The position numbers and the translations under genes were made by a program. The notes below the pieces were generated by a model. It saw only the letters and a list, made by a program, of their open reading frames with translations, had not been told where the DNA came from and did no database searches. Positions 1 to 45,138 of a stretch of DNA of 45,138 bases are shown piece by piece. Source of the DNA: Bryobacteraceae bacterium (GTDB taxonomy: Bacteria > Acidobacteriota > Terriglobia > Bryobacterales > Bryobacteraceae); the NCBI GenBank assembly GCA_030041985.1, contig JASIAM010000008.1, positions 1 to 45,138 of the forward strand. Direction: 5' to 3'. Position 1 is the first letter of the stretch. Every line of letters begins with the position of its first letter.

Positions 1-1325
1 GTTTCGTAGTGCTGACCAGTGATTGGAGGCTGGCAGCGGTGAGCCTCACGGTGCTGCCGTTCGTTCTGCTGCCCACGCGGCTCATTGGCCGGCGCATTCG
101 CCGCACCAGCCGGGGGACACAGGATCGCCAAGCCGATCTCAATCAGATTCTGCAGGAGACTCTCAGCGGCCATATGGTGGTGGCCGCGTTCGGCGCCGAA
201 GCGTATGAATCCGCCCGCTTTCGCGAGGCGTCGCGCCGGATGCTGAAGAGCAATCTACGCTACACTCTGCAACAGGCGCTCGCTTCGCCTGTCATCGAGC
301 TGTTCGGTGCGGCTACCATCGTGGGCCTGCTTACTTACGCCGTGACGCAGATCAAAAGCGGCAACATGACTGCCGGCGATTTCACCGCGTTTGTTACGGC
401 CTTGCTGCTTCTCTATGAACCAGTAAAACGGCTCGTGGGTATTCACAATATTTTTGAGCAGGCGCTCGGAGCATCGCAGAAGGTTTTTGAGCACCTTGAT
501 CATGCCGAAGAGATTATTGAAAAGCCGGGTGCGCACATGCTGGAGGGATTCCACCACTCCATTATTTTGGAAAATGTTTCATTCCGCTACCCGGGAGATC
601 CCAATGGGTTTCACATACAGGGGATGAATCTGGAAGTAAAGGCGGGTGAGGTTGTGGCTCTGGTGGGTTCGAGCGGGGCCGGCAAAACCACTCTGGTCAG
701 CCTGCCGCCACGCTTTTATGATGTGATTGCAGGGGCCGTAAAAATAGATGGCCATGACGTGCGCGATGTCAGCCTGCGCTCGCTGCGCTCCCTGATCGGT
801 ATTGTGGCCCAGGACACCTTCTTGTTTAACGATTCGGTGGCCCGCAACATCGCTTATGGCCGGCCGGGAACTTCGCTAGACGATATTCGCAGCGCCGCGG
901 AAACAGCGCTGGCGCACGAATTCATCACGCGGCTTCCCGAGGGGTACGATACCGTGATCGGCGATCGCGGTATCAGGCTCAGCGGCGGACAACGGCAGCG
1001 CATTGCGATTGCGCGCGCCCTGCTGAAAAACGCCCCGATTCTGATTCTGGACGAGGCTACTTCGCATCTGGATGCTGAATCGGAGATGCTGGTGCAAAGG
1101 GCGCTCGCCAATCTTATGGAGCACCGCACCGTGATTGTGATCGCGCACCGCCTTTCCACCATTCGCCGCGCGGATCGCATTGTGGTGCTCGATAAAGGGC
1201 GCATTCGCGAGTCCGGCAGCCACCAGGAACTCATGAGCGGTGGCGGCATCTACCGGCGGCTGCACGAACTGCAGGTGGGGCAGGCGCTTTCGCCTGCCGA
1301 TACGCGCGCGGCGGTGGAGCGTTGA
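1..1325 (+). CDS. ABC exporter, MsbA-like, 3' part (5' end outside window)
   Basis: This is the C-terminal part of a fused membrane/ATPase half-transporter of the lipid-A/multidrug exporter type. The reading frame is open to the window edge and upstream codons still read as transmembrane-domain sequence, so the GTG at 9 is probably internal and the gene is partial. The last membrane helices occupy roughly residues 1-135 and the nucleotide-binding domain follows. Visible motifs are Walker A (GSSGAGKTTL, residues ~218-227), the ABC signature LSGGQRQRIAIARAL, Walker B ILILDEATSHLD and the H-loop IVIAHRLST. After Walker A the usual VNLIPRFYD reads VSLPPRFYD, a small oddity. As a homodimer in the inner membrane it would flip lipid or export a hydrophobic substrate; the substrate cannot be told from sequence. 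The stop codon overlaps the next start (TTGA), so it is translationally coupled to yicC. Confidence 0.93.
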   Translation, partial: FVVLTSDWRLAAVSLTVLPFVLLPTRLIGRRIRRTSRGTQDRQADLNQILQETLSGHMVVAAFGAEAYESARFREASRRMLKSNLRYTLQQALASPVIELFGAATIVGLLTYAVTQIKSGNMTAGDFTAFVTALLLLYEPVKRLVGIHNIFEQALGASQKVFEHLDHAEEIIEKPGAHMLEGFHHSIILENVSFRYPGDPNGFHIQGMNLEVKAGEVVALVGSSGAGKTTLVSLPPRFYDVIAGAVKIDGHDVRDVSLRSLRSLIGIVAQDTFLFNDSVARNIAYGRPGTSLDDIRSAAETALAHEFITRLPEGYDTVIGDRGIRLSGGQRQRIAIARALLKNAPILILDEATSHLDAESEMLVQRALANLMEHRTVIVIAHRLSTIRRADRIVVLDKGRIRESGSHQELMSGGGIYRRLHELQVGQALSPADTRAAVER

Positions 1326-2215
1326 GGGTCCGCAGCATGACCGGTTTCGCCTGTGCGAGGAGGACCATCCCCGAAGGCGAAATCATCGTTAGCATTAAAA
1401 GCGTCAATCACCGCGGCCTGGATTTGCATTTCCACACGCCGCCGGAGCTCGATGCGATTGAGGGCGAGCTGCGCAACCTTCTGAAACAGAGCGTGACTCG
1501 CGGCCACCTGCAAATCCATGTATCGTTCGCGCGCCTGATGGAAGCGGGCGCCGCGCCGCTGAACCGGCCGATGCTCGAAGCATATATGCGGGCCTTTCAC
1601 CAGGCAGCACAAGAGTACGGTATCAGCGGGGCGCCGGACTTAAATGCCGCGCTGCGCATTCCCGGAATGTTGGCGTCCAGCGAAGAGCGGGAACTGAGCG
1701 AGAGTGTCTCCCATGCGATTCTGGAGGCCGCCGCCGAGTCGATAACGGTGCTGAACGCCGCGCGCGAAGGCGAAGGCGCCGCCACCGCTGCGGAGATCCT
1801 GGAACACTGTGCCGCCATCTGCGCCCTGGTGGAACAGATGAAAGAAATCCGCGCGGGAGCCACTCCTGCCTTCCAGAACCGCTTGCGCGAGAAACTGGGA
1901 GAGTTGCTGCGCGGCACGGCGCTGGACCCGCAGCGCGTGGCGCAGGAGGCGGCGATTCTGGCGGACCGTAGCGACATCAACGAGGAATTAGTCCGGCTCA
2001 GCACCCATACCGCGCAGTTAGAGCAAATGCTTTCGGCCGGAGGAGAACTTGGCAAGCGCCTGGATTTCCTCTTGCAGGAGATGAACCGCGAAGCCAATAC
2101 CGTGCTCTCGAAAACCGGCGGACTGGGTGATCTCGGGTTGACCATCACGGAACTTGCTTTGCGGGCGAAATCGGAAATCGACAAAATCCGGGAGCAGTCG
2201 CTGAACCTGGAATAA
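1322..2215 (+). CDS. yicC: YicC family endoribonuclease/RNase adaptor
   Basis: The protein is a 297-residue YicC-family member; family proteins are usually about 290 residues. The N-terminus reads RSMTGFA, matching the family hallmark RSMTGFG, and the C-terminus carries the conserved block EMNREANTVLSKT followed by a lysine- and glutamate-rich end (AKSEIDKIREQSLNLE). YicC proteins are cytoplasmic and act on RNA, in E. coli on the small RNA RyhB. I chose the TTG at 1322 because it overlaps the preceding stop as TTGA and keeps residues ahead of RSMTGF, as in homologues. ATG at 1337 is the alternative. The gene lies directly upstream of gmk with only 8 bp between, a linkage seen in many bacteria. 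Confidence 0.93.
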   Translation: MRVRSMTGFACARRTIPEGEIIVSIKSVNHRGLDLHFHTPPELDAIEGELRNLLKQSVTRGHLQIHVSFARLMEAGAAPLNRPMLEAYMRAFHQAAQEYGISGAPDLNAALRIPGMLASSEERELSESVSHAILEAAAESITVLNAAREGEGAATAAEILEHCAAICALVEQMKEIRAGATPAFQNRLREKLGELLRGTALDPQRVAQEAAILADRSDINEELVRLSTHTAQLEQMLSAGGELGKRLDFLLQEMNREANTVLSKTGGLGDLGLTITELALRAKSEIDKIREQSLNLE

Positions 2216-2223
2216 GCGCTCCC

Positions 2224-2832
2224 ATGACCACTGTATTCATCATCTCGGCGCCATCCGGTTCGGGAAAATCCACGCTGGTTTCCCGGCTGATGGACAGTGT
2301 GGCGGGGCTGATGTTTTCGATTTCCTACACCACCCGCAAGCCGCGGGGCGCCGAGATCGAAGGGCGGAATTATCATTACGTGACACGCGCCGATTTCGAG
2401 GCGATGATCGAGCAAGGCGAATTTCTGGAGTGGGCGGAAGTGTTCGGGAATTATTACGGCACGCATTGCAGCATTCTGGAAAAGGCGCGCGCGCGCGGCA
2501 AGGACCTGGTGCTCGATATCGACGTGCAGGGCGCTCGACAGGTGAAGTGCCATCTGCCGGAGGCGGTTACGATCTTCATCCTGCCGCCCTCCCGGGAGAT
2601 CCTGGAACAGCGCCTGCGCGCGCGTGGCGAAGACGACGCAGCAGTGATCGAGCGGCGCCTTCACGAAGCCGCAAAAGAAATCGGCAACTATGGCGCTTAT
2701 GACTATGTTCTGATTAATCATGACCTGGAGGAGTCCGACGCGGTACTGAGCGGGATCGTTTATGCTGAGCGCGCGCGGCGAACGCGCATCGAGGAACGGA
2801 TTCACCCGATTCTGGAAACCTTTCGGCAGTGA
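2224..2832 (+). CDS. gmk: Guanylate kinase
   Basis: Guanylate kinase phosphorylates GMP to GDP with ATP and is essential for nucleotide supply. The 202-residue length fits the family. The P-loop SAPSGSGKSTL lies at residues 8-18, the GMP-binding region follows with SYTTRKPRGAE and GRNYHYV, and the lid contains the conserved ILPPSREILEQRLRARGEDD. The start ATG is 8 bp after the yicC stop, which indicates a yicC-gmk operon. The gene is intact and convergent with the CYTH gene, whose stop lies 2 bp away. Confidence 0.97.
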   Translation: MTTVFIISAPSGSGKSTLVSRLMDSVAGLMFSISYTTRKPRGAEIEGRNYHYVTRADFEAMIEQGEFLEWAEVFGNYYGTHCSILEKARARGKDLVLDIDVQGARQVKCHLPEAVTIFILPPSREILEQRLRARGEDDAAVIERRLHEAAKEIGNYGAYDYVLINHDLEESDAVLSGIVYAERARRTRIEERIHPILETFRQ

Positions 2833-2834
2833 CT

Positions 2835-3362
2835 TCACCGCTGAGACGCGGTGGCTGCAAGCAGAAGATCTATGTACGCTTTCGCGATGAGTTTCCCAGG
2901 ATCGATAGAGAATTCAGATAGCAGGTTTTCGGCGATCCGGCGGCCTTCATCCTCCGTTTGATCTGGCCGCAGCACGACTTCCAATTCGAGAAAATTTCCC
3001 AAGCCTTCTACTGCATCGATATGAACCCGCGTCTGGCCGACGAGGAACAGGCGCCGTGTTTTTCGGACTGTTCCGATTGTGCCCAAGGCCGCTGTCAAAA
3101 TTGTCAGCAGAGCCTCGGGATCGGGAGTGCGGGCGATGAGGTAGTGGGAGCGGCGTGCGTGCGCAACATCGGGCCGCTGATAGCGGATGAGTTCACCCGA
3201 GTCCGGCCCGAACATGCGCAGTTTTAGGCGCGCGCCTTCCGTGGGGAAGAAGACGTCCACTTGCGGAATCACGCTCGGCGGCGCACCGCTCAAGCGGGCT
3301 GCGGTTTCGAGAGCCATTGCGACGCCGGTGAGCGCCGCTTTGATTTCGATATTTGCCGGCAT
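2835..3362 (-). CDS. CYTH-domain protein (class IV adenylate cyclase/thiamine-triphosphatase-like)
   Basis: A 175-residue protein with the CYTH fold. The N-terminal NIEIKAAL is the metal-binding ExExK-type strand in the form common to CyaB-like proteins. Further family features are DVFFPTEGARLKLR, LIRYQRPD, KTRRLFLVGQTRVHIDAVEGLGNFLE-type strands and a final glutamate-rich strand (ELEVVL). CYTH proteins form a tunnel that binds triphosphorylated substrates (ATP, thiamine triphosphate, polyphosphate); the substrate of this subgroup is not established. It is transcribed alone, convergent with gmk and divergent from the small gene at 3403. Confidence 0.85.
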   Translation of the reverse strand: MPANIEIKAALTGVAMALETAARLSGAPPSVIPQVDVFFPTEGARLKLRMFGPDSGELIRYQRPDVAHARRSHYLIARTPDPEALLTILTAALGTIGTVRKTRRLFLVGQTRVHIDAVEGLGNFLELEVVLRPDQTEDEGRRIAENLLSEFSIDPGKLIAKAYIDLLLAATASQR

Positions 3363-3402
3363 GACAGAATGGCGCTGAGGCGCTACAGTAAGTCTAGATC
3401 AG

Positions 3403-3666
3403 ATGCCCGCGCAACTGTTTGCGGATACTTCTCCCGAAGCTCTCGAGGTCTGGTTGTCTCTTCTGCGAAAGAAGACGGTAAGCGAAAAAATGGCGATGGT
3501 TTTTGAGATGAACCGGTTCGCCCGCCAGATGGCTGAGATGGGAGCCCGCATGCGCTATCCATCCGCGAATGACCGCGAGGTCTTCCTGCATGTGGCTGCC
3601 TTGCATCTCAGCCGTGAAGATATGATTCGCGTCTACCAGTGGGACCCCGAGGAGCATGGATACTGA
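3403..3666 (+). CDS. Small conserved protein of unknown function (87 aa)
   Basis: A soluble, mostly helical protein with no signal peptide. It has the pattern LRKKTVSEKMAMVFEMNRF, then RYPSANDREVFLHVA and a C-terminal YQWDPEEHGY. I remember similar short proteins being encoded immediately upstream of nucleotidyltransferase-fold genes in several phyla, but that is recollection, not something shown by this sequence. An ATG overlaps its last codons at 3656 and opens a 36-codon frame that looks like the start of such a partner (see next entry). Function unknown; a toxin-antitoxin-like or MNT-associated role is conjecture. Confidence 0.7.
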   Translation: MPAQLFADTSPEALEVWLSLLRKKTVSEKMAMVFEMNRFARQMAEMGARMRYPSANDREVFLHVAALHLSREDMIRVYQWDPEEHGY

Positions 3667-3766
3667 AGGCGCCGGGGCATTCCAGCACGTTCTTGCGGCG
3701 CTTGACGGGCCTTCTCAAACGATTGCTCCCGTAATCGCTACGCTACGCAGTCCTGGCTACTTGTGA
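3656..3766 (+). pseudogene. Possible truncated nucleotidyltransferase-like partner (36 codons)
   Basis: This frame begins at an ATG overlapping the 3' end of the preceding gene by 11 bp and reads MDTEGAGAFQHVLAALDGPS, then stops at 3764-3766. The segment FQHVLAALD resembles the first helix of small nucleotidyltransferase-fold proteins, but the following GS...DxD catalytic region is absent. Its 3' end overlaps the convergent amidohydrolase gene. I read it as a relic of a two-gene pair that lost its second member; it could also be chance. Confidence 0.3.
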
Positions 3767-4765
3767 GATCTTCAGCAGGCGCTCGGCATTGCCCCGATAG
3801 ATCTGGTCCTTTTGCTGCGGGTTCAATCCGAGGCCTTCGATGCAGCGGATGGTCTCGCGGATGTAGAGACCGGGGGAAGGCTCAAAGGGCACGTCGGACG
3901 CAAAGAGCACGCGGTCGAGACCGAAAAACGCCAATCCGCACTGGGTAGCCGGGAAACCGCCGAACAAGGCGGTATCGGCATAGAACATTTTGAAGTAATC
4001 GAGCGGCCGCTTCTTTAGCGTCTTTAGCACGACGGTGTAATCGGTATCGGAAGTGCGTTTGCCCAACTGATCCCATCCATAGCCTACCCGTCCTTCGAAA
4101 TACGGCACCATGCCGCCCATGTGATGGGTGATGATTTTCAAGTCGGGCTGGCGGTCGAAAATGCCCGAAAACACCAAGCGGGCCATGGCGGCGCTGGTTT
4201 CGTAGGGCCAACCGAAGGTCCACCAGATTTCGTACTTGGATTTGTCTTCGCTAAGGTAGTCGGTCATTTCGGCGCCGCGGGAGGGGTGCATCCAGATGAT
4301 GGTGCCGCGGCGCGCCAGTTCTTCAAACAGGGGCAGCACGTCGCTCGCATCGAGAGGCTTGCCTTTCACATTGGTGTAGACCTGAACCCCCCGCGCTCCC
4401 AGTTGCGTTACCGCGCGTTCGGCCTCTTTCAGCGACTCTTCCAGGTTGTTCATGGGAAGAGATGCAATGAAAGAAGGGAACCGTTCGGGATAGCGCCGGC
4501 AGAGTTCGGCGAAGCCGTCATTGACGATCCGGGCGAGCACCGGAGACTGGTCCGGGCCGGCCAGCCATTCAAGCGGCGGCAGCGGCAGCGAGAGCACCTG
4601 GCAATATTCGCCGAACTCGTCCATCACGCGAAAGCGCGCATCGAGATCCACGATGGTGGCCGCTTCCCGCACACGTTTCCCGATGTCTTTGGGTCCGGAA
4701 GGCGTGTTGATGTACTCATCAAAAAATCGTTTGGGAAATAAATGATTGAAGATGTCAATTTTCAT
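3743..4765 (-). CDS. ACMSD-like amidohydrolase (Amidohydro_2), probable aromatic-acid decarboxylase/hydrolase
   Basis: A 340-residue metal-dependent TIM-barrel protein of the amidohydrolase-2 family, which includes ACMSD, gamma-resorcylate and 5-carboxyvanillate decarboxylases. Visible active-site regions are the start IDIFNHLFP (a variant in which the first histidine of the usual HxH is Phe), IIWMHPSRG, ITHHMGGMVPYF and the late aspartate in FASDVPFEP. The exact substrate is not determined by sequence. The start overlaps the end of the upstream MFS gene by 11 bp, so the two are co-transcribed. Given the aromatic-acid transporter and the divergent 4,5-cleavage genes, a decarboxylase of a carboxylated aromatic acid is a reasonable inference. 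Confidence 0.85.
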   Translation of the reverse strand: MKIDIFNHLFPKRFFDEYINTPSGPKDIGKRVREAATIVDLDARFRVMDEFGEYCQVLSLPLPPLEWLAGPDQSPVLARIVNDGFAELCRRYPERFPSFIASLPMNNLEESLKEAERAVTQLGARGVQVYTNVKGKPLDASDVLPLFEELARRGTIIWMHPSRGAEMTDYLSEDKSKYEIWWTFGWPYETSAAMARLVFSGIFDRQPDLKIITHHMGGMVPYFEGRVGYGWDQLGKRTSDTDYTVVLKTLKKRPLDYFKMFYADTALFGGFPATQCGLAFFGLDRVLFASDVPFEPSPGLYIRETIRCIEGLGLNPQQKDQIYRGNAERLLKISQVARTA

Positions 4766-6113
4766 GAGAATTCCTTAGGGATCCGGCCAGGGGCTGCCTT
4801 GCGAGGCTTAATGCTGCCAGGGCCGCGATCAGTGCGGGGAGAGCGGCTGCCAGGAAAACGCGCCGCATACCCCAATTCAAAGACAACAAAAGTCCGCCCA
4901 GCACGGGCCCCACGATCGAGCCGATGCGGCCGATTCCGAGCGCCCAGCCGACACCGGTAGAGCGAACGGCGGTGGGGTAAGATTCCGCTGCCAGAGAATT
5001 GGAGCAAGTCTGCCCGCCAATTACACAAAAGCCGGCGGCGAAGACAGCGGCGGTTTCGATGGCTGCAGTGGCGCTTACTAGACCGATCAGGAACACGGTG
5101 AGCGCTGCGCCGAAATAGACCCATACGAGAATGCCGTAAGACATTTGCCGGTCTACCACGCGTCCCAGCACGATCGCGGCCGCCGCACCGCCCACCTGGA
5201 ACATCGCTGTAATCGCGATGGCCCGCTCCAGTCCGACGCCAGCGTCGTGAATGACGGTGGGAAGCCAGCTATTCAAGAAGTACAGGTCGAGCAGGCTCAT
5301 GAAGAACACCACCCAAAGCAACAGGGTGGTGCGCGCGCGTCCCTCCGTGAAGAGATGCGAAACGGGAAAACCGGTTTTGGGCGGTTCGGTGACTACAAAG
5401 GAAGCGTCCGGCGGCACTGGCACAGCCGGAGCAATCCGGCGCAGCAGCTTTGCCACGCGAACGTCGTTGGCCCCTTTCGCGCCGCCTTTGAGAATCAGAA
5501 AGCGGATGGACTCCGGAAGGCTGAGCAGCACCACCGCGGTCACGCAGGGCAACAAGCCCCCGACGACAAAAACCGCGGGCCATCCGTAGCGGCTGATGAT
5601 TCCGGCGGCGACGAATCCGCCAATGGCCGCGCCGATCGAAAACCCGAAGAACATGAGCATGACACCCGTGGCCCGCAAGCGCCGCGGCATGTATTCGGAG
5701 GTGATCGCGGTAGCGTTGGGCATGGCGCCGCCCAGGCCGAACCCCGTGAAAAACCGGAGCCAGAGCATCGATTCGAGAGAGTTGGCGCGCGCTGTAAGCA
5801 GAGACCCGAGTCCGAACCAAAGCGTAGAGGCCAGCAGGATACGTTTGCGTCCCACGCGGTCACCCAGCGGCCCGAACAGCAGCGCGCCGATCAGCATGCC
5901 CACTAGGCCGCTCGAAAGCACAGGACTGAGGGCCACGCGTGTAATGTGCCACTGCTGTAAGAGCGCGGGCGCTACAAAGCCCATGGTTTGCGCGTCAAAT
6001 CCATCCATCAGGACGGCCAGAGCGCACAGCACTCCAATCCACAAATGGTAGCGGGTGAAGGGCTGCTCGTCGATGATCTGCTGAACGTCGAGGCGCGTGG
6101 TTTGCTGCCGCAT
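4755..6113 (-). CDS. MFS transporter, aromatic acid:H+ symporter (AAHS) type
   Basis: A 452-residue, 12-helix permease. The first helix carries DGFDAQTMGFVAPAL, the AAHS signature region with its conserved aspartate, and the loop between helices 2 and 3 has the MFS motif GPLGDRVGRKR. GFGLGGAMPNATAITSEYMP resembles PcaK, BenK and MhpT. It would import an aromatic acid with protons across the inner membrane. A longer frame opens at 6173, but the ATG at 6113 is preceded by GGAGAGGG at good spacing and is preferred. It sits between the carboxylesterase (37 bp upstream) and the amidohydrolase (11 bp overlap). Confidence 0.92.
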   Translation of the reverse strand: MRQQTTRLDVQQIIDEQPFTRYHLWIGVLCALAVLMDGFDAQTMGFVAPALLQQWHITRVALSPVLSSGLVGMLIGALLFGPLGDRVGRKRILLASTLWFGLGSLLTARANSLESMLWLRFFTGFGLGGAMPNATAITSEYMPRRLRATGVMLMFFGFSIGAAIGGFVAAGIISRYGWPAVFVVGGLLPCVTAVVLLSLPESIRFLILKGGAKGANDVRVAKLLRRIAPAVPVPPDASFVVTEPPKTGFPVSHLFTEGRARTTLLLWVVFFMSLLDLYFLNSWLPTVIHDAGVGLERAIAITAMFQVGGAAAAIVLGRVVDRQMSYGILVWVYFGAALTVFLIGLVSATAAIETAAVFAAGFCVIGGQTCSNSLAAESYPTAVRSTGVGWALGIGRIGSIVGPVLGGLLLSLNWGMRRVFLAAALPALIAALAALSLARQPLAGSLRNSHEN

Positions 6114-6150
6114 TCCCTCTCCAGGACAGACAGCGTTTACGGCGTCACGC

Positions 6151-7749
6151 TTACGCACGCTGCCGGAGGGCATTCAGCGCCAGGCGCTCCTCTCCATGCG
6201 GATCGTTCACTATTTTGCATTCGTTATCGAACACCATGGTGGCGCGTTCCGCCGTGTGGAACGTTGGCCAGTTGGGCAGTCCTTTATGATTCGGGTTGCC
6301 GCTGCGCGCGAAGGCTGCCCATGCGCCGCTCATCTTGTCCTGGAGAGGATAACGGTCTTCGCCAGTGCCCGTCATCGATTTGCCGTTATCTACATTCTCC
6401 AGCACGAAGGGAATTTCGAGCGTATGGAAAGCCTTCAGCTTGCCGTCGTGCACCGGGGATTTCCACGTGAAGTAATACGAGTACACCGGGGCCTTCTGGG
6501 CGGATTTGCGCTCCGTCTCGGTAAGAACGCCCGCGCGGAAATTATCGGAGGCGATGATCTGCGAAATTTCCACGTTGCTCACGCCCGGGCGGCCCTTGTG
6601 GTAGACCGCGATCAGTTTATCCACGTCCTCGTCGCTCGCCCGCGTAGCCTGTTTCACGGCGGCATGCAGCGCTGCATCATCAATCGGGTCGAACTTGGTA
6701 TTCGGGAAGAAATTGACCTCGTATTCCGTGGAGCCGATCAGCAGTGGGATATCGGCCGAAAGCGCCGGCGCAGTGGGATCGAACGGCCCCTCGGGAAGCG
6801 TATGGCCGTCGAGAACGGGGGCGAGCCGAAATCCTACCGCAGGCGTGCTCAGAGTAGCTTTTACCAGATCGTCCATGGGAACTTTTTGCAGTTCGTCAGG
6901 AGTTTTCACAGAGAGCATGGCCATCAGAGTCTGTGCGGATTTGGTTGCGTCCGCTGCGGGCACGCCGCGGAGATTAGCGCCGCTCTCTGCGATGGCGCGA
7001 TGAAATAAGCCCTTCGCCGCCGGCATCGCCATCAGAGTGCTTACCTTTCCACCGCCGCCGGATTGGCCGAAGATGGTGACATTGCCCGGGTCGCCGCCGA
7101 AATTGGCGATGTTGTCCCGCACCCATTCAAGGGCGGCCACAATGTCCAGCATGCCCACGTTGCTCGCGTGGGCGAACCGCTCGCCGCCCAGATCAGCCAG
7201 GTAGAGGAAGCCGAACGAATTCAGGCGATGATTGACCGTCACCATCACAACATCCTGTTTACGGGCCATGTTCTGGCCGTCGTAGATGGAATAGCTGCCC
7301 GATCCGCTGGTGAAGCCGCCGCCATGCAGCCAAACCATCACCGGCCGCTTGCCGCGCAGGCTATTGGTCCACACATTCAGGTGCAGGCAGTCTTCGCTGA
7401 TGCCTTGTTTGGGGATAGTCGCGGCCACTTCGGGGATTTCCGTGTGCGGCCCTTGCGGCGCTTCTGGCCCCCACTCTACCGTGTCTTTGACACTTGTCCA
7501 GGCTTCTGGTTTAACAGGGGGCATAAAGCGGCGCTCGCCGCCGGTTGGCGCTCCGTACGAAATTCCCTTGAACACGTTGACTTTTTCGATCACCAGGCCG
7601 CGGATCTTTCCCGAGTTAGTGTTCACAATCGGGCCGCTTGAAGCTCCCTGGGTGCTGGCTGCATGGGCCGGCCGGAGCGCGCTGCCGAGCAAGGCGCCCG
7701 CGCCCATCGCGCCTCTAAAGAATGACCGCCGATCTATTTGCTTACTCAT
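6151..7749 (-). CDS. Tat-exported type B carboxylesterase (para-nitrobenzyl esterase family)
   Basis: A 532-residue alpha/beta-hydrolase. The N-terminus SKQIDRRSFFRGAMGAGALL has a twin-arginine motif and a hydrophobic stretch ending near ALRPAHA, so it is probably exported folded. Family blocks include NVFKGISYGAP, EDCLHLNVW, VMVWLHGGGFTSGSG (oxyanion hole) and the nucleophile elbow FGQSGGGGK, where GQS replaces the more usual GES. The glutamate in STEYEVNFF and a histidine near FHTLEIPFVLENV are candidates for the remaining triad. As the first gene of the esterase-MFS-amidohydrolase operon it may release aromatic acids from esters outside the cytoplasm; that role is inferred from context. 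Confidence 0.92.
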   Translation of the reverse strand: MSKQIDRRSFFRGAMGAGALLGSALRPAHAASTQGASSGPIVNTNSGKIRGLVIEKVNVFKGISYGAPTGGERRFMPPVKPEAWTSVKDTVEWGPEAPQGPHTEIPEVAATIPKQGISEDCLHLNVWTNSLRGKRPVMVWLHGGGFTSGSGSYSIYDGQNMARKQDVVMVTVNHRLNSFGFLYLADLGGERFAHASNVGMLDIVAALEWVRDNIANFGGDPGNVTIFGQSGGGGKVSTLMAMPAAKGLFHRAIAESGANLRGVPAADATKSAQTLMAMLSVKTPDELQKVPMDDLVKATLSTPAVGFRLAPVLDGHTLPEGPFDPTAPALSADIPLLIGSTEYEVNFFPNTKFDPIDDAALHAAVKQATRASDEDVDKLIAVYHKGRPGVSNVEISQIIASDNFRAGVLTETERKSAQKAPVYSYYFTWKSPVHDGKLKAFHTLEIPFVLENVDNGKSMTGTGEDRYPLQDKMSGAWAAFARSGNPNHKGLPNWPTFHTAERATMVFDNECKIVNDPHGEERLALNALRQRA

Positions 7750-7937
7750 GACCCTCTCCTTATCCGGGCCTGGCGGGCCCTGGTAACCGACTTCATTCTA
7801 TACCGCGAAACCAGCAATCTGCGCAACCCCGGCGGCCCGCCTCAACGGGCCCATGTCCATGTCCACCGCGGACTTCACGCCATAGGCCGCGATAGAAGCA
7901 TTGCACCTCGGACTTGATAGGATAGAAGATTGCTCTT

Positions 7938-8669
7938 ATGGCTGATGACAAAAAAACAGTGCTGGTGATTAGTGCGCACGCCGCCGATTTTGTCTGGCGG
8001 GCAGGCGGCGCGATTGCGTTGTACGCGGATCGCGGATATCGCGTGCGAATTGTGTGCCTCTCCTTTGGAGAGCGCGGCGAATCCGAACGGCTGTGGAAGA
8101 TTCCCGGTATGACCGTCGAGAAGGTCAAAGAAGACCGTTGCACGGAATCCACGCGGGCGGCCCAGATTTTGGGCGCGGAGATCCGCTTTTTCGATATGGG
8201 CGACTACCCGATTGTGCCGAAAGAAGAAGACACCGTGGAATTGGTCAACGAGTTCCGCCTGAACAAGCCGGTGATCGTGCTCACCCATAGTTTCGAAGAC
8301 CCCTACAACATGGACCATCCGCTGGCCAACGACCTGACGCTGAAAGCTCGCGTGTACGCGCAGGCCTCGGGCTATCCCGCGAAGGGAAAAGGCAGCCAGG
8401 ACGATGCGCCGCCGGTGTTCATATTCGAGCCGCACCAGCCCGAGCAGTGTAATTTCAAACCGCAGGTGCTGCTGGACATCACCCCTGCGTGGGAACGCAA
8501 GCTGGAAGCCATGAAATCGATGGCGGCGCAGGAACATCTGGTGCGCTATTACACGGGATTGGGCGAGCGCCGCGGCGTGCAGGCCGTGCGCAATTCCGGT
8601 AAGCGCCATATCAAATACGCGGAGGCGTTCCAGCGGATTTATCCGCAGGTAACGAACGAACTGGCATGA
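7938..8669 (+). CDS. galB: 4-oxalomesaconate hydratase, GalB type (PIG-L/LmbE fold)
   Basis: A 243-residue PIG-L/LmbE-fold protein. Instead of the deacetylase motif HPDDE it carries [16 protein letters not shown], and it continues with [32 protein letters not shown] and IFEPHQPEQ, the pattern I know from GalB hydratases. GalB adds water to the 4-oxalomesaconate tautomer to give 4-carboxy-4-hydroxy-2-oxoadipate (CHA). It is zinc-dependent by family knowledge. The start follows a 188-bp gap divergent from the esterase. Its stop overlaps the next ATG (ATGA), and that next gene encodes the CHA aldolase, which strongly supports the assignment. A plain deacetylase is the less likely alternative. 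Confidence 0.88.
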
Positions 8670-9370
8670 GTCACAAAATCATTCGAACAATTCCGCGGGC
8701 GGACGCCGGAACGGTAGGTGTGTTGGGCGCTTGCGGCGTCGCTACGGTGCATGAGGCGCAAGGGCGCACCGGGCTGCTGCGTCCTTACATGCGGCCGATT
8801 TATCCCACAGCCCGCGTGGCCGGCACTGCGGTTACCATCTCCATAGCGCCTGGCGATAACCTGATGATTCACGCTTCCATCGAAATCTGCAAGCCCGGCG
8901 ACGTGCTCGTGGTGGCGCCGACTTCGGAATGCACCGATGGGTACTTCGGCGAATTGCTGGGAGTTTCGTGCCAGGCGCACGGAATCACGGGTCTCATCAT
9001 CGATGCGGGCGTGCGGGACACCGCGGAATTGACGGCCATGAATTTTCCGGTGTGGTCGAAAGCGGTGAGTTCGCAAGGCACCGTGAAGAACGTCCCGGGC
9101 GACGTCAATATTCCGGTGGTGTGCGCGGGGGCGCTGGTGAACCCCGGCGATGTCATCGTCGGCGACGCCGATGGCGTTGTGGTTGTAGCACGCGAGCGGG
9201 CCGTGGAAGTGGCGCGCGCGGCGGAGCAGCGTATCGCGAAAGAAGAGAAAAGCCGCGAACGCCTGCGCAGAGGCGAGCTCGGTCTCGATTTCTACGGCCT
9301 GCGCGCCAAACTGACGGAGCTCGGCGTGGAGTTTGTGGAGAGCGCCGAGAGTGTGGCGTCGGTGAAATAG
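8666..9370 (+). CDS. ligK: 4-carboxy-4-hydroxy-2-oxoadipate aldolase/oxaloacetate decarboxylase
   Basis: A 234-residue class II aldolase of the RraA-like fold, also called GalC. It cleaves CHA to pyruvate and oxaloacetate and can decarboxylate oxaloacetate. Recognisable blocks are [16 protein letters not shown] near the N-terminus, [16 protein letters not shown], and [12 protein letters not shown] with the Arg-Asp pair that binds substrate and metal, followed by [20 protein letters not shown]. The product of galB is its substrate and the genes overlap by 4 bp, so the order reflects the pathway. A hairpin follows before the next gene. Confidence 0.93.
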
Positions 9371-9384
9371 TGATCTTGGTAGCG

Positions 9385-9411
9385 CCGGCGGCCTTCACCG
9401 CCGGTGTTTTT
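9385..9411 (+). terminator. GC hairpin with T tract between ligK and ligC
   Basis: A perfect 7-bp stem, CCGGCGG (9385-9391) with CCGCCGG (9398-9404), has a 6-base loop and is followed by TGTTTTT. It looks like a weak rho-independent terminator or a processing/attenuation element inside the catabolic operon. It could equally be one copy of a dispersed GC-rich intergenic palindrome. Confidence 0.5.
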
Positions 9412-9437
9412 CGGGTTTAGCGAGGAAACCAACATAT

Positions 9438-10406
9438 ATGAAGGTAGGACTGGCAGGTCAAGGCGCATTCGGCATCAAACATCTGGAAGCCATCCAGAAC
9501 ATTCCGGGCATCGAGGTAATCACTTTGGTAGGGGGCAGCCCGGCTTCCACCGAAGAGGTGGCGAAGAAATTTCATATTCCCCATTGGACAAGCGACTTGG
9601 CGGAAAGCCTGAAGCAACCTGGGCTCGAAGCCGTGATTCTGGCGAGTCCCACGCAGATGCACGCCAAGCAGGGAGTCGCGTGCATGCGCGCCGGTAAGCA
9701 TGTGCAGATCGAAATTCCCGTTTCCGATTCGCTCGCCGATGCCGAGTTGCTGCTAAAGACGCAGCAGAAAACCGGTGTCCTCTGCATGGGCGGCCACACA
9801 CGCCGTTTCAATCCTAGCCATCAGTTTATTCATAAGCGGATCACTGCCGGCGAATTGAAGATCCAGCAAATGGATGTGCAGACTTACTTTTTCCGCCGCA
9901 CCAACATGAACGCCGCCGGCAAGCCACGAAGCTGGACGGATCACTTGCTCTGGCACCACGCCTGCCACACGGTAGATCTTTTCATGTACCAAACAGGCGA
10001 AACTGTTTCCGAGTGTTATGCGCTCCAAGGGCCGAAGCATCCGGACCTGGGCATCGCCATGGACATGAACATTGTGATGAAAGTGCCGTCCGGAGCGATC
10101 TGCACGCTGTCTCTGTCCTTCAATAACAACGGGCCTTTGGGCACTTTCTTCCGCTACATCTGCGACAACGGCACCTACATCGCGCGCTATGACGAATTGG
10201 TGGATGGTTATCAGAAGCCCATCGACGTGTCGAAGGTAGATGTATCGATGAACGGCATCGAACTACAGGATCGGGAATTCTTCGCCGCTATAAAAGAAGG
10301 CCGCAAACCGAATGCCGATATCACGCAGGTGGTTCCTGCCATGCAGGTATTGGACAAGCTGGAGCGGATTCTGGAAAGGGAACGGCAGGGCCGCGCCGCG
10401 AGCTAG
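9438..10406 (+). CDS. ligC: 4-carboxy-2-hydroxymuconate-6-semialdehyde dehydrogenase, LigC type (Gfo/Idh/MocA fold)
   Basis: A 322-residue NAD(P)-dependent oxidoreductase. The Rossmann motif GLAGQGAFGIKH lies at residues 4-15, followed by ASPTQMHAKQG, KHVQIEIPVSDS, GHTRRFNPSHQ, QMDVQTYFFRRTNMNA, WHHACHTVDLF and DVSMNGIELQDREF. This is a close pattern match to LigC from protocatechuate 4,5-cleavage, which oxidises the CHMS hemiacetal to 2-pyrone-4,6-dicarboxylate. Its product would need a lactonase (LigI), not found here, to reach the GalB/LigK step. It is probably co-transcribed with galB-ligK unless the hairpin at 9385 stops transcription. Confidence 0.92.
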   Translation: MKVGLAGQGAFGIKHLEAIQNIPGIEVITLVGGSPASTEEVAKKFHIPHWTSDLAESLKQPGLEAVILASPTQMHAKQGVACMRAGKHVQIEIPVSDSLADAELLLKTQQKTGVLCMGGHTRRFNPSHQFIHKRITAGELKIQQMDVQTYFFRRTNMNAAGKPRSWTDHLLWHHACHTVDLFMYQTGETVSECYALQGPKHPDLGIAMDMNIVMKVPSGAICTLSLSFNNNGPLGTFFRYICDNGTYIARYDELVDGYQKPIDVSKVDVSMNGIELQDREFFAAIKEGRKPNADITQVVPAMQVLDKLERILERERQGRAAS

Positions 10407-10459
10407 TGCGCAAACAGGCTTACCCGCGGCAAATCCTAAACGATCCGCCAAAAATTGTC

Positions 10460-11428
10460 TCAGACATGGTTTACGGAAAAGACTTCGATCAGGTCGAGGT
10501 CTTTTCCCTTTTCGGCGCCGCCCATTACCAGAATCGATCGGCCGTCCGCCACAGCCCGGTGCGCAACGCGCGGCGTTCCGCTGCCGGCTTTTTCCCAGCC
10601 CTGTTCCGAGCGGTTCAGACGGTACAACGTGCCATCGGCCACGCTCACATACAGGCGGTTAGCATCTACGGCGGCAGCCGGGGCGAACGGGTTGACGCCG
10701 GAGCCGGGTAGCGCAGGTCCCTTCGTCCAGGCTTTGGTCCGCGGATCGTAAATATCCACCTCGCCCACTACGTTACCGGCATCAGTGATGCCGCCCATGA
10801 CCCACATCCGGCCTTGGTAGGCGGCGGCAATCAACGCGCGCCGGCGGAACGGCTGCGGCGCGCTTTTCCATTCCAGCCTGGGTGCGGAAAGGTCAAGTGT
10901 TAATATCGTTTGGGACCAATGTTGGCCGGCACTTCCTTCCATGTCCCAGCCGCCAGTGACGATTAGTTGATCGCCGATGACGACAACATCATGCGAGGAA
11001 CGCGGTTCGGGCATGGGCGGAAGAGCTTCCCACATGGCAGACGCGGGATCGAAGCGGGCGCAATCGGCAACCGAGAAGTTATCGGCGGGCTGCCCCGGCT
11101 GGTTGCGTGGCATCATGCCGCCGATCCGATAGATTTTGCCGGCGTGCGTGGCCAGGTTCATCCCTTGCAAACCGGGACCGCCGGGCAGTTCTTCCCACTT
11201 GCCGGGGGCAGCGAAGTTCATGCGAAAGAACTTTCCGGAGACGGCGCCGGTGGAATACGAATGCGTCTCCGCCACGTGCCCGCCGTAGATGTAGAGCCAG
11301 CCCCCGCTGGCAACGGCGCCAAAGCTGGCCGCGGCCTCAGGCATGACGCCGAAACTCACCTCAGCCAAGACCGCACTGGCCACAGAGGCAGCCACCATCC
11401 AGATTATTCGAGAAGATTGCCATTTCAT
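10460..11428 (-). CDS. Secreted kelch-repeat beta-propeller protein
   Basis: A 322-residue protein with an N-terminal signal-like helix (RIIWMVAASVASAVLA) and repeated kelch blades. Glycine pairs and spaced tryptophans recur: LYIYGGH, IYRIGGMMP, LIVTGGWDM, MWVMGGITD, ILVMGGAEK, each followed by WE or WT segments. Kelch propellers bind proteins or sugars, or carry enzymatic centres; no catalytic residues of galactose oxidase are evident. The ATG at 11428 is preferred over the one at 11440 because AAGGG sits about 6 bp upstream. Transcribed alone, divergent from the S55 gene. Confidence 0.8.
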   Translation of the reverse strand: MKWQSSRIIWMVAASVASAVLAEVSFGVMPEAAASFGAVASGGWLYIYGGHVAETHSYSTGAVSGKFFRMNFAAPGKWEELPGGPGLQGMNLATHAGKIYRIGGMMPRNQPGQPADNFSVADCARFDPASAMWEALPPMPEPRSSHDVVVIGDQLIVTGGWDMEGSAGQHWSQTILTLDLSAPRLEWKSAPQPFRRRALIAAAYQGRMWVMGGITDAGNVVGEVDIYDPRTKAWTKGPALPGSGVNPFAPAAAVDANRLYVSVADGTLYRLNRSEQGWEKAGSGTPRVAHRAVADGRSILVMGGAEKGKDLDLIEVFSVNHV

Positions 11429-11582
11429 ACAACCCTTCATTCCGCATTTTCGCAGTTTTCTTCGGCTGGGTCCTCTGTTTCGGAGGCAATTCGGTCACCA
11501 GTATTATCTTGTATAAGAAAGAGTTCGCCCGGCCCTCGGAAACCCGCGGTGTACAATAGGACTAACTGGAGCTGTCAATTAC

Positions 11583-13466
11583 ATGAATGTGCGAATTGCC
11601 GCGGTCCTGTTGGGCGCCGCGGCTGGTGCGCTGTCCGCAGCCGCAGCGGAGGCGCCACGAGCTTCTATCGTGGATCGCCCGAAAGCCGGCAAAGTCGAAA
11701 TCATGCCGCTCAAGGACATCAAGCCCGGCATGAAGGCTACCGCGTGGACCGTCTTCCAAGGGACAGTCCCCGAACCCGTTCCGGTCGAAATTGTCGGCCG
11801 CTGGAAAAACCAGTGGGGGCCGAATCAGGATGTGATCATCGGCAAAATGGGCGGCAAGGCCATTCGCACCAATGTCGCTGGAGGCATGAGCGGCAGCCCC
11901 GTATATATTGATGGCAAGCTCATTGGCGCAATCGCGTTGCGCTTGAGTGTCTTTTCCCCGGATGCCGTCTGCGGGATTACCCCGATCGAAGAAATGCTGG
12001 ATATCAACGACTTCGATAAATCTCGTCCTTTCGACGCTAAGACGCCGGAGAAGCTGAAATCTGCTCAAGCCGGAGACGCTGCTTCCGGCAATTCCATGCT
12101 CCAGCAACTCGTCAGTGCGGGCGGCGCCGCGGGCCTCATTCCACAGAATCCCATGATGGTGCCCATTGAAACGCCCCTCACCTTTTCCGGATTCAGCGAA
12201 GCCACAATTTCTGCGTTCACTCCCTTGCTCCACGAGATGGGCATAACGGCTGTGCAAAGCGGCGGCGCCGGCAGCGCGCTTCATACCAACAAGCCTGCCC
12301 CAGGATGGGAAAATTCTTTGAATCCCGGCGACCCCATCGCCGGTGTCCTGGTGGATGGCGACAAAAGCATCACCGGACTGGGCACGGTCACCTATAACGA
12401 TGGCCATCGCGTACTCGCATTCGGCCATCCTTTCTTTAACCTCGGGCCCATCGACATGCCCATGAGCAAAGGCGAAGTGCTCATGACGCTTGCCTCGCAA
12501 TACCAACCCAACAAAATGGCCAATGCCACCGAGATCGTGGGCGCGCTTCACCAGGATCGCCACAGCGGCATCATGGGTATCCTGGGCAGTGAATCGAAAA
12601 TGATTCCGGTCAGCGTCCGTGTGCGGGCGCTTCGGGAAGACGAAAGCGTTGCCCGCGAGAAAAACTTCCACTTCAATGTCTTCGTCCATGAGAAGTGGAC
12701 GCCCAGCCTCATGATGATGACCTTGGCCGACACGCTCTCCGATCTGAACGAGTTTACCGACGAGGCCACCTATCGCCTGGCGGGCAAGATCGAGATGAAG
12801 GGTGGCAGCGGCCTCTCTCTCTCGACCATGCAGGCTTCTGGCGAACTGCCCGTGCCCGCGCCCACGATGCTGGCCACCTGGTGGGGCGATAAGTTCAATC
12901 GCCTGTACCTGAATAACGTCAATTCACCGGATATCGAGCGCGTCAGCGTCACCGTGGACTTGTTACCCGAGCGCCGCATCGCCGCCATTGAAAACGCGTG
13001 GGTCGGCAGCCCTGACGTGCGCCCTGGCGATGTAGTGCCGGTCAAGGTATTTCTGCAGCCCTATCGCGGAGGGACCATCGAGCGTGAATTCAAAATCAAA
13101 ATACCTGAAGGCATTGCCCGCGGCGATCATCGCATCGTGCTGAGCGACGCCGATACCGTCAACCGCATGCAGAATATCGCCGGCATGGCCAACCGCTTTC
13201 TGGATCTGCCGGAGACGGTCTCGCTCATTAACCAGGAGCGCAGCAACAACAAACTGTACGTTTCGCTGGTGGAATCGAGTCCCACCGCTTACCTGGATGA
13301 CAAAACTCTGCCGAGCCTGCCCTCCTCCGTGTTGAACGTAATGCAGGCCGGGCGCGCTGCCACCCGGAGCGTGGTCACATCTCCGGAAACCGCGACCGAG
13401 CAGATGGCGCTCCCCTTTGATTACGTGGTCACCGGCAGCTACTCGCTGCGGATTCACGTGGATTAG
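11583..13466 (+). CDS. SpoIVB/peptidase S55-domain exported protein
   Basis: A 627-residue protein with a short signal peptide (ending near LSAAAAEA). The S55 region includes IKPGMKATAWTVFQGTVPEPVPVEI, GGMSGSPVYIDGKLIGAIAL with the presumed catalytic serine in GMSGSP, and GHRVLAFGHPFF. In Bacillus SpoIVB the S55 serine protease triggers sporulation signalling; the acidobacterial homologues are longer, non-sporulation proteins of unknown role. The C-terminal 300 residues are beta-rich without a recognised domain. It precedes the propeller gene by 42 bp and the pair is probably co-expressed at the envelope. Confidence 0.82.
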   Translation: MNVRIAAVLLGAAAGALSAAAAEAPRASIVDRPKAGKVEIMPLKDIKPGMKATAWTVFQGTVPEPVPVEIVGRWKNQWGPNQDVIIGKMGGKAIRTNVAGGMSGSPVYIDGKLIGAIALRLSVFSPDAVCGITPIEEMLDINDFDKSRPFDAKTPEKLKSAQAGDAASGNSMLQQLVSAGGAAGLIPQNPMMVPIETPLTFSGFSEATISAFTPLLHEMGITAVQSGGAGSALHTNKPAPGWENSLNPGDPIAGVLVDGDKSITGLGTVTYNDGHRVLAFGHPFFNLGPIDMPMSKGEVLMTLASQYQPNKMANATEIVGALHQDRHSGIMGILGSESKMIPVSVRVRALREDESVAREKNFHFNVFVHEKWTPSLMMMTLADTLSDLNEFTDEATYRLAGKIEMKGGSGLSLSTMQASGELPVPAPTMLATWWGDKFNRLYLNNVNSPDIERVSVTVDLLPERRIAAIENAWVGSPDVRPGDVVPVKVFLQPYRGGTIEREFKIKIPEGIARGDHRIVLSDADTVNRMQNIAGMANRFLDLPETVSLINQERSNNKLYVSLVESSPTAYLDDKTLPSLPSSVLNVMQAGRAATRSVVTSPETATEQMALPFDYVVTGSYSLRIHVD

Positions 13467-13508
13467 AACCATCCCGAAACCGTTGCGGCTCACAAACGAA
13501 CGCTTCGC

Positions 13509-15713
13509 ATGAATCACTTTTTCCGTTCGAAATTCGCTGTGCTGCTCTTTTGCGCGGCGCTCTCCGCCTTATATGCGGGGCAAACCCGCGTCTGGTCGCA
13601 AGGCGACTTCACTGATTTTCAAAAGGGCGTACTGAAGAATCTCTCTCTACGCAGCGACGGAATTCTTACCTTGGCCCCCCGCTCCAATGAATTCTACGAT
13701 TCCTCCGCCATGTACCTCTGGGGATTGGCGCGCGATTCCAAAGGCAATCTATATGCCGGCGGGGGTACCGGCGCAAAGCTCTACCGCATCGCCCCGGATG
13801 GCAAGGGAAAGATGCTGGCTGAGCTGGACGCGCTCGAAATCCACGCGGTTGCCCTCGATTCCAAAGATCGCATCTATGTCGCCACGGCTCCCGATGGCAA
13901 GGTCTACCGCGTCAGCTCCGGTGGAAAGCCCGAAGTTTTCTACGATCCGAAATCCAAATACATCTGGGCGCTGGCCTTCGACCGCCAGGACAATCTGTTT
14001 GTGGCCACCGGTGATCCGGGCGAAATCCATCGCGTGGCGCCGGATGGCACTGGCAAAGTTTTCTTTCGCTCCGAAGAAACCCACGTGCGCTCCCTCGCTC
14101 TCGATGCGCAGGGAAACCTGATCGCTGGCACCGACCCCGGCGGCCTCGTATTGCGCATCTCGCCCGCCGGGGAAGGCTTCGTGCTCTATCAGATGTCAAA
14201 GCCGGAAGTCACCGCGGTGGCGCTGGCACCGGATGGCTCCATCTACGCCGCCAGTGTAGGATCGCGCCAGACAGGAGCGCCGCCCCCGCCGGCTCCCGCG
14301 CCTGCGCCTCCTCCCCCCCAGATCACTGTCAGCGCCGGAGGCATTCAGGTCGCCCCGCGTCAGGCCGCTCCGTCCTCTCTACTGAGGTCCGCTCCGGTCC
14401 CAGTCACCGGCGGCAGCGAAGTCTATCGCATCGCTTCTGATGGTGAGCCGCATCGCATGTGGGGTAATTCGCAGGATGTCGTGTACGCCATAGCGTTCGA
14501 TGCCGCTGGCCGCGCCCTGCTCGGCACCGGTAACAAGGGCAACATTTATCGTATCGAGTCTCCCACTACTTACACCGCTCTGCTCACCGTTCCTGCCACT
14601 CAGGTCACGGCATTCCAGTCAGGCGCGGATGGGCGCCTTTATGCGGCTGCGGGTAACGTGGGCAAAATCTATGAAATCGATGCCACGCCCGAATCGCAGG
14701 GCACCATCGAAAGTGATCTCTTCGATGCCGGCCTGTTCACCCGCTGGGGACGCCTCAGCTTCGATGCCAAAACCAACGGTGCCCAGATTTCTATTCAAAC
14801 CCGCAGCGGCAATCTCGACCAGCCGCAGAAAAACTGGAGTCCCTGGTCCGCGCCCATTTCCGATCCCAAGGGATCTGCGATCACGTCACCCCCTGCCCGC
14901 TTCCTGCAGTGGAAAGCCACCCTCACCGCTTCCTCCGGCTCCTCCCCGGAACTGGACTCCGTAGACGTCGCATATCTGCCCAAGAACGTCGAGCCGCGCG
15001 TTGAGAAAATCGAGATCACTCCCGCCAATTACAAGTTCCCTCCGCCATCCGGATTTTCGGCCCCTTCCACGCTGAATTTACCGGCCCTGAGCCTGAACAA
15101 CCGCCAGTCCGCGCGCGGTGAGTCCAACGCACCTGCCGAAATTCCCTCTACCAGCACTCCGGCGATGCAATACGCCAAGGGCTGGATCGGAGCGCGTTGG
15201 GTGGCGGGCGATCCCAATGGCGATTCCCTGATCTTCATCTTGGAGATTCGCGGCATTAACGAGAGCGAGTGGAAGCCGCTCAAAGACAAACTAACCGAGA
15301 AATACTACTCCTGGGATTCGACGGCCTTTCCCGACGGTCAGTACGTGTTGCGCATCACCGCTTCGGACGCTCCTTCAAACCCGCCGGACCAGGCGCTCAC
15401 CGGCCATCTTATAAGCGAGCCTTTTCTCATCGACAACACTCCACCCAAAATCACCGCGCTCACCGCGGCGCGCAACGGAACAAAGCTGGAAATCCACTGG
15501 CACGCAGCCGACGCGCTGAGTAATCTCACTATGGCCGAGTACTCGCTCGATGGCGGAGACTGGACGGCCGCCGCGCCTAACGGCGGCATCTCAGACTCCC
15601 CGGAACTTGACTACTCGCTCACTGTGGATGCCCCACCCGGCGAACACACCATCGCCGTCCGAGTCGAAGACGCCTACGACAACCAGTCAGTCGAAAAGAC
15701 AGTGCTGAAGTAA
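13509..15713 (+). CDS. Exported beta-propeller protein with C-terminal Ig/fibronectin-like domains
   Basis: A 734-residue protein with an N-terminal signal peptide (FRSKFAVLLFCAALSALYAG). Residues ~60-390 contain NHL/SMP-30-like propeller blades with the recurring pattern SKGNLYAGGGTGAKLYRI and KDRIYVATAPDGKVYRV. A proline-rich insert (PPPPAPAPAPPPP, ~255-268) splits the propeller. The C-terminal third has two beta-sandwich-like modules (DPNGDSLIFILEIRG; FLIDNTPPKITAL). No catalytic residues are evident. It directly follows the S55 gene, so a shared envelope or extracellular function is likely but unknown. Confidence 0.75.
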   Translation: MNHFFRSKFAVLLFCAALSALYAGQTRVWSQGDFTDFQKGVLKNLSLRSDGILTLAPRSNEFYDSSAMYLWGLARDSKGNLYAGGGTGAKLYRIAPDGKGKMLAELDALEIHAVALDSKDRIYVATAPDGKVYRVSSGGKPEVFYDPKSKYIWALAFDRQDNLFVATGDPGEIHRVAPDGTGKVFFRSEETHVRSLALDAQGNLIAGTDPGGLVLRISPAGEGFVLYQMSKPEVTAVALAPDGSIYAASVGSRQTGAPPPPAPAPAPPPPQITVSAGGIQVAPRQAAPSSLLRSAPVPVTGGSEVYRIASDGEPHRMWGNSQDVVYAIAFDAAGRALLGTGNKGNIYRIESPTTYTALLTVPATQVTAFQSGADGRLYAAAGNVGKIYEIDATPESQGTIESDLFDAGLFTRWGRLSFDAKTNGAQISIQTRSGNLDQPQKNWSPWSAPISDPKGSAITSPPARFLQWKATLTASSGSSPELDSVDVAYLPKNVEPRVEKIEITPANYKFPPPSGFSAPSTLNLPALSLNNRQSARGESNAPAEIPSTSTPAMQYAKGWIGARWVAGDPNGDSLIFILEIRGINESEWKPLKDKLTEKYYSWDSTAFPDGQYVLRITASDAPSNPPDQALTGHLISEPFLIDNTPPKITALTAARNGTKLEIHWHAADALSNLTMAEYSLDGGDWTAAAPNGGISDSPELDYSLTVDAPPGEHTIAVRVEDAYDNQSVEKTVLK

Positions 15714-15738
15714 CTGATAACCGCAGACTGACAGCTTC

Positions 15739-16923
15739 TCACCAAAAGTACGTCTTCACCACTTTGGGCGACGCCGGCGCCCCGGCAATCACCTTCACAT
15801 GCAGCACTAATTGCAGATTCTTCTGCTGCCACCCGCGAGGGGCCGCATGCAGCGCTTCGGCCATCAGGTCCGCATTGCTCACCAGATCCGCCGCAGCGTC
15901 TGTGCCGTACTGCGTAATGCCTGCCACTTCGACCAGCATGGCGTGGGTTTCCGGATGGAATACGCGCGAAACAATCGCGTAGTCTTCATCAGTGCGCCTG
16001 TCCGGAGGCAGGTTGGGGAGAGACCATGCTGTGGGTGCGCCATTATCGGTAATACCCACCGGCCGCCGCGTGCCATCGATGAAAAAGCGCATCTCGCGGC
16101 TGATTTCCCGCCAGCGCGTGTATGAGTAGCCCACCAGAATTGCGGGGCCAGTGCGCAAATCCTGAAACGAAACGTCGTTGCCTACCTTCAGCCGGAAAGG
16201 CCGCCTGCGCCGCGTCAGCATTACCGATAGCCGCGAGATGGCGATCAGGTCGCCCCCACCCACGAATTGATCGGTAAGCGGCACAAAATCTTCCGGGCGC
16301 GGCGTGGGGTGGGCATCGCGGTCTAGGCCATACACCGGCACGTACGCGGCGCAGAGCAGCACGGGCGCGGTCCCGGTAAGAACTGGCGCCCAGAACTGAT
16401 CGATCGGGGTGTTCGCCGGCCTGCTGGCCAACCACATGATTCCGGCGCCGGAAAAACACAGCAGCGCGGCTAGCGCCACGATGCGCGGCCCCCTCGCGGC
16501 TGGGCGTTGTGGAGTTGGCGCTTGAATAATGGGAAGCGCCGGCGGCGGTTCCGGCGCGGGGAGCACCGCTTCTGCTGAGCGAAATTCGGGCACATAGGCG
16601 CCCAGCGGAAGTTCGATGCGGAGCGGGTTACGCGCTCCTTCGTCGGCATAGTAAAGACCCAGTCGCTTGCGAACCTCTCCCGCTTTCACCCGCACCGTAG
16701 CGTCTTCACCGGGATCGTAGTCAGTCGAGCGGCCGAAGACTTCTATTCCGATGGTCCGCTCCTTCAGCAAGTCGGCTTGCCCGTTCAGAGCATGCTCTAC
16801 CACATATTTCAGGAAATCCTGGCTCCGCCTGCTGGCGCGAAACTCGGGGCTTGCGAGCACGCGCTCCAATTCCTCGCGGATGACAGTGGCGGAAATCTGC
16901 AGTGGCCGGCCGGCTTCAGCCAT
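15739..16923 (-). CDS. Winged-helix-like N-terminal protein with single membrane anchor
   Basis: A 394-residue protein. The N-terminal ~110 residues carry SRRSQDFLKYVVEHALNG, LKERTIGIEVFGR, DYDPGEDATVRVKAGEVRKRL and a final wing-like strand LPLGAYVPEF, the pattern of a domain family expanded in Acidobacteria and thought to bind DNA. A proline-rich linker leads to one transmembrane helix (IVALAALLCFSGAGIMWL) and a ~220-residue extracytoplasmic C-terminal domain that I do not recognise. The topology suggests a one-component membrane sensor. The ATG at 16923 has GGAG 6 bp upstream and is preferred over 16947. It is divergent from an ABC exporter, a possible target. Confidence 0.75.
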   Translation of the reverse strand: MAEAGRPLQISATVIREELERVLASPEFRASRRSQDFLKYVVEHALNGQADLLKERTIGIEVFGRSTDYDPGEDATVRVKAGEVRKRLGLYYADEGARNPLRIELPLGAYVPEFRSAEAVLPAPEPPPALPIIQAPTPQRPAARGPRIVALAALLCFSGAGIMWLASRPANTPIDQFWAPVLTGTAPVLLCAAYVPVYGLDRDAHPTPRPEDFVPLTDQFVGGGDLIAISRLSVMLTRRRRPFRLKVGNDVSFQDLRTGPAILVGYSYTRWREISREMRFFIDGTRRPVGITDNGAPTAWSLPNLPPDRRTDEDYAIVSRVFHPETHAMLVEVAGITQYGTDAAADLVSNADLMAEALHAAPRGWQQKNLQLVLHVKVIAGAPASPKVVKTYFW

Positions 16924-17047
16924 ACCTAACTCCACCGCCAGCCCCAATCATCCTTTGATTATAGGGTCTTTCCAAAACCAGACTAGCGGTTCCACGGACC
17001 AAGCCGGCGGTGCGCGCCAACCGGCTGCGGCTCGTACACTAAGAAAG

Positions 17048-17785
17048 ATGGTCCTGTCTGTCCACCAATTGTCGAAACGCTATGGCGATCTGGCCGCGGT
17101 AGATGGTGTGTCGTTCGATGTGCGCCGCGGCGAAATCGTCGGCCTGCTGGGGCCCAATGGGGCAGGCAAAACTACTTCGATCAACATGATTCTGGGCGTG
17201 CTCGAGCCCAGCGGTGGTGCTATTACCATCGATGGTATCGACCTCGCCAAACATCGCACACGCGCCCTGGAACGCACAAATTTCACGGCTGTTTACGCGC
17301 AGCTACCGGGAAATCTCACGGTGGAAGAGAACCTGCGCGTGTTCGGACTCATTTACGGCGTGCCTCATTTGCGCGAGCGCATTGAGGCGCTCTTGCGCCG
17401 CTTCGATCTGGAAGGCCTGCGCAAAATCAAATGCGGAGTGCTTTCGAGCGGCGAACAGACTCGTGTTTCGCTCGCGAAAGCGATGCTCAACGATCCGCAA
17501 CTGCTTCTTCTTGATGAACCGACGGCGTCGCTCGATCCAGCCACAGCGCGCGATATCCGGGTGATGATACGCGAATTTGCCGCGGATGATTCCGCGGGCA
17601 TTCTTTGGACCTCGCACAATATGTACGAAGTGGAAGAGGTTTGCGATCGTGTTCTGTTCCTCTCGCATGGGAAAGTCCTGCTGGAGGGAAATCCCAAAAC
17701 CCTGCCGGCAGAGCACGGTTTGGAAACGCTGGAGGACCTTTTCATCACCGTGGCTCGCGAGCCCCTGGCCCTGGAGCGCACCTGA
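17048..17785 (+). CDS. ABC transporter ATP-binding protein (ABC-2 type exporter)
   Basis: A 245-residue ATPase. Walker A is GPNGAGKTTS (about residues 35-44), the signature is the variant LSSGEQTRVSLAKAML, Walker B is LLLLDEPTASLD, and the H-loop reads SHNMYEVEE. The ATG at 17048 starts the standard domain; the long upstream extension back to 16751 is antisense to the winged-helix gene and is not real. The permease gene follows immediately (TGA then TTG), forming a two-gene exporter operon. The substrate is unknown; a drug, lipid or polysaccharide are all possible. Confidence 0.93.
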   Translation: MVLSVHQLSKRYGDLAAVDGVSFDVRRGEIVGLLGPNGAGKTTSINMILGVLEPSGGAITIDGIDLAKHRTRALERTNFTAVYAQLPGNLTVEENLRVFGLIYGVPHLRERIEALLRRFDLEGLRKIKCGVLSSGEQTRVSLAKAMLNDPQLLLLDEPTASLDPATARDIRVMIREFAADDSAGILWTSHNMYEVEEVCDRVLFLSHGKVLLEGNPKTLPAEHGLETLEDLFITVAREPLALERT

Positions 17786-18607
17786 TTGGACGTGGAGATG
17801 CCCGTCCATTGGCGCCGCACTTTTGCTATCGTCTTGCGGCAGCTTTACCTCTTGCGGGGAAGCACGGCGCGCATTCTGCCGCTGTTCGGCTGGGTCGCCA
17901 TCGACATGGTTCTGTGGGGCTTTATGAGCCGCTACTTGAACAGCCTTACCGCGGCACGGTTCAATTTTGTGCCGGCGCTGTTGGGCGCGGTGCTGCTTTG
18001 GGATTTTTTTATCCGCATCATGCAAGGCGTCACCATGACCTTTTTTGAGGATGTCTGGTCGCGCAATTTTTTGAATATTTTCGCGACGCCGCTTTCGGTT
18101 TCGGAGTACGTCGCCGGCCTGGTGCTTTCGAGCATGCTGACAAGCTCGGTCGGCTTGTGCGCCATGCTGGCCCTAGCCACATTGGTTTTCGGATTGCCAT
18201 TCTTTGTGTACGGAAGCGTGATTGTGCCGTTTCTTCTGGTGTTATTTCTGTCCGGCATCGCCTTGGGCGTGTTCGCTACTGGCCTGGTGCTCTGGCAAGG
18301 CCCGGCCGCGGAATGGTTCATCTGGCCTATCCCGGCATTTCTTTCCCCGTTCGCCGCCGTTTTCTATCCGCTCTCTACGCTGCCGCGCTGGATGCAGTTT
18401 ATCTCGCACGTTTTGCCGCAGTCGTATGTCTTTGAAAATTTGCGCGCGGTAGTGGCAGGGCGGGCGCCCTCGTTGAGCGCCTTACTTGTGGGTATACTGC
18501 TGGCGCTCGCGGAGATCGTTCTGGCCGGCTGGTTCTTCGTGCGCATCTTCCGGCGCGCCGTGCGCAGCGGTCTTATCGCGCGCTACAGCGCGGAGACGCT
18601 GAGCTGA
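17786..18607 (+). CDS. ABC-2 type permease
   Basis: A membrane protein of about 270 residues with six predicted helices, for example LFGWVAIDMVLWGFM, FVPALLGAVLLWDFF, VIVPFLLVLFLSGIAL and LLVGILLALAEIVLAGWFF. The segment SPFAAVFYPLSTLPRWMQ before the penultimate helix is typical of ABC-2 permeases such as NodJ/DrrB-like proteins. It pairs with the preceding ATPase. Start choices are TTG 17786, GTG 17792 or ATG 17798; the ATG has GGACGTGGAG just upstream and may be the real one. Confidence 0.9.
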   Translation: MDVEMPVHWRRTFAIVLRQLYLLRGSTARILPLFGWVAIDMVLWGFMSRYLNSLTAARFNFVPALLGAVLLWDFFIRIMQGVTMTFFEDVWSRNFLNIFATPLSVSEYVAGLVLSSMLTSSVGLCAMLALATLVFGLPFFVYGSVIVPFLLVLFLSGIALGVFATGLVLWQGPAAEWFIWPIPAFLSPFAAVFYPLSTLPRWMQFISHVLPQSYVFENLRAVVAGRAPSLSALLVGILLALAEIVLAGWFFVRIFRRAVRSGLIARYSAETLS

Positions 18608-18690
18608 CTTCACGGAACGGAGCGGGAGCGGAGGTGCGGCCCCGGCCAGCTCTGTTCTTCAGGATGTTTTTATGTGAACATTAGATCCAG

Positions 18691-19137
18691 ATGAGACTCG
18701 CGGCCCTACTTGTCGCTTGTTTGCCTCTCATTGCTCAAAGTTCCAGGTCTTCTGTTACCAAAGCTCCGGGCGAGATCGTGACCTTGCGGATTTACGCGAA
18801 TTCGCAACCTGGCAGAGCGCCAGTCGCCTTGAAGTGGGAATTGGTTTTCCCCGCGCAAGTGATGGACATGGAAGGCGATGCGGAGATGGGCGATGCCGTG
18901 ACAGACCCGAACAAGTCGCTTAAATGCACACTCCGGAACCCGTATACCTACGTTTGTACTCTCTCTGGAGGGAAGAAGCCGATTGCCGATGGTCAGATCG
19001 CAATCTTCCATTTCCGGATACAGACTACAGCACCAGCAGTAACGACAACTCTCAGATTGCAGAATGCGGTAGCGACCTCGGCGGATGAAAAAGAGGCGGC
19101 TCTAAACAACACCGTATCCACTGTCATCATCCGGTGA
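18691..19137 (+). CDS. Secreted cohesin-like domain protein (148 aa)
   Basis: A small exported protein with signal peptide LAALLVACLPLIAQ, then a single beta-sandwich resembling a cohesin module: PGEIVTLRIYANSQ, ALKWELVFPAQVMDMEG, a cysteine pair (KCTLRNPYTYVCTL), and IADGQIAIFHFRI with a final ATSADEKEA strand. Stand-alone cohesin-like modules are common in non-cellulolytic bacteria and mediate extracellular protein contacts. It is convergent with the tyrosine-kinase gene (13 bp between). The fold call rests on pattern memory, not a profile search. Confidence 0.65.
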   Translation: MRLAALLVACLPLIAQSSRSSVTKAPGEIVTLRIYANSQPGRAPVALKWELVFPAQVMDMEGDAEMGDAVTDPNKSLKCTLRNPYTYVCTLSGGKKPIADGQIAIFHFRIQTTAPAVTTTLRLQNAVATSADEKEAALNNTVSTVIIR

Positions 19138-19150
19138 ACACTGCCGGCAA

Positions 19151-20005
19151 TCAGTCTGCCGAGCCTGAAGATCGCTCATGGGCCGGGTGGTAATAGCCGC
19201 TGTAACCGCCGTACCCGTATTTGTGATTGGCCATATCCGATTGTTCCACCCCGTTCAAGACGATTCCGAGGACATGCTGCTTTCCAAGTAATGTGATGGC
19301 TTCTTCGACTGCGTCCTGACTAGTGATGCCGGCCCTGACTACCAATAGAGTGCCATCGGAATGATCTTTCAGTGACAGCACTTCACTTAGCGGGAGGACG
19401 GGTGGAGAATCGATCAATAACCAATCAAAATTGTTGGCCAGTGTCTCCAGGGCATTTGGCAACATCGGTCCATGCAGCAATTCCGCTGGGTTGCCGGTAG
19501 CCTCACCGGCGGGCAGCAGATACCAATTCAGCGGCTCAAGATACCGGATAGCAGTTAGCGGATCGTTGCCGGCTTCCAAACACTCCGCCAAGCCTGATTG
19601 TGCGCGAATTCCAAGACTACTTGCTAAAGGCGATCGATGCAAATCTGCATCCACTACGAGAACGGTTCGGTTTCCCTTCCCCGCAAGGGCTGTCGCAAGA
19701 TTCATCACCACGGTGGATTTACCGTCACCTGGGAGTGGGCTGGTGACCAGGAGCTTCCGGAGCTTTCCCAGGTTCCGCAATGTCTGTAACCGGATCCGTA
19801 ACAAGCGGTAGCGGTCGGCCGCTGCACTGTGCGGGTCTGTATGATATACGAGACGTGTCTCTGGTGTGAGTGTTACGCGATCGGTTGCCAAGTCACGCAA
19901 CACGGGCGCAGTTGCGGGAGAGGGATCGGAGCTCGAACGGGATTGCAGACTCGGTTTTTCGTCGAGCCAATTGACTTGTCGAAGCAGGCTACGGAGTCGG
20001 CTCAT
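19151..20005 (-). CDS. CpsD/CapB-type tyrosine autokinase (exopolysaccharide control)
   Basis: A 284-residue cytoplasmic BY-kinase. Walker A reads SPLPGDGKST, Walker A' VLVVDADLHR and Walker B WLLIDSPPV. The C-terminus is a tyrosine cluster, KYGYGGYSGYYH, the usual autophosphorylation tail. BY-kinases pair with a Wzc/CapA-like membrane activator to control polysaccharide chain length; no such partner is in the window. About 90 residues of linker precede the domain, and EEAITLLGKQHVLGIVLNGVE is typical of the PEP-CTERM/XrtA-associated kinase subgroup. The following PrsR/PrsK-like and PrsT-like genes fit this setting. Confidence 0.9.
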   Translation of the reverse strand: MSRLRSLLRQVNWLDEKPSLQSRSSSDPSPATAPVLRDLATDRVTLTPETRLVYHTDPHSAAADRYRLLRIRLQTLRNLGKLRKLLVTSPLPGDGKSTVVMNLATALAGKGNRTVLVVDADLHRSPLASSLGIRAQSGLAECLEAGNDPLTAIRYLEPLNWYLLPAGEATGNPAELLHGPMLPNALETLANNFDWLLIDSPPVLPLSEVLSLKDHSDGTLLVVRAGITSQDAVEEAITLLGKQHVLGIVLNGVEQSDMANHKYGYGGYSGYYHPAHERSSGSAD

Positions 20006-20504
20006 GAGGTTTTATCGAGACCTGAGCTGCTAAGGATTGTGCCTGCACGGAGTAGAAAATCCCGACATCCCGCCTTCGCGTTTCGGCAATTCTCCGATAA
20101 ATTGCATTCTTCACATCGCGCAGTTTCTGATCCCTCAGGTTCCAAAGGCTTGCCGCTTTTATTTATTATTATGGGCGCAACAACGCAATTGCAGCTCTTC
20201 TTGCATGATCTCTTCTGTATAGTCTATAGATGAACAACTACGCTGAAGCGAGTTGCCATCCATTCCCTTATTTCCCTTTTCAGAGGCAGGTCGCTCGCCA
20301 TTCGCGTTTCACCCAGGGATAGCCGACGTGTGGCCTTTTAATGCATAGGTTTAGATCTCCTCGTAAGAGGATGTTTTGCCGCGCGAGGTATTGCCCGTTC
20401 AGATTTGCTCCGAATAAATCGGAGAAGGCGCGAAGGAGGCCGCTGATGAATCGAAGCAGTTGTAAGTTTTCGCGCAACGAAATCATTTTAGTAGCCAAAG
20501 CGAT
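20006..20504. other. Intergenic stretch, no gene recognised
   Basis: Upstream of the kinase gene this stretch is lower in GC than its surroundings and contains several short frames with no convincing protein features. It leads into the sugar-transferase relic at 20505 and probably derives from a decayed exopolysaccharide gene. Nothing else is supportable. Confidence 0.4.
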
Positions 20505-20630
20505 CGCCAGACGTGGCAATGTGCCGCTGGTAGGACCGCGCCCGCCATTCCGGTGGAGGCGGAGTAGTACAGGCGCTTGTAGCGGCACCGCTTGCGCCAC
20601 GGGCAAACGGAACCCTCTCGGGACGTCTGA
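20505..20630 (+). pseudogene. Relic of a bacterial sugar transferase (WbaP/exopolysaccharide type)
   Basis: The frame through 20505-20550 reads ARRGNVPLVGPRPP, the hallmark GDMSLVGPRPP of polyprenyl-phosphate sugar transferases. After a one-base frame change the sequence continues as PIPVEAE, stop, YRRL and then RHRLRHGQT, resembling the family continuation (VEVEQY..RHRRRL..PG.TG). In-frame stops and missing flanks show it is dead. Such enzymes start exopolysaccharide repeat-unit synthesis, consistent with the kinase next door. Confidence 0.4.
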
Positions 20631-20651
20631 TTACTTCGCTCCATAAGATGC

Positions 20652-20712
20652 TTCTCAGCAAGTCATGAATGGAGTGGTAATGGTCGAAACCGAAGTACCA
20701 CTTGGTTTCCAG
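20652..20712. repeat. Imperfect direct repeat, copy 1 (about 61 bp)
   Basis: Starts TTCTCAGCAAGTCATGAATG and ends TTTCCAG. It aligns without gaps to 20755-20815 with an offset of exactly 103 bp and high identity, including GTAATGGTCGAAACCGAAGT versus GTAATGATCGAAACGGAAGT. It lies in non-coding DNA between the kinase and the LuxR gene. Confidence 0.65.
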
Positions 20713-20754
20713 TTTACCGCTTGCCAGAAAGCAGAGTTTTCCCTCTTCTCCACA

Positions 20755-20815
20755 TTCTCAGCTAGTAATGAATTGAATAGTAATGATCGAAACGGAAGTA
20801 CTCTACTGATTTCCA
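20755..20815. repeat. Imperfect direct repeat, copy 2
   Basis: Second copy of the 61-bp element, starting TTCTCAGCTAGTAATGAATT and ending TTTCCAA, 103 bp downstream of copy 1. No protein frame explains the conservation between copies. A regulatory or relic duplication is possible. Confidence 0.65.
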
Positions 20816-20850
20816 AAGGTTCGCTGGTTTGTAACAACGGTAGACGGAGA

Positions 20851-20897
20851 ATTTTAGGATAAAACCCTCGATTTTCGGATAAAACGTATGTTATACT
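20851..20897 (+). promoter_or_regulatory. Tandem ATTTT(A/C)GGATAAAAC boxes followed by a -10-like element
   Basis: Two 15-bp copies differ at one base and start 20 bp apart (20851-20865 and 20871-20885), about two helical turns. A TATACT hexamer lies 6 bp after the second copy (20892-20897). This arrangement looks like a transcription-factor binding site pair over a promoter, but the nearest gene start on the plus strand is 550 bp downstream (21450). The target could be that gene or an unannotated RNA. Confidence 0.45.
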
Positions 20898-20899
20898 GC

Positions 20900-21449
20900 A
20901 CCTCTACTATTCGGTGATTGCGGGCTGATTAATTGCCGTAAAGCATGCGGTGTTCAGAGCGGACTGTCCGAATCCAGTGCTATTTTGATTGGACCCGCGG
21001 TGCATTTGATTTGGGAGTACAACAACCTGGTTTGCGAGCTTATTCGATGAAGGTGAGACTCACAAAAGGTTTCGGCGGCCCTTCTCTTCAGCTTGGTGAC
21101 TGTGTAACTCCAGCAGACTGCATGAATGCAGACAACCGCATGAATAAAGCTTTGACCGCCATTCCCAACATTGCCGCCCCGGCGGCAGGCATTAGCCTGT
21201 CGCGGACGGCTGTGAGTTCCTGGGGCTGTACGCCCGCCAGGCTTAGTGGCAAAGCCCCTGCCATGTGCCCGGTGAAACTGCCCCATCGAATGCGGGAAGT
21301 TTTGAATTCGCCCTCCGGCCTGCGATGCTTAGCCATTTATTTTCTGCAGGTTGGACGATTATCGGCATCTATATTGGCGTCATTTTGATCTAATTTTGAA
21401 ATAAATTCACGTATTTCGGAACAATTTACTTATAAGGAGAACGGACCCT
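20900..21449. other. Long non-coding leader region
   Basis: Frames on both strands (for example 20945-21388 plus and 21088-21336 minus) show no domain, no good ribosome site and uneven composition. The final 60 bp are AT-rich (TTGAAATAAATTCACG and following) and probably contain the promoter of the LuxR gene, which has its own AAGGAG site at 21434-21439. No gene is supported here. Confidence 0.4.
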
Positions 21450-21839
21450 ATGTTGCTTAAGAATTCCTCGTTTCCGGAGGACTTTATCCGCAACTGCCAC
21501 CGCTGCGGAGACGAGTTTCGGGCAGATGGGAAGGAGCGTGTTTGCCAGACCTGTCGAAAACCCCGCCAACCAAGGTCTGAACCGCTGCAGCGGCACCTCA
21601 CGCTTCGAGAAAAACAGGTCGTTGATCTAGTTAAGCAAGCTAAGCTGAACAAAGAAATCGCGTACATGCTGCATCTGTCGGAAGGGACCGTAAAAGAGTA
21701 TTTGAACAAGATTTTCCGCAAGCTGGACGTTAAGAACCGTACCGAGCTCGCAGTTTGGTCTTTGGCTCACCCCTTAGAGTGTCAGCTTATTCGGGTACCC
21801 AGAGAATCTTCCCTTCACGAATCTGCCGTCTGGCAATAA
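21450..21839 (+). CDS. Zinc-ribbon plus LuxR-type helix-turn-helix regulator (129 aa)
   Basis: A small regulator. Residues ~16-36 hold two CxxC pairs (CHRCG and CQTCR) forming a probable zinc ribbon, followed by an RQPRSEP linker and a LuxR/GerE helix-turn-helix: LTLREKQVVDLVKQAKLNKEIAYMLHLSEGTVKEYLNKIFRKL is the region at residues ~50-92. There is no receiver or sensor domain. AAGGAG lies 10 bp before the ATG. It is convergent with the sigma-54 response regulator. The zinc ribbon may serve dimerisation or redox/metal sensing; this is inference. Confidence 0.85.
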   Translation: MLLKNSSFPEDFIRNCHRCGDEFRADGKERVCQTCRKPRQPRSEPLQRHLTLREKQVVDLVKQAKLNKEIAYMLHLSEGTVKEYLNKIFRKLDVKNRTELAVWSLAHPLECQLIRVPRESSLHESAVWQ

Positions 21840-21940
21840 ATCTGCGCCGGCTGGCCGGACTATCGCCACCGGAGTGCGCGGCTCGATACTCGTGTGCACG
21901 ATTGTGTGATCGGGAAAATATATCTCTTTCCGGGAACCAG

Positions 21941-23488
21941 TTATTGGCATTCGCCGCTAGCAACCGAATTGCCGGCCGTTTCCGTTCCAGCACCAGAATG
22001 TACGGCAATTTTCCCGGGAATATTGAACTTCTTCATTTTATAAAGGAAGACTTTGTAGTCGACTTCGAGAAGGGCGGCCGCCTGCTTTCGATTCCAGCGC
22101 GTAGAATCGAGTGCGCCCAAAATCGCCTCGGCTTCCGCGCGCTTTTGGGCGTCGGTCACCTCCGCAAGAATTATCTTACGTTCTATCTCGCTTGCCGGTG
22201 ATGACCGAACCGGCGACGCGGTAGTGTTGTCGGTTTTGGTTGCCGTCAGCGTCGTCGTCTTTCCTAATAAATGCGACGCTAAGGACTCCGGATCACGGAA
22301 TACGTTGAGATTCCGCATCGCATTTTCCAGTTCCCGGATATTGCCAGGCCAGCGATACGCCATCAGTGCACGTTTCAGGTTCGGGGTGATGGTTGGAATA
22401 GGTTTTCCCGGAGGAAGATGTTTTCTGAGCAAAGTTTCCGCCAATTGGAGAATATCTTCCTTCCTTTCCCGTAATGGAGGCAGCCGGAGATTAATCACAT
22501 TGAGGCGGTAATACAAATCTTCACGGAAGGTTTTGTCACCAATCGCCTTCTCCAGATTCTGGTGGGTTGCTGCCATTATGCGCACATCCACCCGAATCAC
22601 TTCTTTTCCACCGATCCGATGGAACTGATGGTCTTGCAGGACGTGTAGAAGCTTGGCTTGAAGACGAATATCCATGTCTCCAATTTCGTCGAGCATAAGT
22701 GTGCCACCATTTGCCACTTCGAACATACCGGCTTTCCTTTGATGGGCTCCGGTGAAGGCCCCGCGTTCGTAGCCAAAAAGCTCACTTTCCAGGAGTTCCG
22801 CCGGCAAAGCAGCGCAGTTTAATTTGAGAAAGACTTTGTCGGCGCGGGAGGAATTGGCATGGAGTTTCCGGGCCAGCACTTCTTTTCCGGTGCCCGTTTC
22901 TCCTTGGATCAAGACCGGCTCGTCGGACCAGCCGATGTTGGCAACCTGAGACCAAATGGCCTTCATTGCGGGGCTGTCCCCAAGAGCCATCCAGTTTTCG
23001 CCAGCTCCTGTGCTGCCGCTGCTCTCTGCTGGAGATTGTGTGTACGGTTTCTGATCCAGAGCGCTGGTGATTGTCTTCTTCAGGTCTTCATGCTCGAAGG
23101 GCTTGCAGAGAAAATCGGTTGCACCAAACCTCATCGCGGTTACCACATTCCGAACGGAAGATGCTCCGGAGAGCATAATCACCGGGAGCTTGGCATCAAT
23201 CGATCGAATTGCCTTCAGTGTCTCAAACCCATCGCGTTGCGGCATCAGGAGGTCCAATAATACCGCAGAAATTTTCGACGGTCCGGATTCCAGGTAACTG
23301 ACGACTTCGTCGCCGTCGCGCGCCAATTCCACCGAATAGCCCAGGCATCGCAAGGCCATATCCAGATAAGATCGGACCTCGGCTTCATCTTCGCCGACCA
23401 GAATTACTTTATCGGTATATTCTCGAGCTTCCATAATTGTTTTAGAACTCCTTACCACTCTCTTCGGCCGTCCAAGTAAACAATTCAC
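21941..23488 (-). CDS. Sigma-54-dependent response regulator (NtrC family, PrsR-like)
   Basis: A 515-residue activator. Receiver domain at ~28-145 with phospho-acceptor aspartate in VLLDLLMP and lysine in FLCKPFEH. The AAA+ domain at ~170-400 has Walker A GETGTGKEV, the sigma-54 contact loop ERGAFTGA, Walker B GGTLMLDEIGDMD, and ATHQNLEKAI. A Fis-like helix-turn-helix closes the protein (WNRKQAAALLEVDYKVFLYKMKKFNI). The GTG at 23488 directly follows the kinase stop and has AGGAG 8 bp upstream, within the kinase gene; ATG at 23434 is the alternative. It is the partner of the adjacent kinase and resembles PrsR of PEP-CTERM/EPS systems. Confidence 0.92.
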   Translation of the reverse strand: MNCLLGRPKRVVRSSKTIMEAREYTDKVILVGEDEAEVRSYLDMALRCLGYSVELARDGDEVVSYLESGPSKISAVLLDLLMPQRDGFETLKAIRSIDAKLPVIMLSGASSVRNVVTAMRFGATDFLCKPFEHEDLKKTITSALDQKPYTQSPAESSGSTGAGENWMALGDSPAMKAIWSQVANIGWSDEPVLIQGETGTGKEVLARKLHANSSRADKVFLKLNCAALPAELLESELFGYERGAFTGAHQRKAGMFEVANGGTLMLDEIGDMDIRLQAKLLHVLQDHQFHRIGGKEVIRVDVRIMAATHQNLEKAIGDKTFREDLYYRLNVINLRLPPLRERKEDILQLAETLLRKHLPPGKPIPTITPNLKRALMAYRWPGNIRELENAMRNLNVFRDPESLASHLLGKTTTLTATKTDNTTASPVRSSPASEIERKIILAEVTDAQKRAEAEAILGALDSTRWNRKQAAALLEVDYKVFLYKMKKFNIPGKIAVHSGAGTETAGNSVASGECQ

Positions 23489-24703
23489 TCACAAAACTCC
23501 TGCCTTGAGGCGTGCCGGCAGCACGAAAGAGAATTGCGGACCTTTGTCTGTGTTTTCCGCCCAAACGCGGCCTTCATGCTGTGTGATAATCATTTTGCAG
23601 ATCGCCAGCCCAAGTCCTCCGCCGGACCGGTCCTGCCCCCCGGAATAGGACGCGTACTCTTCAAAGATCCCTTCCAGATGAGGCGCCGGAATCGGCCGTC
23701 CTGAGTTGGTGATATCGATCCGGTAGCCGTTTGGATCGCGCGAATTTTCTTGCCTTCGCTCCTTAACGGGAGCTATCGCCTGATGGTTCGAGCGGCGTTC
23801 CCAAAAAACTGAGTACCCTCGAACATCGATGCGGCCGCCCTTCGGGGTGAACTTGGAGGCATTGTCAAGAATGTTGATGATTGCCTGTTCCATGAGACTT
23901 CTTTCAAAATACAGGTTAGGCGTAAGAGCATCCAGATCGACCGAAGTGGAGATGCCCTTGTCTTCTATTGCAGGAGCCATCTCATGGAAACATTGATCCA
24001 CGCAACTCCGAATATCCTCCTTACGCAACAAGAGAGGGCTTTTCGATTGCCCTCCCATGCTCAGTTGGAACATTGCCTCAGCCATGCGGGAAAGCCGACG
24101 GCTGCTCTGATGCATCTTGAGGAGCACTTCTTTCTGGCGTTCCTGAAGAGGGCCTAGGGCGCCACTCAAAAGCAGGCCACAATAACCATTGACAGCCGTC
24201 AGTGGCACTCGGAAATCATGCATGGCCCTGGCCAGGAAATTGGTCCGGTTCTGGTCATATTCCTGAAGCTTGACGTTAGCTTGGATTAGACATTGCAGTA
24301 TTTCGTCGCGGTCCGCTCGGAGGTTGCCATTCGAACTCCGGGACTCATGGGCGAAAATGGCCATACCGAGTGAGGCGGACAGCGTAGCGCGCGTAACCGG
24401 CTTGAGTAGAATTCTGGCTTCTGGAAGTCCGAGATGCTCCTGCAGCTTCCTCAAGTCCCGGCGATGCACCAGGAAAAGGTGGCGCGAAGAAGTCTGCTTC
24501 CATTCTGCCCGAATATCGCACTGAGACGGGAAGTCCCAAATGTACACGTCTGCCGACGATTGCCCAGAAGATAAAGTCCAACTATTCCCCAAATATTCCG
24601 TAAGGACTTCCTGACAGAGTCGATGTAGCCCTTCGTCGTCGCAAGCAAGCTGCACATTCAGGGCTACCTCGGTTTCCGGTGCTTTCGCCGTGAGGAGTCT
24701 CAT
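23489..24703 (-). CDS. Histidine kinase with N-terminal receiver-like domain
   Basis: A 404-residue kinase with no membrane segment. Residues ~15-120 look like a degenerate receiver domain (VYIWDFPS with an aspartate; ILLKPVTRA with a lysine). The HisKA helix is at ~160-180 (ARAMHDFRVPLTAVNGY, phospho-histidine in MHDFR). The ATPase domain has N-box NILDNASKF and G-box GGGLGLAICKMI. It is cytoplasmic, so its signal is probably internal or passed by phosphorelay. It is co-transcribed with the sigma-54 regulator (no gap) and is PrsK-like by position, although classical PrsK is a membrane protein. Confidence 0.9.
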   Translation of the reverse strand: MRLLTAKAPETEVALNVQLACDDEGLHRLCQEVLTEYLGNSWTLSSGQSSADVYIWDFPSQCDIRAEWKQTSSRHLFLVHRRDLRKLQEHLGLPEARILLKPVTRATLSASLGMAIFAHESRSSNGNLRADRDEILQCLIQANVKLQEYDQNRTNFLARAMHDFRVPLTAVNGYCGLLLSGALGPLQERQKEVLLKMHQSSRRLSRMAEAMFQLSMGGQSKSPLLLRKEDIRSCVDQCFHEMAPAIEDKGISTSVDLDALTPNLYFERSLMEQAIINILDNASKFTPKGGRIDVRGYSVFWERRSNHQAIAPVKERRQENSRDPNGYRIDITNSGRPIPAPHLEGIFEEYASYSGGQDRSGGGLGLAICKMIITQHEGRVWAENTDKGPQFSFVLPARLKAGVL

Positions 24704-25062
24704 AAAATCCGAAATCGATTCAAAAAATAGTCAACCCGTGAAGAAGCTTACAACATCATTATCCGCAGTCAAGTTCCAGGTACCGATAGTATTGGTTTTC
24801 GCGCCGAGTCTTGCGACTTCTCAGAAGATGTTCATATCACGCTACTTAAGCTTTTCAATAAGGTCCTTCCATTACTTCTACAACCAACGATTTACTCTAT
24901 GTGGGTCCTCAATTTACAAGTTACGGGGTTTCGTCCAAGCTATTGGATGGAAAGCATATGTTGTTGTACTTTGGAAGCACCGCGCAGATCTGGCATGCAA
25001 AGTGCCACCCTAGTACCCGTCTTTATAAAAAAACTGAAAAAACGGTAGCCCGTCGCGACTAA
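24704..25062. other. AT-rich divergent intergenic region
   Basis: This 359-bp gap between the kinase (minus) and PilZ gene (plus) is clearly AT-richer than the genes and must hold both promoters. I see no clear -24/-12 (GG-N10-GC) element, hairpin or repeat. The plus-strand frame 24690-25013 has no protein-like features. Confidence 0.4.
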
Positions 25063-25422
25063 ATGTCAAATCTGATCGGATCAAACGATCCTCCACTAAC
25101 CCCCGAACGGCGCCGACGTATTCGGGCAAGGGTTCAATGGCAAGTGCGTTTTCTGAATGGCCCGGGGATAGCGGCTTTCGTAGCTTCGACGAAGAATTTG
25201 AGCAGTGGAGGTTTTTACTGCTTTTCGCCGCTCGAAGTGCCGCCCGGCACACGCGCACATTGTTTCCTTGAAGTGCCGACGTATCAATCGAATAGCAGGT
25301 TGCTGATGGAGTGTACGATTCGCGTGATACGCGTGGAACCCCTAAACGCGGATGGACTCTATGGCATCGGATGCCAAATCGAAGACTACTGGTTTTGCCG
25401 TGGACGGCGAGGGGAAGTCTAG
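25063..25422 (+). CDS. PilZ-domain protein (putative c-di-GMP receptor)
   Basis: A 119-residue single-domain protein. The PilZ signature is visible as an arginine-rich start (RRRRIRARVQWQVRF, matching RxxxR) and NLSSGGFYCFSP (matching D/NxSxxG), followed by the beta-barrel strand ECTIRVIRVEPL and GIGCQIEDY. PilZ domains bind cyclic di-GMP and act on exopolysaccharide, motility or transcription. Its place beside an EPS/PEP-CTERM type regulatory pair fits control of envelope polysaccharide. Confidence 0.85.
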   Translation: MSNLIGSNDPPLTPERRRRIRARVQWQVRFLNGPGIAAFVASTKNLSSGGFYCFSPLEVPPGTRAHCFLEVPTYQSNSRLLMECTIRVIRVEPLNADGLYGIGCQIEDYWFCRGRRGEV

Positions 25423-25473
25423 CACGTCTTGCCAAAGTGTCGAGGCTAACTCATACCGTTTCAAGCGCAGCCT

Positions 25474-25495
25474 GTGTCTCACAGCCGTGAGACAC
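25474..25495. promoter_or_regulatory. Perfect palindrome GTGTCTCAC-AGCC-GTGAGACAC
   Basis: A 9-bp perfect stem with the tetraloop AGCC lies 50 bp after the PilZ stop. No T tract follows, so it is not a typical rho-independent terminator; it could be an operator or an RNA-stabilising hairpin. Confidence 0.5.
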
Positions 25496-25769
25496 CAACG
25501 CGGGCCAATTGTGACCGATCAAATGCCGGCCTGCGATTACATATCCAAAGTTCCGAAATACGAGTACTAATTTCCGATCATTGGCTCCGGTAAGCGCCTT
25601 AGACCTTCGTCACCTCTCAGGCTTGCCCCCAAATTTCCTATCTTTTGAATAAGTCACTAAGGCCGGTGTGTGTGAATTCAAAGCCGGTCCACCGAGACCG
25701 CTGGCGCAGCGGAAGAAATGAGGTCCGGAGATCGGCCGAACCATATAAATCCGGAATGGTCATGGTGTT

Positions 25770-25797
25770 TTTCTCGGAAAACTCTTTCTCAGAAAAC
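25770..25797. repeat. Tandem TTTCTC(G/A)GAAAAC boxes upstream of the PEP-CTERM-like gene
   Basis: Two 13-bp copies with one mismatch start 15 bp apart (25770 and 25785), 140-165 bp upstream of the secreted protein gene. The rest of 25423-25934 has no gene. The boxes may be regulator-binding sites. Confidence 0.45.
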
Positions 25798-25934
25798 GAA
25801 TATTTTCGACTTAGACAAAGTTCTTTGGATTTAGTCCCTGGATCCTTGCGAAGGTGCTTATTGAAAATATTGAGGTTAGTGTTCTTTTCGATAATGGACG
25901 GCGAGTTGCCACGCCTAACCAGCAGGGGGAGCAC

Positions 25935-26486
25935 ATGCGGTTTCTGATGGGCTCAGCAATGATGATGGTGCTTGGAGGCATTTGCCTGCAGGCGGAAACT
26001 TTCTCTTTTTCGTACTCCGGGGTTGCCGTCTCGCTATCCGGTACGCAGAACGTTTCGGCGTACGGAACTCTGACGGCTACTGCGCTAGGCGTGGGGTTGT
26101 ACCAGGTGACAAGCATAAGCGGGACGCGTGACTTGGGAAGCACAGCACAGACAACCACCTCGACCAACATAACCGATCCATCGGGCGATTTGGGCTTGCT
26201 TTACACAAGCTCGGGTGGCCAACTGGGACTCGACCCCGGTAGTGCGGGAATTATGGCGTTTGGTCTTGCGGGAATGATTGGCACCGATACATTGGAGTAT
26301 CTTAGCGGAGTCGGGTACGAAGAGACGCTAGTGGACTTAAGTAACCTTCTCGACAGCTCAACCGCGCACTTAACGAGTTTTAGTATTGTCGCAGTCCCCG
26401 AGAACTCGACGCTGCAGATTCTCTTAGCGTTGGGCTTGGGTATCTGGATTCTGGCACGAAAACTCCATCTCCACACGGCGCGATAA
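25935..26486 (+). CDS. Secreted protein with PEP-CTERM-like C-terminal sorting tail
   Basis: A 183-residue exported protein. The ATG at 25935 gives a clean signal peptide (RFLMGSAMMMVLGGICLQAE) and has AGGGGGAG upstream; the longer frame from 25854 has none. The mature part is serine/threonine/glycine-rich, as in many PEP-CTERM proteins. The C-terminus VPENSTLQILLALGLGIWIL followed by ARKLHLH has the tripartite PEP-CTERM layout (motif, helix, basic end) but with PEN instead of PEP. If recognised, an exosortase would cleave there and pass the protein to the cell surface. The TPR lipoprotein gene follows. Confidence 0.72.
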   Translation: MRFLMGSAMMMVLGGICLQAETFSFSYSGVAVSLSGTQNVSAYGTLTATALGVGLYQVTSISGTRDLGSTAQTTTSTNITDPSGDLGLLYTSSGGQLGLDPGSAGIMAFGLAGMIGTDTLEYLSGVGYEETLVDLSNLLDSSTAHLTSFSIVAVPENSTLQILLALGLGIWILARKLHLHTAR

Positions 26487-26521
26487 CCAATCGCCGCCAG
26501 CACAGCCACAAAAGGAATCAA

Positions 26522-28696
26522 ATGCGGATAGGTGGCTGTGTCTTGATTTTAATTCTCTCGGGCTTAACAGCTTGTTCGCGCGATCCCGCAAAACAGAAAA
26601 ATGCGTTCCTTGTCAGCGGGCAAAAATACATGCGCGCTGGCAAGTATAACGAAGCTGCGGTGGAATTCCGCAATGCTATCGAAATCGACGCGCGCTTTGC
26701 GGAGGCGCATCGTCAACTTGCTGCCGCCTATATCAGGCTGCACTCTGTTCAACAGGCTTATGGTGAGTTGGTGACGGCGGCAGAAATCGACCCAACAAAC
26801 GTGGAGGTGCAATTACAGTTCGCGGCCTTTCTTATCGGCATGCGCAGATACAACGACGCCGAAAAAGCAGCCGGTAGAGTCATCGCAGCCGATCCGCGCA
26901 ACGCCCGAGCCTACTCGATGTTGGGGGAAACGCATGCGATGTTGCGCGATTGGCCACTAGCGATTCGCGAATTTCAGACCGCCATCGATCTCGATCCGCG
27001 GCAGGCTGATAATTACGCCGCATTGAGTATAGTCTACTTGGCTACGGGCCGAACGCCGGATGCGGAAAAGGCGCTGTTGAAAGCCACTGCGGTGCAGCCC
27101 AAATCGCGCGATGCACTGGCGAATTTGGGCAGGTTTTATCTGGGGCAACATCGATTACCAGAAGCCGAAGCGGCGTTGCGTGCGGCAATCGATGCTGCTC
27201 CCGGTTCGGCTATTCCTCGGATTCTGCTGGCAAAGGTATACATGGAAGGCGGGAATCTCCAGGAAGCCGAGCGGGTGTGCCGCGATCTCAAAAAAATTGC
27301 TCCGAACGACCCTGACGGATATGAAGCGCTGGCCTCCTTCTATGAGGCGACTGGACAGAAGGATAAGGCGGCTGCGGAGCTGCGGGAGTTACTGGTGGCG
27401 AAGCCCAGGGACGCAGCTATCAAGTCTCGTTTGATAGGCGTCTTGATTAATCTTAACCAAGTCGAAGAGGCCCGCCGCCTGAATCAGGAAGTGTTGAACG
27501 CTAGCCCCGCCGATCCACATGCCCTTACCGCACAGGGCCGCATTCTGATCGTGCAACACAAGTATGCGGAGGCCAAGACGGTGCTCGATCGGGCTGTCCA
27601 GGCCGGCCCACAGTCCGCGGCCGCCTTTTACTTTCTTGGTGTCGCGGAAGGCTTGCTTGGTTTCCCGGGTCTCGCCAAGGAATCATTCGTGCGGGCTAGC
27701 GGATTATCGCCTGACTGGGAAGATCCCTTAATCGCCCTCGCCGATATGGATGTCCGGAACGGTGACTACGATAGCGCGCTTCGCTTAGCGCAAAAGGCAC
27801 AAAAGAACAATCCGGATTCGGTTATGGCTAACACCGTTGCGGCAACAGCATCCGGAGCAAAGGGAGATCTTTCTCAGGCGGAAGAAGACATCCAGGCCGC
27901 TCTCGATCACGATCCGCTCTCTGCTCCATCGCTCGAAGCCATGCTCGACCTCGAAGCTATGCGGGGAAAGATACACGAGGCTACCCAACGAATCACCACA
28001 CTTGTCTCGCAGTATCCTCGGAATGCCAGCCTGTATTCCCTATTGGCATCAGCTTATTTCAGGCAGGGCGATCTCGACAAAGCTGAGGCTAACATCAAAC
28101 GAGCAATTGCTTTAGACCCTAGGACTACGGATGCTTATGGGATCCTGGCCGAGATCACTCGCGCCCGGGGAGCGCTCGGCCAGGCCGTCGCATGGTACCA
28201 GGAGGCGATCAAGCAAGATCCGTATAAGACAGAAAATTATATGGCTGTGGCTGACGTGTATGGGAAAGAGGGACAGTGGGACGCGGCTAAGCGCGCGGTC
28301 GAACGGGCACACTCGATTGATCCCGACTCCCCGTTTATCGATAATAACCTGGCGTTCCTGTATCTGGAGCACGGCGGCGATATCAGCGTGGCCCTGTCGC
28401 TGGCACAAGCCGCAAAACAGAAATTACCCGATTCGCCAGTCGTCTCTGACACTCTAGGATGGGCCTATTACAAAGCCGGCTCTTCTGCCGCAGCCGTGGA
28501 TCAATTGAGCGATAGTGTACGGCTTGATCCGAACAATCCGAGCTACAATTATCACCTCGGGATGGTCTATATGAGCGCCGGCCGTCCGCGCGAGGCCGCG
28601 CAGTCACTCAAGCGAGCACTCGCCGCCAGTTCGGATTTCCCCTTTGCCTCCAACGCCAAAATGGCCCTGAATGAAATCGATAAGACTACCCGATAA
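26522..28696 (+). CDS. TPR-repeat lipoprotein, PrsT-like (PEP-CTERM/EPS system)
   Basis: A 724-residue protein with a lipoprotein signal (VLILILSGLTACS, lipidated Cys at residue 18) followed by about eighteen tetratricopeptide repeats, for example AGKYNEAAVEFRNAIEIDAR, RDWPLAIREFQTAIDLDPRQ and GDLDKAEANIKRAIALDPR. Long TPR lipoproteins of this kind (PrsT) sit beside exosortase and EPS genes. It would be anchored to a membrane facing the periplasm and act as a scaffold. AAGGA precedes the ATG. The next gene overlaps its last 26 bp. Confidence 0.88.
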   Translation: MRIGGCVLILILSGLTACSRDPAKQKNAFLVSGQKYMRAGKYNEAAVEFRNAIEIDARFAEAHRQLAAAYIRLHSVQQAYGELVTAAEIDPTNVEVQLQFAAFLIGMRRYNDAEKAAGRVIAADPRNARAYSMLGETHAMLRDWPLAIREFQTAIDLDPRQADNYAALSIVYLATGRTPDAEKALLKATAVQPKSRDALANLGRFYLGQHRLPEAEAALRAAIDAAPGSAIPRILLAKVYMEGGNLQEAERVCRDLKKIAPNDPDGYEALASFYEATGQKDKAAAELRELLVAKPRDAAIKSRLIGVLINLNQVEEARRLNQEVLNASPADPHALTAQGRILIVQHKYAEAKTVLDRAVQAGPQSAAAFYFLGVAEGLLGFPGLAKESFVRASGLSPDWEDPLIALADMDVRNGDYDSALRLAQKAQKNNPDSVMANTVAATASGAKGDLSQAEEDIQAALDHDPLSAPSLEAMLDLEAMRGKIHEATQRITTLVSQYPRNASLYSLLASAYFRQGDLDKAEANIKRAIALDPRTTDAYGILAEITRARGALGQAVAWYQEAIKQDPYKTENYMAVADVYGKEGQWDAAKRAVERAHSIDPDSPFIDNNLAFLYLEHGGDISVALSLAQAAKQKLPDSPVVSDTLGWAYYKAGSSAAAVDQLSDSVRLDPNNPSYNYHLGMVYMSAGRPREAAQSLKRALAASSDFPFASNAKMALNEIDKTTR

Positions 28697-29483
28697 GCAT
28701 TATGGCAGCGGCTACCAGTCTACTTTGGTCCAAACCGAGCGAGGTTGCCAGCCAGCTTTCGATCGCCCCCAGCGGAATTCCTGCTCTCGACTAATATGGG
28801 CCGCCGCAGGCCGCGTCGCTCGCTGCTCCCTTGGCTTGCTGGCGGGATTGGCTTTGGGACAGCCTGTTTCTCAACTGTCATGTCAAACGCACAACCTGAT
28901 CCCAGGACAAACCGCGATGTGCACCATTACACTCAGCACACCGGCACCGAATGGCGGCACTGAAATCTCTGTATCGAGCGACAACATCCTGTTGCAGGCG
29001 CCTTCCGTTTCCGTGACGGTGCCAGCCGCCGCCACTTCGGCCACATTCACGGTCCTGGCAGGTAGTATCCCCAGAACTCAGATTGCTACCTTAACCGCAT
29101 ACGCTGTGAATTCCGTATTTTTGAGTTGGGGGGCCAGCGTCTCCCCAAACGTGACGCAATACAATCTATACCGGGGATCCGTCTCAGGCGGACCTTACCC
29201 AGTCGTAATGAACATAGGGGATGTTACAAGCTATACGGATTACAATGTTCAAGCTGGTCAGACCTATTATTATGTAGCCACGGCGGTTGATAACACTGGT
29301 ACGGAAAGCGCTAATTCCAACGAAGCCTCGGCGGCCGTCCCGATCCCGGAAGAGCGGACCGTGACGATAATTCTTTGCGCGTCCAGTAACGGCCAGTCAG
29401 AAGACAGTGCTCCAGGACAAGTGCAATTCCCGCCGTGGCAGGGTTCTCAAAAGTTAAGATGCCGCACGGAGTTGCGGAATTGA
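28671..29483 (+). CDS. Exported protein with Ig-like and fibronectin type III-like modules (possibly degraded)
   Basis: The reading frame gives two recognisable modules: CQTHNLIPGQTAMCTITLS...VTVPAAATSATFTV, like bacterial Ig/calx-type repeats, and a fibronectin III module with VFLSWGASVSPNVTQYNLYRG and TSYTDYNVQAGQTYYYVATAVD. The first ATG (28671) overlaps the TPR gene and the leading ~45 residues do not look like a signal peptide. In a neighbouring frame, MGRRRPRRSLLPWLAGGIGFG at 28796 does look like one. The join between modules is also unusually short. A frameshifted or internally deleted gene is plausible. The last 45 residues look non-native. Confidence 0.5.
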   Translation: MKSIRLPDKHYGSGYQSTLVQTERGCQPAFDRPQRNSCSRLIWAAAGRVARCSLGLLAGLALGQPVSQLSCQTHNLIPGQTAMCTITLSTPAPNGGTEISVSSDNILLQAPSVSVTVPAAATSATFTVLAGSIPRTQIATLTAYAVNSVFLSWGASVSPNVTQYNLYRGSVSGGPYPVVMNIGDVTSYTDYNVQAGQTYYYVATAVDNTGTESANSNEASAAVPIPEERTVTIILCASSNGQSEDSAPGQVQFPPWQGSQKLRCRTELRN

Positions 29484-29527
29484 CGATTCGCCTGTGCGCG
29501 GAATCATGCGTGCGAAAATGAGATTAT

Positions 29528-30394
29528 ATGTTTAAGTGGATTCGGAGGAATAAGGAGTGGATGTTCTGCGGCATTAGTATTCCAGTTCTAGTTGCACTCA
29601 CAAATCGCTTCAAGACTAAAGCTGGCGGGCACGCGCAACAGCCCCGTGATAACCTCTCCAATACCCAACAGGTGGGCATCTCAAAATCGCTGGCGTTACG
29701 CAATGGCAACGCTCAGCCATCGGAGACATCGAGCGGATCATTAGATCATCTTCAGACTGGCCGGGATCCTGTAATTTCGATGGATTTCTCTTACACAGAC
29801 GTTAACGCCAAACTGACTGAAAAGCGGGAGATGATCATGCGACAGATTTGGGGTCGCGCTCAAAAGATGTTAACGGGGACGGTAATTCAAGCTGGCCTGC
29901 TGCGAATGAAAACTGTGGTGCCAGTGCTTCAATATGCTTCGCTGGAGGAAGATGGCTACCTTCAGGAACGATGGGCTGCATTGTTGGCCAACGCGGCCAT
30001 TGAACGTGGGCCAAGCCATGCCGCTTTCGCTGAAGTTTTGCGGCAGCTTACAGTCCAGGAGGTTCGCTTCTCCGATGCCCTTTACAATCTCGCTGAACAA
30101 CGCACGATTGAACTTACGAATGTCCCACTCCAACAGCGGGCCGCCGAATCGGTCAGGAACCTTGGTACCCGTAGTGACTTACACAAATTATACTGTGCTA
30201 CCGTTCACATTGAGAGCACGCCGAACAGTATGTACGAGTTCTCTATAGCGCTTGATAATCTGCGGCGCTGCCAAATTATTCAAGGCCCAGGAATGGAGCA
30301 TCCCCAGATTTCTTTGACGGTTTTTGGTATTGAATTTATCAGTGCATGCAGACCTCCTGAGATGGACGCTTCCGGGAAGGGAAAAGAATCTTAA
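29528..30394 (+). CDS. DUF4393/Abi-alpha-like protein
   Basis: A 288-residue protein. The N-terminus has a short hydrophobic stretch (WMFCGISIPVLVALTN) and then a polar linker. The central part carries MKTVVPVLQYASLEEDGYLQ followed by ERWAALLANAA, the core of the DUF4393/Abi-alpha family: two-residue acidic turn between helices and a W..LLA motif. The family includes abortive-infection alpha proteins, but most members lie outside known phage-defence islands and have no proven function. It sits between EPS-related envelope genes, so a defence role is not implied by context. Confidence 0.7.
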   Translation: MFKWIRRNKEWMFCGISIPVLVALTNRFKTKAGGHAQQPRDNLSNTQQVGISKSLALRNGNAQPSETSSGSLDHLQTGRDPVISMDFSYTDVNAKLTEKREMIMRQIWGRAQKMLTGTVIQAGLLRMKTVVPVLQYASLEEDGYLQERWAALLANAAIERGPSHAAFAEVLRQLTVQEVRFSDALYNLAEQRTIELTNVPLQQRAAESVRNLGTRSDLHKLYCATVHIESTPNSMYEFSIALDNLRRCQIIQGPGMEHPQISLTVFGIEFISACRPPEMDASGKGKES

Positions 30395-30450
30395 GTACGC
30401 TGACACGGGAGAAGTCTTCTTGTCGAGCAAACAGATACCGAGGTTCCCGG

Positions 30451-31593
30451 TTGCCGCTATTTAAGCTGACTGATACTTTGCGGCCCAGGCAGCCAATGCT
30501 CGGAGCCGTGTGTCTTGCTGTGTTGTGCGGCACTCTCTGGGCCGGGCTTTGGCCATTTCACTCCCCTAAGAACGCAGTCAACTGGCTTGGAGACCTGCAT
30601 GGCGTTCGTTTTCGACATCCGGGCACGATCGTTAGCGCTGGCCAAATCCAGCCAGCCACTCTGAGCGAGCCAGGGTGCAGCATCGAGTTATGGGTGCAGC
30701 CCGGCCGGCCTTATGATTCCAGCACTCTCCTGGCCTTTTACTCACGCCAAAATCCAATCCAGTTCAGCGTTCATCAAACGGAAGCCAATCTTGTCCTGGA
30801 GCACAACGAGGTACGCAGGTTGGAGCGCACAGCCAGCGCCAAACTCTACGTAAAGGATGTGCTTCGCGTAAAACAGCCAGTATTCCTTAGTATCAGTTCA
30901 GGCTCGCAAGGTACGGCAATTTACGTTGATGGCAGGCTGGCCAAGTCATCGCGGCAGTTCGCGATTGCTCGAAGTGACTGTACGGGCCGGCTGGTCGTTG
31001 GCACTGCACCTATGGAGAATGATGGCTGGACTGGCGTCTTGTATGGGTTAGCAATCTATCATGGCGATCTCTCGGTTGATGAGGTAGTGCGGCATTATCA
31101 AACGTGGACCACCCGGGGGTCTCCGGAAGGAGTCAGAGGCGAGAACTGCGCCGCCTTGTATTTGTTTACAGAGCGCGCTGGTAACCGAATACACAATCAG
31201 ATGGCGGGAGTCGATCTGCTGATCCCAGAGCGGTATATGATTCTGGATAAATTCTTTCTGGAACCGTTCTGGAAGGAATTCGATCTCTCTTCCGGTTATT
31301 GGAAGGGCATTGTCAAGAATATAGCCGGCCTCATCCCACTGGGGTTCTGTGCGTATGCCTGGCTTCTGGGGAGGACATCCGCTCGGCGGGCGGCCTGGAT
31401 GACGACGCTTCTCGGGTGCATGGTCAGTATCACGATTGAGGTACTGCAGGGGTACCTTCCGACGCGGCAGTCCGGCACTACCGACATTCTGACCAATACG
31501 TTTGGAACCTGGCTGGGCGTGGTGGCGTACCGGCGCCTATTTGCCGGACCACCGAAAAGATTCCATGAACCGTCTGTTGGGCGCATACCTTAG
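30451..31593 (+). CDS. LamG-like (concanavalin) domain fused to VanZ-like membrane domain
   Basis: A 380-residue protein. One N-terminal helix (MLGAVCLAVLCGTLWAGLWP), then ~200 residues of LamG/concanavalin-like beta-sandwich (CSIELWVQPGRPYDSSTLLAF; GTAIYVDGRLAKSS; GRLVVGTAP; WTGVLYGLAIYHGDLS), and a C-terminal VanZ-type domain with KGIVKNIAGLIPLGFCAYAWL and the conserved ITIEVLQGYLPTRQSGTTDI ending in NTFGTWLG. VanZ-like domains are often found with exosortase systems. Starts TTG 30451 (GAGG 7 bp upstream) or ATG 30496. It lies just upstream of gmhA. Confidence 0.82.
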   Translation: MPLFKLTDTLRPRQPMLGAVCLAVLCGTLWAGLWPFHSPKNAVNWLGDLHGVRFRHPGTIVSAGQIQPATLSEPGCSIELWVQPGRPYDSSTLLAFYSRQNPIQFSVHQTEANLVLEHNEVRRLERTASAKLYVKDVLRVKQPVFLSISSGSQGTAIYVDGRLAKSSRQFAIARSDCTGRLVVGTAPMENDGWTGVLYGLAIYHGDLSVDEVVRHYQTWTTRGSPEGVRGENCAALYLFTERAGNRIHNQMAGVDLLIPERYMILDKFFLEPFWKEFDLSSGYWKGIVKNIAGLIPLGFCAYAWLLGRTSARRAAWMTTLLGCMVSITIEVLQGYLPTRQSGTTDILTNTFGTWLGVVAYRRLFAGPPKRFHEPSVGRIP

Positions 31594-31730
31594 CGGTGCG
31601 TGATATTATTAACATTCATGAGCGGTGACGAGCAAGCGAGCGTGGTGCTGGTCAATGCCCTTTGTTTGGCCGAGTTCTCGCAATGACGTTCTGCCGAACC
31701 GGAGATTCTCTGTACAGCCCAATGTAGGAT

Positions 31731-32375
31731 ATGAGCCTTAGCGCGTATTTCGACGAATCGTCCAAAATCCTCCATATGGCTGGCCGGGCTTGGAGTGAGG
31801 TTCTCGTAATGGGGGCACTCGACGCGACCACCTCAGCCTTGCGCAATGGGAAGCCCGTATTGGTCTGCGGAAATGGCGGCTCGGCGGCAGATGCGATGCA
31901 TATCACCGGGGAGTTGGTTGGCCGTTTCTTGCTAGAGCGCCAGGCCCTGAATGTAATCTGTCTCGCCGCTAATCCCGCGGTGCTCACTGCATGGGCAAAT
32001 GACTACAGTTACGAAACGATTTTTTCTCGACAAGTGGAAGCCTACGGCCAGCCCGGCGCAGTTCTTATCGGCATCAGCACTTCCGGAAACTCCAAAAACG
32101 TAATCGCGGCCTTTCAGCGGGCGCGATCGCTCAGTATGAAGACTATAGCACTCACGGGCGAAGGGGGAGGACAACTTGCTCCACTGACCGATTACTTATT
32201 CGCCGTTCCTTCCCGGTCAACACCTTTGATCCAGCAGGCGCATATTTGCCTCTATCACTATCTTTGTGGCGCCATTGAGCAGGCGCTCGCTGAGCCAATC
32301 GGAACTGTGCTCGCCGATGAATTGGCCAACAAACAACGGGCTCACCGGAGCGCCGAAAAAGCCACCCACGAGTAG
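31731..32375 (+). CDS. gmhA: Phosphoheptose isomerase
   Basis: A 214-residue SIS-domain enzyme that converts sedoheptulose 7-phosphate to D-glycero-D-manno-heptose 7-phosphate for LPS core or S-layer heptose. The SIS substrate loop VCGNGGSAADAMHITGELVGR contains the zinc ligands His and Glu, ISTSGNSKNV is the phosphate-binding loop, and IQQAHICLYH supplies the Gln and His ligands with the spacing seen in E. coli GmhA. It is intact. The truncated tRNA-Ser lies 42 bp downstream and marks the edge of the conserved chromosome. Confidence 0.93.
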   Translation: MSLSAYFDESSKILHMAGRAWSEVLVMGALDATTSALRNGKPVLVCGNGGSAADAMHITGELVGRFLLERQALNVICLAANPAVLTAWANDYSYETIFSRQVEAYGQPGAVLIGISTSGNSKNVIAAFQRARSLSMKTIALTGEGGGQLAPLTDYLFAVPSRSTPLIQQAHICLYHYLCGAIEQALAEPIGTVLADELANKQRAHRSAEKATHE

Positions 32376-32417
32376 TGGCCGTGTCTCTGATTGATGGAAA
32401 TCAGGTAAGATGGGAGC

Positions 32418-32460
32418 GGAGGAATGGCCGAGCGGTCGAAGGCGGCGGTCTTGAAAACCG
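32418..32460 (+). tRNA. 5' half of tRNA-Ser(UGA), truncated in the anticodon stem
   Basis: GGAGGAA acceptor strand, TG, D-arm GCC...GGC, and anticodon stem-loop GCGGT-CTTGAAA-ACCG with anticodon TGA are all present. Directly after 32460 the sequence becomes ATTTCCCCACC. The last anticodon-stem pair, variable arm, T-arm and 3' acceptor strand are missing, and no T-loop GTTCGA follows. This is a tRNA gene cut at a typical anticodon-stem crossover site of tyrosine recombinases. It cannot be functional. It marks the left boundary of the mobile region. Confidence 0.85.
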
Positions 32461-32730
32461 ATTTCCCCACCATTCGCAAGCCGCACAATTTTAAGCAAAT
32501 CCTCTTGCTGGCCAGCGGTTTAGGCTGTCTTCCTTCTTCGCGCTGTTTTCACCGGATTTTCTTCTTTTTGACGGGTGAACTGTGTCAAAAGTGTGTCACT
32601 TGCCCATTTCGCGCGGCGGTACGGCACGTGTCACAGGTGCGGCGCGGAAGTTCCCTGTTTAGACTGCCTTCGGCCTGAATGTTCTGCTTCCGGCAAAGGC
32701 GATTTGAGGTTATGATGCCGGTGGGCCGGT

Positions 32731-32782
32731 CGGAGGACAGGGCAATGCAGGGATGCAACCCGAGCGCCGCACCGGAGGCCGG
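32731..32782. repeat. Imperfect long direct repeat, copy 1
   Basis: Begins CGGAGGACAGGGCAATGCAG and contains GCAACCCGAGCGCCG. It matches 35955-36006; the first 39 bases agree at 34 positions. The two copies bracket the antitoxin, the first coupling-protein fragment and the recombinase relic. Confidence 0.65.
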
Positions 32783-32851
32783 GGCTGGTCCGGCGTGGAA
32801 ACATGCCCTTCCGCTCTCTTTGGAGATAATGGAATCGGGAAGGCGATGGCC

Positions 32852-33085
32852 ATGAGCAATCTGCGAAACGAAATCGGCAGCCTGTCGGCGGCGGAAAAAT
32901 TTGAACTGCTCGACGCGGTATGGGAGAGCCTGGAAGCCGATGAACTCGCGCTGACGGAAGGCCAGCGCGAGGAACTGGACTATCGCCTGGGCCAGTACGC
33001 GCGCAACCCGGATGAAGTCATTCCTTGGGAGCAAGTCAGGGCGGGCCTGTTTAATGGGCCATGGGAAAACCTTCAATGGGGTTGA
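32852..33085 (+). CDS. Addiction-module component, antitoxin (RelB/ParD-like, unstable antitoxin family)
   Basis: A 77-residue helical protein with the family pattern SAAEKFELLDAVWESLEADE, then LTEGQREELDYRLGQYARNPDEVIPWEQVRAGL. Such antitoxins normally precede a RelE/ParE-type toxin. Here no toxin follows; instead a broken minus-strand gene lies convergent, overlapping the last bases. The ATG at 32852 has GGAAGG 8 bp upstream; the frame is open further 5' but that part is not protein-like. It is therefore an orphan antitoxin. Confidence 0.8.
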   Translation: MSNLRNEIGSLSAAEKFELLDAVWESLEADELALTEGQREELDYRLGQYARNPDEVIPWEQVRAGLFNGPWENLQWG

Positions 33086-33428
33086 TGGGGATTCGCAAGA
33101 GGGCCGATTTCTTCGCCCTCTTCCGAAAGAATACGTATCCGCTCAATGATGGGTTCTCCCCGTGCGGGCGGGTCGTATAGCCGGGAATGGAACTCGTGAA
33201 TGCGTTTGCGGTCCTCGGAGTCAATGGATTCCAAATCGTGCCCGAAGCGCATGTCCCGCAAATAGTGGTAGCTCGGATAAAAGGAACCTTGCAGTGCCGT
33301 GCGGATGTGCAGGCGTTTGGGATGTATCCCCCGAGCTGTCGCGGCGGTTCTTCCTCCTTTCCGCCTTCAGGCTCCTCCGGTGCGGGAGGCGGCGCATCAT
33401 CATCTTCAGGCAAGGTCACGCCTCCCAA
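33073..33428 (-). pseudogene. Frameshifted small protein with acidic N-terminus (unknown)
   Basis: The N-terminal frame (from 33428) reads MGGVTLPEDDDAPPPAPEEP and a basic/acidic stretch ending PPRQLGG. Skipping one base at a GGGGG run near 33326-33330 gives a long, protein-like continuation: IHPKRLHIRTALQGSFYPSY, HYLRDMRFGHDLESIDSEDR and IIERIRILSEEGEEIG, ending at the stop at 33073. The join at a homopolymer indicates a single-base frameshift. I do not recognise the family. Confidence 0.4.
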
Positions 33429-33568
33429 CGGACGCCAAAAGTGTAGGCGCTAAATCGCATTCGTTCAGACAATTTATTTCCGCACATCGGGAGGCGGCGT
33501 TTTCCACCCCCCTCAAGCGCATAACCAGATGAACCGGCCCTGACGGGCCGGGAATGAGAGGAATATAC

Positions 33569-33998
33569 ATGGAAGCACCCTTTAAAACTGAACCCAGGGA
33601 AGCGCCGCTAGATGCATCCCCCTCGGAGCGGCAGGCAGAACCGCTCGCGCCCGTCAACCGGCAACCCGCACCATGAAGCCTCGCGCGGCTTCTGGCAGTC
33701 GTTGGCTTTACATCCTCCGATGGTGGGCACGGCCATTGTCACGGACTGCATGTGCTCGGCGGTGGACGTGGCAAGCCTGGGCATCACCGCCCCATTCCTC
33801 TGGCTGATTGCGGGCCTATTCAACGGCGTCATCGTCTTCCTGGGCCAGCGGAAGTGGGCTGGGGATGACGCCGAAAGCGCCTTCATCAAGGCGCTCATCG
33901 TGGCGTTCCTGGTGGCGCTGCCTACGCCGTTCCCGGCATTCCTCACCGTTCCATCGGGCATCGTCGGAATGGTTCAGGCGCTGCGGAGGAAGTCATGA
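33569..33998 (+). pseudogene. Small two-helix membrane protein, probably frameshifted
   Basis: An ATG at 33569 with a strong site (GAGGAATATAC) opens a hydrophilic 35-residue frame, EAPFKTEPREAPLDASP and on, that stops at 33676. Another frame, open since 33612, carries SRGFWQSLALHPPMVGTAIV and hydrophobic helices APFLWLIAGLFNGVIVFLG and ALIVAFLVALPTPFPAFL, ending at 33998. Joined by one base shift near 33670 they form one plausible ~140-residue membrane protein. The last codons overlap the next ATG. Confidence 0.45.
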
Positions 33999-34366
33999 GT
34001 AAGCGACAAACCTTAACGCACAGAATGTTGACGTACGGACTGCTTGCAACCGCTCTGATGGTGACGGCGATGCAAGCAAGCGCACAGAACGTCACCGTGC
34101 GGGGGGCGGGAACGTGCGAGGCATATCTGGACGCGAAGCGCGATTCCGTCCAGGAAGCGACGAAAGATTTGACATGGCTGCTGGGATACCTATCGGGGCT
34201 GGCGGTCGCTAATCACGTGGACGTTCTCGGCAAGCGCGATAACGCCGATTTCATGCTCAAGTAGGTGGACACCTACTACGGGCTTTACCCGGCAAAGTAT
34301 CTGAGCGACGCGGGCGACCTGTACTACATGTTTCTCAAGGAACAGATGAAGGGTAATTCGAAATAA
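33995..34366 (+). pseudogene. Exported small protein interrupted by an amber codon
   Basis: Starts with a signal peptide (MLTYGLLATALMVTAMQASA) and continues VRGAGTCEAYLDAKRDS, LTWLLGYLSGLAVANHVDVL to a TAG at 34262-34264. The same frame then continues without break as VDTYYGLYPAKYLSDAGDLY and YMFLKEQMKGNSK to TAA at 34366. One base (TGG to TAG, restoring MLKWVDTYY) would repair it. The pattern resembles Rap1a/Tai-like small periplasmic proteins, but this is a weak match. Confidence 0.7.
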
Positions 34367-34387
34367 CCATCTTCAGGAGGAATCGTC

Positions 34388-34621
34388 ATGAGCAACCAAT
34401 CATTTTCGGAACAGCTTTGGAACGGCCTAGGCGATGCGATCACCGACATTCGCCAGAAAGTCGTAGAGGAACCCATGTATGGCCGCGCGGTCACGGATGG
34501 ACAGGACGGGCCGCGCTGGCCCGAGGCACAGGAACTGGAGCCGTCTTTCGGAAGCCACACGAAATCCATAGAGATGGAGCCGGAACGCGAACAGGCTCAG
34601 GATATTGACCTCGACCGCTGA
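34388..34621 (+). CDS. Small acidic protein of unknown function (77 aa)
   Basis: A hydrophilic protein, SNQSFSEQLWNGLGDAITDI at the start and a glutamate/aspartate-rich end (EMEPEREQAQDIDLDR). AGGAGGAATCGTC directly precedes the ATG, one of the best ribosome sites in the region, and a strong terminator follows, so this is probably a real gene even though no family is recognised. It lies immediately upstream of the coupling-protein fragment. Confidence 0.6.
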   Translation: MSNQSFSEQLWNGLGDAITDIRQKVVEEPMYGRAVTDGQDGPRWPEAQELEPSFGSHTKSIEMEPEREQAQDIDLDR

Positions 34622-34643
34622 AACGTTCGAGGTTCGTGAAGCA

Positions 34644-34691
34644 GCCCCGGCCAGCGTCCCGAAATGGGACGGGTGCGCCGGGGCTTTTTTT
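34644..34691 (+). terminator. Rho-independent terminator
   Basis: GCCCCGGC (34644-34651) pairs with GCCGGGGC (34677-34684); an inner stem GTCCC/GGGAC with loop GAAAT sits inside, and seven Ts follow (34685-34691). It ends the small-protein gene. Confidence 0.85.
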
Positions 34692-34712
34692 AACAGCAAA
34701 GGAAAAATCATC

Positions 34713-35345
34713 ATGCCGTTTGTAAGCAATCTTGATACGCTGCTGTTGCAGCTCTCGGCGCGCGATAATTTCACGCTCGGCCATGCCTGCCTGGGCGTGA
34801 ATGTCTTTGGGGGCATCGGGTCAGGCAAAACCTCCGGCTCCGGCAGGAGTCTCTCAGGAGCTTATTTGCGCGCCGGTTTCGGCGGGTTGGTAACTGCCGT
34901 CAAGCCCGGCGAAGTGGAACGCTGGCTTCGCTACGCCCATGAGCACGGGCGCGAAAAATCCATCATTCTCTTTGATGAAAACGAGGGTTCAACTTCCTCG
35001 CCTACGAGCTGGACCGCCAGGGCGTGGACGGCATCGGCACGGTGACGGAATGCCTCATGCGGATTCTCGAAGCCGCGAAGCGCGCGAGTCCTACGGCGAG
35101 TCAGCACGGCGGCGAGCCGTTCTGGGAGGATGCCACGCGGCAGACACTGCGCTATACGCTGCCGCCGCTCTATTCGGCAACCGGCTCGCTGTCGATTCCC
35201 GATATCATCCGCTTCGTCAACACCGCGCCCACCCGCATGAAAGACGTGACCAATCCCGACTGGCAAAACGGCTCGTTCATGTATTCGGTGATGGACGCGG
35301 CAACCCGTCACCCGCGAGTGCCGCTATCGCGCCAGGCGCTTACCG
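34713..35345 (+). pseudogene. Conjugative coupling protein (TraG/VirD4-like), copy 1: N-terminal fragment, frameshifted
   Basis: The ATG at 34713 (AAAGGA upstream) opens a frame with the P-loop VFGGIGSGKTSGSGRSL at ~33-49, then FGGLVTAVKPGEVERWL and IILFDENEG. At about 34986 one base is missing; the correct continuation FNFLAYELDRQGVDGIGTVT lies in the next frame and runs through PFWEDATRQTLRYTLPPLY and SLSIPDIIRFVNTAP to QALTD, where homology ends at ~35345. VirD4-type ATPases bring DNA to the type IV channel. The C-terminal half is absent, replaced by the recombinase relic. Confidence 0.75.
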
Positions 35346-35790
35346 ACTGCATTCCACTCCGTTAAGCCGCTTCGGAGCGTTTTTCTGCCTGATTTTCGGC
35401 AGGCTGTATGAGGACAGCACCGCTTTCTCGAGCATCTCGGTCCCCGCCCGCCGTGCTTCAATACTGCTTTGGGTATAGACATCGAGCGCCCACGCCGATG
35501 CCGTGGCCGCGCTGGTCGGCTGTGCTACCTTGGCCGCATGGCCGAGGCTCGCATGCGTGCGCCGGAGCACCTGGAAGTTGGCCCAGCCAAGCCCGACTTT
35601 CTCCAGCTTCGGCTTCATGTGCCGATACCAGACGTTATCCCGCCACATGGGTTTGGCCGGGTTCTCCGACTCGAACACCCAGGCGTCGGGGCTTGCCCCT
35701 TATCAGTTCCATCCAGTCGTGCAGAACGCTCGCGGTTTCTGGAGGAATGCCGACTTTTCTCTTGGAGGATGCGTTTTAGGATCGTCGATG
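35340..35790 (-). pseudogene. Degenerate tyrosine recombinase (phage-type integrase), C-terminal region
   Basis: Reading on the minus strand across three frames gives KVGIPPETASVLHDWMELIRG, then ASPDAWVFESENPAKPMWRD, NVWYRHMKPKLEKVGLGWAN, FQVLRRTHASL, ADQRGHGIGVG and ALDVYTQSSIEARRAGTEML. These are the integrase catalytic-domain blocks, including RTHASL (R..H), the GH segment and the VYTQSS region corresponding to the tyrosine. Frame changes lie at ~35695, ~35530 and ~35488, the last two compensating each other. No N-terminal or first-arginine region survives. Confidence 0.75.
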
Positions 35791-35954
35791 TCACCACGGT
35801 AAAGCCGCTGCTCAATAATGATCTCACTGCAATCCGCCGCGTGAAGTGAACCCCTAGGCTAAGACACAAAGTTAAGGGGGGGCGCCGTCCGCGATAGATC
35901 ATTGCACGGCGACATAGTTGTCGTCCACTCTGGAATTACCTGAGCTTACCTGAG

Positions 35955-36006
35955 CGGAGGATAGGGCACTGCGGGAACGCAACCCGAGCGCCGACTCAGC
36001 GGCCGG
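35955..36006. repeat. Imperfect long direct repeat, copy 2
   Basis: Begins CGGAGGATAGGGCACTGCGG and contains GCAACCCGAGCGCCG; partner of 32731-32782, 3,224 bp away in the same orientation. The rest of 35791-36088 shows no recognisable gene. Confidence 0.65.
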
Positions 36007-36088
36007 AATGGCACGGGGGCGGGTGCAGCCCGCTCCCCAAAAATCAGCCATTCTGGCGGTAAGGCGTAAAATTCCGGAGGCTTGGGGG

Positions 36089-38095
36089 GTGCGTCCGAGA
36101 GGACTTGATGGACTTGTTGATTGAAAGGAATCAACTCGGGTAATGACTCGCTCACCCGGTAGCCTGATCCCCTCTGATTCGGGGCAACCCGGTTCGGAGA
36201 AGCGGGATGACAAAGCCTTCAAGTGTCGGCAGGAGGGCGAGGCGAATCTGCGGGCCGCAACACAAGTGAACGCCGTTACAGCACCGTCAACCCCACCAGC
36301 GATCACACCGATTCAGCTGGATTTATTCCCGGGGCGAGCCTGTCCCCTAAAGGCGAAGCCTGCTACGACTCGGAATACAGCGAGAATGGACCCGAGCCGC
36401 CGAGACGGTGTATCGGGCGGTGGCACGCAGAGACAGACCATCGAGTTAACCGGAGAGACCCTGTTCGGTCCGGCGGATGCTACTCCGCGCGGTAGGGAAG
36501 CGTATAAGGGGAGAACCCGAAAGCGCAGCAACGAAGCCGGGCAGGGGATCGGAGGTGGCCACAGTACCGAAGAACTTCGGGAAAACCGGAGGGAGGGAAG
36601 GGCCGCTGCTTTCATCAAGCGAGCCAAACAGGGAAAGGCAGCCGGACTGCCCCCGCAAGGGAAAGCTCAACCCCGGCCCAATCGAGCGAAGCGCAAAGCG
36701 CCAGCGAGATTAGACAATGCCCGCAAACTGCAACGGACGCTATACCGAGTGGCCAAGCAACAACCGGAAAGGAGGTTCACGCTTCTCTACGATAAGGTTT
36801 GTCGGCAGGACATCCTGCGCGAAGCCTGGCATCGGGTGAAGTCCAACAAAGGGGCGGCGGGAGTGGATCAGGTGGATATCGACGCCATCCGCGAATACGG
36901 CGAAGATCGGTTCCTGAGCGCAGTTGAACGGGAACTACGGAGCCGGCGATACCGGACAGCGTTGGTGCGCCGCGTTCATATACCGAAGCCCGGACAACCG
37001 GGCAAGACTCGGCCGTTGGGCATCCCGACAGTGAAGGACCGACTGGTGCAGATGGCGGTGAAGTTGGTGATCGAGCCATTGTTCGAGGCCGACTTCATGC
37101 CCTGTTCATTCGGATTCCGCCCGAAGAAGACGCCGCGGATGGCGCTGGGCGCGATTGTGCAAAGCGTCAACGAGGGGTATTCGTTCGTGGTGGACGTTGA
37201 CTTGAAATCCTACTTCGACACGATTTCGCACGAACTGCTTCTAAAGTTGGTGGAATGTCGCGTCGGAGATGTTCAAGTTCTGCGGCTGATCCGAGCTTGG
37301 CTGAAAGCGGGAGTTATGGAGGAAGGCAAGGTGACTCACCCGGACCGAGGTTCTCCTCAGGGCGGAGTGATCTCGCCGACGCTGTCCAACATCTTTCTGC
37401 ACGAGGTAGACCGTCAATGGTGCCGGAGCGACGGAGTCGCCCTCGGCAACGTACGGCTGGTCCGTTATGCGGACGATATGGCTCTGCTGGCGCGGACGGC
37501 AGGCACGGGAGGCGTGGGAGCAACTGCAGTCTCAGTTTGCCGCTCTTCGACTGGTGGTGAACCAGGAGAAGAGTCGGTTGACGACACTGGCGGAAGGTTT
37601 CGCGTTTCTTGGCTTCGAGTTCTGGAAAGCTCCGGGGCGGATGCTGTTAATGTGGCCGCGCGAAAAGGCGTGCCGCCATATCCGTCAACGGGTCCGCGAA
37701 GTAGTGCGATCGTTTCCGTCAAACGGGAAGGTCGGCGTGGTGATCCAGAAGCTGAACCCGATCCCGAATGGGTGGCGTACCTATTTCCGGGTCTGCAACA
37801 GCAACCGGACATTCCATGCGGTGGACTGGGCCGTTCGGAGCGAAGTGCAGCTTTGGCTTCGGCGTAAGCACCAGTGCCCCTGGCGGACTGCCAAGAAACG
37901 ATGGGGGTATCACTTCCTGCACGACCGATGTCGGCTGTACCAGATGGTTGGGAAAGTGAGCCACTTGGAAGGATTGCGGCGCAAGCCGCCGGAAGAAGAT
38001 GATCGGAGACCCGGATGCGGGAAAACCGCACGTCCGGTTCGATGAGGGGGTGCAGGAAACGAGCGACATCGCGGCGCGCCTGCGCCCTACTCTAC
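36089..38095 (+). mobile_element. Group II intron
   Basis: The 5' end GTGCGTCCGAG (36089) fits the GUGYG intron start. A reverse-transcriptase ORF follows. Domain V is at 38006-38040 (CCGGATGCGGGAAAACCGCA then CGTCCGGTTC), followed by GATGAGGGGG and a domain VI ending in CCTACTCTAC at 38095. Relative to the usual GAGCCGG start of domain V, this copy reads GAGACCCGG, two extra bases next to the catalytic AGC region, so it may be inactive. The flanks joined together form a hairpin (TTGGGGG/CCCCCAA). End points are estimated from consensus motifs. Confidence 0.8.
36143..38045 (+). pseudogene. ltrA: Group II intron reverse transcriptase/maturase, frameshifted
   Basis: The first frame (to 37867) contains KLQRTLYRVAKQQPERRFTL, NKGAAGVDQVDI, RPLGIPTVKDRLVQMAVKLV, the RT blocks FVVDVDLKSYFDTI and SPQGGVISPTLSNIFL, and the catalytic YADD in VRYADDMALLA. 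At about 37490-37505 one base is out of frame; the continuation REAWEQLQSQFAALRLVVNQ, FAFLGFEFWKA, the maturase region LNPIPNGWRTYFRVCN and the end KTARPVR lie in the neighbouring frame to 38045. There is no HNH endonuclease domain. The true start within the first ~120 residues is unclear. Confidence 0.85.
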
Positions 38096-38129
38096 CAGCG
38101 CCCCCAATGGAGAAGGACGCGAATCTTCC

Positions 38130-38500
38130 TCATTGACTGGCCCCGCCGTTCTGCTCGAATTCTTCCGGGGGCAGATAGCCGAGCGCTGAGTGCAACCGCT
38201 TCTGGTTATAAACTCGTTCTAAGAATTCGCCAATGCTGGCGTGAGCTTCGTTGAAATCGCGGTATTCGTTTCGATAAACCTCCTCACATTTCAGGGTCTT
38301 CATGAAAGATTCACAGGCCCCATTGTCATATGGGTTACCCTTGCGGCTCATGCTGATGGTGGCCTGATGTTGTTGGAGTAGTTCGGTGTATTCTTGCGAT
38401 GCATATGGCACGCCGCGGTCGGAGTGATGTACCAAGCCTGGTCCCGGTTGCCGCTCCGCCAAAGCCATGCGCAATGCGGTTACGGACAGTCCGGCTCACT
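38130..38500 (-). pseudogene. IS3-family transposase OrfB, C-terminal fragment
   Basis: Codes for the last ~125 residues of an IS3-group DDE transposase: ALRMALAERQPGPGLVHHSD (second catalytic Asp), RGVPYASQEYTELL, SMSRKGNPYDNGACESFMKT (catalytic Glu in CESFMK), and YNQKRLHSALGYLPPEEFE. The IS right end is near 38134 (TGACTGGCCCC). On the other side it is cut at ~38500, where coupling-protein sequence begins; the first Asp and OrfA are missing. Confidence 0.88.
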
Positions 38501-39621
38501 GTCACCGAGGCTTTAATGCACGTCATCGACGCGGCCAGGAAAGCAAGGCCCGATGCTGCTCGCGGCGGCGGCGGGTCGTTTTTCTGGGGGGACGCGACCC
38601 GCGAGACGCTACGCTACACCATTCCGCCGCTCTAACCGTGCCGAAGGCACGGTGAGCATTCCGGCCATTATCCGCTTCGTGTCCACGGCTCCCAAGTCCC
38701 GCGCCGAGGTCACGAGCCGGGAATGGAAGGAGCGCTCCTTCATGTACGGCAAGCTGATGCGCAGCGTCCCGAAAGTCCGCATGGACGAACGAACGCTTGG
38801 CAACGCGGTCGCGTTCTGGTCGGAGCGATGGGCGGGGATGGACGAGCGCACCCGGTCGAACGTGATGAGCACGATCACCGCCACGCTCGACAGGTTCAAC
38901 CACGGGCGGCTTCACCGCATGTTCTGAGATGTTCGCTTCTGGAACGTATGATTTCACGCCCGAGCAGATAACCCATGAACGCAAACTGGTCATCCTCGAT
39001 ATCCCCGTCCTGCAGTACGGTCGCGAGACCTCACGGCTGATGCAGATCCTGGTCAAGCTCGTTTGCCAGCGCCAGTGGCTAAGTCACGCCTATAAGCCTG
39101 GCTGCTGCAACGGCGCTGTGCTCGTTCAGGACGAATTTCAGATGCTGATGTCGCGCTTTGAAAATCACTTTGTCCAGGTCTGCCGCGGCAGCGCGATTGT
39201 GCCCATATTTGCAACCCAGACCATACTGAATCTCGCAGAGGAAATGGGCGAGCAACAGCCCGGCCCCAAGAGTAAAGCCTTTCTCAATAACCTCAGCATT
39301 AAGATTGCCCATAACTCCGCTGGCTGCCCCGATACATGTACTTGCCTGGCCGATACGATCGGCAGGGCATACCGCTATATCGACGGTTTCAATGTCGGCG
39401 AGGGCGACGGCGGTCACACCCATAGGGGCATTAGCGGTCAAAAGCAGCTGGTGCATATCGTCGAGCCGATTGAATTCACGCGCCTAATGGCTCCCGATGG
39501 CCAGAATCCATACGCTGAGGCGATTGTCTATCTCGGAGGCAAGTCCTTCAACGTAACCAAAACGGAGAACAATCCGCACGGGCGCAATTACGTGAAAGTA
39601 ACCTTCTCGCGCGACATCTGA
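38500..39621 (+). pseudogene. Conjugative coupling protein (TraG/VirD4-like), copy 2: C-terminal part, multiply broken
   Basis: It begins mid-gene (TVTEALMHVIDAARKARPDA) at the IS3 junction and is paralogous, not identical, to the end of copy 1. A lost base at ~38633 splits SFFWGDATRETLRYTIPPLY from NRAEGTVSIPAIIRF. A 10-bp insertion at ~38919-38934 with the direct repeat ATGTTC causes a stop after HRMF; the frame then continues from 38929 with ASGTYDFTPEQITHERKLVI, Walker-B-like VLVQDEFQMLM and FATQTILNLAEEMGEQQP to 39621. The last ORF alone is 230 residues. Confidence 0.75.
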
Positions 39622-39634
39622 AAGGAAAAACAAC

Positions 39635-40406
39635 ATGATGCCATCCGCAGCAAAAGCGCAACAGCCAACTTCCATCGATCACTGGCAAGACCAGATGATC
39701 AACATCACCTATAACATCTGCTCCATTGTCACCATGCCGGTGGAATTAGCGTTACGACCGTTCCACGGGACGCGATATTTTCCGCCGCTGGTGATGCTCT
39801 TCGGTATGGCCATGATGCTCATCGTCCCCCACGTTTTTCAGCGTCGTCGGAGCCGTCGGCAACATGATTCCCTTTCACCGCGTTCAGTCCTCTTTCGGGA
39901 TGATCGGCATATGGGGCCTTTCCAAGTTGTTCTTCCTCGGCCTCGCCATTCATGGCTTCCGCAAATGGAGGCTTATGATGCACCCCGAAATGGAAGAGAA
40001 CAGCTACTATTCGGGCCCTCCCCTCTTTTTCTTCAACCTGCTTCCAAGAGCTTCTTTCTGGCGTATCCGGATTATCTATGAGCCGTTGTTTCTGCTTGTA
40101 CTTTCCGGCGTTCTGCCCAACTTTTTTATCCTGGAACCCGCCGCCGGCAACTTCCTTCTGATCTCCGCCATTTTCCTCGCGATGAAAAACTACACGCGCT
40201 GGTACATGGAGTGGGAGTTTATCCGAAACATCATGGACGCAAAGTTCATGGGGCCGAAGCTCGCTCACATCGCCGAACACGGAGCCAACGATGAAGACCT
40301 TGGCGTTATCAACATGGCGAGCTTCCCCAAAGATCTGCCGCCCGACGTCCATAAGGCAACTATCAAGCACATCGCGCGGATCTTTTCCGCGAACGATTCC
40401 GACTGA
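39635..40406 (+). pseudogene. Conjugation-associated membrane protein, frameshifted in a T run
   Basis: Starts at 39635 with RBS AAAGGAAA upstream. The first frame has MINITYNICSIVTMPVELAL and a helix YFPPLVMLFGMAMMLIVPHVF, then leaves frame at a TTTTT run near 39834-39838. With one T fewer the sequence continues SVVGAVGNMIPFHRVQSSFG, then helices IWGLSKLFFLGLAIHGF, IIYEPLFLLVLSGVLPNFFI and FLLISAIFLAMKNYTRWYM, ending at 40406. About 256 residues in total with 4-5 helices. It follows the coupling-protein gene by 13 bp, so a transfer role is likely. Confidence 0.6.
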
Positions 40407-40425
40407 CGAGGGGAAACACAACACA

Positions 40426-41019
40426 ATGAACCCGAAAACAAAGAAAGTCCTTCTCATCTGCGCAGCGATTATCATCGGCTCCGATATCGCGCGCTCGTTT
40501 GTCACGTCCTACATGCGCATGGTTTACGCACGGCAGGAGGCCATCAGGGAAGCGCAGAAACCAAAGCCCGCAGTTCCAACCCCAGATCCGGCGGAAGCCG
40601 CCATCGTCAAGGAAGCAGAAGCCTTGGGCAATCTCTCCGGCGTCTGGGAAGGGCGCGGCAGCACATCCAGAGGCATGTGCAACCTTCGGCTTGAGCTGAA
40701 GCAGGGCGATCCGGGAAGGTACACGGGCTACTCCCGCTTCTCCTGCGTTCCCGTGCAGTCAATGCTCGACGCCCCGAAAAACGCCAACACCATGGTCAAC
40801 CTGATGCAGAACATGAATCCGGACGCCGCAATTCTCACGGGAACGATAGAGAAAGGCGCGATCCACCTGCATACGGAGAAATCCATCGGTGCAGATATCA
40901 ATGGCTGCTCGGTGAGCGAGCTGACCATCACGCCCTTTGGAGCCAGCGGTCTGGTGGCTGAGTGGAAAGAGGGAACCTGCGAAGGCGGCAACCTCATGAT
41001 GCAGAGGGCAGTCCGATGA
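40426..41019 (+). CDS. Membrane-anchored protein of unknown function (197 aa)
   Basis: N-terminal anchor KKVLLICAAIIIGSDIARSF, then a short helical/proline-rich linker (QKPKPAVPTPDP) and a ~120-residue beta-rich extracytoplasmic domain (NLSGVWEGRGSTSRGMCNLR; GRYTGYSRFSC; NPDAAILTGTIEKGAIHLHT) with several cysteines. The domain resembles generic lipocalin-like or calycin sheets, but I recognise no family. The ATG at 40426 is chosen because the protein begins cleanly there; the frame is open further upstream. Its stop overlaps the next start (ATGA). Confidence 0.7.
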   Translation: MNPKTKKVLLICAAIIIGSDIARSFVTSYMRMVYARQEAIREAQKPKPAVPTPDPAEAAIVKEAEALGNLSGVWEGRGSTSRGMCNLRLELKQGDPGRYTGYSRFSCVPVQSMLDAPKNANTMVNLMQNMNPDAAILTGTIEKGAIHLHTEKSIGADINGCSVSELTITPFGASGLVAEWKEGTCEGGNLMMQRAVR

Positions 41020-41171
41020 CGACCATCCGCGTCATTTTTGCGGGCTTTGCGGGCACGATGATTCTCTCCGTTGTGATGATCTTCGTTACGATGCCCCACG
41101 GCGCCGCCGCCAAAAAGACCGTTCCGCCCCCGTGCGCATGCAAGTGCATGAGGAAGGCAGGTGCTCAGTGA
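41016..41171 (+). CDS. Tiny membrane protein with cysteine-rich C-terminus (51 aa)
   Basis: One transmembrane helix (VIFAGFAGTMILSVVMIFVT) followed by KKTVPPPCACKCMRKAGAQ, with three cysteines in CACKC. The ATG overlaps the upstream stop (ATGA) and its own stop overlaps the next GTG start (GTGA). This translational coupling on both sides is the main reason to believe it. Function unknown; the Cys cluster could bind metal or form disulfides. Confidence 0.6.
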   Translation: MTTIRVIFAGFAGTMILSVVMIFVTMPHGAAAKKTVPPPCACKCMRKAGAQ

Positions 41172-41437
41172 AAGTCGTGCGCGCCCACGATGTTTTGCCG
41201 GAGCCGCCGATTACTGATGGAGATGCGCTCCGGCTCATGACAATCGCCGAGGTTGCCTCCGAGTTGCGCTGCTCCAAAGGGCACGTGCAGAATCTCATTC
41301 GGGGGCGGGTGCCCAGCCTGCTCCCCCTTCCCGTCCTGCACATCGGTAGGCGCATGCTCATCAGGCGCCAGGCGCTTTTGCGCTGGATGGTGGCGCTCGA
41401 AAACCGCCCAGTCTTGTCCCGCTCACATAGAGATTAG
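41168..41437 (+). CDS. Helix-turn-helix protein, excisionase/MerR-like (89 aa)
   Basis: A small DNA-binding protein with LMTIAEVASELRCSKGHVQN (helix-turn-helix), a wing (VLHIGRRMLIRR) and QALLRWMVAL, the excisionase/AlpA-like pattern used by integrative elements to direct excision or control transfer genes. The GTG at 41168 overlaps the preceding stop. It is the last gene of the intact small operon 40426-41437. Confidence 0.78.
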   Translation: MKVVRAHDVLPEPPITDGDALRLMTIAEVASELRCSKGHVQNLIRGRVPSLLPLPVLHIGRRMLIRRQALLRWMVALENRPVLSRSHRD

Positions 41438-41439
41438 AC

Positions 41440-41595
41440 GTGAGGCGACTGGTAAACACGATACTGTTCGGCGACTGCCGGACCCTGCTTGCGTCGATGC
41501 CAACCGGCATCGCCAGGACGTGCGTTACCAGTCCTCCGTACTACGGGCTCCGCGATTACGGCGTTCAAGGCCAAATCGGCCTGGAAGCGAGGTGA
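41440..41595 (+). pseudogene. DNA methyltransferase, N-terminal stub (51 codons)
   Basis: From a GTG two bases after the HTH stop, the frame reads VNTILFGDCRTLLASMPTG, then CVTSPPYYGLRDYGVQGQIG and a stop at 41593. SPPYYGLRDYG is motif IV (S/D-PP-Y) of N4-cytosine/N6-adenine DNA methyltransferases, with the following GQIGLE block typical of the family. The rest of the enzyme is absent; the following DNA belongs to the RepA relic. It is a truncated gene, perhaps formerly protecting the element from restriction. Confidence 0.75.
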
Positions 41596-41655
41596 TCTTT
41601 GCACCATACACTTCCACCGGGTGTGCCGCCCCGTGGACACCACAAAAACAATTCC

Positions 41656-42590
41656 ATGGAGAGCGCCGGCTCCATCCTGTCCCAGCTCCACGCCGACCTC
41701 ATCATTTCCAAGCAGAAGCTCGATAAAATCAACGGCATCGAACTTGTCCGCCTCAAACGGGAGCAGGCCAACCAATCTCTCTGTTTCAGTTCGCGCCCCT
41801 TCGTCCTATGCGGACTACCGGTCCGACGGTTACCCAATGACCAGCTCTTATACGAGCGGCGTAACGGCAACTTCATTCTCCAGATTACCGGGCATCCCAA
41901 TTCGGCGTGCCCTTCGGTCAGGATCGCATCGTGCCCATCTTCTTGGCCACGCTCGCGGTCCAGCAGAAAAGTCAGGTAATTCGCTTTCGCTCCGCCGCCG
42001 AGATGCTGGAAACCTTCGGCATGCACAAGGGCGGCAAGGAATACCGGCGTTTGGTGGCCGCCTTCGAGCGGAGCTTCGGCGCTACCATGTTCTTTGGCAC
42101 GGACACCCTGCACAATAGAGCCAAAGTCGTCCATCGTTCCCGATTCAACTTCCTGAGGGAAGCACAGATCTGGTACAACCGCGCGCAGAATCAACCAGTG
42201 CTTTCGGAGGAATTCGAGAACGTGATCGTGCTCAGCGACGAGTTCTACCAGGAAGTTATGGCGCACCCGATCCCCACCGATCTGGAAGCCATTCGGCTGC
42301 TGGCGGGGCGCCGGCAGTTTGGATCTGTTCATGTGGCTGGTTTACCGTTGCTTCGTGGCCAGACGGGAGGAGCAGATTCCGCTGTTCGGAGACTTCGGCT
42401 TGACCGCGCAATTGGGATCGGTTGAGTACACAAGGCCCGGGCGTTTTCGCGCCATGCTGCAGCAATGGCTCTCTACTATTCACCTGGTCTGGCCGGAGTG
42501 CCCTGCCAGAATCTGCCCCGACGGCCGGTACCTCTCGGTCGCACCGGGAAAGGCGATTTTAGAGCGGGCGGAAACACATGGCGGGAACCC
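41656..42590 (+). pseudogene. RepA-family plasmid replication initiator, frameshifted twice
   Basis: The first frame from ATG 41656 gives SQLHADLIISKQKLDKINGI, SSRPFVLCGLPVRRLPND and YERRNGNFILQITGHP. One base is off near 41897; the next frame gives QFGVPFGQDRIVPIFLATLA, FGMHKGGKEYRRLVAAFERS and LSDEFYQEVMAHPIPTDLEA. A second shift near 42308 leads to DLFMWLVYRCFVARREEQIP, LFGDFGLTAQLGSVEYTRP and HLVWPECPARICPDGRYLSV. These blocks match RepA initiators of plasmids and integrative elements in order. After the last block the frame stays open into the DnaA-like gene. Confidence 0.78.
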
Positions 42591-42648
42591 ACGCCATGGT
42601 CCGGGCGCAAGTCGCCATTGTCGACGGGCAATCCCCAAGGAGCCTCTG

Positions 42649-43122
42649 ATGTTTGCGCCTGATCGCCGACATCAATCGTTGTCTCGTGTGCCCTTGGCAA
42701 CTATTGACCGGGTGGTGTCGGTCCGGCTGGGGCCGACCCGGGTCAAAGGCAACGCACAACCGGCTGCCTTCAACCGGCAAGTGGCCATGTACCTGGCGAA
42801 GCATGTGGGCGATTGGAGCACGCCGCGGATCGGCAAGTTCTACAACGGCCGACATCATACGACAGTATTGTGGGCTGTGAAGCGCATTTCGACAATGCGG
42901 ACGCGTGATCCCGAACTGGACGGGCTACTCTCCGTTTTGACACAGGAGATTCGATCACTGCCGAACGGTCCTCCAGGGGACGACAGACTAAGACTGCGCA
43001 GGTTCACACAGCCGCTGTTTCCGTGCGGGTTAGAAGAGGAGGTTCTGGACGCCCTAGCAGATCGTATCGTTGAGCGGCTGAAGTACGAGGCGTTCATTGC
43101 AGGGCTGAGATTCGAATCGTAG
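42649..43122 (+). CDS. Stand-alone DnaA domain-IV-like DNA-binding protein (157 aa)
   Basis: The core at residues ~44-100 (NRQVAMYLAKHVGDWSTPRI, then GKFYNGRHHTTVLWAVKRI) is the DnaA C-terminal DnaA-box-binding domain: helix-turn-helix followed by the DHTTV-type signature, here RHHTTV. There is no AAA+ domain. A separate helical tail ends in EEEVLDALADRIVERLKYEA. The ATG at 42649 has AAGGAG 6 bp upstream, so it is likely translated independently although the upstream RepA frame runs into it. It may bind an element origin with RepA or compete for host DnaA boxes. Confidence 0.8.
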   Translation: MFAPDRRHQSLSRVPLATIDRVVSVRLGPTRVKGNAQPAAFNRQVAMYLAKHVGDWSTPRIGKFYNGRHHTTVLWAVKRISTMRTRDPELDGLLSVLTQEIRSLPNGPPGDDRLRLRRFTQPLFPCGLEEEVLDALADRIVERLKYEAFIAGLRFES

Positions 43123-43707
43123 GACCGTCGGCGTAGACCAAATACCCCCAATCCGGGTCGAGAGTATTCGATCGATTGAAATCGTTGATAGCTAGGTTTA
43201 TCTGGTCAGTCCCGTAATCCGAAAAGTGCGGGTTCAAAGAAGATGGGAATCCTGCTCCCTGAAGCAAGTCGTAAGGCGGATTAACGTCGAGAGCCCAGTA
43301 GCTTTTATCAAAGGAGCCAACAGCCGGGTAGTTGCTGCTTATCGTTTCAAAGCGGACTCCTTGGACAGTGGGGTGTCTTCCACGTAAATGTTGAGGTACC
43401 CGAGCGTTGAAAACGTCAGTGGTCCCGTTGCGGTCTGAAAGGTCATGGTCACACCATCAGTAGCACCCGAACACTGAAACTCGGAAACAGTCGAAGAGCT
43501 GCCATAAAGTGCGCAACTACTCGAATTTGCGCTGACAGAATATGTCATTGTGTCGCCAACTTGGATTGGAGAAACCAAGGGATATCCGGGTGTATTAGTT
43601 GCATCATACACGAGGCCAACTGTCGACGTGATTGTGAAGTTCACCGTATCGGCGTACATAGCCGGCGCCAACAACAGAAAGAACATGAGCGAATGTGTTG
43701 CTTTCAT
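43094..43707 (-). pseudogene. Exported protein, frameshifted
   Basis: The start at 43707 has AAAGGAGG 5 bp upstream and a signal peptide (SLMFFLLLAPAMYA), followed by DTVNFTITSTVGLVYDATNT and two cysteines (CALYG, FQCSG). The frame stops at 43339, but one extra C in the CCCC run near 43371 restores a long continuation, VQGVRFETISSNYPAVGSFD, PPYDLLQGAGFPSSLNPHFS and NTLDPDWGYLVYADGPTIRI, to a TGA at 43094. This end overlaps the DnaA-like gene by 29 bp. Family unknown. Confidence 0.65.
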
Positions 43708-43970
43708 CTTGCCTCCTTTAGCCTGAGCCGGTTCAGCGTGGTGTTACGGGCTAAACTGGGATTTTCCTCTTTTGCGTTTCCCAGACTCTCGTACGGGGAT
43801 ATTGTACGTCTGATCGCTCCGATTTGGTACTGGGCGATGAGATCGCTCAGGCCACACCGCTCATCCAACTCGCGCACCAAAATCAGGCCACCGGCGGAGG
43901 TCACCCGTGATCCTTGGAAATCCACCTTCAGCGCGGGGTTGAAGGACAGTTGAAATGGCTGATTTGTCTC
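43704..43970 (-). pseudogene. IS1380-family transposase, N-terminal remnant
   Basis: The minus strand reads QPFQLSFNPALKVDFQGSRV, then TSAGGLILVRELDERCGLSD and LIAQY, the N-terminal signature of IS1380 transposases. After that the sequence changes to IGAIRRTISPYESLGNAKEE and stops at 43704, with none of the catalytic DDE core. It seems to be a left end joined to other DNA by a large internal deletion. A ribosome site for the exported gene lies inside its last codons. Confidence 0.65.
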
Positions 43971-44154
43971 TCACCCATTGGGTATTGCCCTCCTGAACGT
44001 CTCTATGCGGTCGAAACCAGCATGAATAAAGGCGGCCGGCTATGTCAGGAGGTTATCGAAGAAGTCGTCAAAATGGAAACCCAGGATGAATTCACGAAAG
44101 CTGTCAGCGGGCGATATTCTCCGCCGACGCCAAGGCGCAGCGCGCCGCCAAATG

Positions 44155-44184
44155 AAAAAAAGGCAGGGTCCTTACGCCCCTGCT
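44155..44184 (-). terminator. Rho-independent terminator on minus strand
   Basis: GCAGGG (44178-44183 read in reverse) and CCCTGC form a 6-bp stem; seven Ts (As at 44155-44161 on plus) follow in the minus direction. No intact minus-strand gene lies upstream, so it probably served a lost gene. The surroundings (43971-44343) show nothing else. Confidence 0.5.
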
Positions 44185-44343
44185 TCCCTTTTCCGCCGAT
44201 TCCTGCCTAATTCGCGGCCAGATGCCCCCTCCCCCGCAGAAACTCTCTCCCGACACGCCCGACTCGCTTGACGCGGTCGCGGATCAACTGTACAGTTCCG
44301 ATTATTGAACTGGAGAGCTTCCAAATGCTGCGAGAGGGCAAAA

Positions 44344-44563
44344 GCGATCCATCGTCGTCTCCGCCCTGCGCGCCCGCGCTAATCTTGGCAAGCTCAGGCC
44401 GTACTCCTCAGCATTCGCGATTACGTGCGGCTTGCCGCTCCAGAGCCGGAAGTGCTCAGGGTAATAGGAGGAGTCGCGACGCAAGGGCCCCGACAAACTC
44501 ACCTCACGGGAAATTGATCAGGAAAGCAAGGCCGCGCGCGCCGCCCGGCGCAAGCTCGAATGA
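44344..44563 (+). pseudogene. Phd/YefM-type antitoxin relic
   Basis: The plus strand reads RSIVVSALRARANLGKL, then after a missing middle block QAVLLSIRDYVRLAAPEPEV and LRVIGG, and after a frame change RRKGPDKLTSREIDQESKAA and RAARRKLE to TGA at 44563. SALRARxxLG and AVLLSIRDY...APEPEVL are hallmarks of Phd/YefM antitoxins. The region with the central strand (normally RGxPQ) is deleted. It is non-functional. Confidence 0.6.
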
Positions 44564-44604
44564 TTCCGCTCTGGCTCGTCGTTGACACCTACGAGCGTCG
44601 ATAG
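44560..44604 (+). pseudogene. PIN-domain toxin stub (14 codons)
   Basis: An ATG overlaps the antitoxin stop (ATGA) and reads IPLWLVVDTYERR before a TAG. VVDT is the first catalytic strand of PIN-domain RNases (normally VVDTN). With the overlapping Phd relic it is the remainder of a toxin-antitoxin pair. Confidence 0.5.
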
Positions 44605-44855
44605 ATTCTGGGCGGACCCCTTCGCAAAACTTCAACCAGCGACTTGCTGATTAAATTTTACGTACAATCCGGTTTCTAAATAACCCTTCGCGGCGCACTC
44701 AAATCGTCGGCTCACATCTGTCGACATTTTTTAAACACTTTTATGGAAACTGCAAATCACTATCCGGCGCTATTGTACATGATCGAGCTTTTGGAACAAA
44801 GCGCCCCGGCACTCAAGGGTGCGCGACCGCAGAATGACGATTTTGCGAGTGCTCC

Positions 44856-44886
44856 GTTATATAGCGATTTTCTGAACGTATATAAT
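44856..44886 (+). promoter_or_regulatory. Inverted repeat GTTATATA/TATATAAT with a consensus -10
   Basis: GTTATATA (44856-44863) and TATATAAT (44879-44886) are near-perfect inverted copies around 15 bp. TATAAT at 44881-44886 equals the -10 consensus, 21 bp before the ATG of the last gene. It could be the promoter and operator of that gene, or part of an IS end. The -35 box is not clear. The rest of 44605-44855 shows no feature. Confidence 0.4.
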
Positions 44887-44906
44887 ACGTGCAGAGGAGC
44901 GCGCCC

Positions 44907-45138
44907 ATGCCATCGTCCTTATCCGAATTGGAACAGCAGCGATCCGTGTTGGCCTCCCAACTGTCCCAGTTGGGCGACCTTCGTCCCGGATCCGTCACTG
45001 GCATCGTCCGTCGTTGCGGCAAACCCAGCTGTCATTGTGCTCAACCCGAGGATCCGGGCCACGGCCCCACTCTTCGCCTCACCTATAAAAGTCAAGGCAA
45101 GACGATCAGTGAAGCTTTGCCAACTCCGGCTTCGGTGC
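44907..45138 (+). CDS. DUF6788-like protein, N-terminal part (runs off window)
   Basis: The visible 77 residues are PSSLSELEQQRSVLASQLSQ, then LGDLRPGSVTGIVRRCGKPS and CHCAQPEDPGHGPTLRLTYK. The short coiled start followed by GDLRPGS...RRCGKP.CHC.....GHGP is a pattern I associate with DUF6788 proteins; such genes often accompany transposases in soil bacteria. The CxxxCxC and His residues may bind metal. GAGGAG lies 7 bp upstream of the ATG. The 3' end is outside the window. Confidence 0.65.
   Translation, partial: MPSSLSELEQQRSVLASQLSQLGDLRPGSVTGIVRRCGKPSCHCAQPEDPGHGPTLRLTYKSQGKTISEALPTPASV

Follow-up and report, generated by a model that had tools for sequence, protein, structure and literature searches.

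Results

A serine tRNA gene that stops at the anticodon stem

The window, by which we mean the whole stretch of 45,138 nt analysed here, is an entire contig (C46) of a draft genome that comprises 6,007,379 bases in 355 contigs and is 98.17% complete. It carries the first 43 nucleotides of a tRNA-Ser(UGA) gene, preceded by a gene for a SIS-domain protein and followed by DNA with mobile-type genes (Table 1). The tRNA half consists of the 5' strand of the acceptor stem, the D arm, the 5' strand of the anticodon stem and the loop CTTGAAA, and it ends at the ACCG of the anticodon stem. A tRNA-Ser(UGA) with a perfect 5' half and a cut at the anticodon stem was what the original prediction had described, and both points held, as the half is identical to the intact tRNA-Ser(UGA) of relatives. 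ARAGORN found no complete tRNA in the whole window.

Table 1. Features around the junction and along the island part of the window
Feature	Position	Strand	Evidence or remark
Gene for a SIS-domain protein, the nearest gene upstream of the tRNA half	31731..32375	+	Pfam SIS_2 7.5e-25; probably on the host side
TAAGAT, resembling a -10 box, ahead of the stranded tRNA half (putative promoter)	32406..32411	+	Sequence; similar A/T-rich boxes there in relatives
tRNA-Ser(UGA) nt 1-43, stranded host 5' half (probable)	32418..32460	+	Junction after 32460; same break in G044 and G201
Island sequence on the window contig	32461..45138	.	Homologous end, mobile-type genes; integrase end probably beyond the contig end
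Integrase-distal island end	32461..32610	+	Homology with the G201 and G044 ends
Pair of TGTCA sites 11 bp apart, probable arm-type integrase sites	32583..32598	+	Offsets +123 and +134
Third TGTCA site	32629..32633	+	Offset +169; TGTCA at +170 in G044 and +169 in G201
ORF with addiction-module component domain	32753..33085	+	Pfam Unstab_antitox 5e-13; TIGR02574 9.3e-13
Group II intron	36117..38095	+	Rfam RF02003 69.2 bits, RF00029 43.9 bits
Reverse transcriptase ORF, 574 aa, in the group II intron	36143..37867	+	RVT_1 3.1e-26
ORF with TraG/TraD C-terminal domain match	38929..39621	+	Pfam TraG-D_C 1.4e-5, 25.4 bits, cut-off 22
Helix-turn-helix ORF, possible excisionase or regulator	41132..41437	+	HTH_17 4.3e-9; phrog_66 3.3e-5
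ORF with DnaA C-terminal DNA-binding domain	42319..43122	+	Bac_DnaA_C 2e-12

The half was matched in 55 of the 61 genomes searched (its own genome and 60 relatives). Several relatives have 43-46 identical bases in common with it, which excludes a chance match. Beyond its own genome, matches extended past query position 48, which corresponds to window position 32460, only in G044 (contig C7) and G006 (contig C144). When 29 relative loci were scanned with ARAGORN, an intact tRNA-Ser(UGA) was found in 27; the two exceptions were a locus in G044 (L039) that is broken at the same base and a locus (L041) that is cut by the end of its contig. Orthologues of the SIS-domain protein are present in 140 of 150 genomes of the family, its own genome counted. 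A promoter-like motif found upstream of several 5' halves also resembles the native upstream sequence of tRNA-Ser, and we drew no conclusion from it.

The sequence behind the junction and its gene content

The DNA that follows the break is homologous to the DNA that follows the same tRNA half in two relatives. Identity to the G201 end was 71.3% over 136 nt (global score 12.2 SD above shuffles) and to the G044 end 61.3% over 124 nt (5.5 SD above shuffles). These homologous island ends confirmed the integration junction that had been predicted at the anticodon stem. The window thus holds a 5' piece of tDNA, ending in the anticodon region, and then island DNA, the arrangement that marks a 5'-fragment island.

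The genes on this part of the contig (addiction-module component, group II intron, TraG-type, helix-turn-helix and DnaA C-terminal) suggest a mobile element without pointing to one particular kind. The reverse transcriptase of the intron scored 292.9 bits against TIGR04416, slightly below the cut-off of 300. For conjugation genes, the TraG/TraD C-terminal match was the only one, with no relaxase or secretion family in the ORFs scanned of this incomplete island, and there were too few supporting genes to call the element an ICE or a prophage. Comparison of 18 island ORFs with Pfam revealed no integrase on the 12.7 kb of island seen, and ARAGORN found no tRNA there. The G+C content, 0.569 before the junction and 0.579 after it, does not mark the island.

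Island ORFs of at least 70 aa were also compared with 15 stretches from relatives. They matched only over the tRNA and the junction itself, with the exception of one 114-aa ORF (38130-38474, minus strand) that is 33% identical over 87 aa to a sequence in G185. Apart from ORFs that lie over the junction itself, no proteins were in common with the G044 or G201 stretches compared.

Short conserved sites at island ends

Within the homologous end, TGWCA sites lie +122/123, +133/134 and +169/170 nt after the break in all three distal ends of islands at tRNA-Ser (window, G044 and G201). In G044 and G201, the first two are at offsets equal within 1 nt and read TGACA. The G044 end has two extra TGWCA sites, at +46 and +282. 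In each of the five relatives examined, the integrase side has TGRCA sites at 95-100, 84-89 and 42-45 nt upstream of the tRNA; the middle one reads TGGCA in two of the five. We take the site pairs spaced by 11 bp on both sides to resemble the arm-type integrase sites of lambda-type systems. By this layout, seen in three of three distal ends, the sites in the window qualify as putative arm-type sites.

Compared with G044 and G201, both sites of the distal pair in the window have T in place of the same A (TGTCA, not TGACA). This could be a change matched by one in the integrase of the window island, which would lie outside the sequence seen.

Islands in relatives, two of them each on a single contig

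In G044, the broken half is located at C7:350382, whereas C1:27573 holds a tRNA-Ser(UGA) that is intact. Between the stop of a gene for a tyrosine integrase of 345 aa (Phage_integrase 2e-26) and this intact tRNA lie 43 nt. The two tRNA copies have 65 nt in common with a single mismatch, a stretch that starts 22 nt ahead of the tRNA and reaches nt 43. G201 shows the same arrangement: the broken half is found at C2:6333-6399, and C70 has the intact tRNA-Ser(UGA), 42 nt behind an integrase, the copies having 44 identical nt. We infer that each of these pairs of ends, although located on different contigs, bounds one island.

We compared 14 integrase-linked tRNAs, each with 80 nt on either side, with the surrounding DNA. 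Four of these tRNAs have a second, partial copy of the 5' half: in G044 it covers nt -21 to 43 (98.5% identity), in G201 nt 0 to 43, in G178 nt 1 to 40 and in G059 nt -3 to 40 (100% identity in each of these three). The four second copies have the same orientation, and all end in the 3' side of the anticodon stem-loop. For the other ten tRNAs there was no second half in the surrounding DNA compared, which was often a short contig.

The islands in G178 and G059, which have related integrases, each lie on one contig with paired repeats at both ends. In G178, an exact repeat of nt 1-40 of tRNA-Lys(UUU) is placed 6186 bp upstream of the intact tRNA, and in G059 an exact repeat of nt 1-40 of tRNA-Leu(CAA) plus 4 nt is placed 5493 bp upstream. 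The integrase gene ends 33 nt (G178) and 16 nt (G059) before the intact tRNA. Both islands contain replication-type genes: one has an AAA_25 gene, the other DUF3631 together with a DnaG-type zinc ribbon. Overall, the integrase stop codon lies 16-47 nt before the tRNA in all eight relatives measured.

The original prediction had proposed to compare the locus with a relative that lacks the element. We found none that combines the upstream gene seen here with an empty site. Five upstream proteins gave no match to the tRNA-Ser loci of relatives that were compared, and ARAGORN detected no tRNA in the 11 loci scanned out of 30 loci of SIS orthologues that were fetched. When the joined flanks of the G059 island were searched in 81 genomes, the matches listed outside G059 lay only in or near the tRNA part.

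Several other contigs contain parts of tRNA-Leu genes. Two of them (L209, G171 C16; L211, G179 C14) end at 40-52 nt that match the 5' part of tRNA-Leu, as expected if the att repeat breaks assemblies. At L208 (G241 C311), in the region of about 6273-8051, an intact tRNA-Leu(CAA) is preceded at a distance of 1.7 kb by a diverged tRNA-Leu 5' part, perhaps a decayed island. At L210 (G242 C242, about 1970-2010) and L213 (G170 C67, about 4907-4949) 5' parts of tRNA-Leu stop at the anticodon stem and other sequence follows; these are likely further junctions of the same kind. The split tRNA-Leu match at L212 (G145 C161, about 1122-1276) is a sequence gap, a run of N in the record, and was rejected as an insertion.

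The integrase family and its orientation to the tRNA

A search of 201 genomes for integrases like that of G044 (E <= 1e-30) yielded 17 loci in 15 genomes. As read from adjacency, the 5' end of a tRNA faces the integrase in nine loci and the 3' end in six, and two loci have no nearby tRNA. One carrier of a close relative of this integrase, G064, belongs to the same family as the genome of the window. A scan of further genome records gave 15 loci. All five whose integrases are at least 60% identical to that of G044, among them G044 itself and G064, face the 5' end of a tRNA-Ser, either Ser(UGA) or Ser(GCU). The ten distant loci (at most 35% identity) had no adjoining tRNA according to ARAGORN, and one of them has three tRNAs about 700 nt or more away. 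In 542 phage records the G044 integrase had relatives only under 60% identity. In 2486 plasmid records two matches fell in the 60-80% band and the others were lower, 28-32% among the matches listed.

On a maximum-likelihood tree of 18 integrases, five switches of orientation are required (3-5 in bootstraps), and well-supported branches force at least two of them. Since shuffled orientation labels did as well in 277 of 500 cases, orientation is not clustered overall on the tree. One clade (support 100/99) unites an integrase of G185, at the 5' end of a Ser(UGA) tRNA, with one of G157, at the 3' end of a Ser(UGA) tRNA. In L090 (G185, 1456-2720) the 5' end of the tRNA lies 20 nt after the integrase stop codon, and in L095 (G157, 1142-2418) the stop codon abuts the 3' end of the tRNA. 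Among the 14 integrase-linked tRNAs compared, four in the 5' orientation have a matching remnant, and no remnant was found for the 3' orientation.

Search of the own genome for the missing parts

The original prediction proposed to search the genome for the 3' half of the tRNA, and named the lack of a second tRNA-Ser(UGA) in a complete genome as the result that would speak against it. Elsewhere in the assembly, neither a 3' half nor a further copy of the 5' half was found. All 32 matches to the tRNA model in this genome were read by ARAGORN; the only serine tRNA among them is Ser(GCU), and an intact tRNA-Ser(UGA) is absent from these 32 matches of the draft. The best match to the 3' half and flank of a relative was 30 nt at the end of tRNA-Ser(GCU), with an E value of 0.0035. 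An 18-nt exact match to a tRNA 3' end upstream in the window, at 13700-13717, lies inside a 734-aa ORF and extends beyond the tRNA end into the flank of the single relative used as query; we took it as chance. Because the genome is a draft of 355 contigs and the window contig stops inside the island, the lack of the 3' half and of a second tRNA-Ser(UGA) does not decide the matter. UCA makes up 20 of the 247 serine codons in seven flanking ORFs, so a tRNA for UCA is expected. Most simply, the missing piece of the tRNA sits in an unassembled part of the genome, and the tRNA-Ser(UGA) gene is most likely displaced and not lost.

An integrase of the G044 family was not found in this genome, where the search gave six weak matches, the best with 30% identity and an E value of 4.7e-10. 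The wider search for the integrase family gave 13 matches, none on the window contig, and none of them could be assigned to the window island. The attachment-site pattern, with up to three mismatches allowed, returned only the copy in the window.

For six of the 13 integrase-domain matches there is a tRNA gene no more than about 650 nt away, always with its 3' end towards the integrase. They are found on C144, C178, C194, C212, C240 and C332, beside Ala, Thr, Met, Cys, Phe and Val tRNAs. Judged by these positions of integrases and tRNAs, the genome has several ordinary tRNA islands.

Discussion

Very probably, the half in the window is the 5' end of the host's own tRNA, left at the integrase-distal end of a tyrosine-integrase island whose crossover lies in or beside the anticodon loop, the tRNA being rebuilt at the far end from a 5' half that belongs to the island. 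The evidence consists of the broken tRNA, the homology of the island end to two other islands, the layout of the sites, and the arrangement of half, integrase and intact tRNA in four relatives, in two of them on a single contig. From these we infer the integrase end of the window island, the rebuilding of the tRNA there, the swap of promoters and the exact crossover.

In the mechanism that we propose, the attP of the island would hold, next to the stop codon of the integrase, a copied 5' half of the tRNA. Through recombination in the anticodon stem-loop, this half would be joined to the 3' half of the host, so that a full tRNA would be rebuilt at the far, integrase end and would be read from upstream sequence brought by the island. 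The old 5' half of the host, with its TAAGAT box, would be stranded at the other end and would point into the island. Excision would be the reverse of the integration.

The original prediction had the tRNA destroyed, by a later deletion or with its 3' half displaced to the far end. Neither its destruction nor a deletion is needed, since the island most likely carries a tRNA 5' half and strands the one of the host; in the islands with homologous ends, the new 5' half beside the integrase completes the 3' half of the host. The displaced 3' half agrees with our model but did not turn up in the draft assembly. By analogy with these islands, the half in the window can be regarded as an ordinary by-product of such integration.

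Alternatively, the island may have broken the tRNA without rebuilding it and may carry a whole tRNA-Ser(UGA) gene elsewhere, as in the tRNA-dependent lysogeny described for actinobacteriophages (PMC10865867). There too, integration at a tRNA gene leaves a broken tRNA, but according to that account the phages carry a whole tRNA and nothing is rebuilt, whereas the relatives here rebuild the tRNA. The unseen part of the island could hold such a gene; however, the 12.7 kb on the window contig are without a tRNA, and relatives with homologous ends have the rebuilt tRNA directly behind the integrase, which makes this improbable.

We consider it quite unlikely that an island once inserted here and has since lost the rebuilt tRNA or its far end to deletion, leaving the cell without tRNA-Ser(UGA). 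An assembly with neither a 3' half nor a second tRNA-Ser(UGA) is what such decay would leave. Against it speak the perfect 5' half, the intact layout of the sites and the use of UCA codons in the flanking ORFs, and the genome is a draft.

Misassembly, in which the true tRNA locus was joined to an island end from another place or cell, has very little to recommend it: the genome is a draft of 355 contigs, and two contigs of other genomes (G171 C16 and G179 C14) end right at tRNA repeats of this kind, but the same junction with homologous flanks occurs in independent genomes. Hardly credible, finally, is a short tRNA-like RNA with an acceptor stem of its own, in which the 5' half pairs with TTTCCCC followed by ACCA; the Rfam tRNA model does align the half in this way (26.5 bits at 32418-32469), yet the score is under the gathering score of 29, and pairing as good or better was found in 11%, 3%, 46%, 7% and 33% of random 25-nt stretches of the same sequence (window, G044, G201, G178 and G059, respectively), and we therefore treated the pairing as chance and rejected a mini-tRNA.

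With the stranded host half as the preferred reading, the window island is of an uncommon but known type, a 5'-fragment tRNA island with the anticodon sublocation. Of the 3919 islands that Islander lists, 3760 have a 3' tDNA fragment and 159 have a 5' fragment (Hudson, Lau and Williams, PMC4383910). The 5'-fragment islands described there likewise have a tyrosine integrase and a target tRNA split at the anticodon region, with the 5' fragment upstream and the intact tRNA rebuilt at the other end, as the relatives show. As far as that description goes there is no difference in kind; the window's own integrase and rebuilt tRNA would lie beyond the sequence seen. The ordinary 3'-fragment islands of Islander share the reaction and the target class, but in them the 3' half comes with the island and the tRNA keeps the promoter of the host. 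Fragments of tRNAs left by integration are reported to be widespread (PMC9897764).

Use of the tRNA 5' half is described for pTN3-like archaeal integrases, with the promoter of the integrase driving the rebuilt tRNA; the same review calls such use seldom met in bacteria (PMC8371274). For pTN3 itself, the rebuilt tRNA-Leu is reported to be separated from its original promoter (PMC5495485). In these accounts integration of the archaeal elements splits the integrase gene, whereas in the bacterial relatives here the integrase ORF is whole and stands beside the rebuilt tRNA.

On a wider proposal our judgement is evenly balanced. One integrase family would have switched more than once between the 5' and the 3' half of tRNA genes, the anticodon stem-loop being near-symmetric and only the order from integrase end to core being fixed. 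Insertions of the 5' mode would swap the upstream region of the host tRNA, and successive islands may reshuffle the expression of tRNA-Ser.

Half tRNAs of this kind should not be taken for lost genes or decay. What looked like a puzzling broken tRNA gene becomes a mapped island end, of the kind that 159 of the 3919 islands in Islander have. For a bacterial family of 5'-type tRNA islands, the mapped end provides an attachment site, core and arm sites included, that can be tested. With this integrase family one can also ask what decides which half of a tRNA an integrase takes, and what becomes of a host tRNA gene that is given a foreign upstream sequence.
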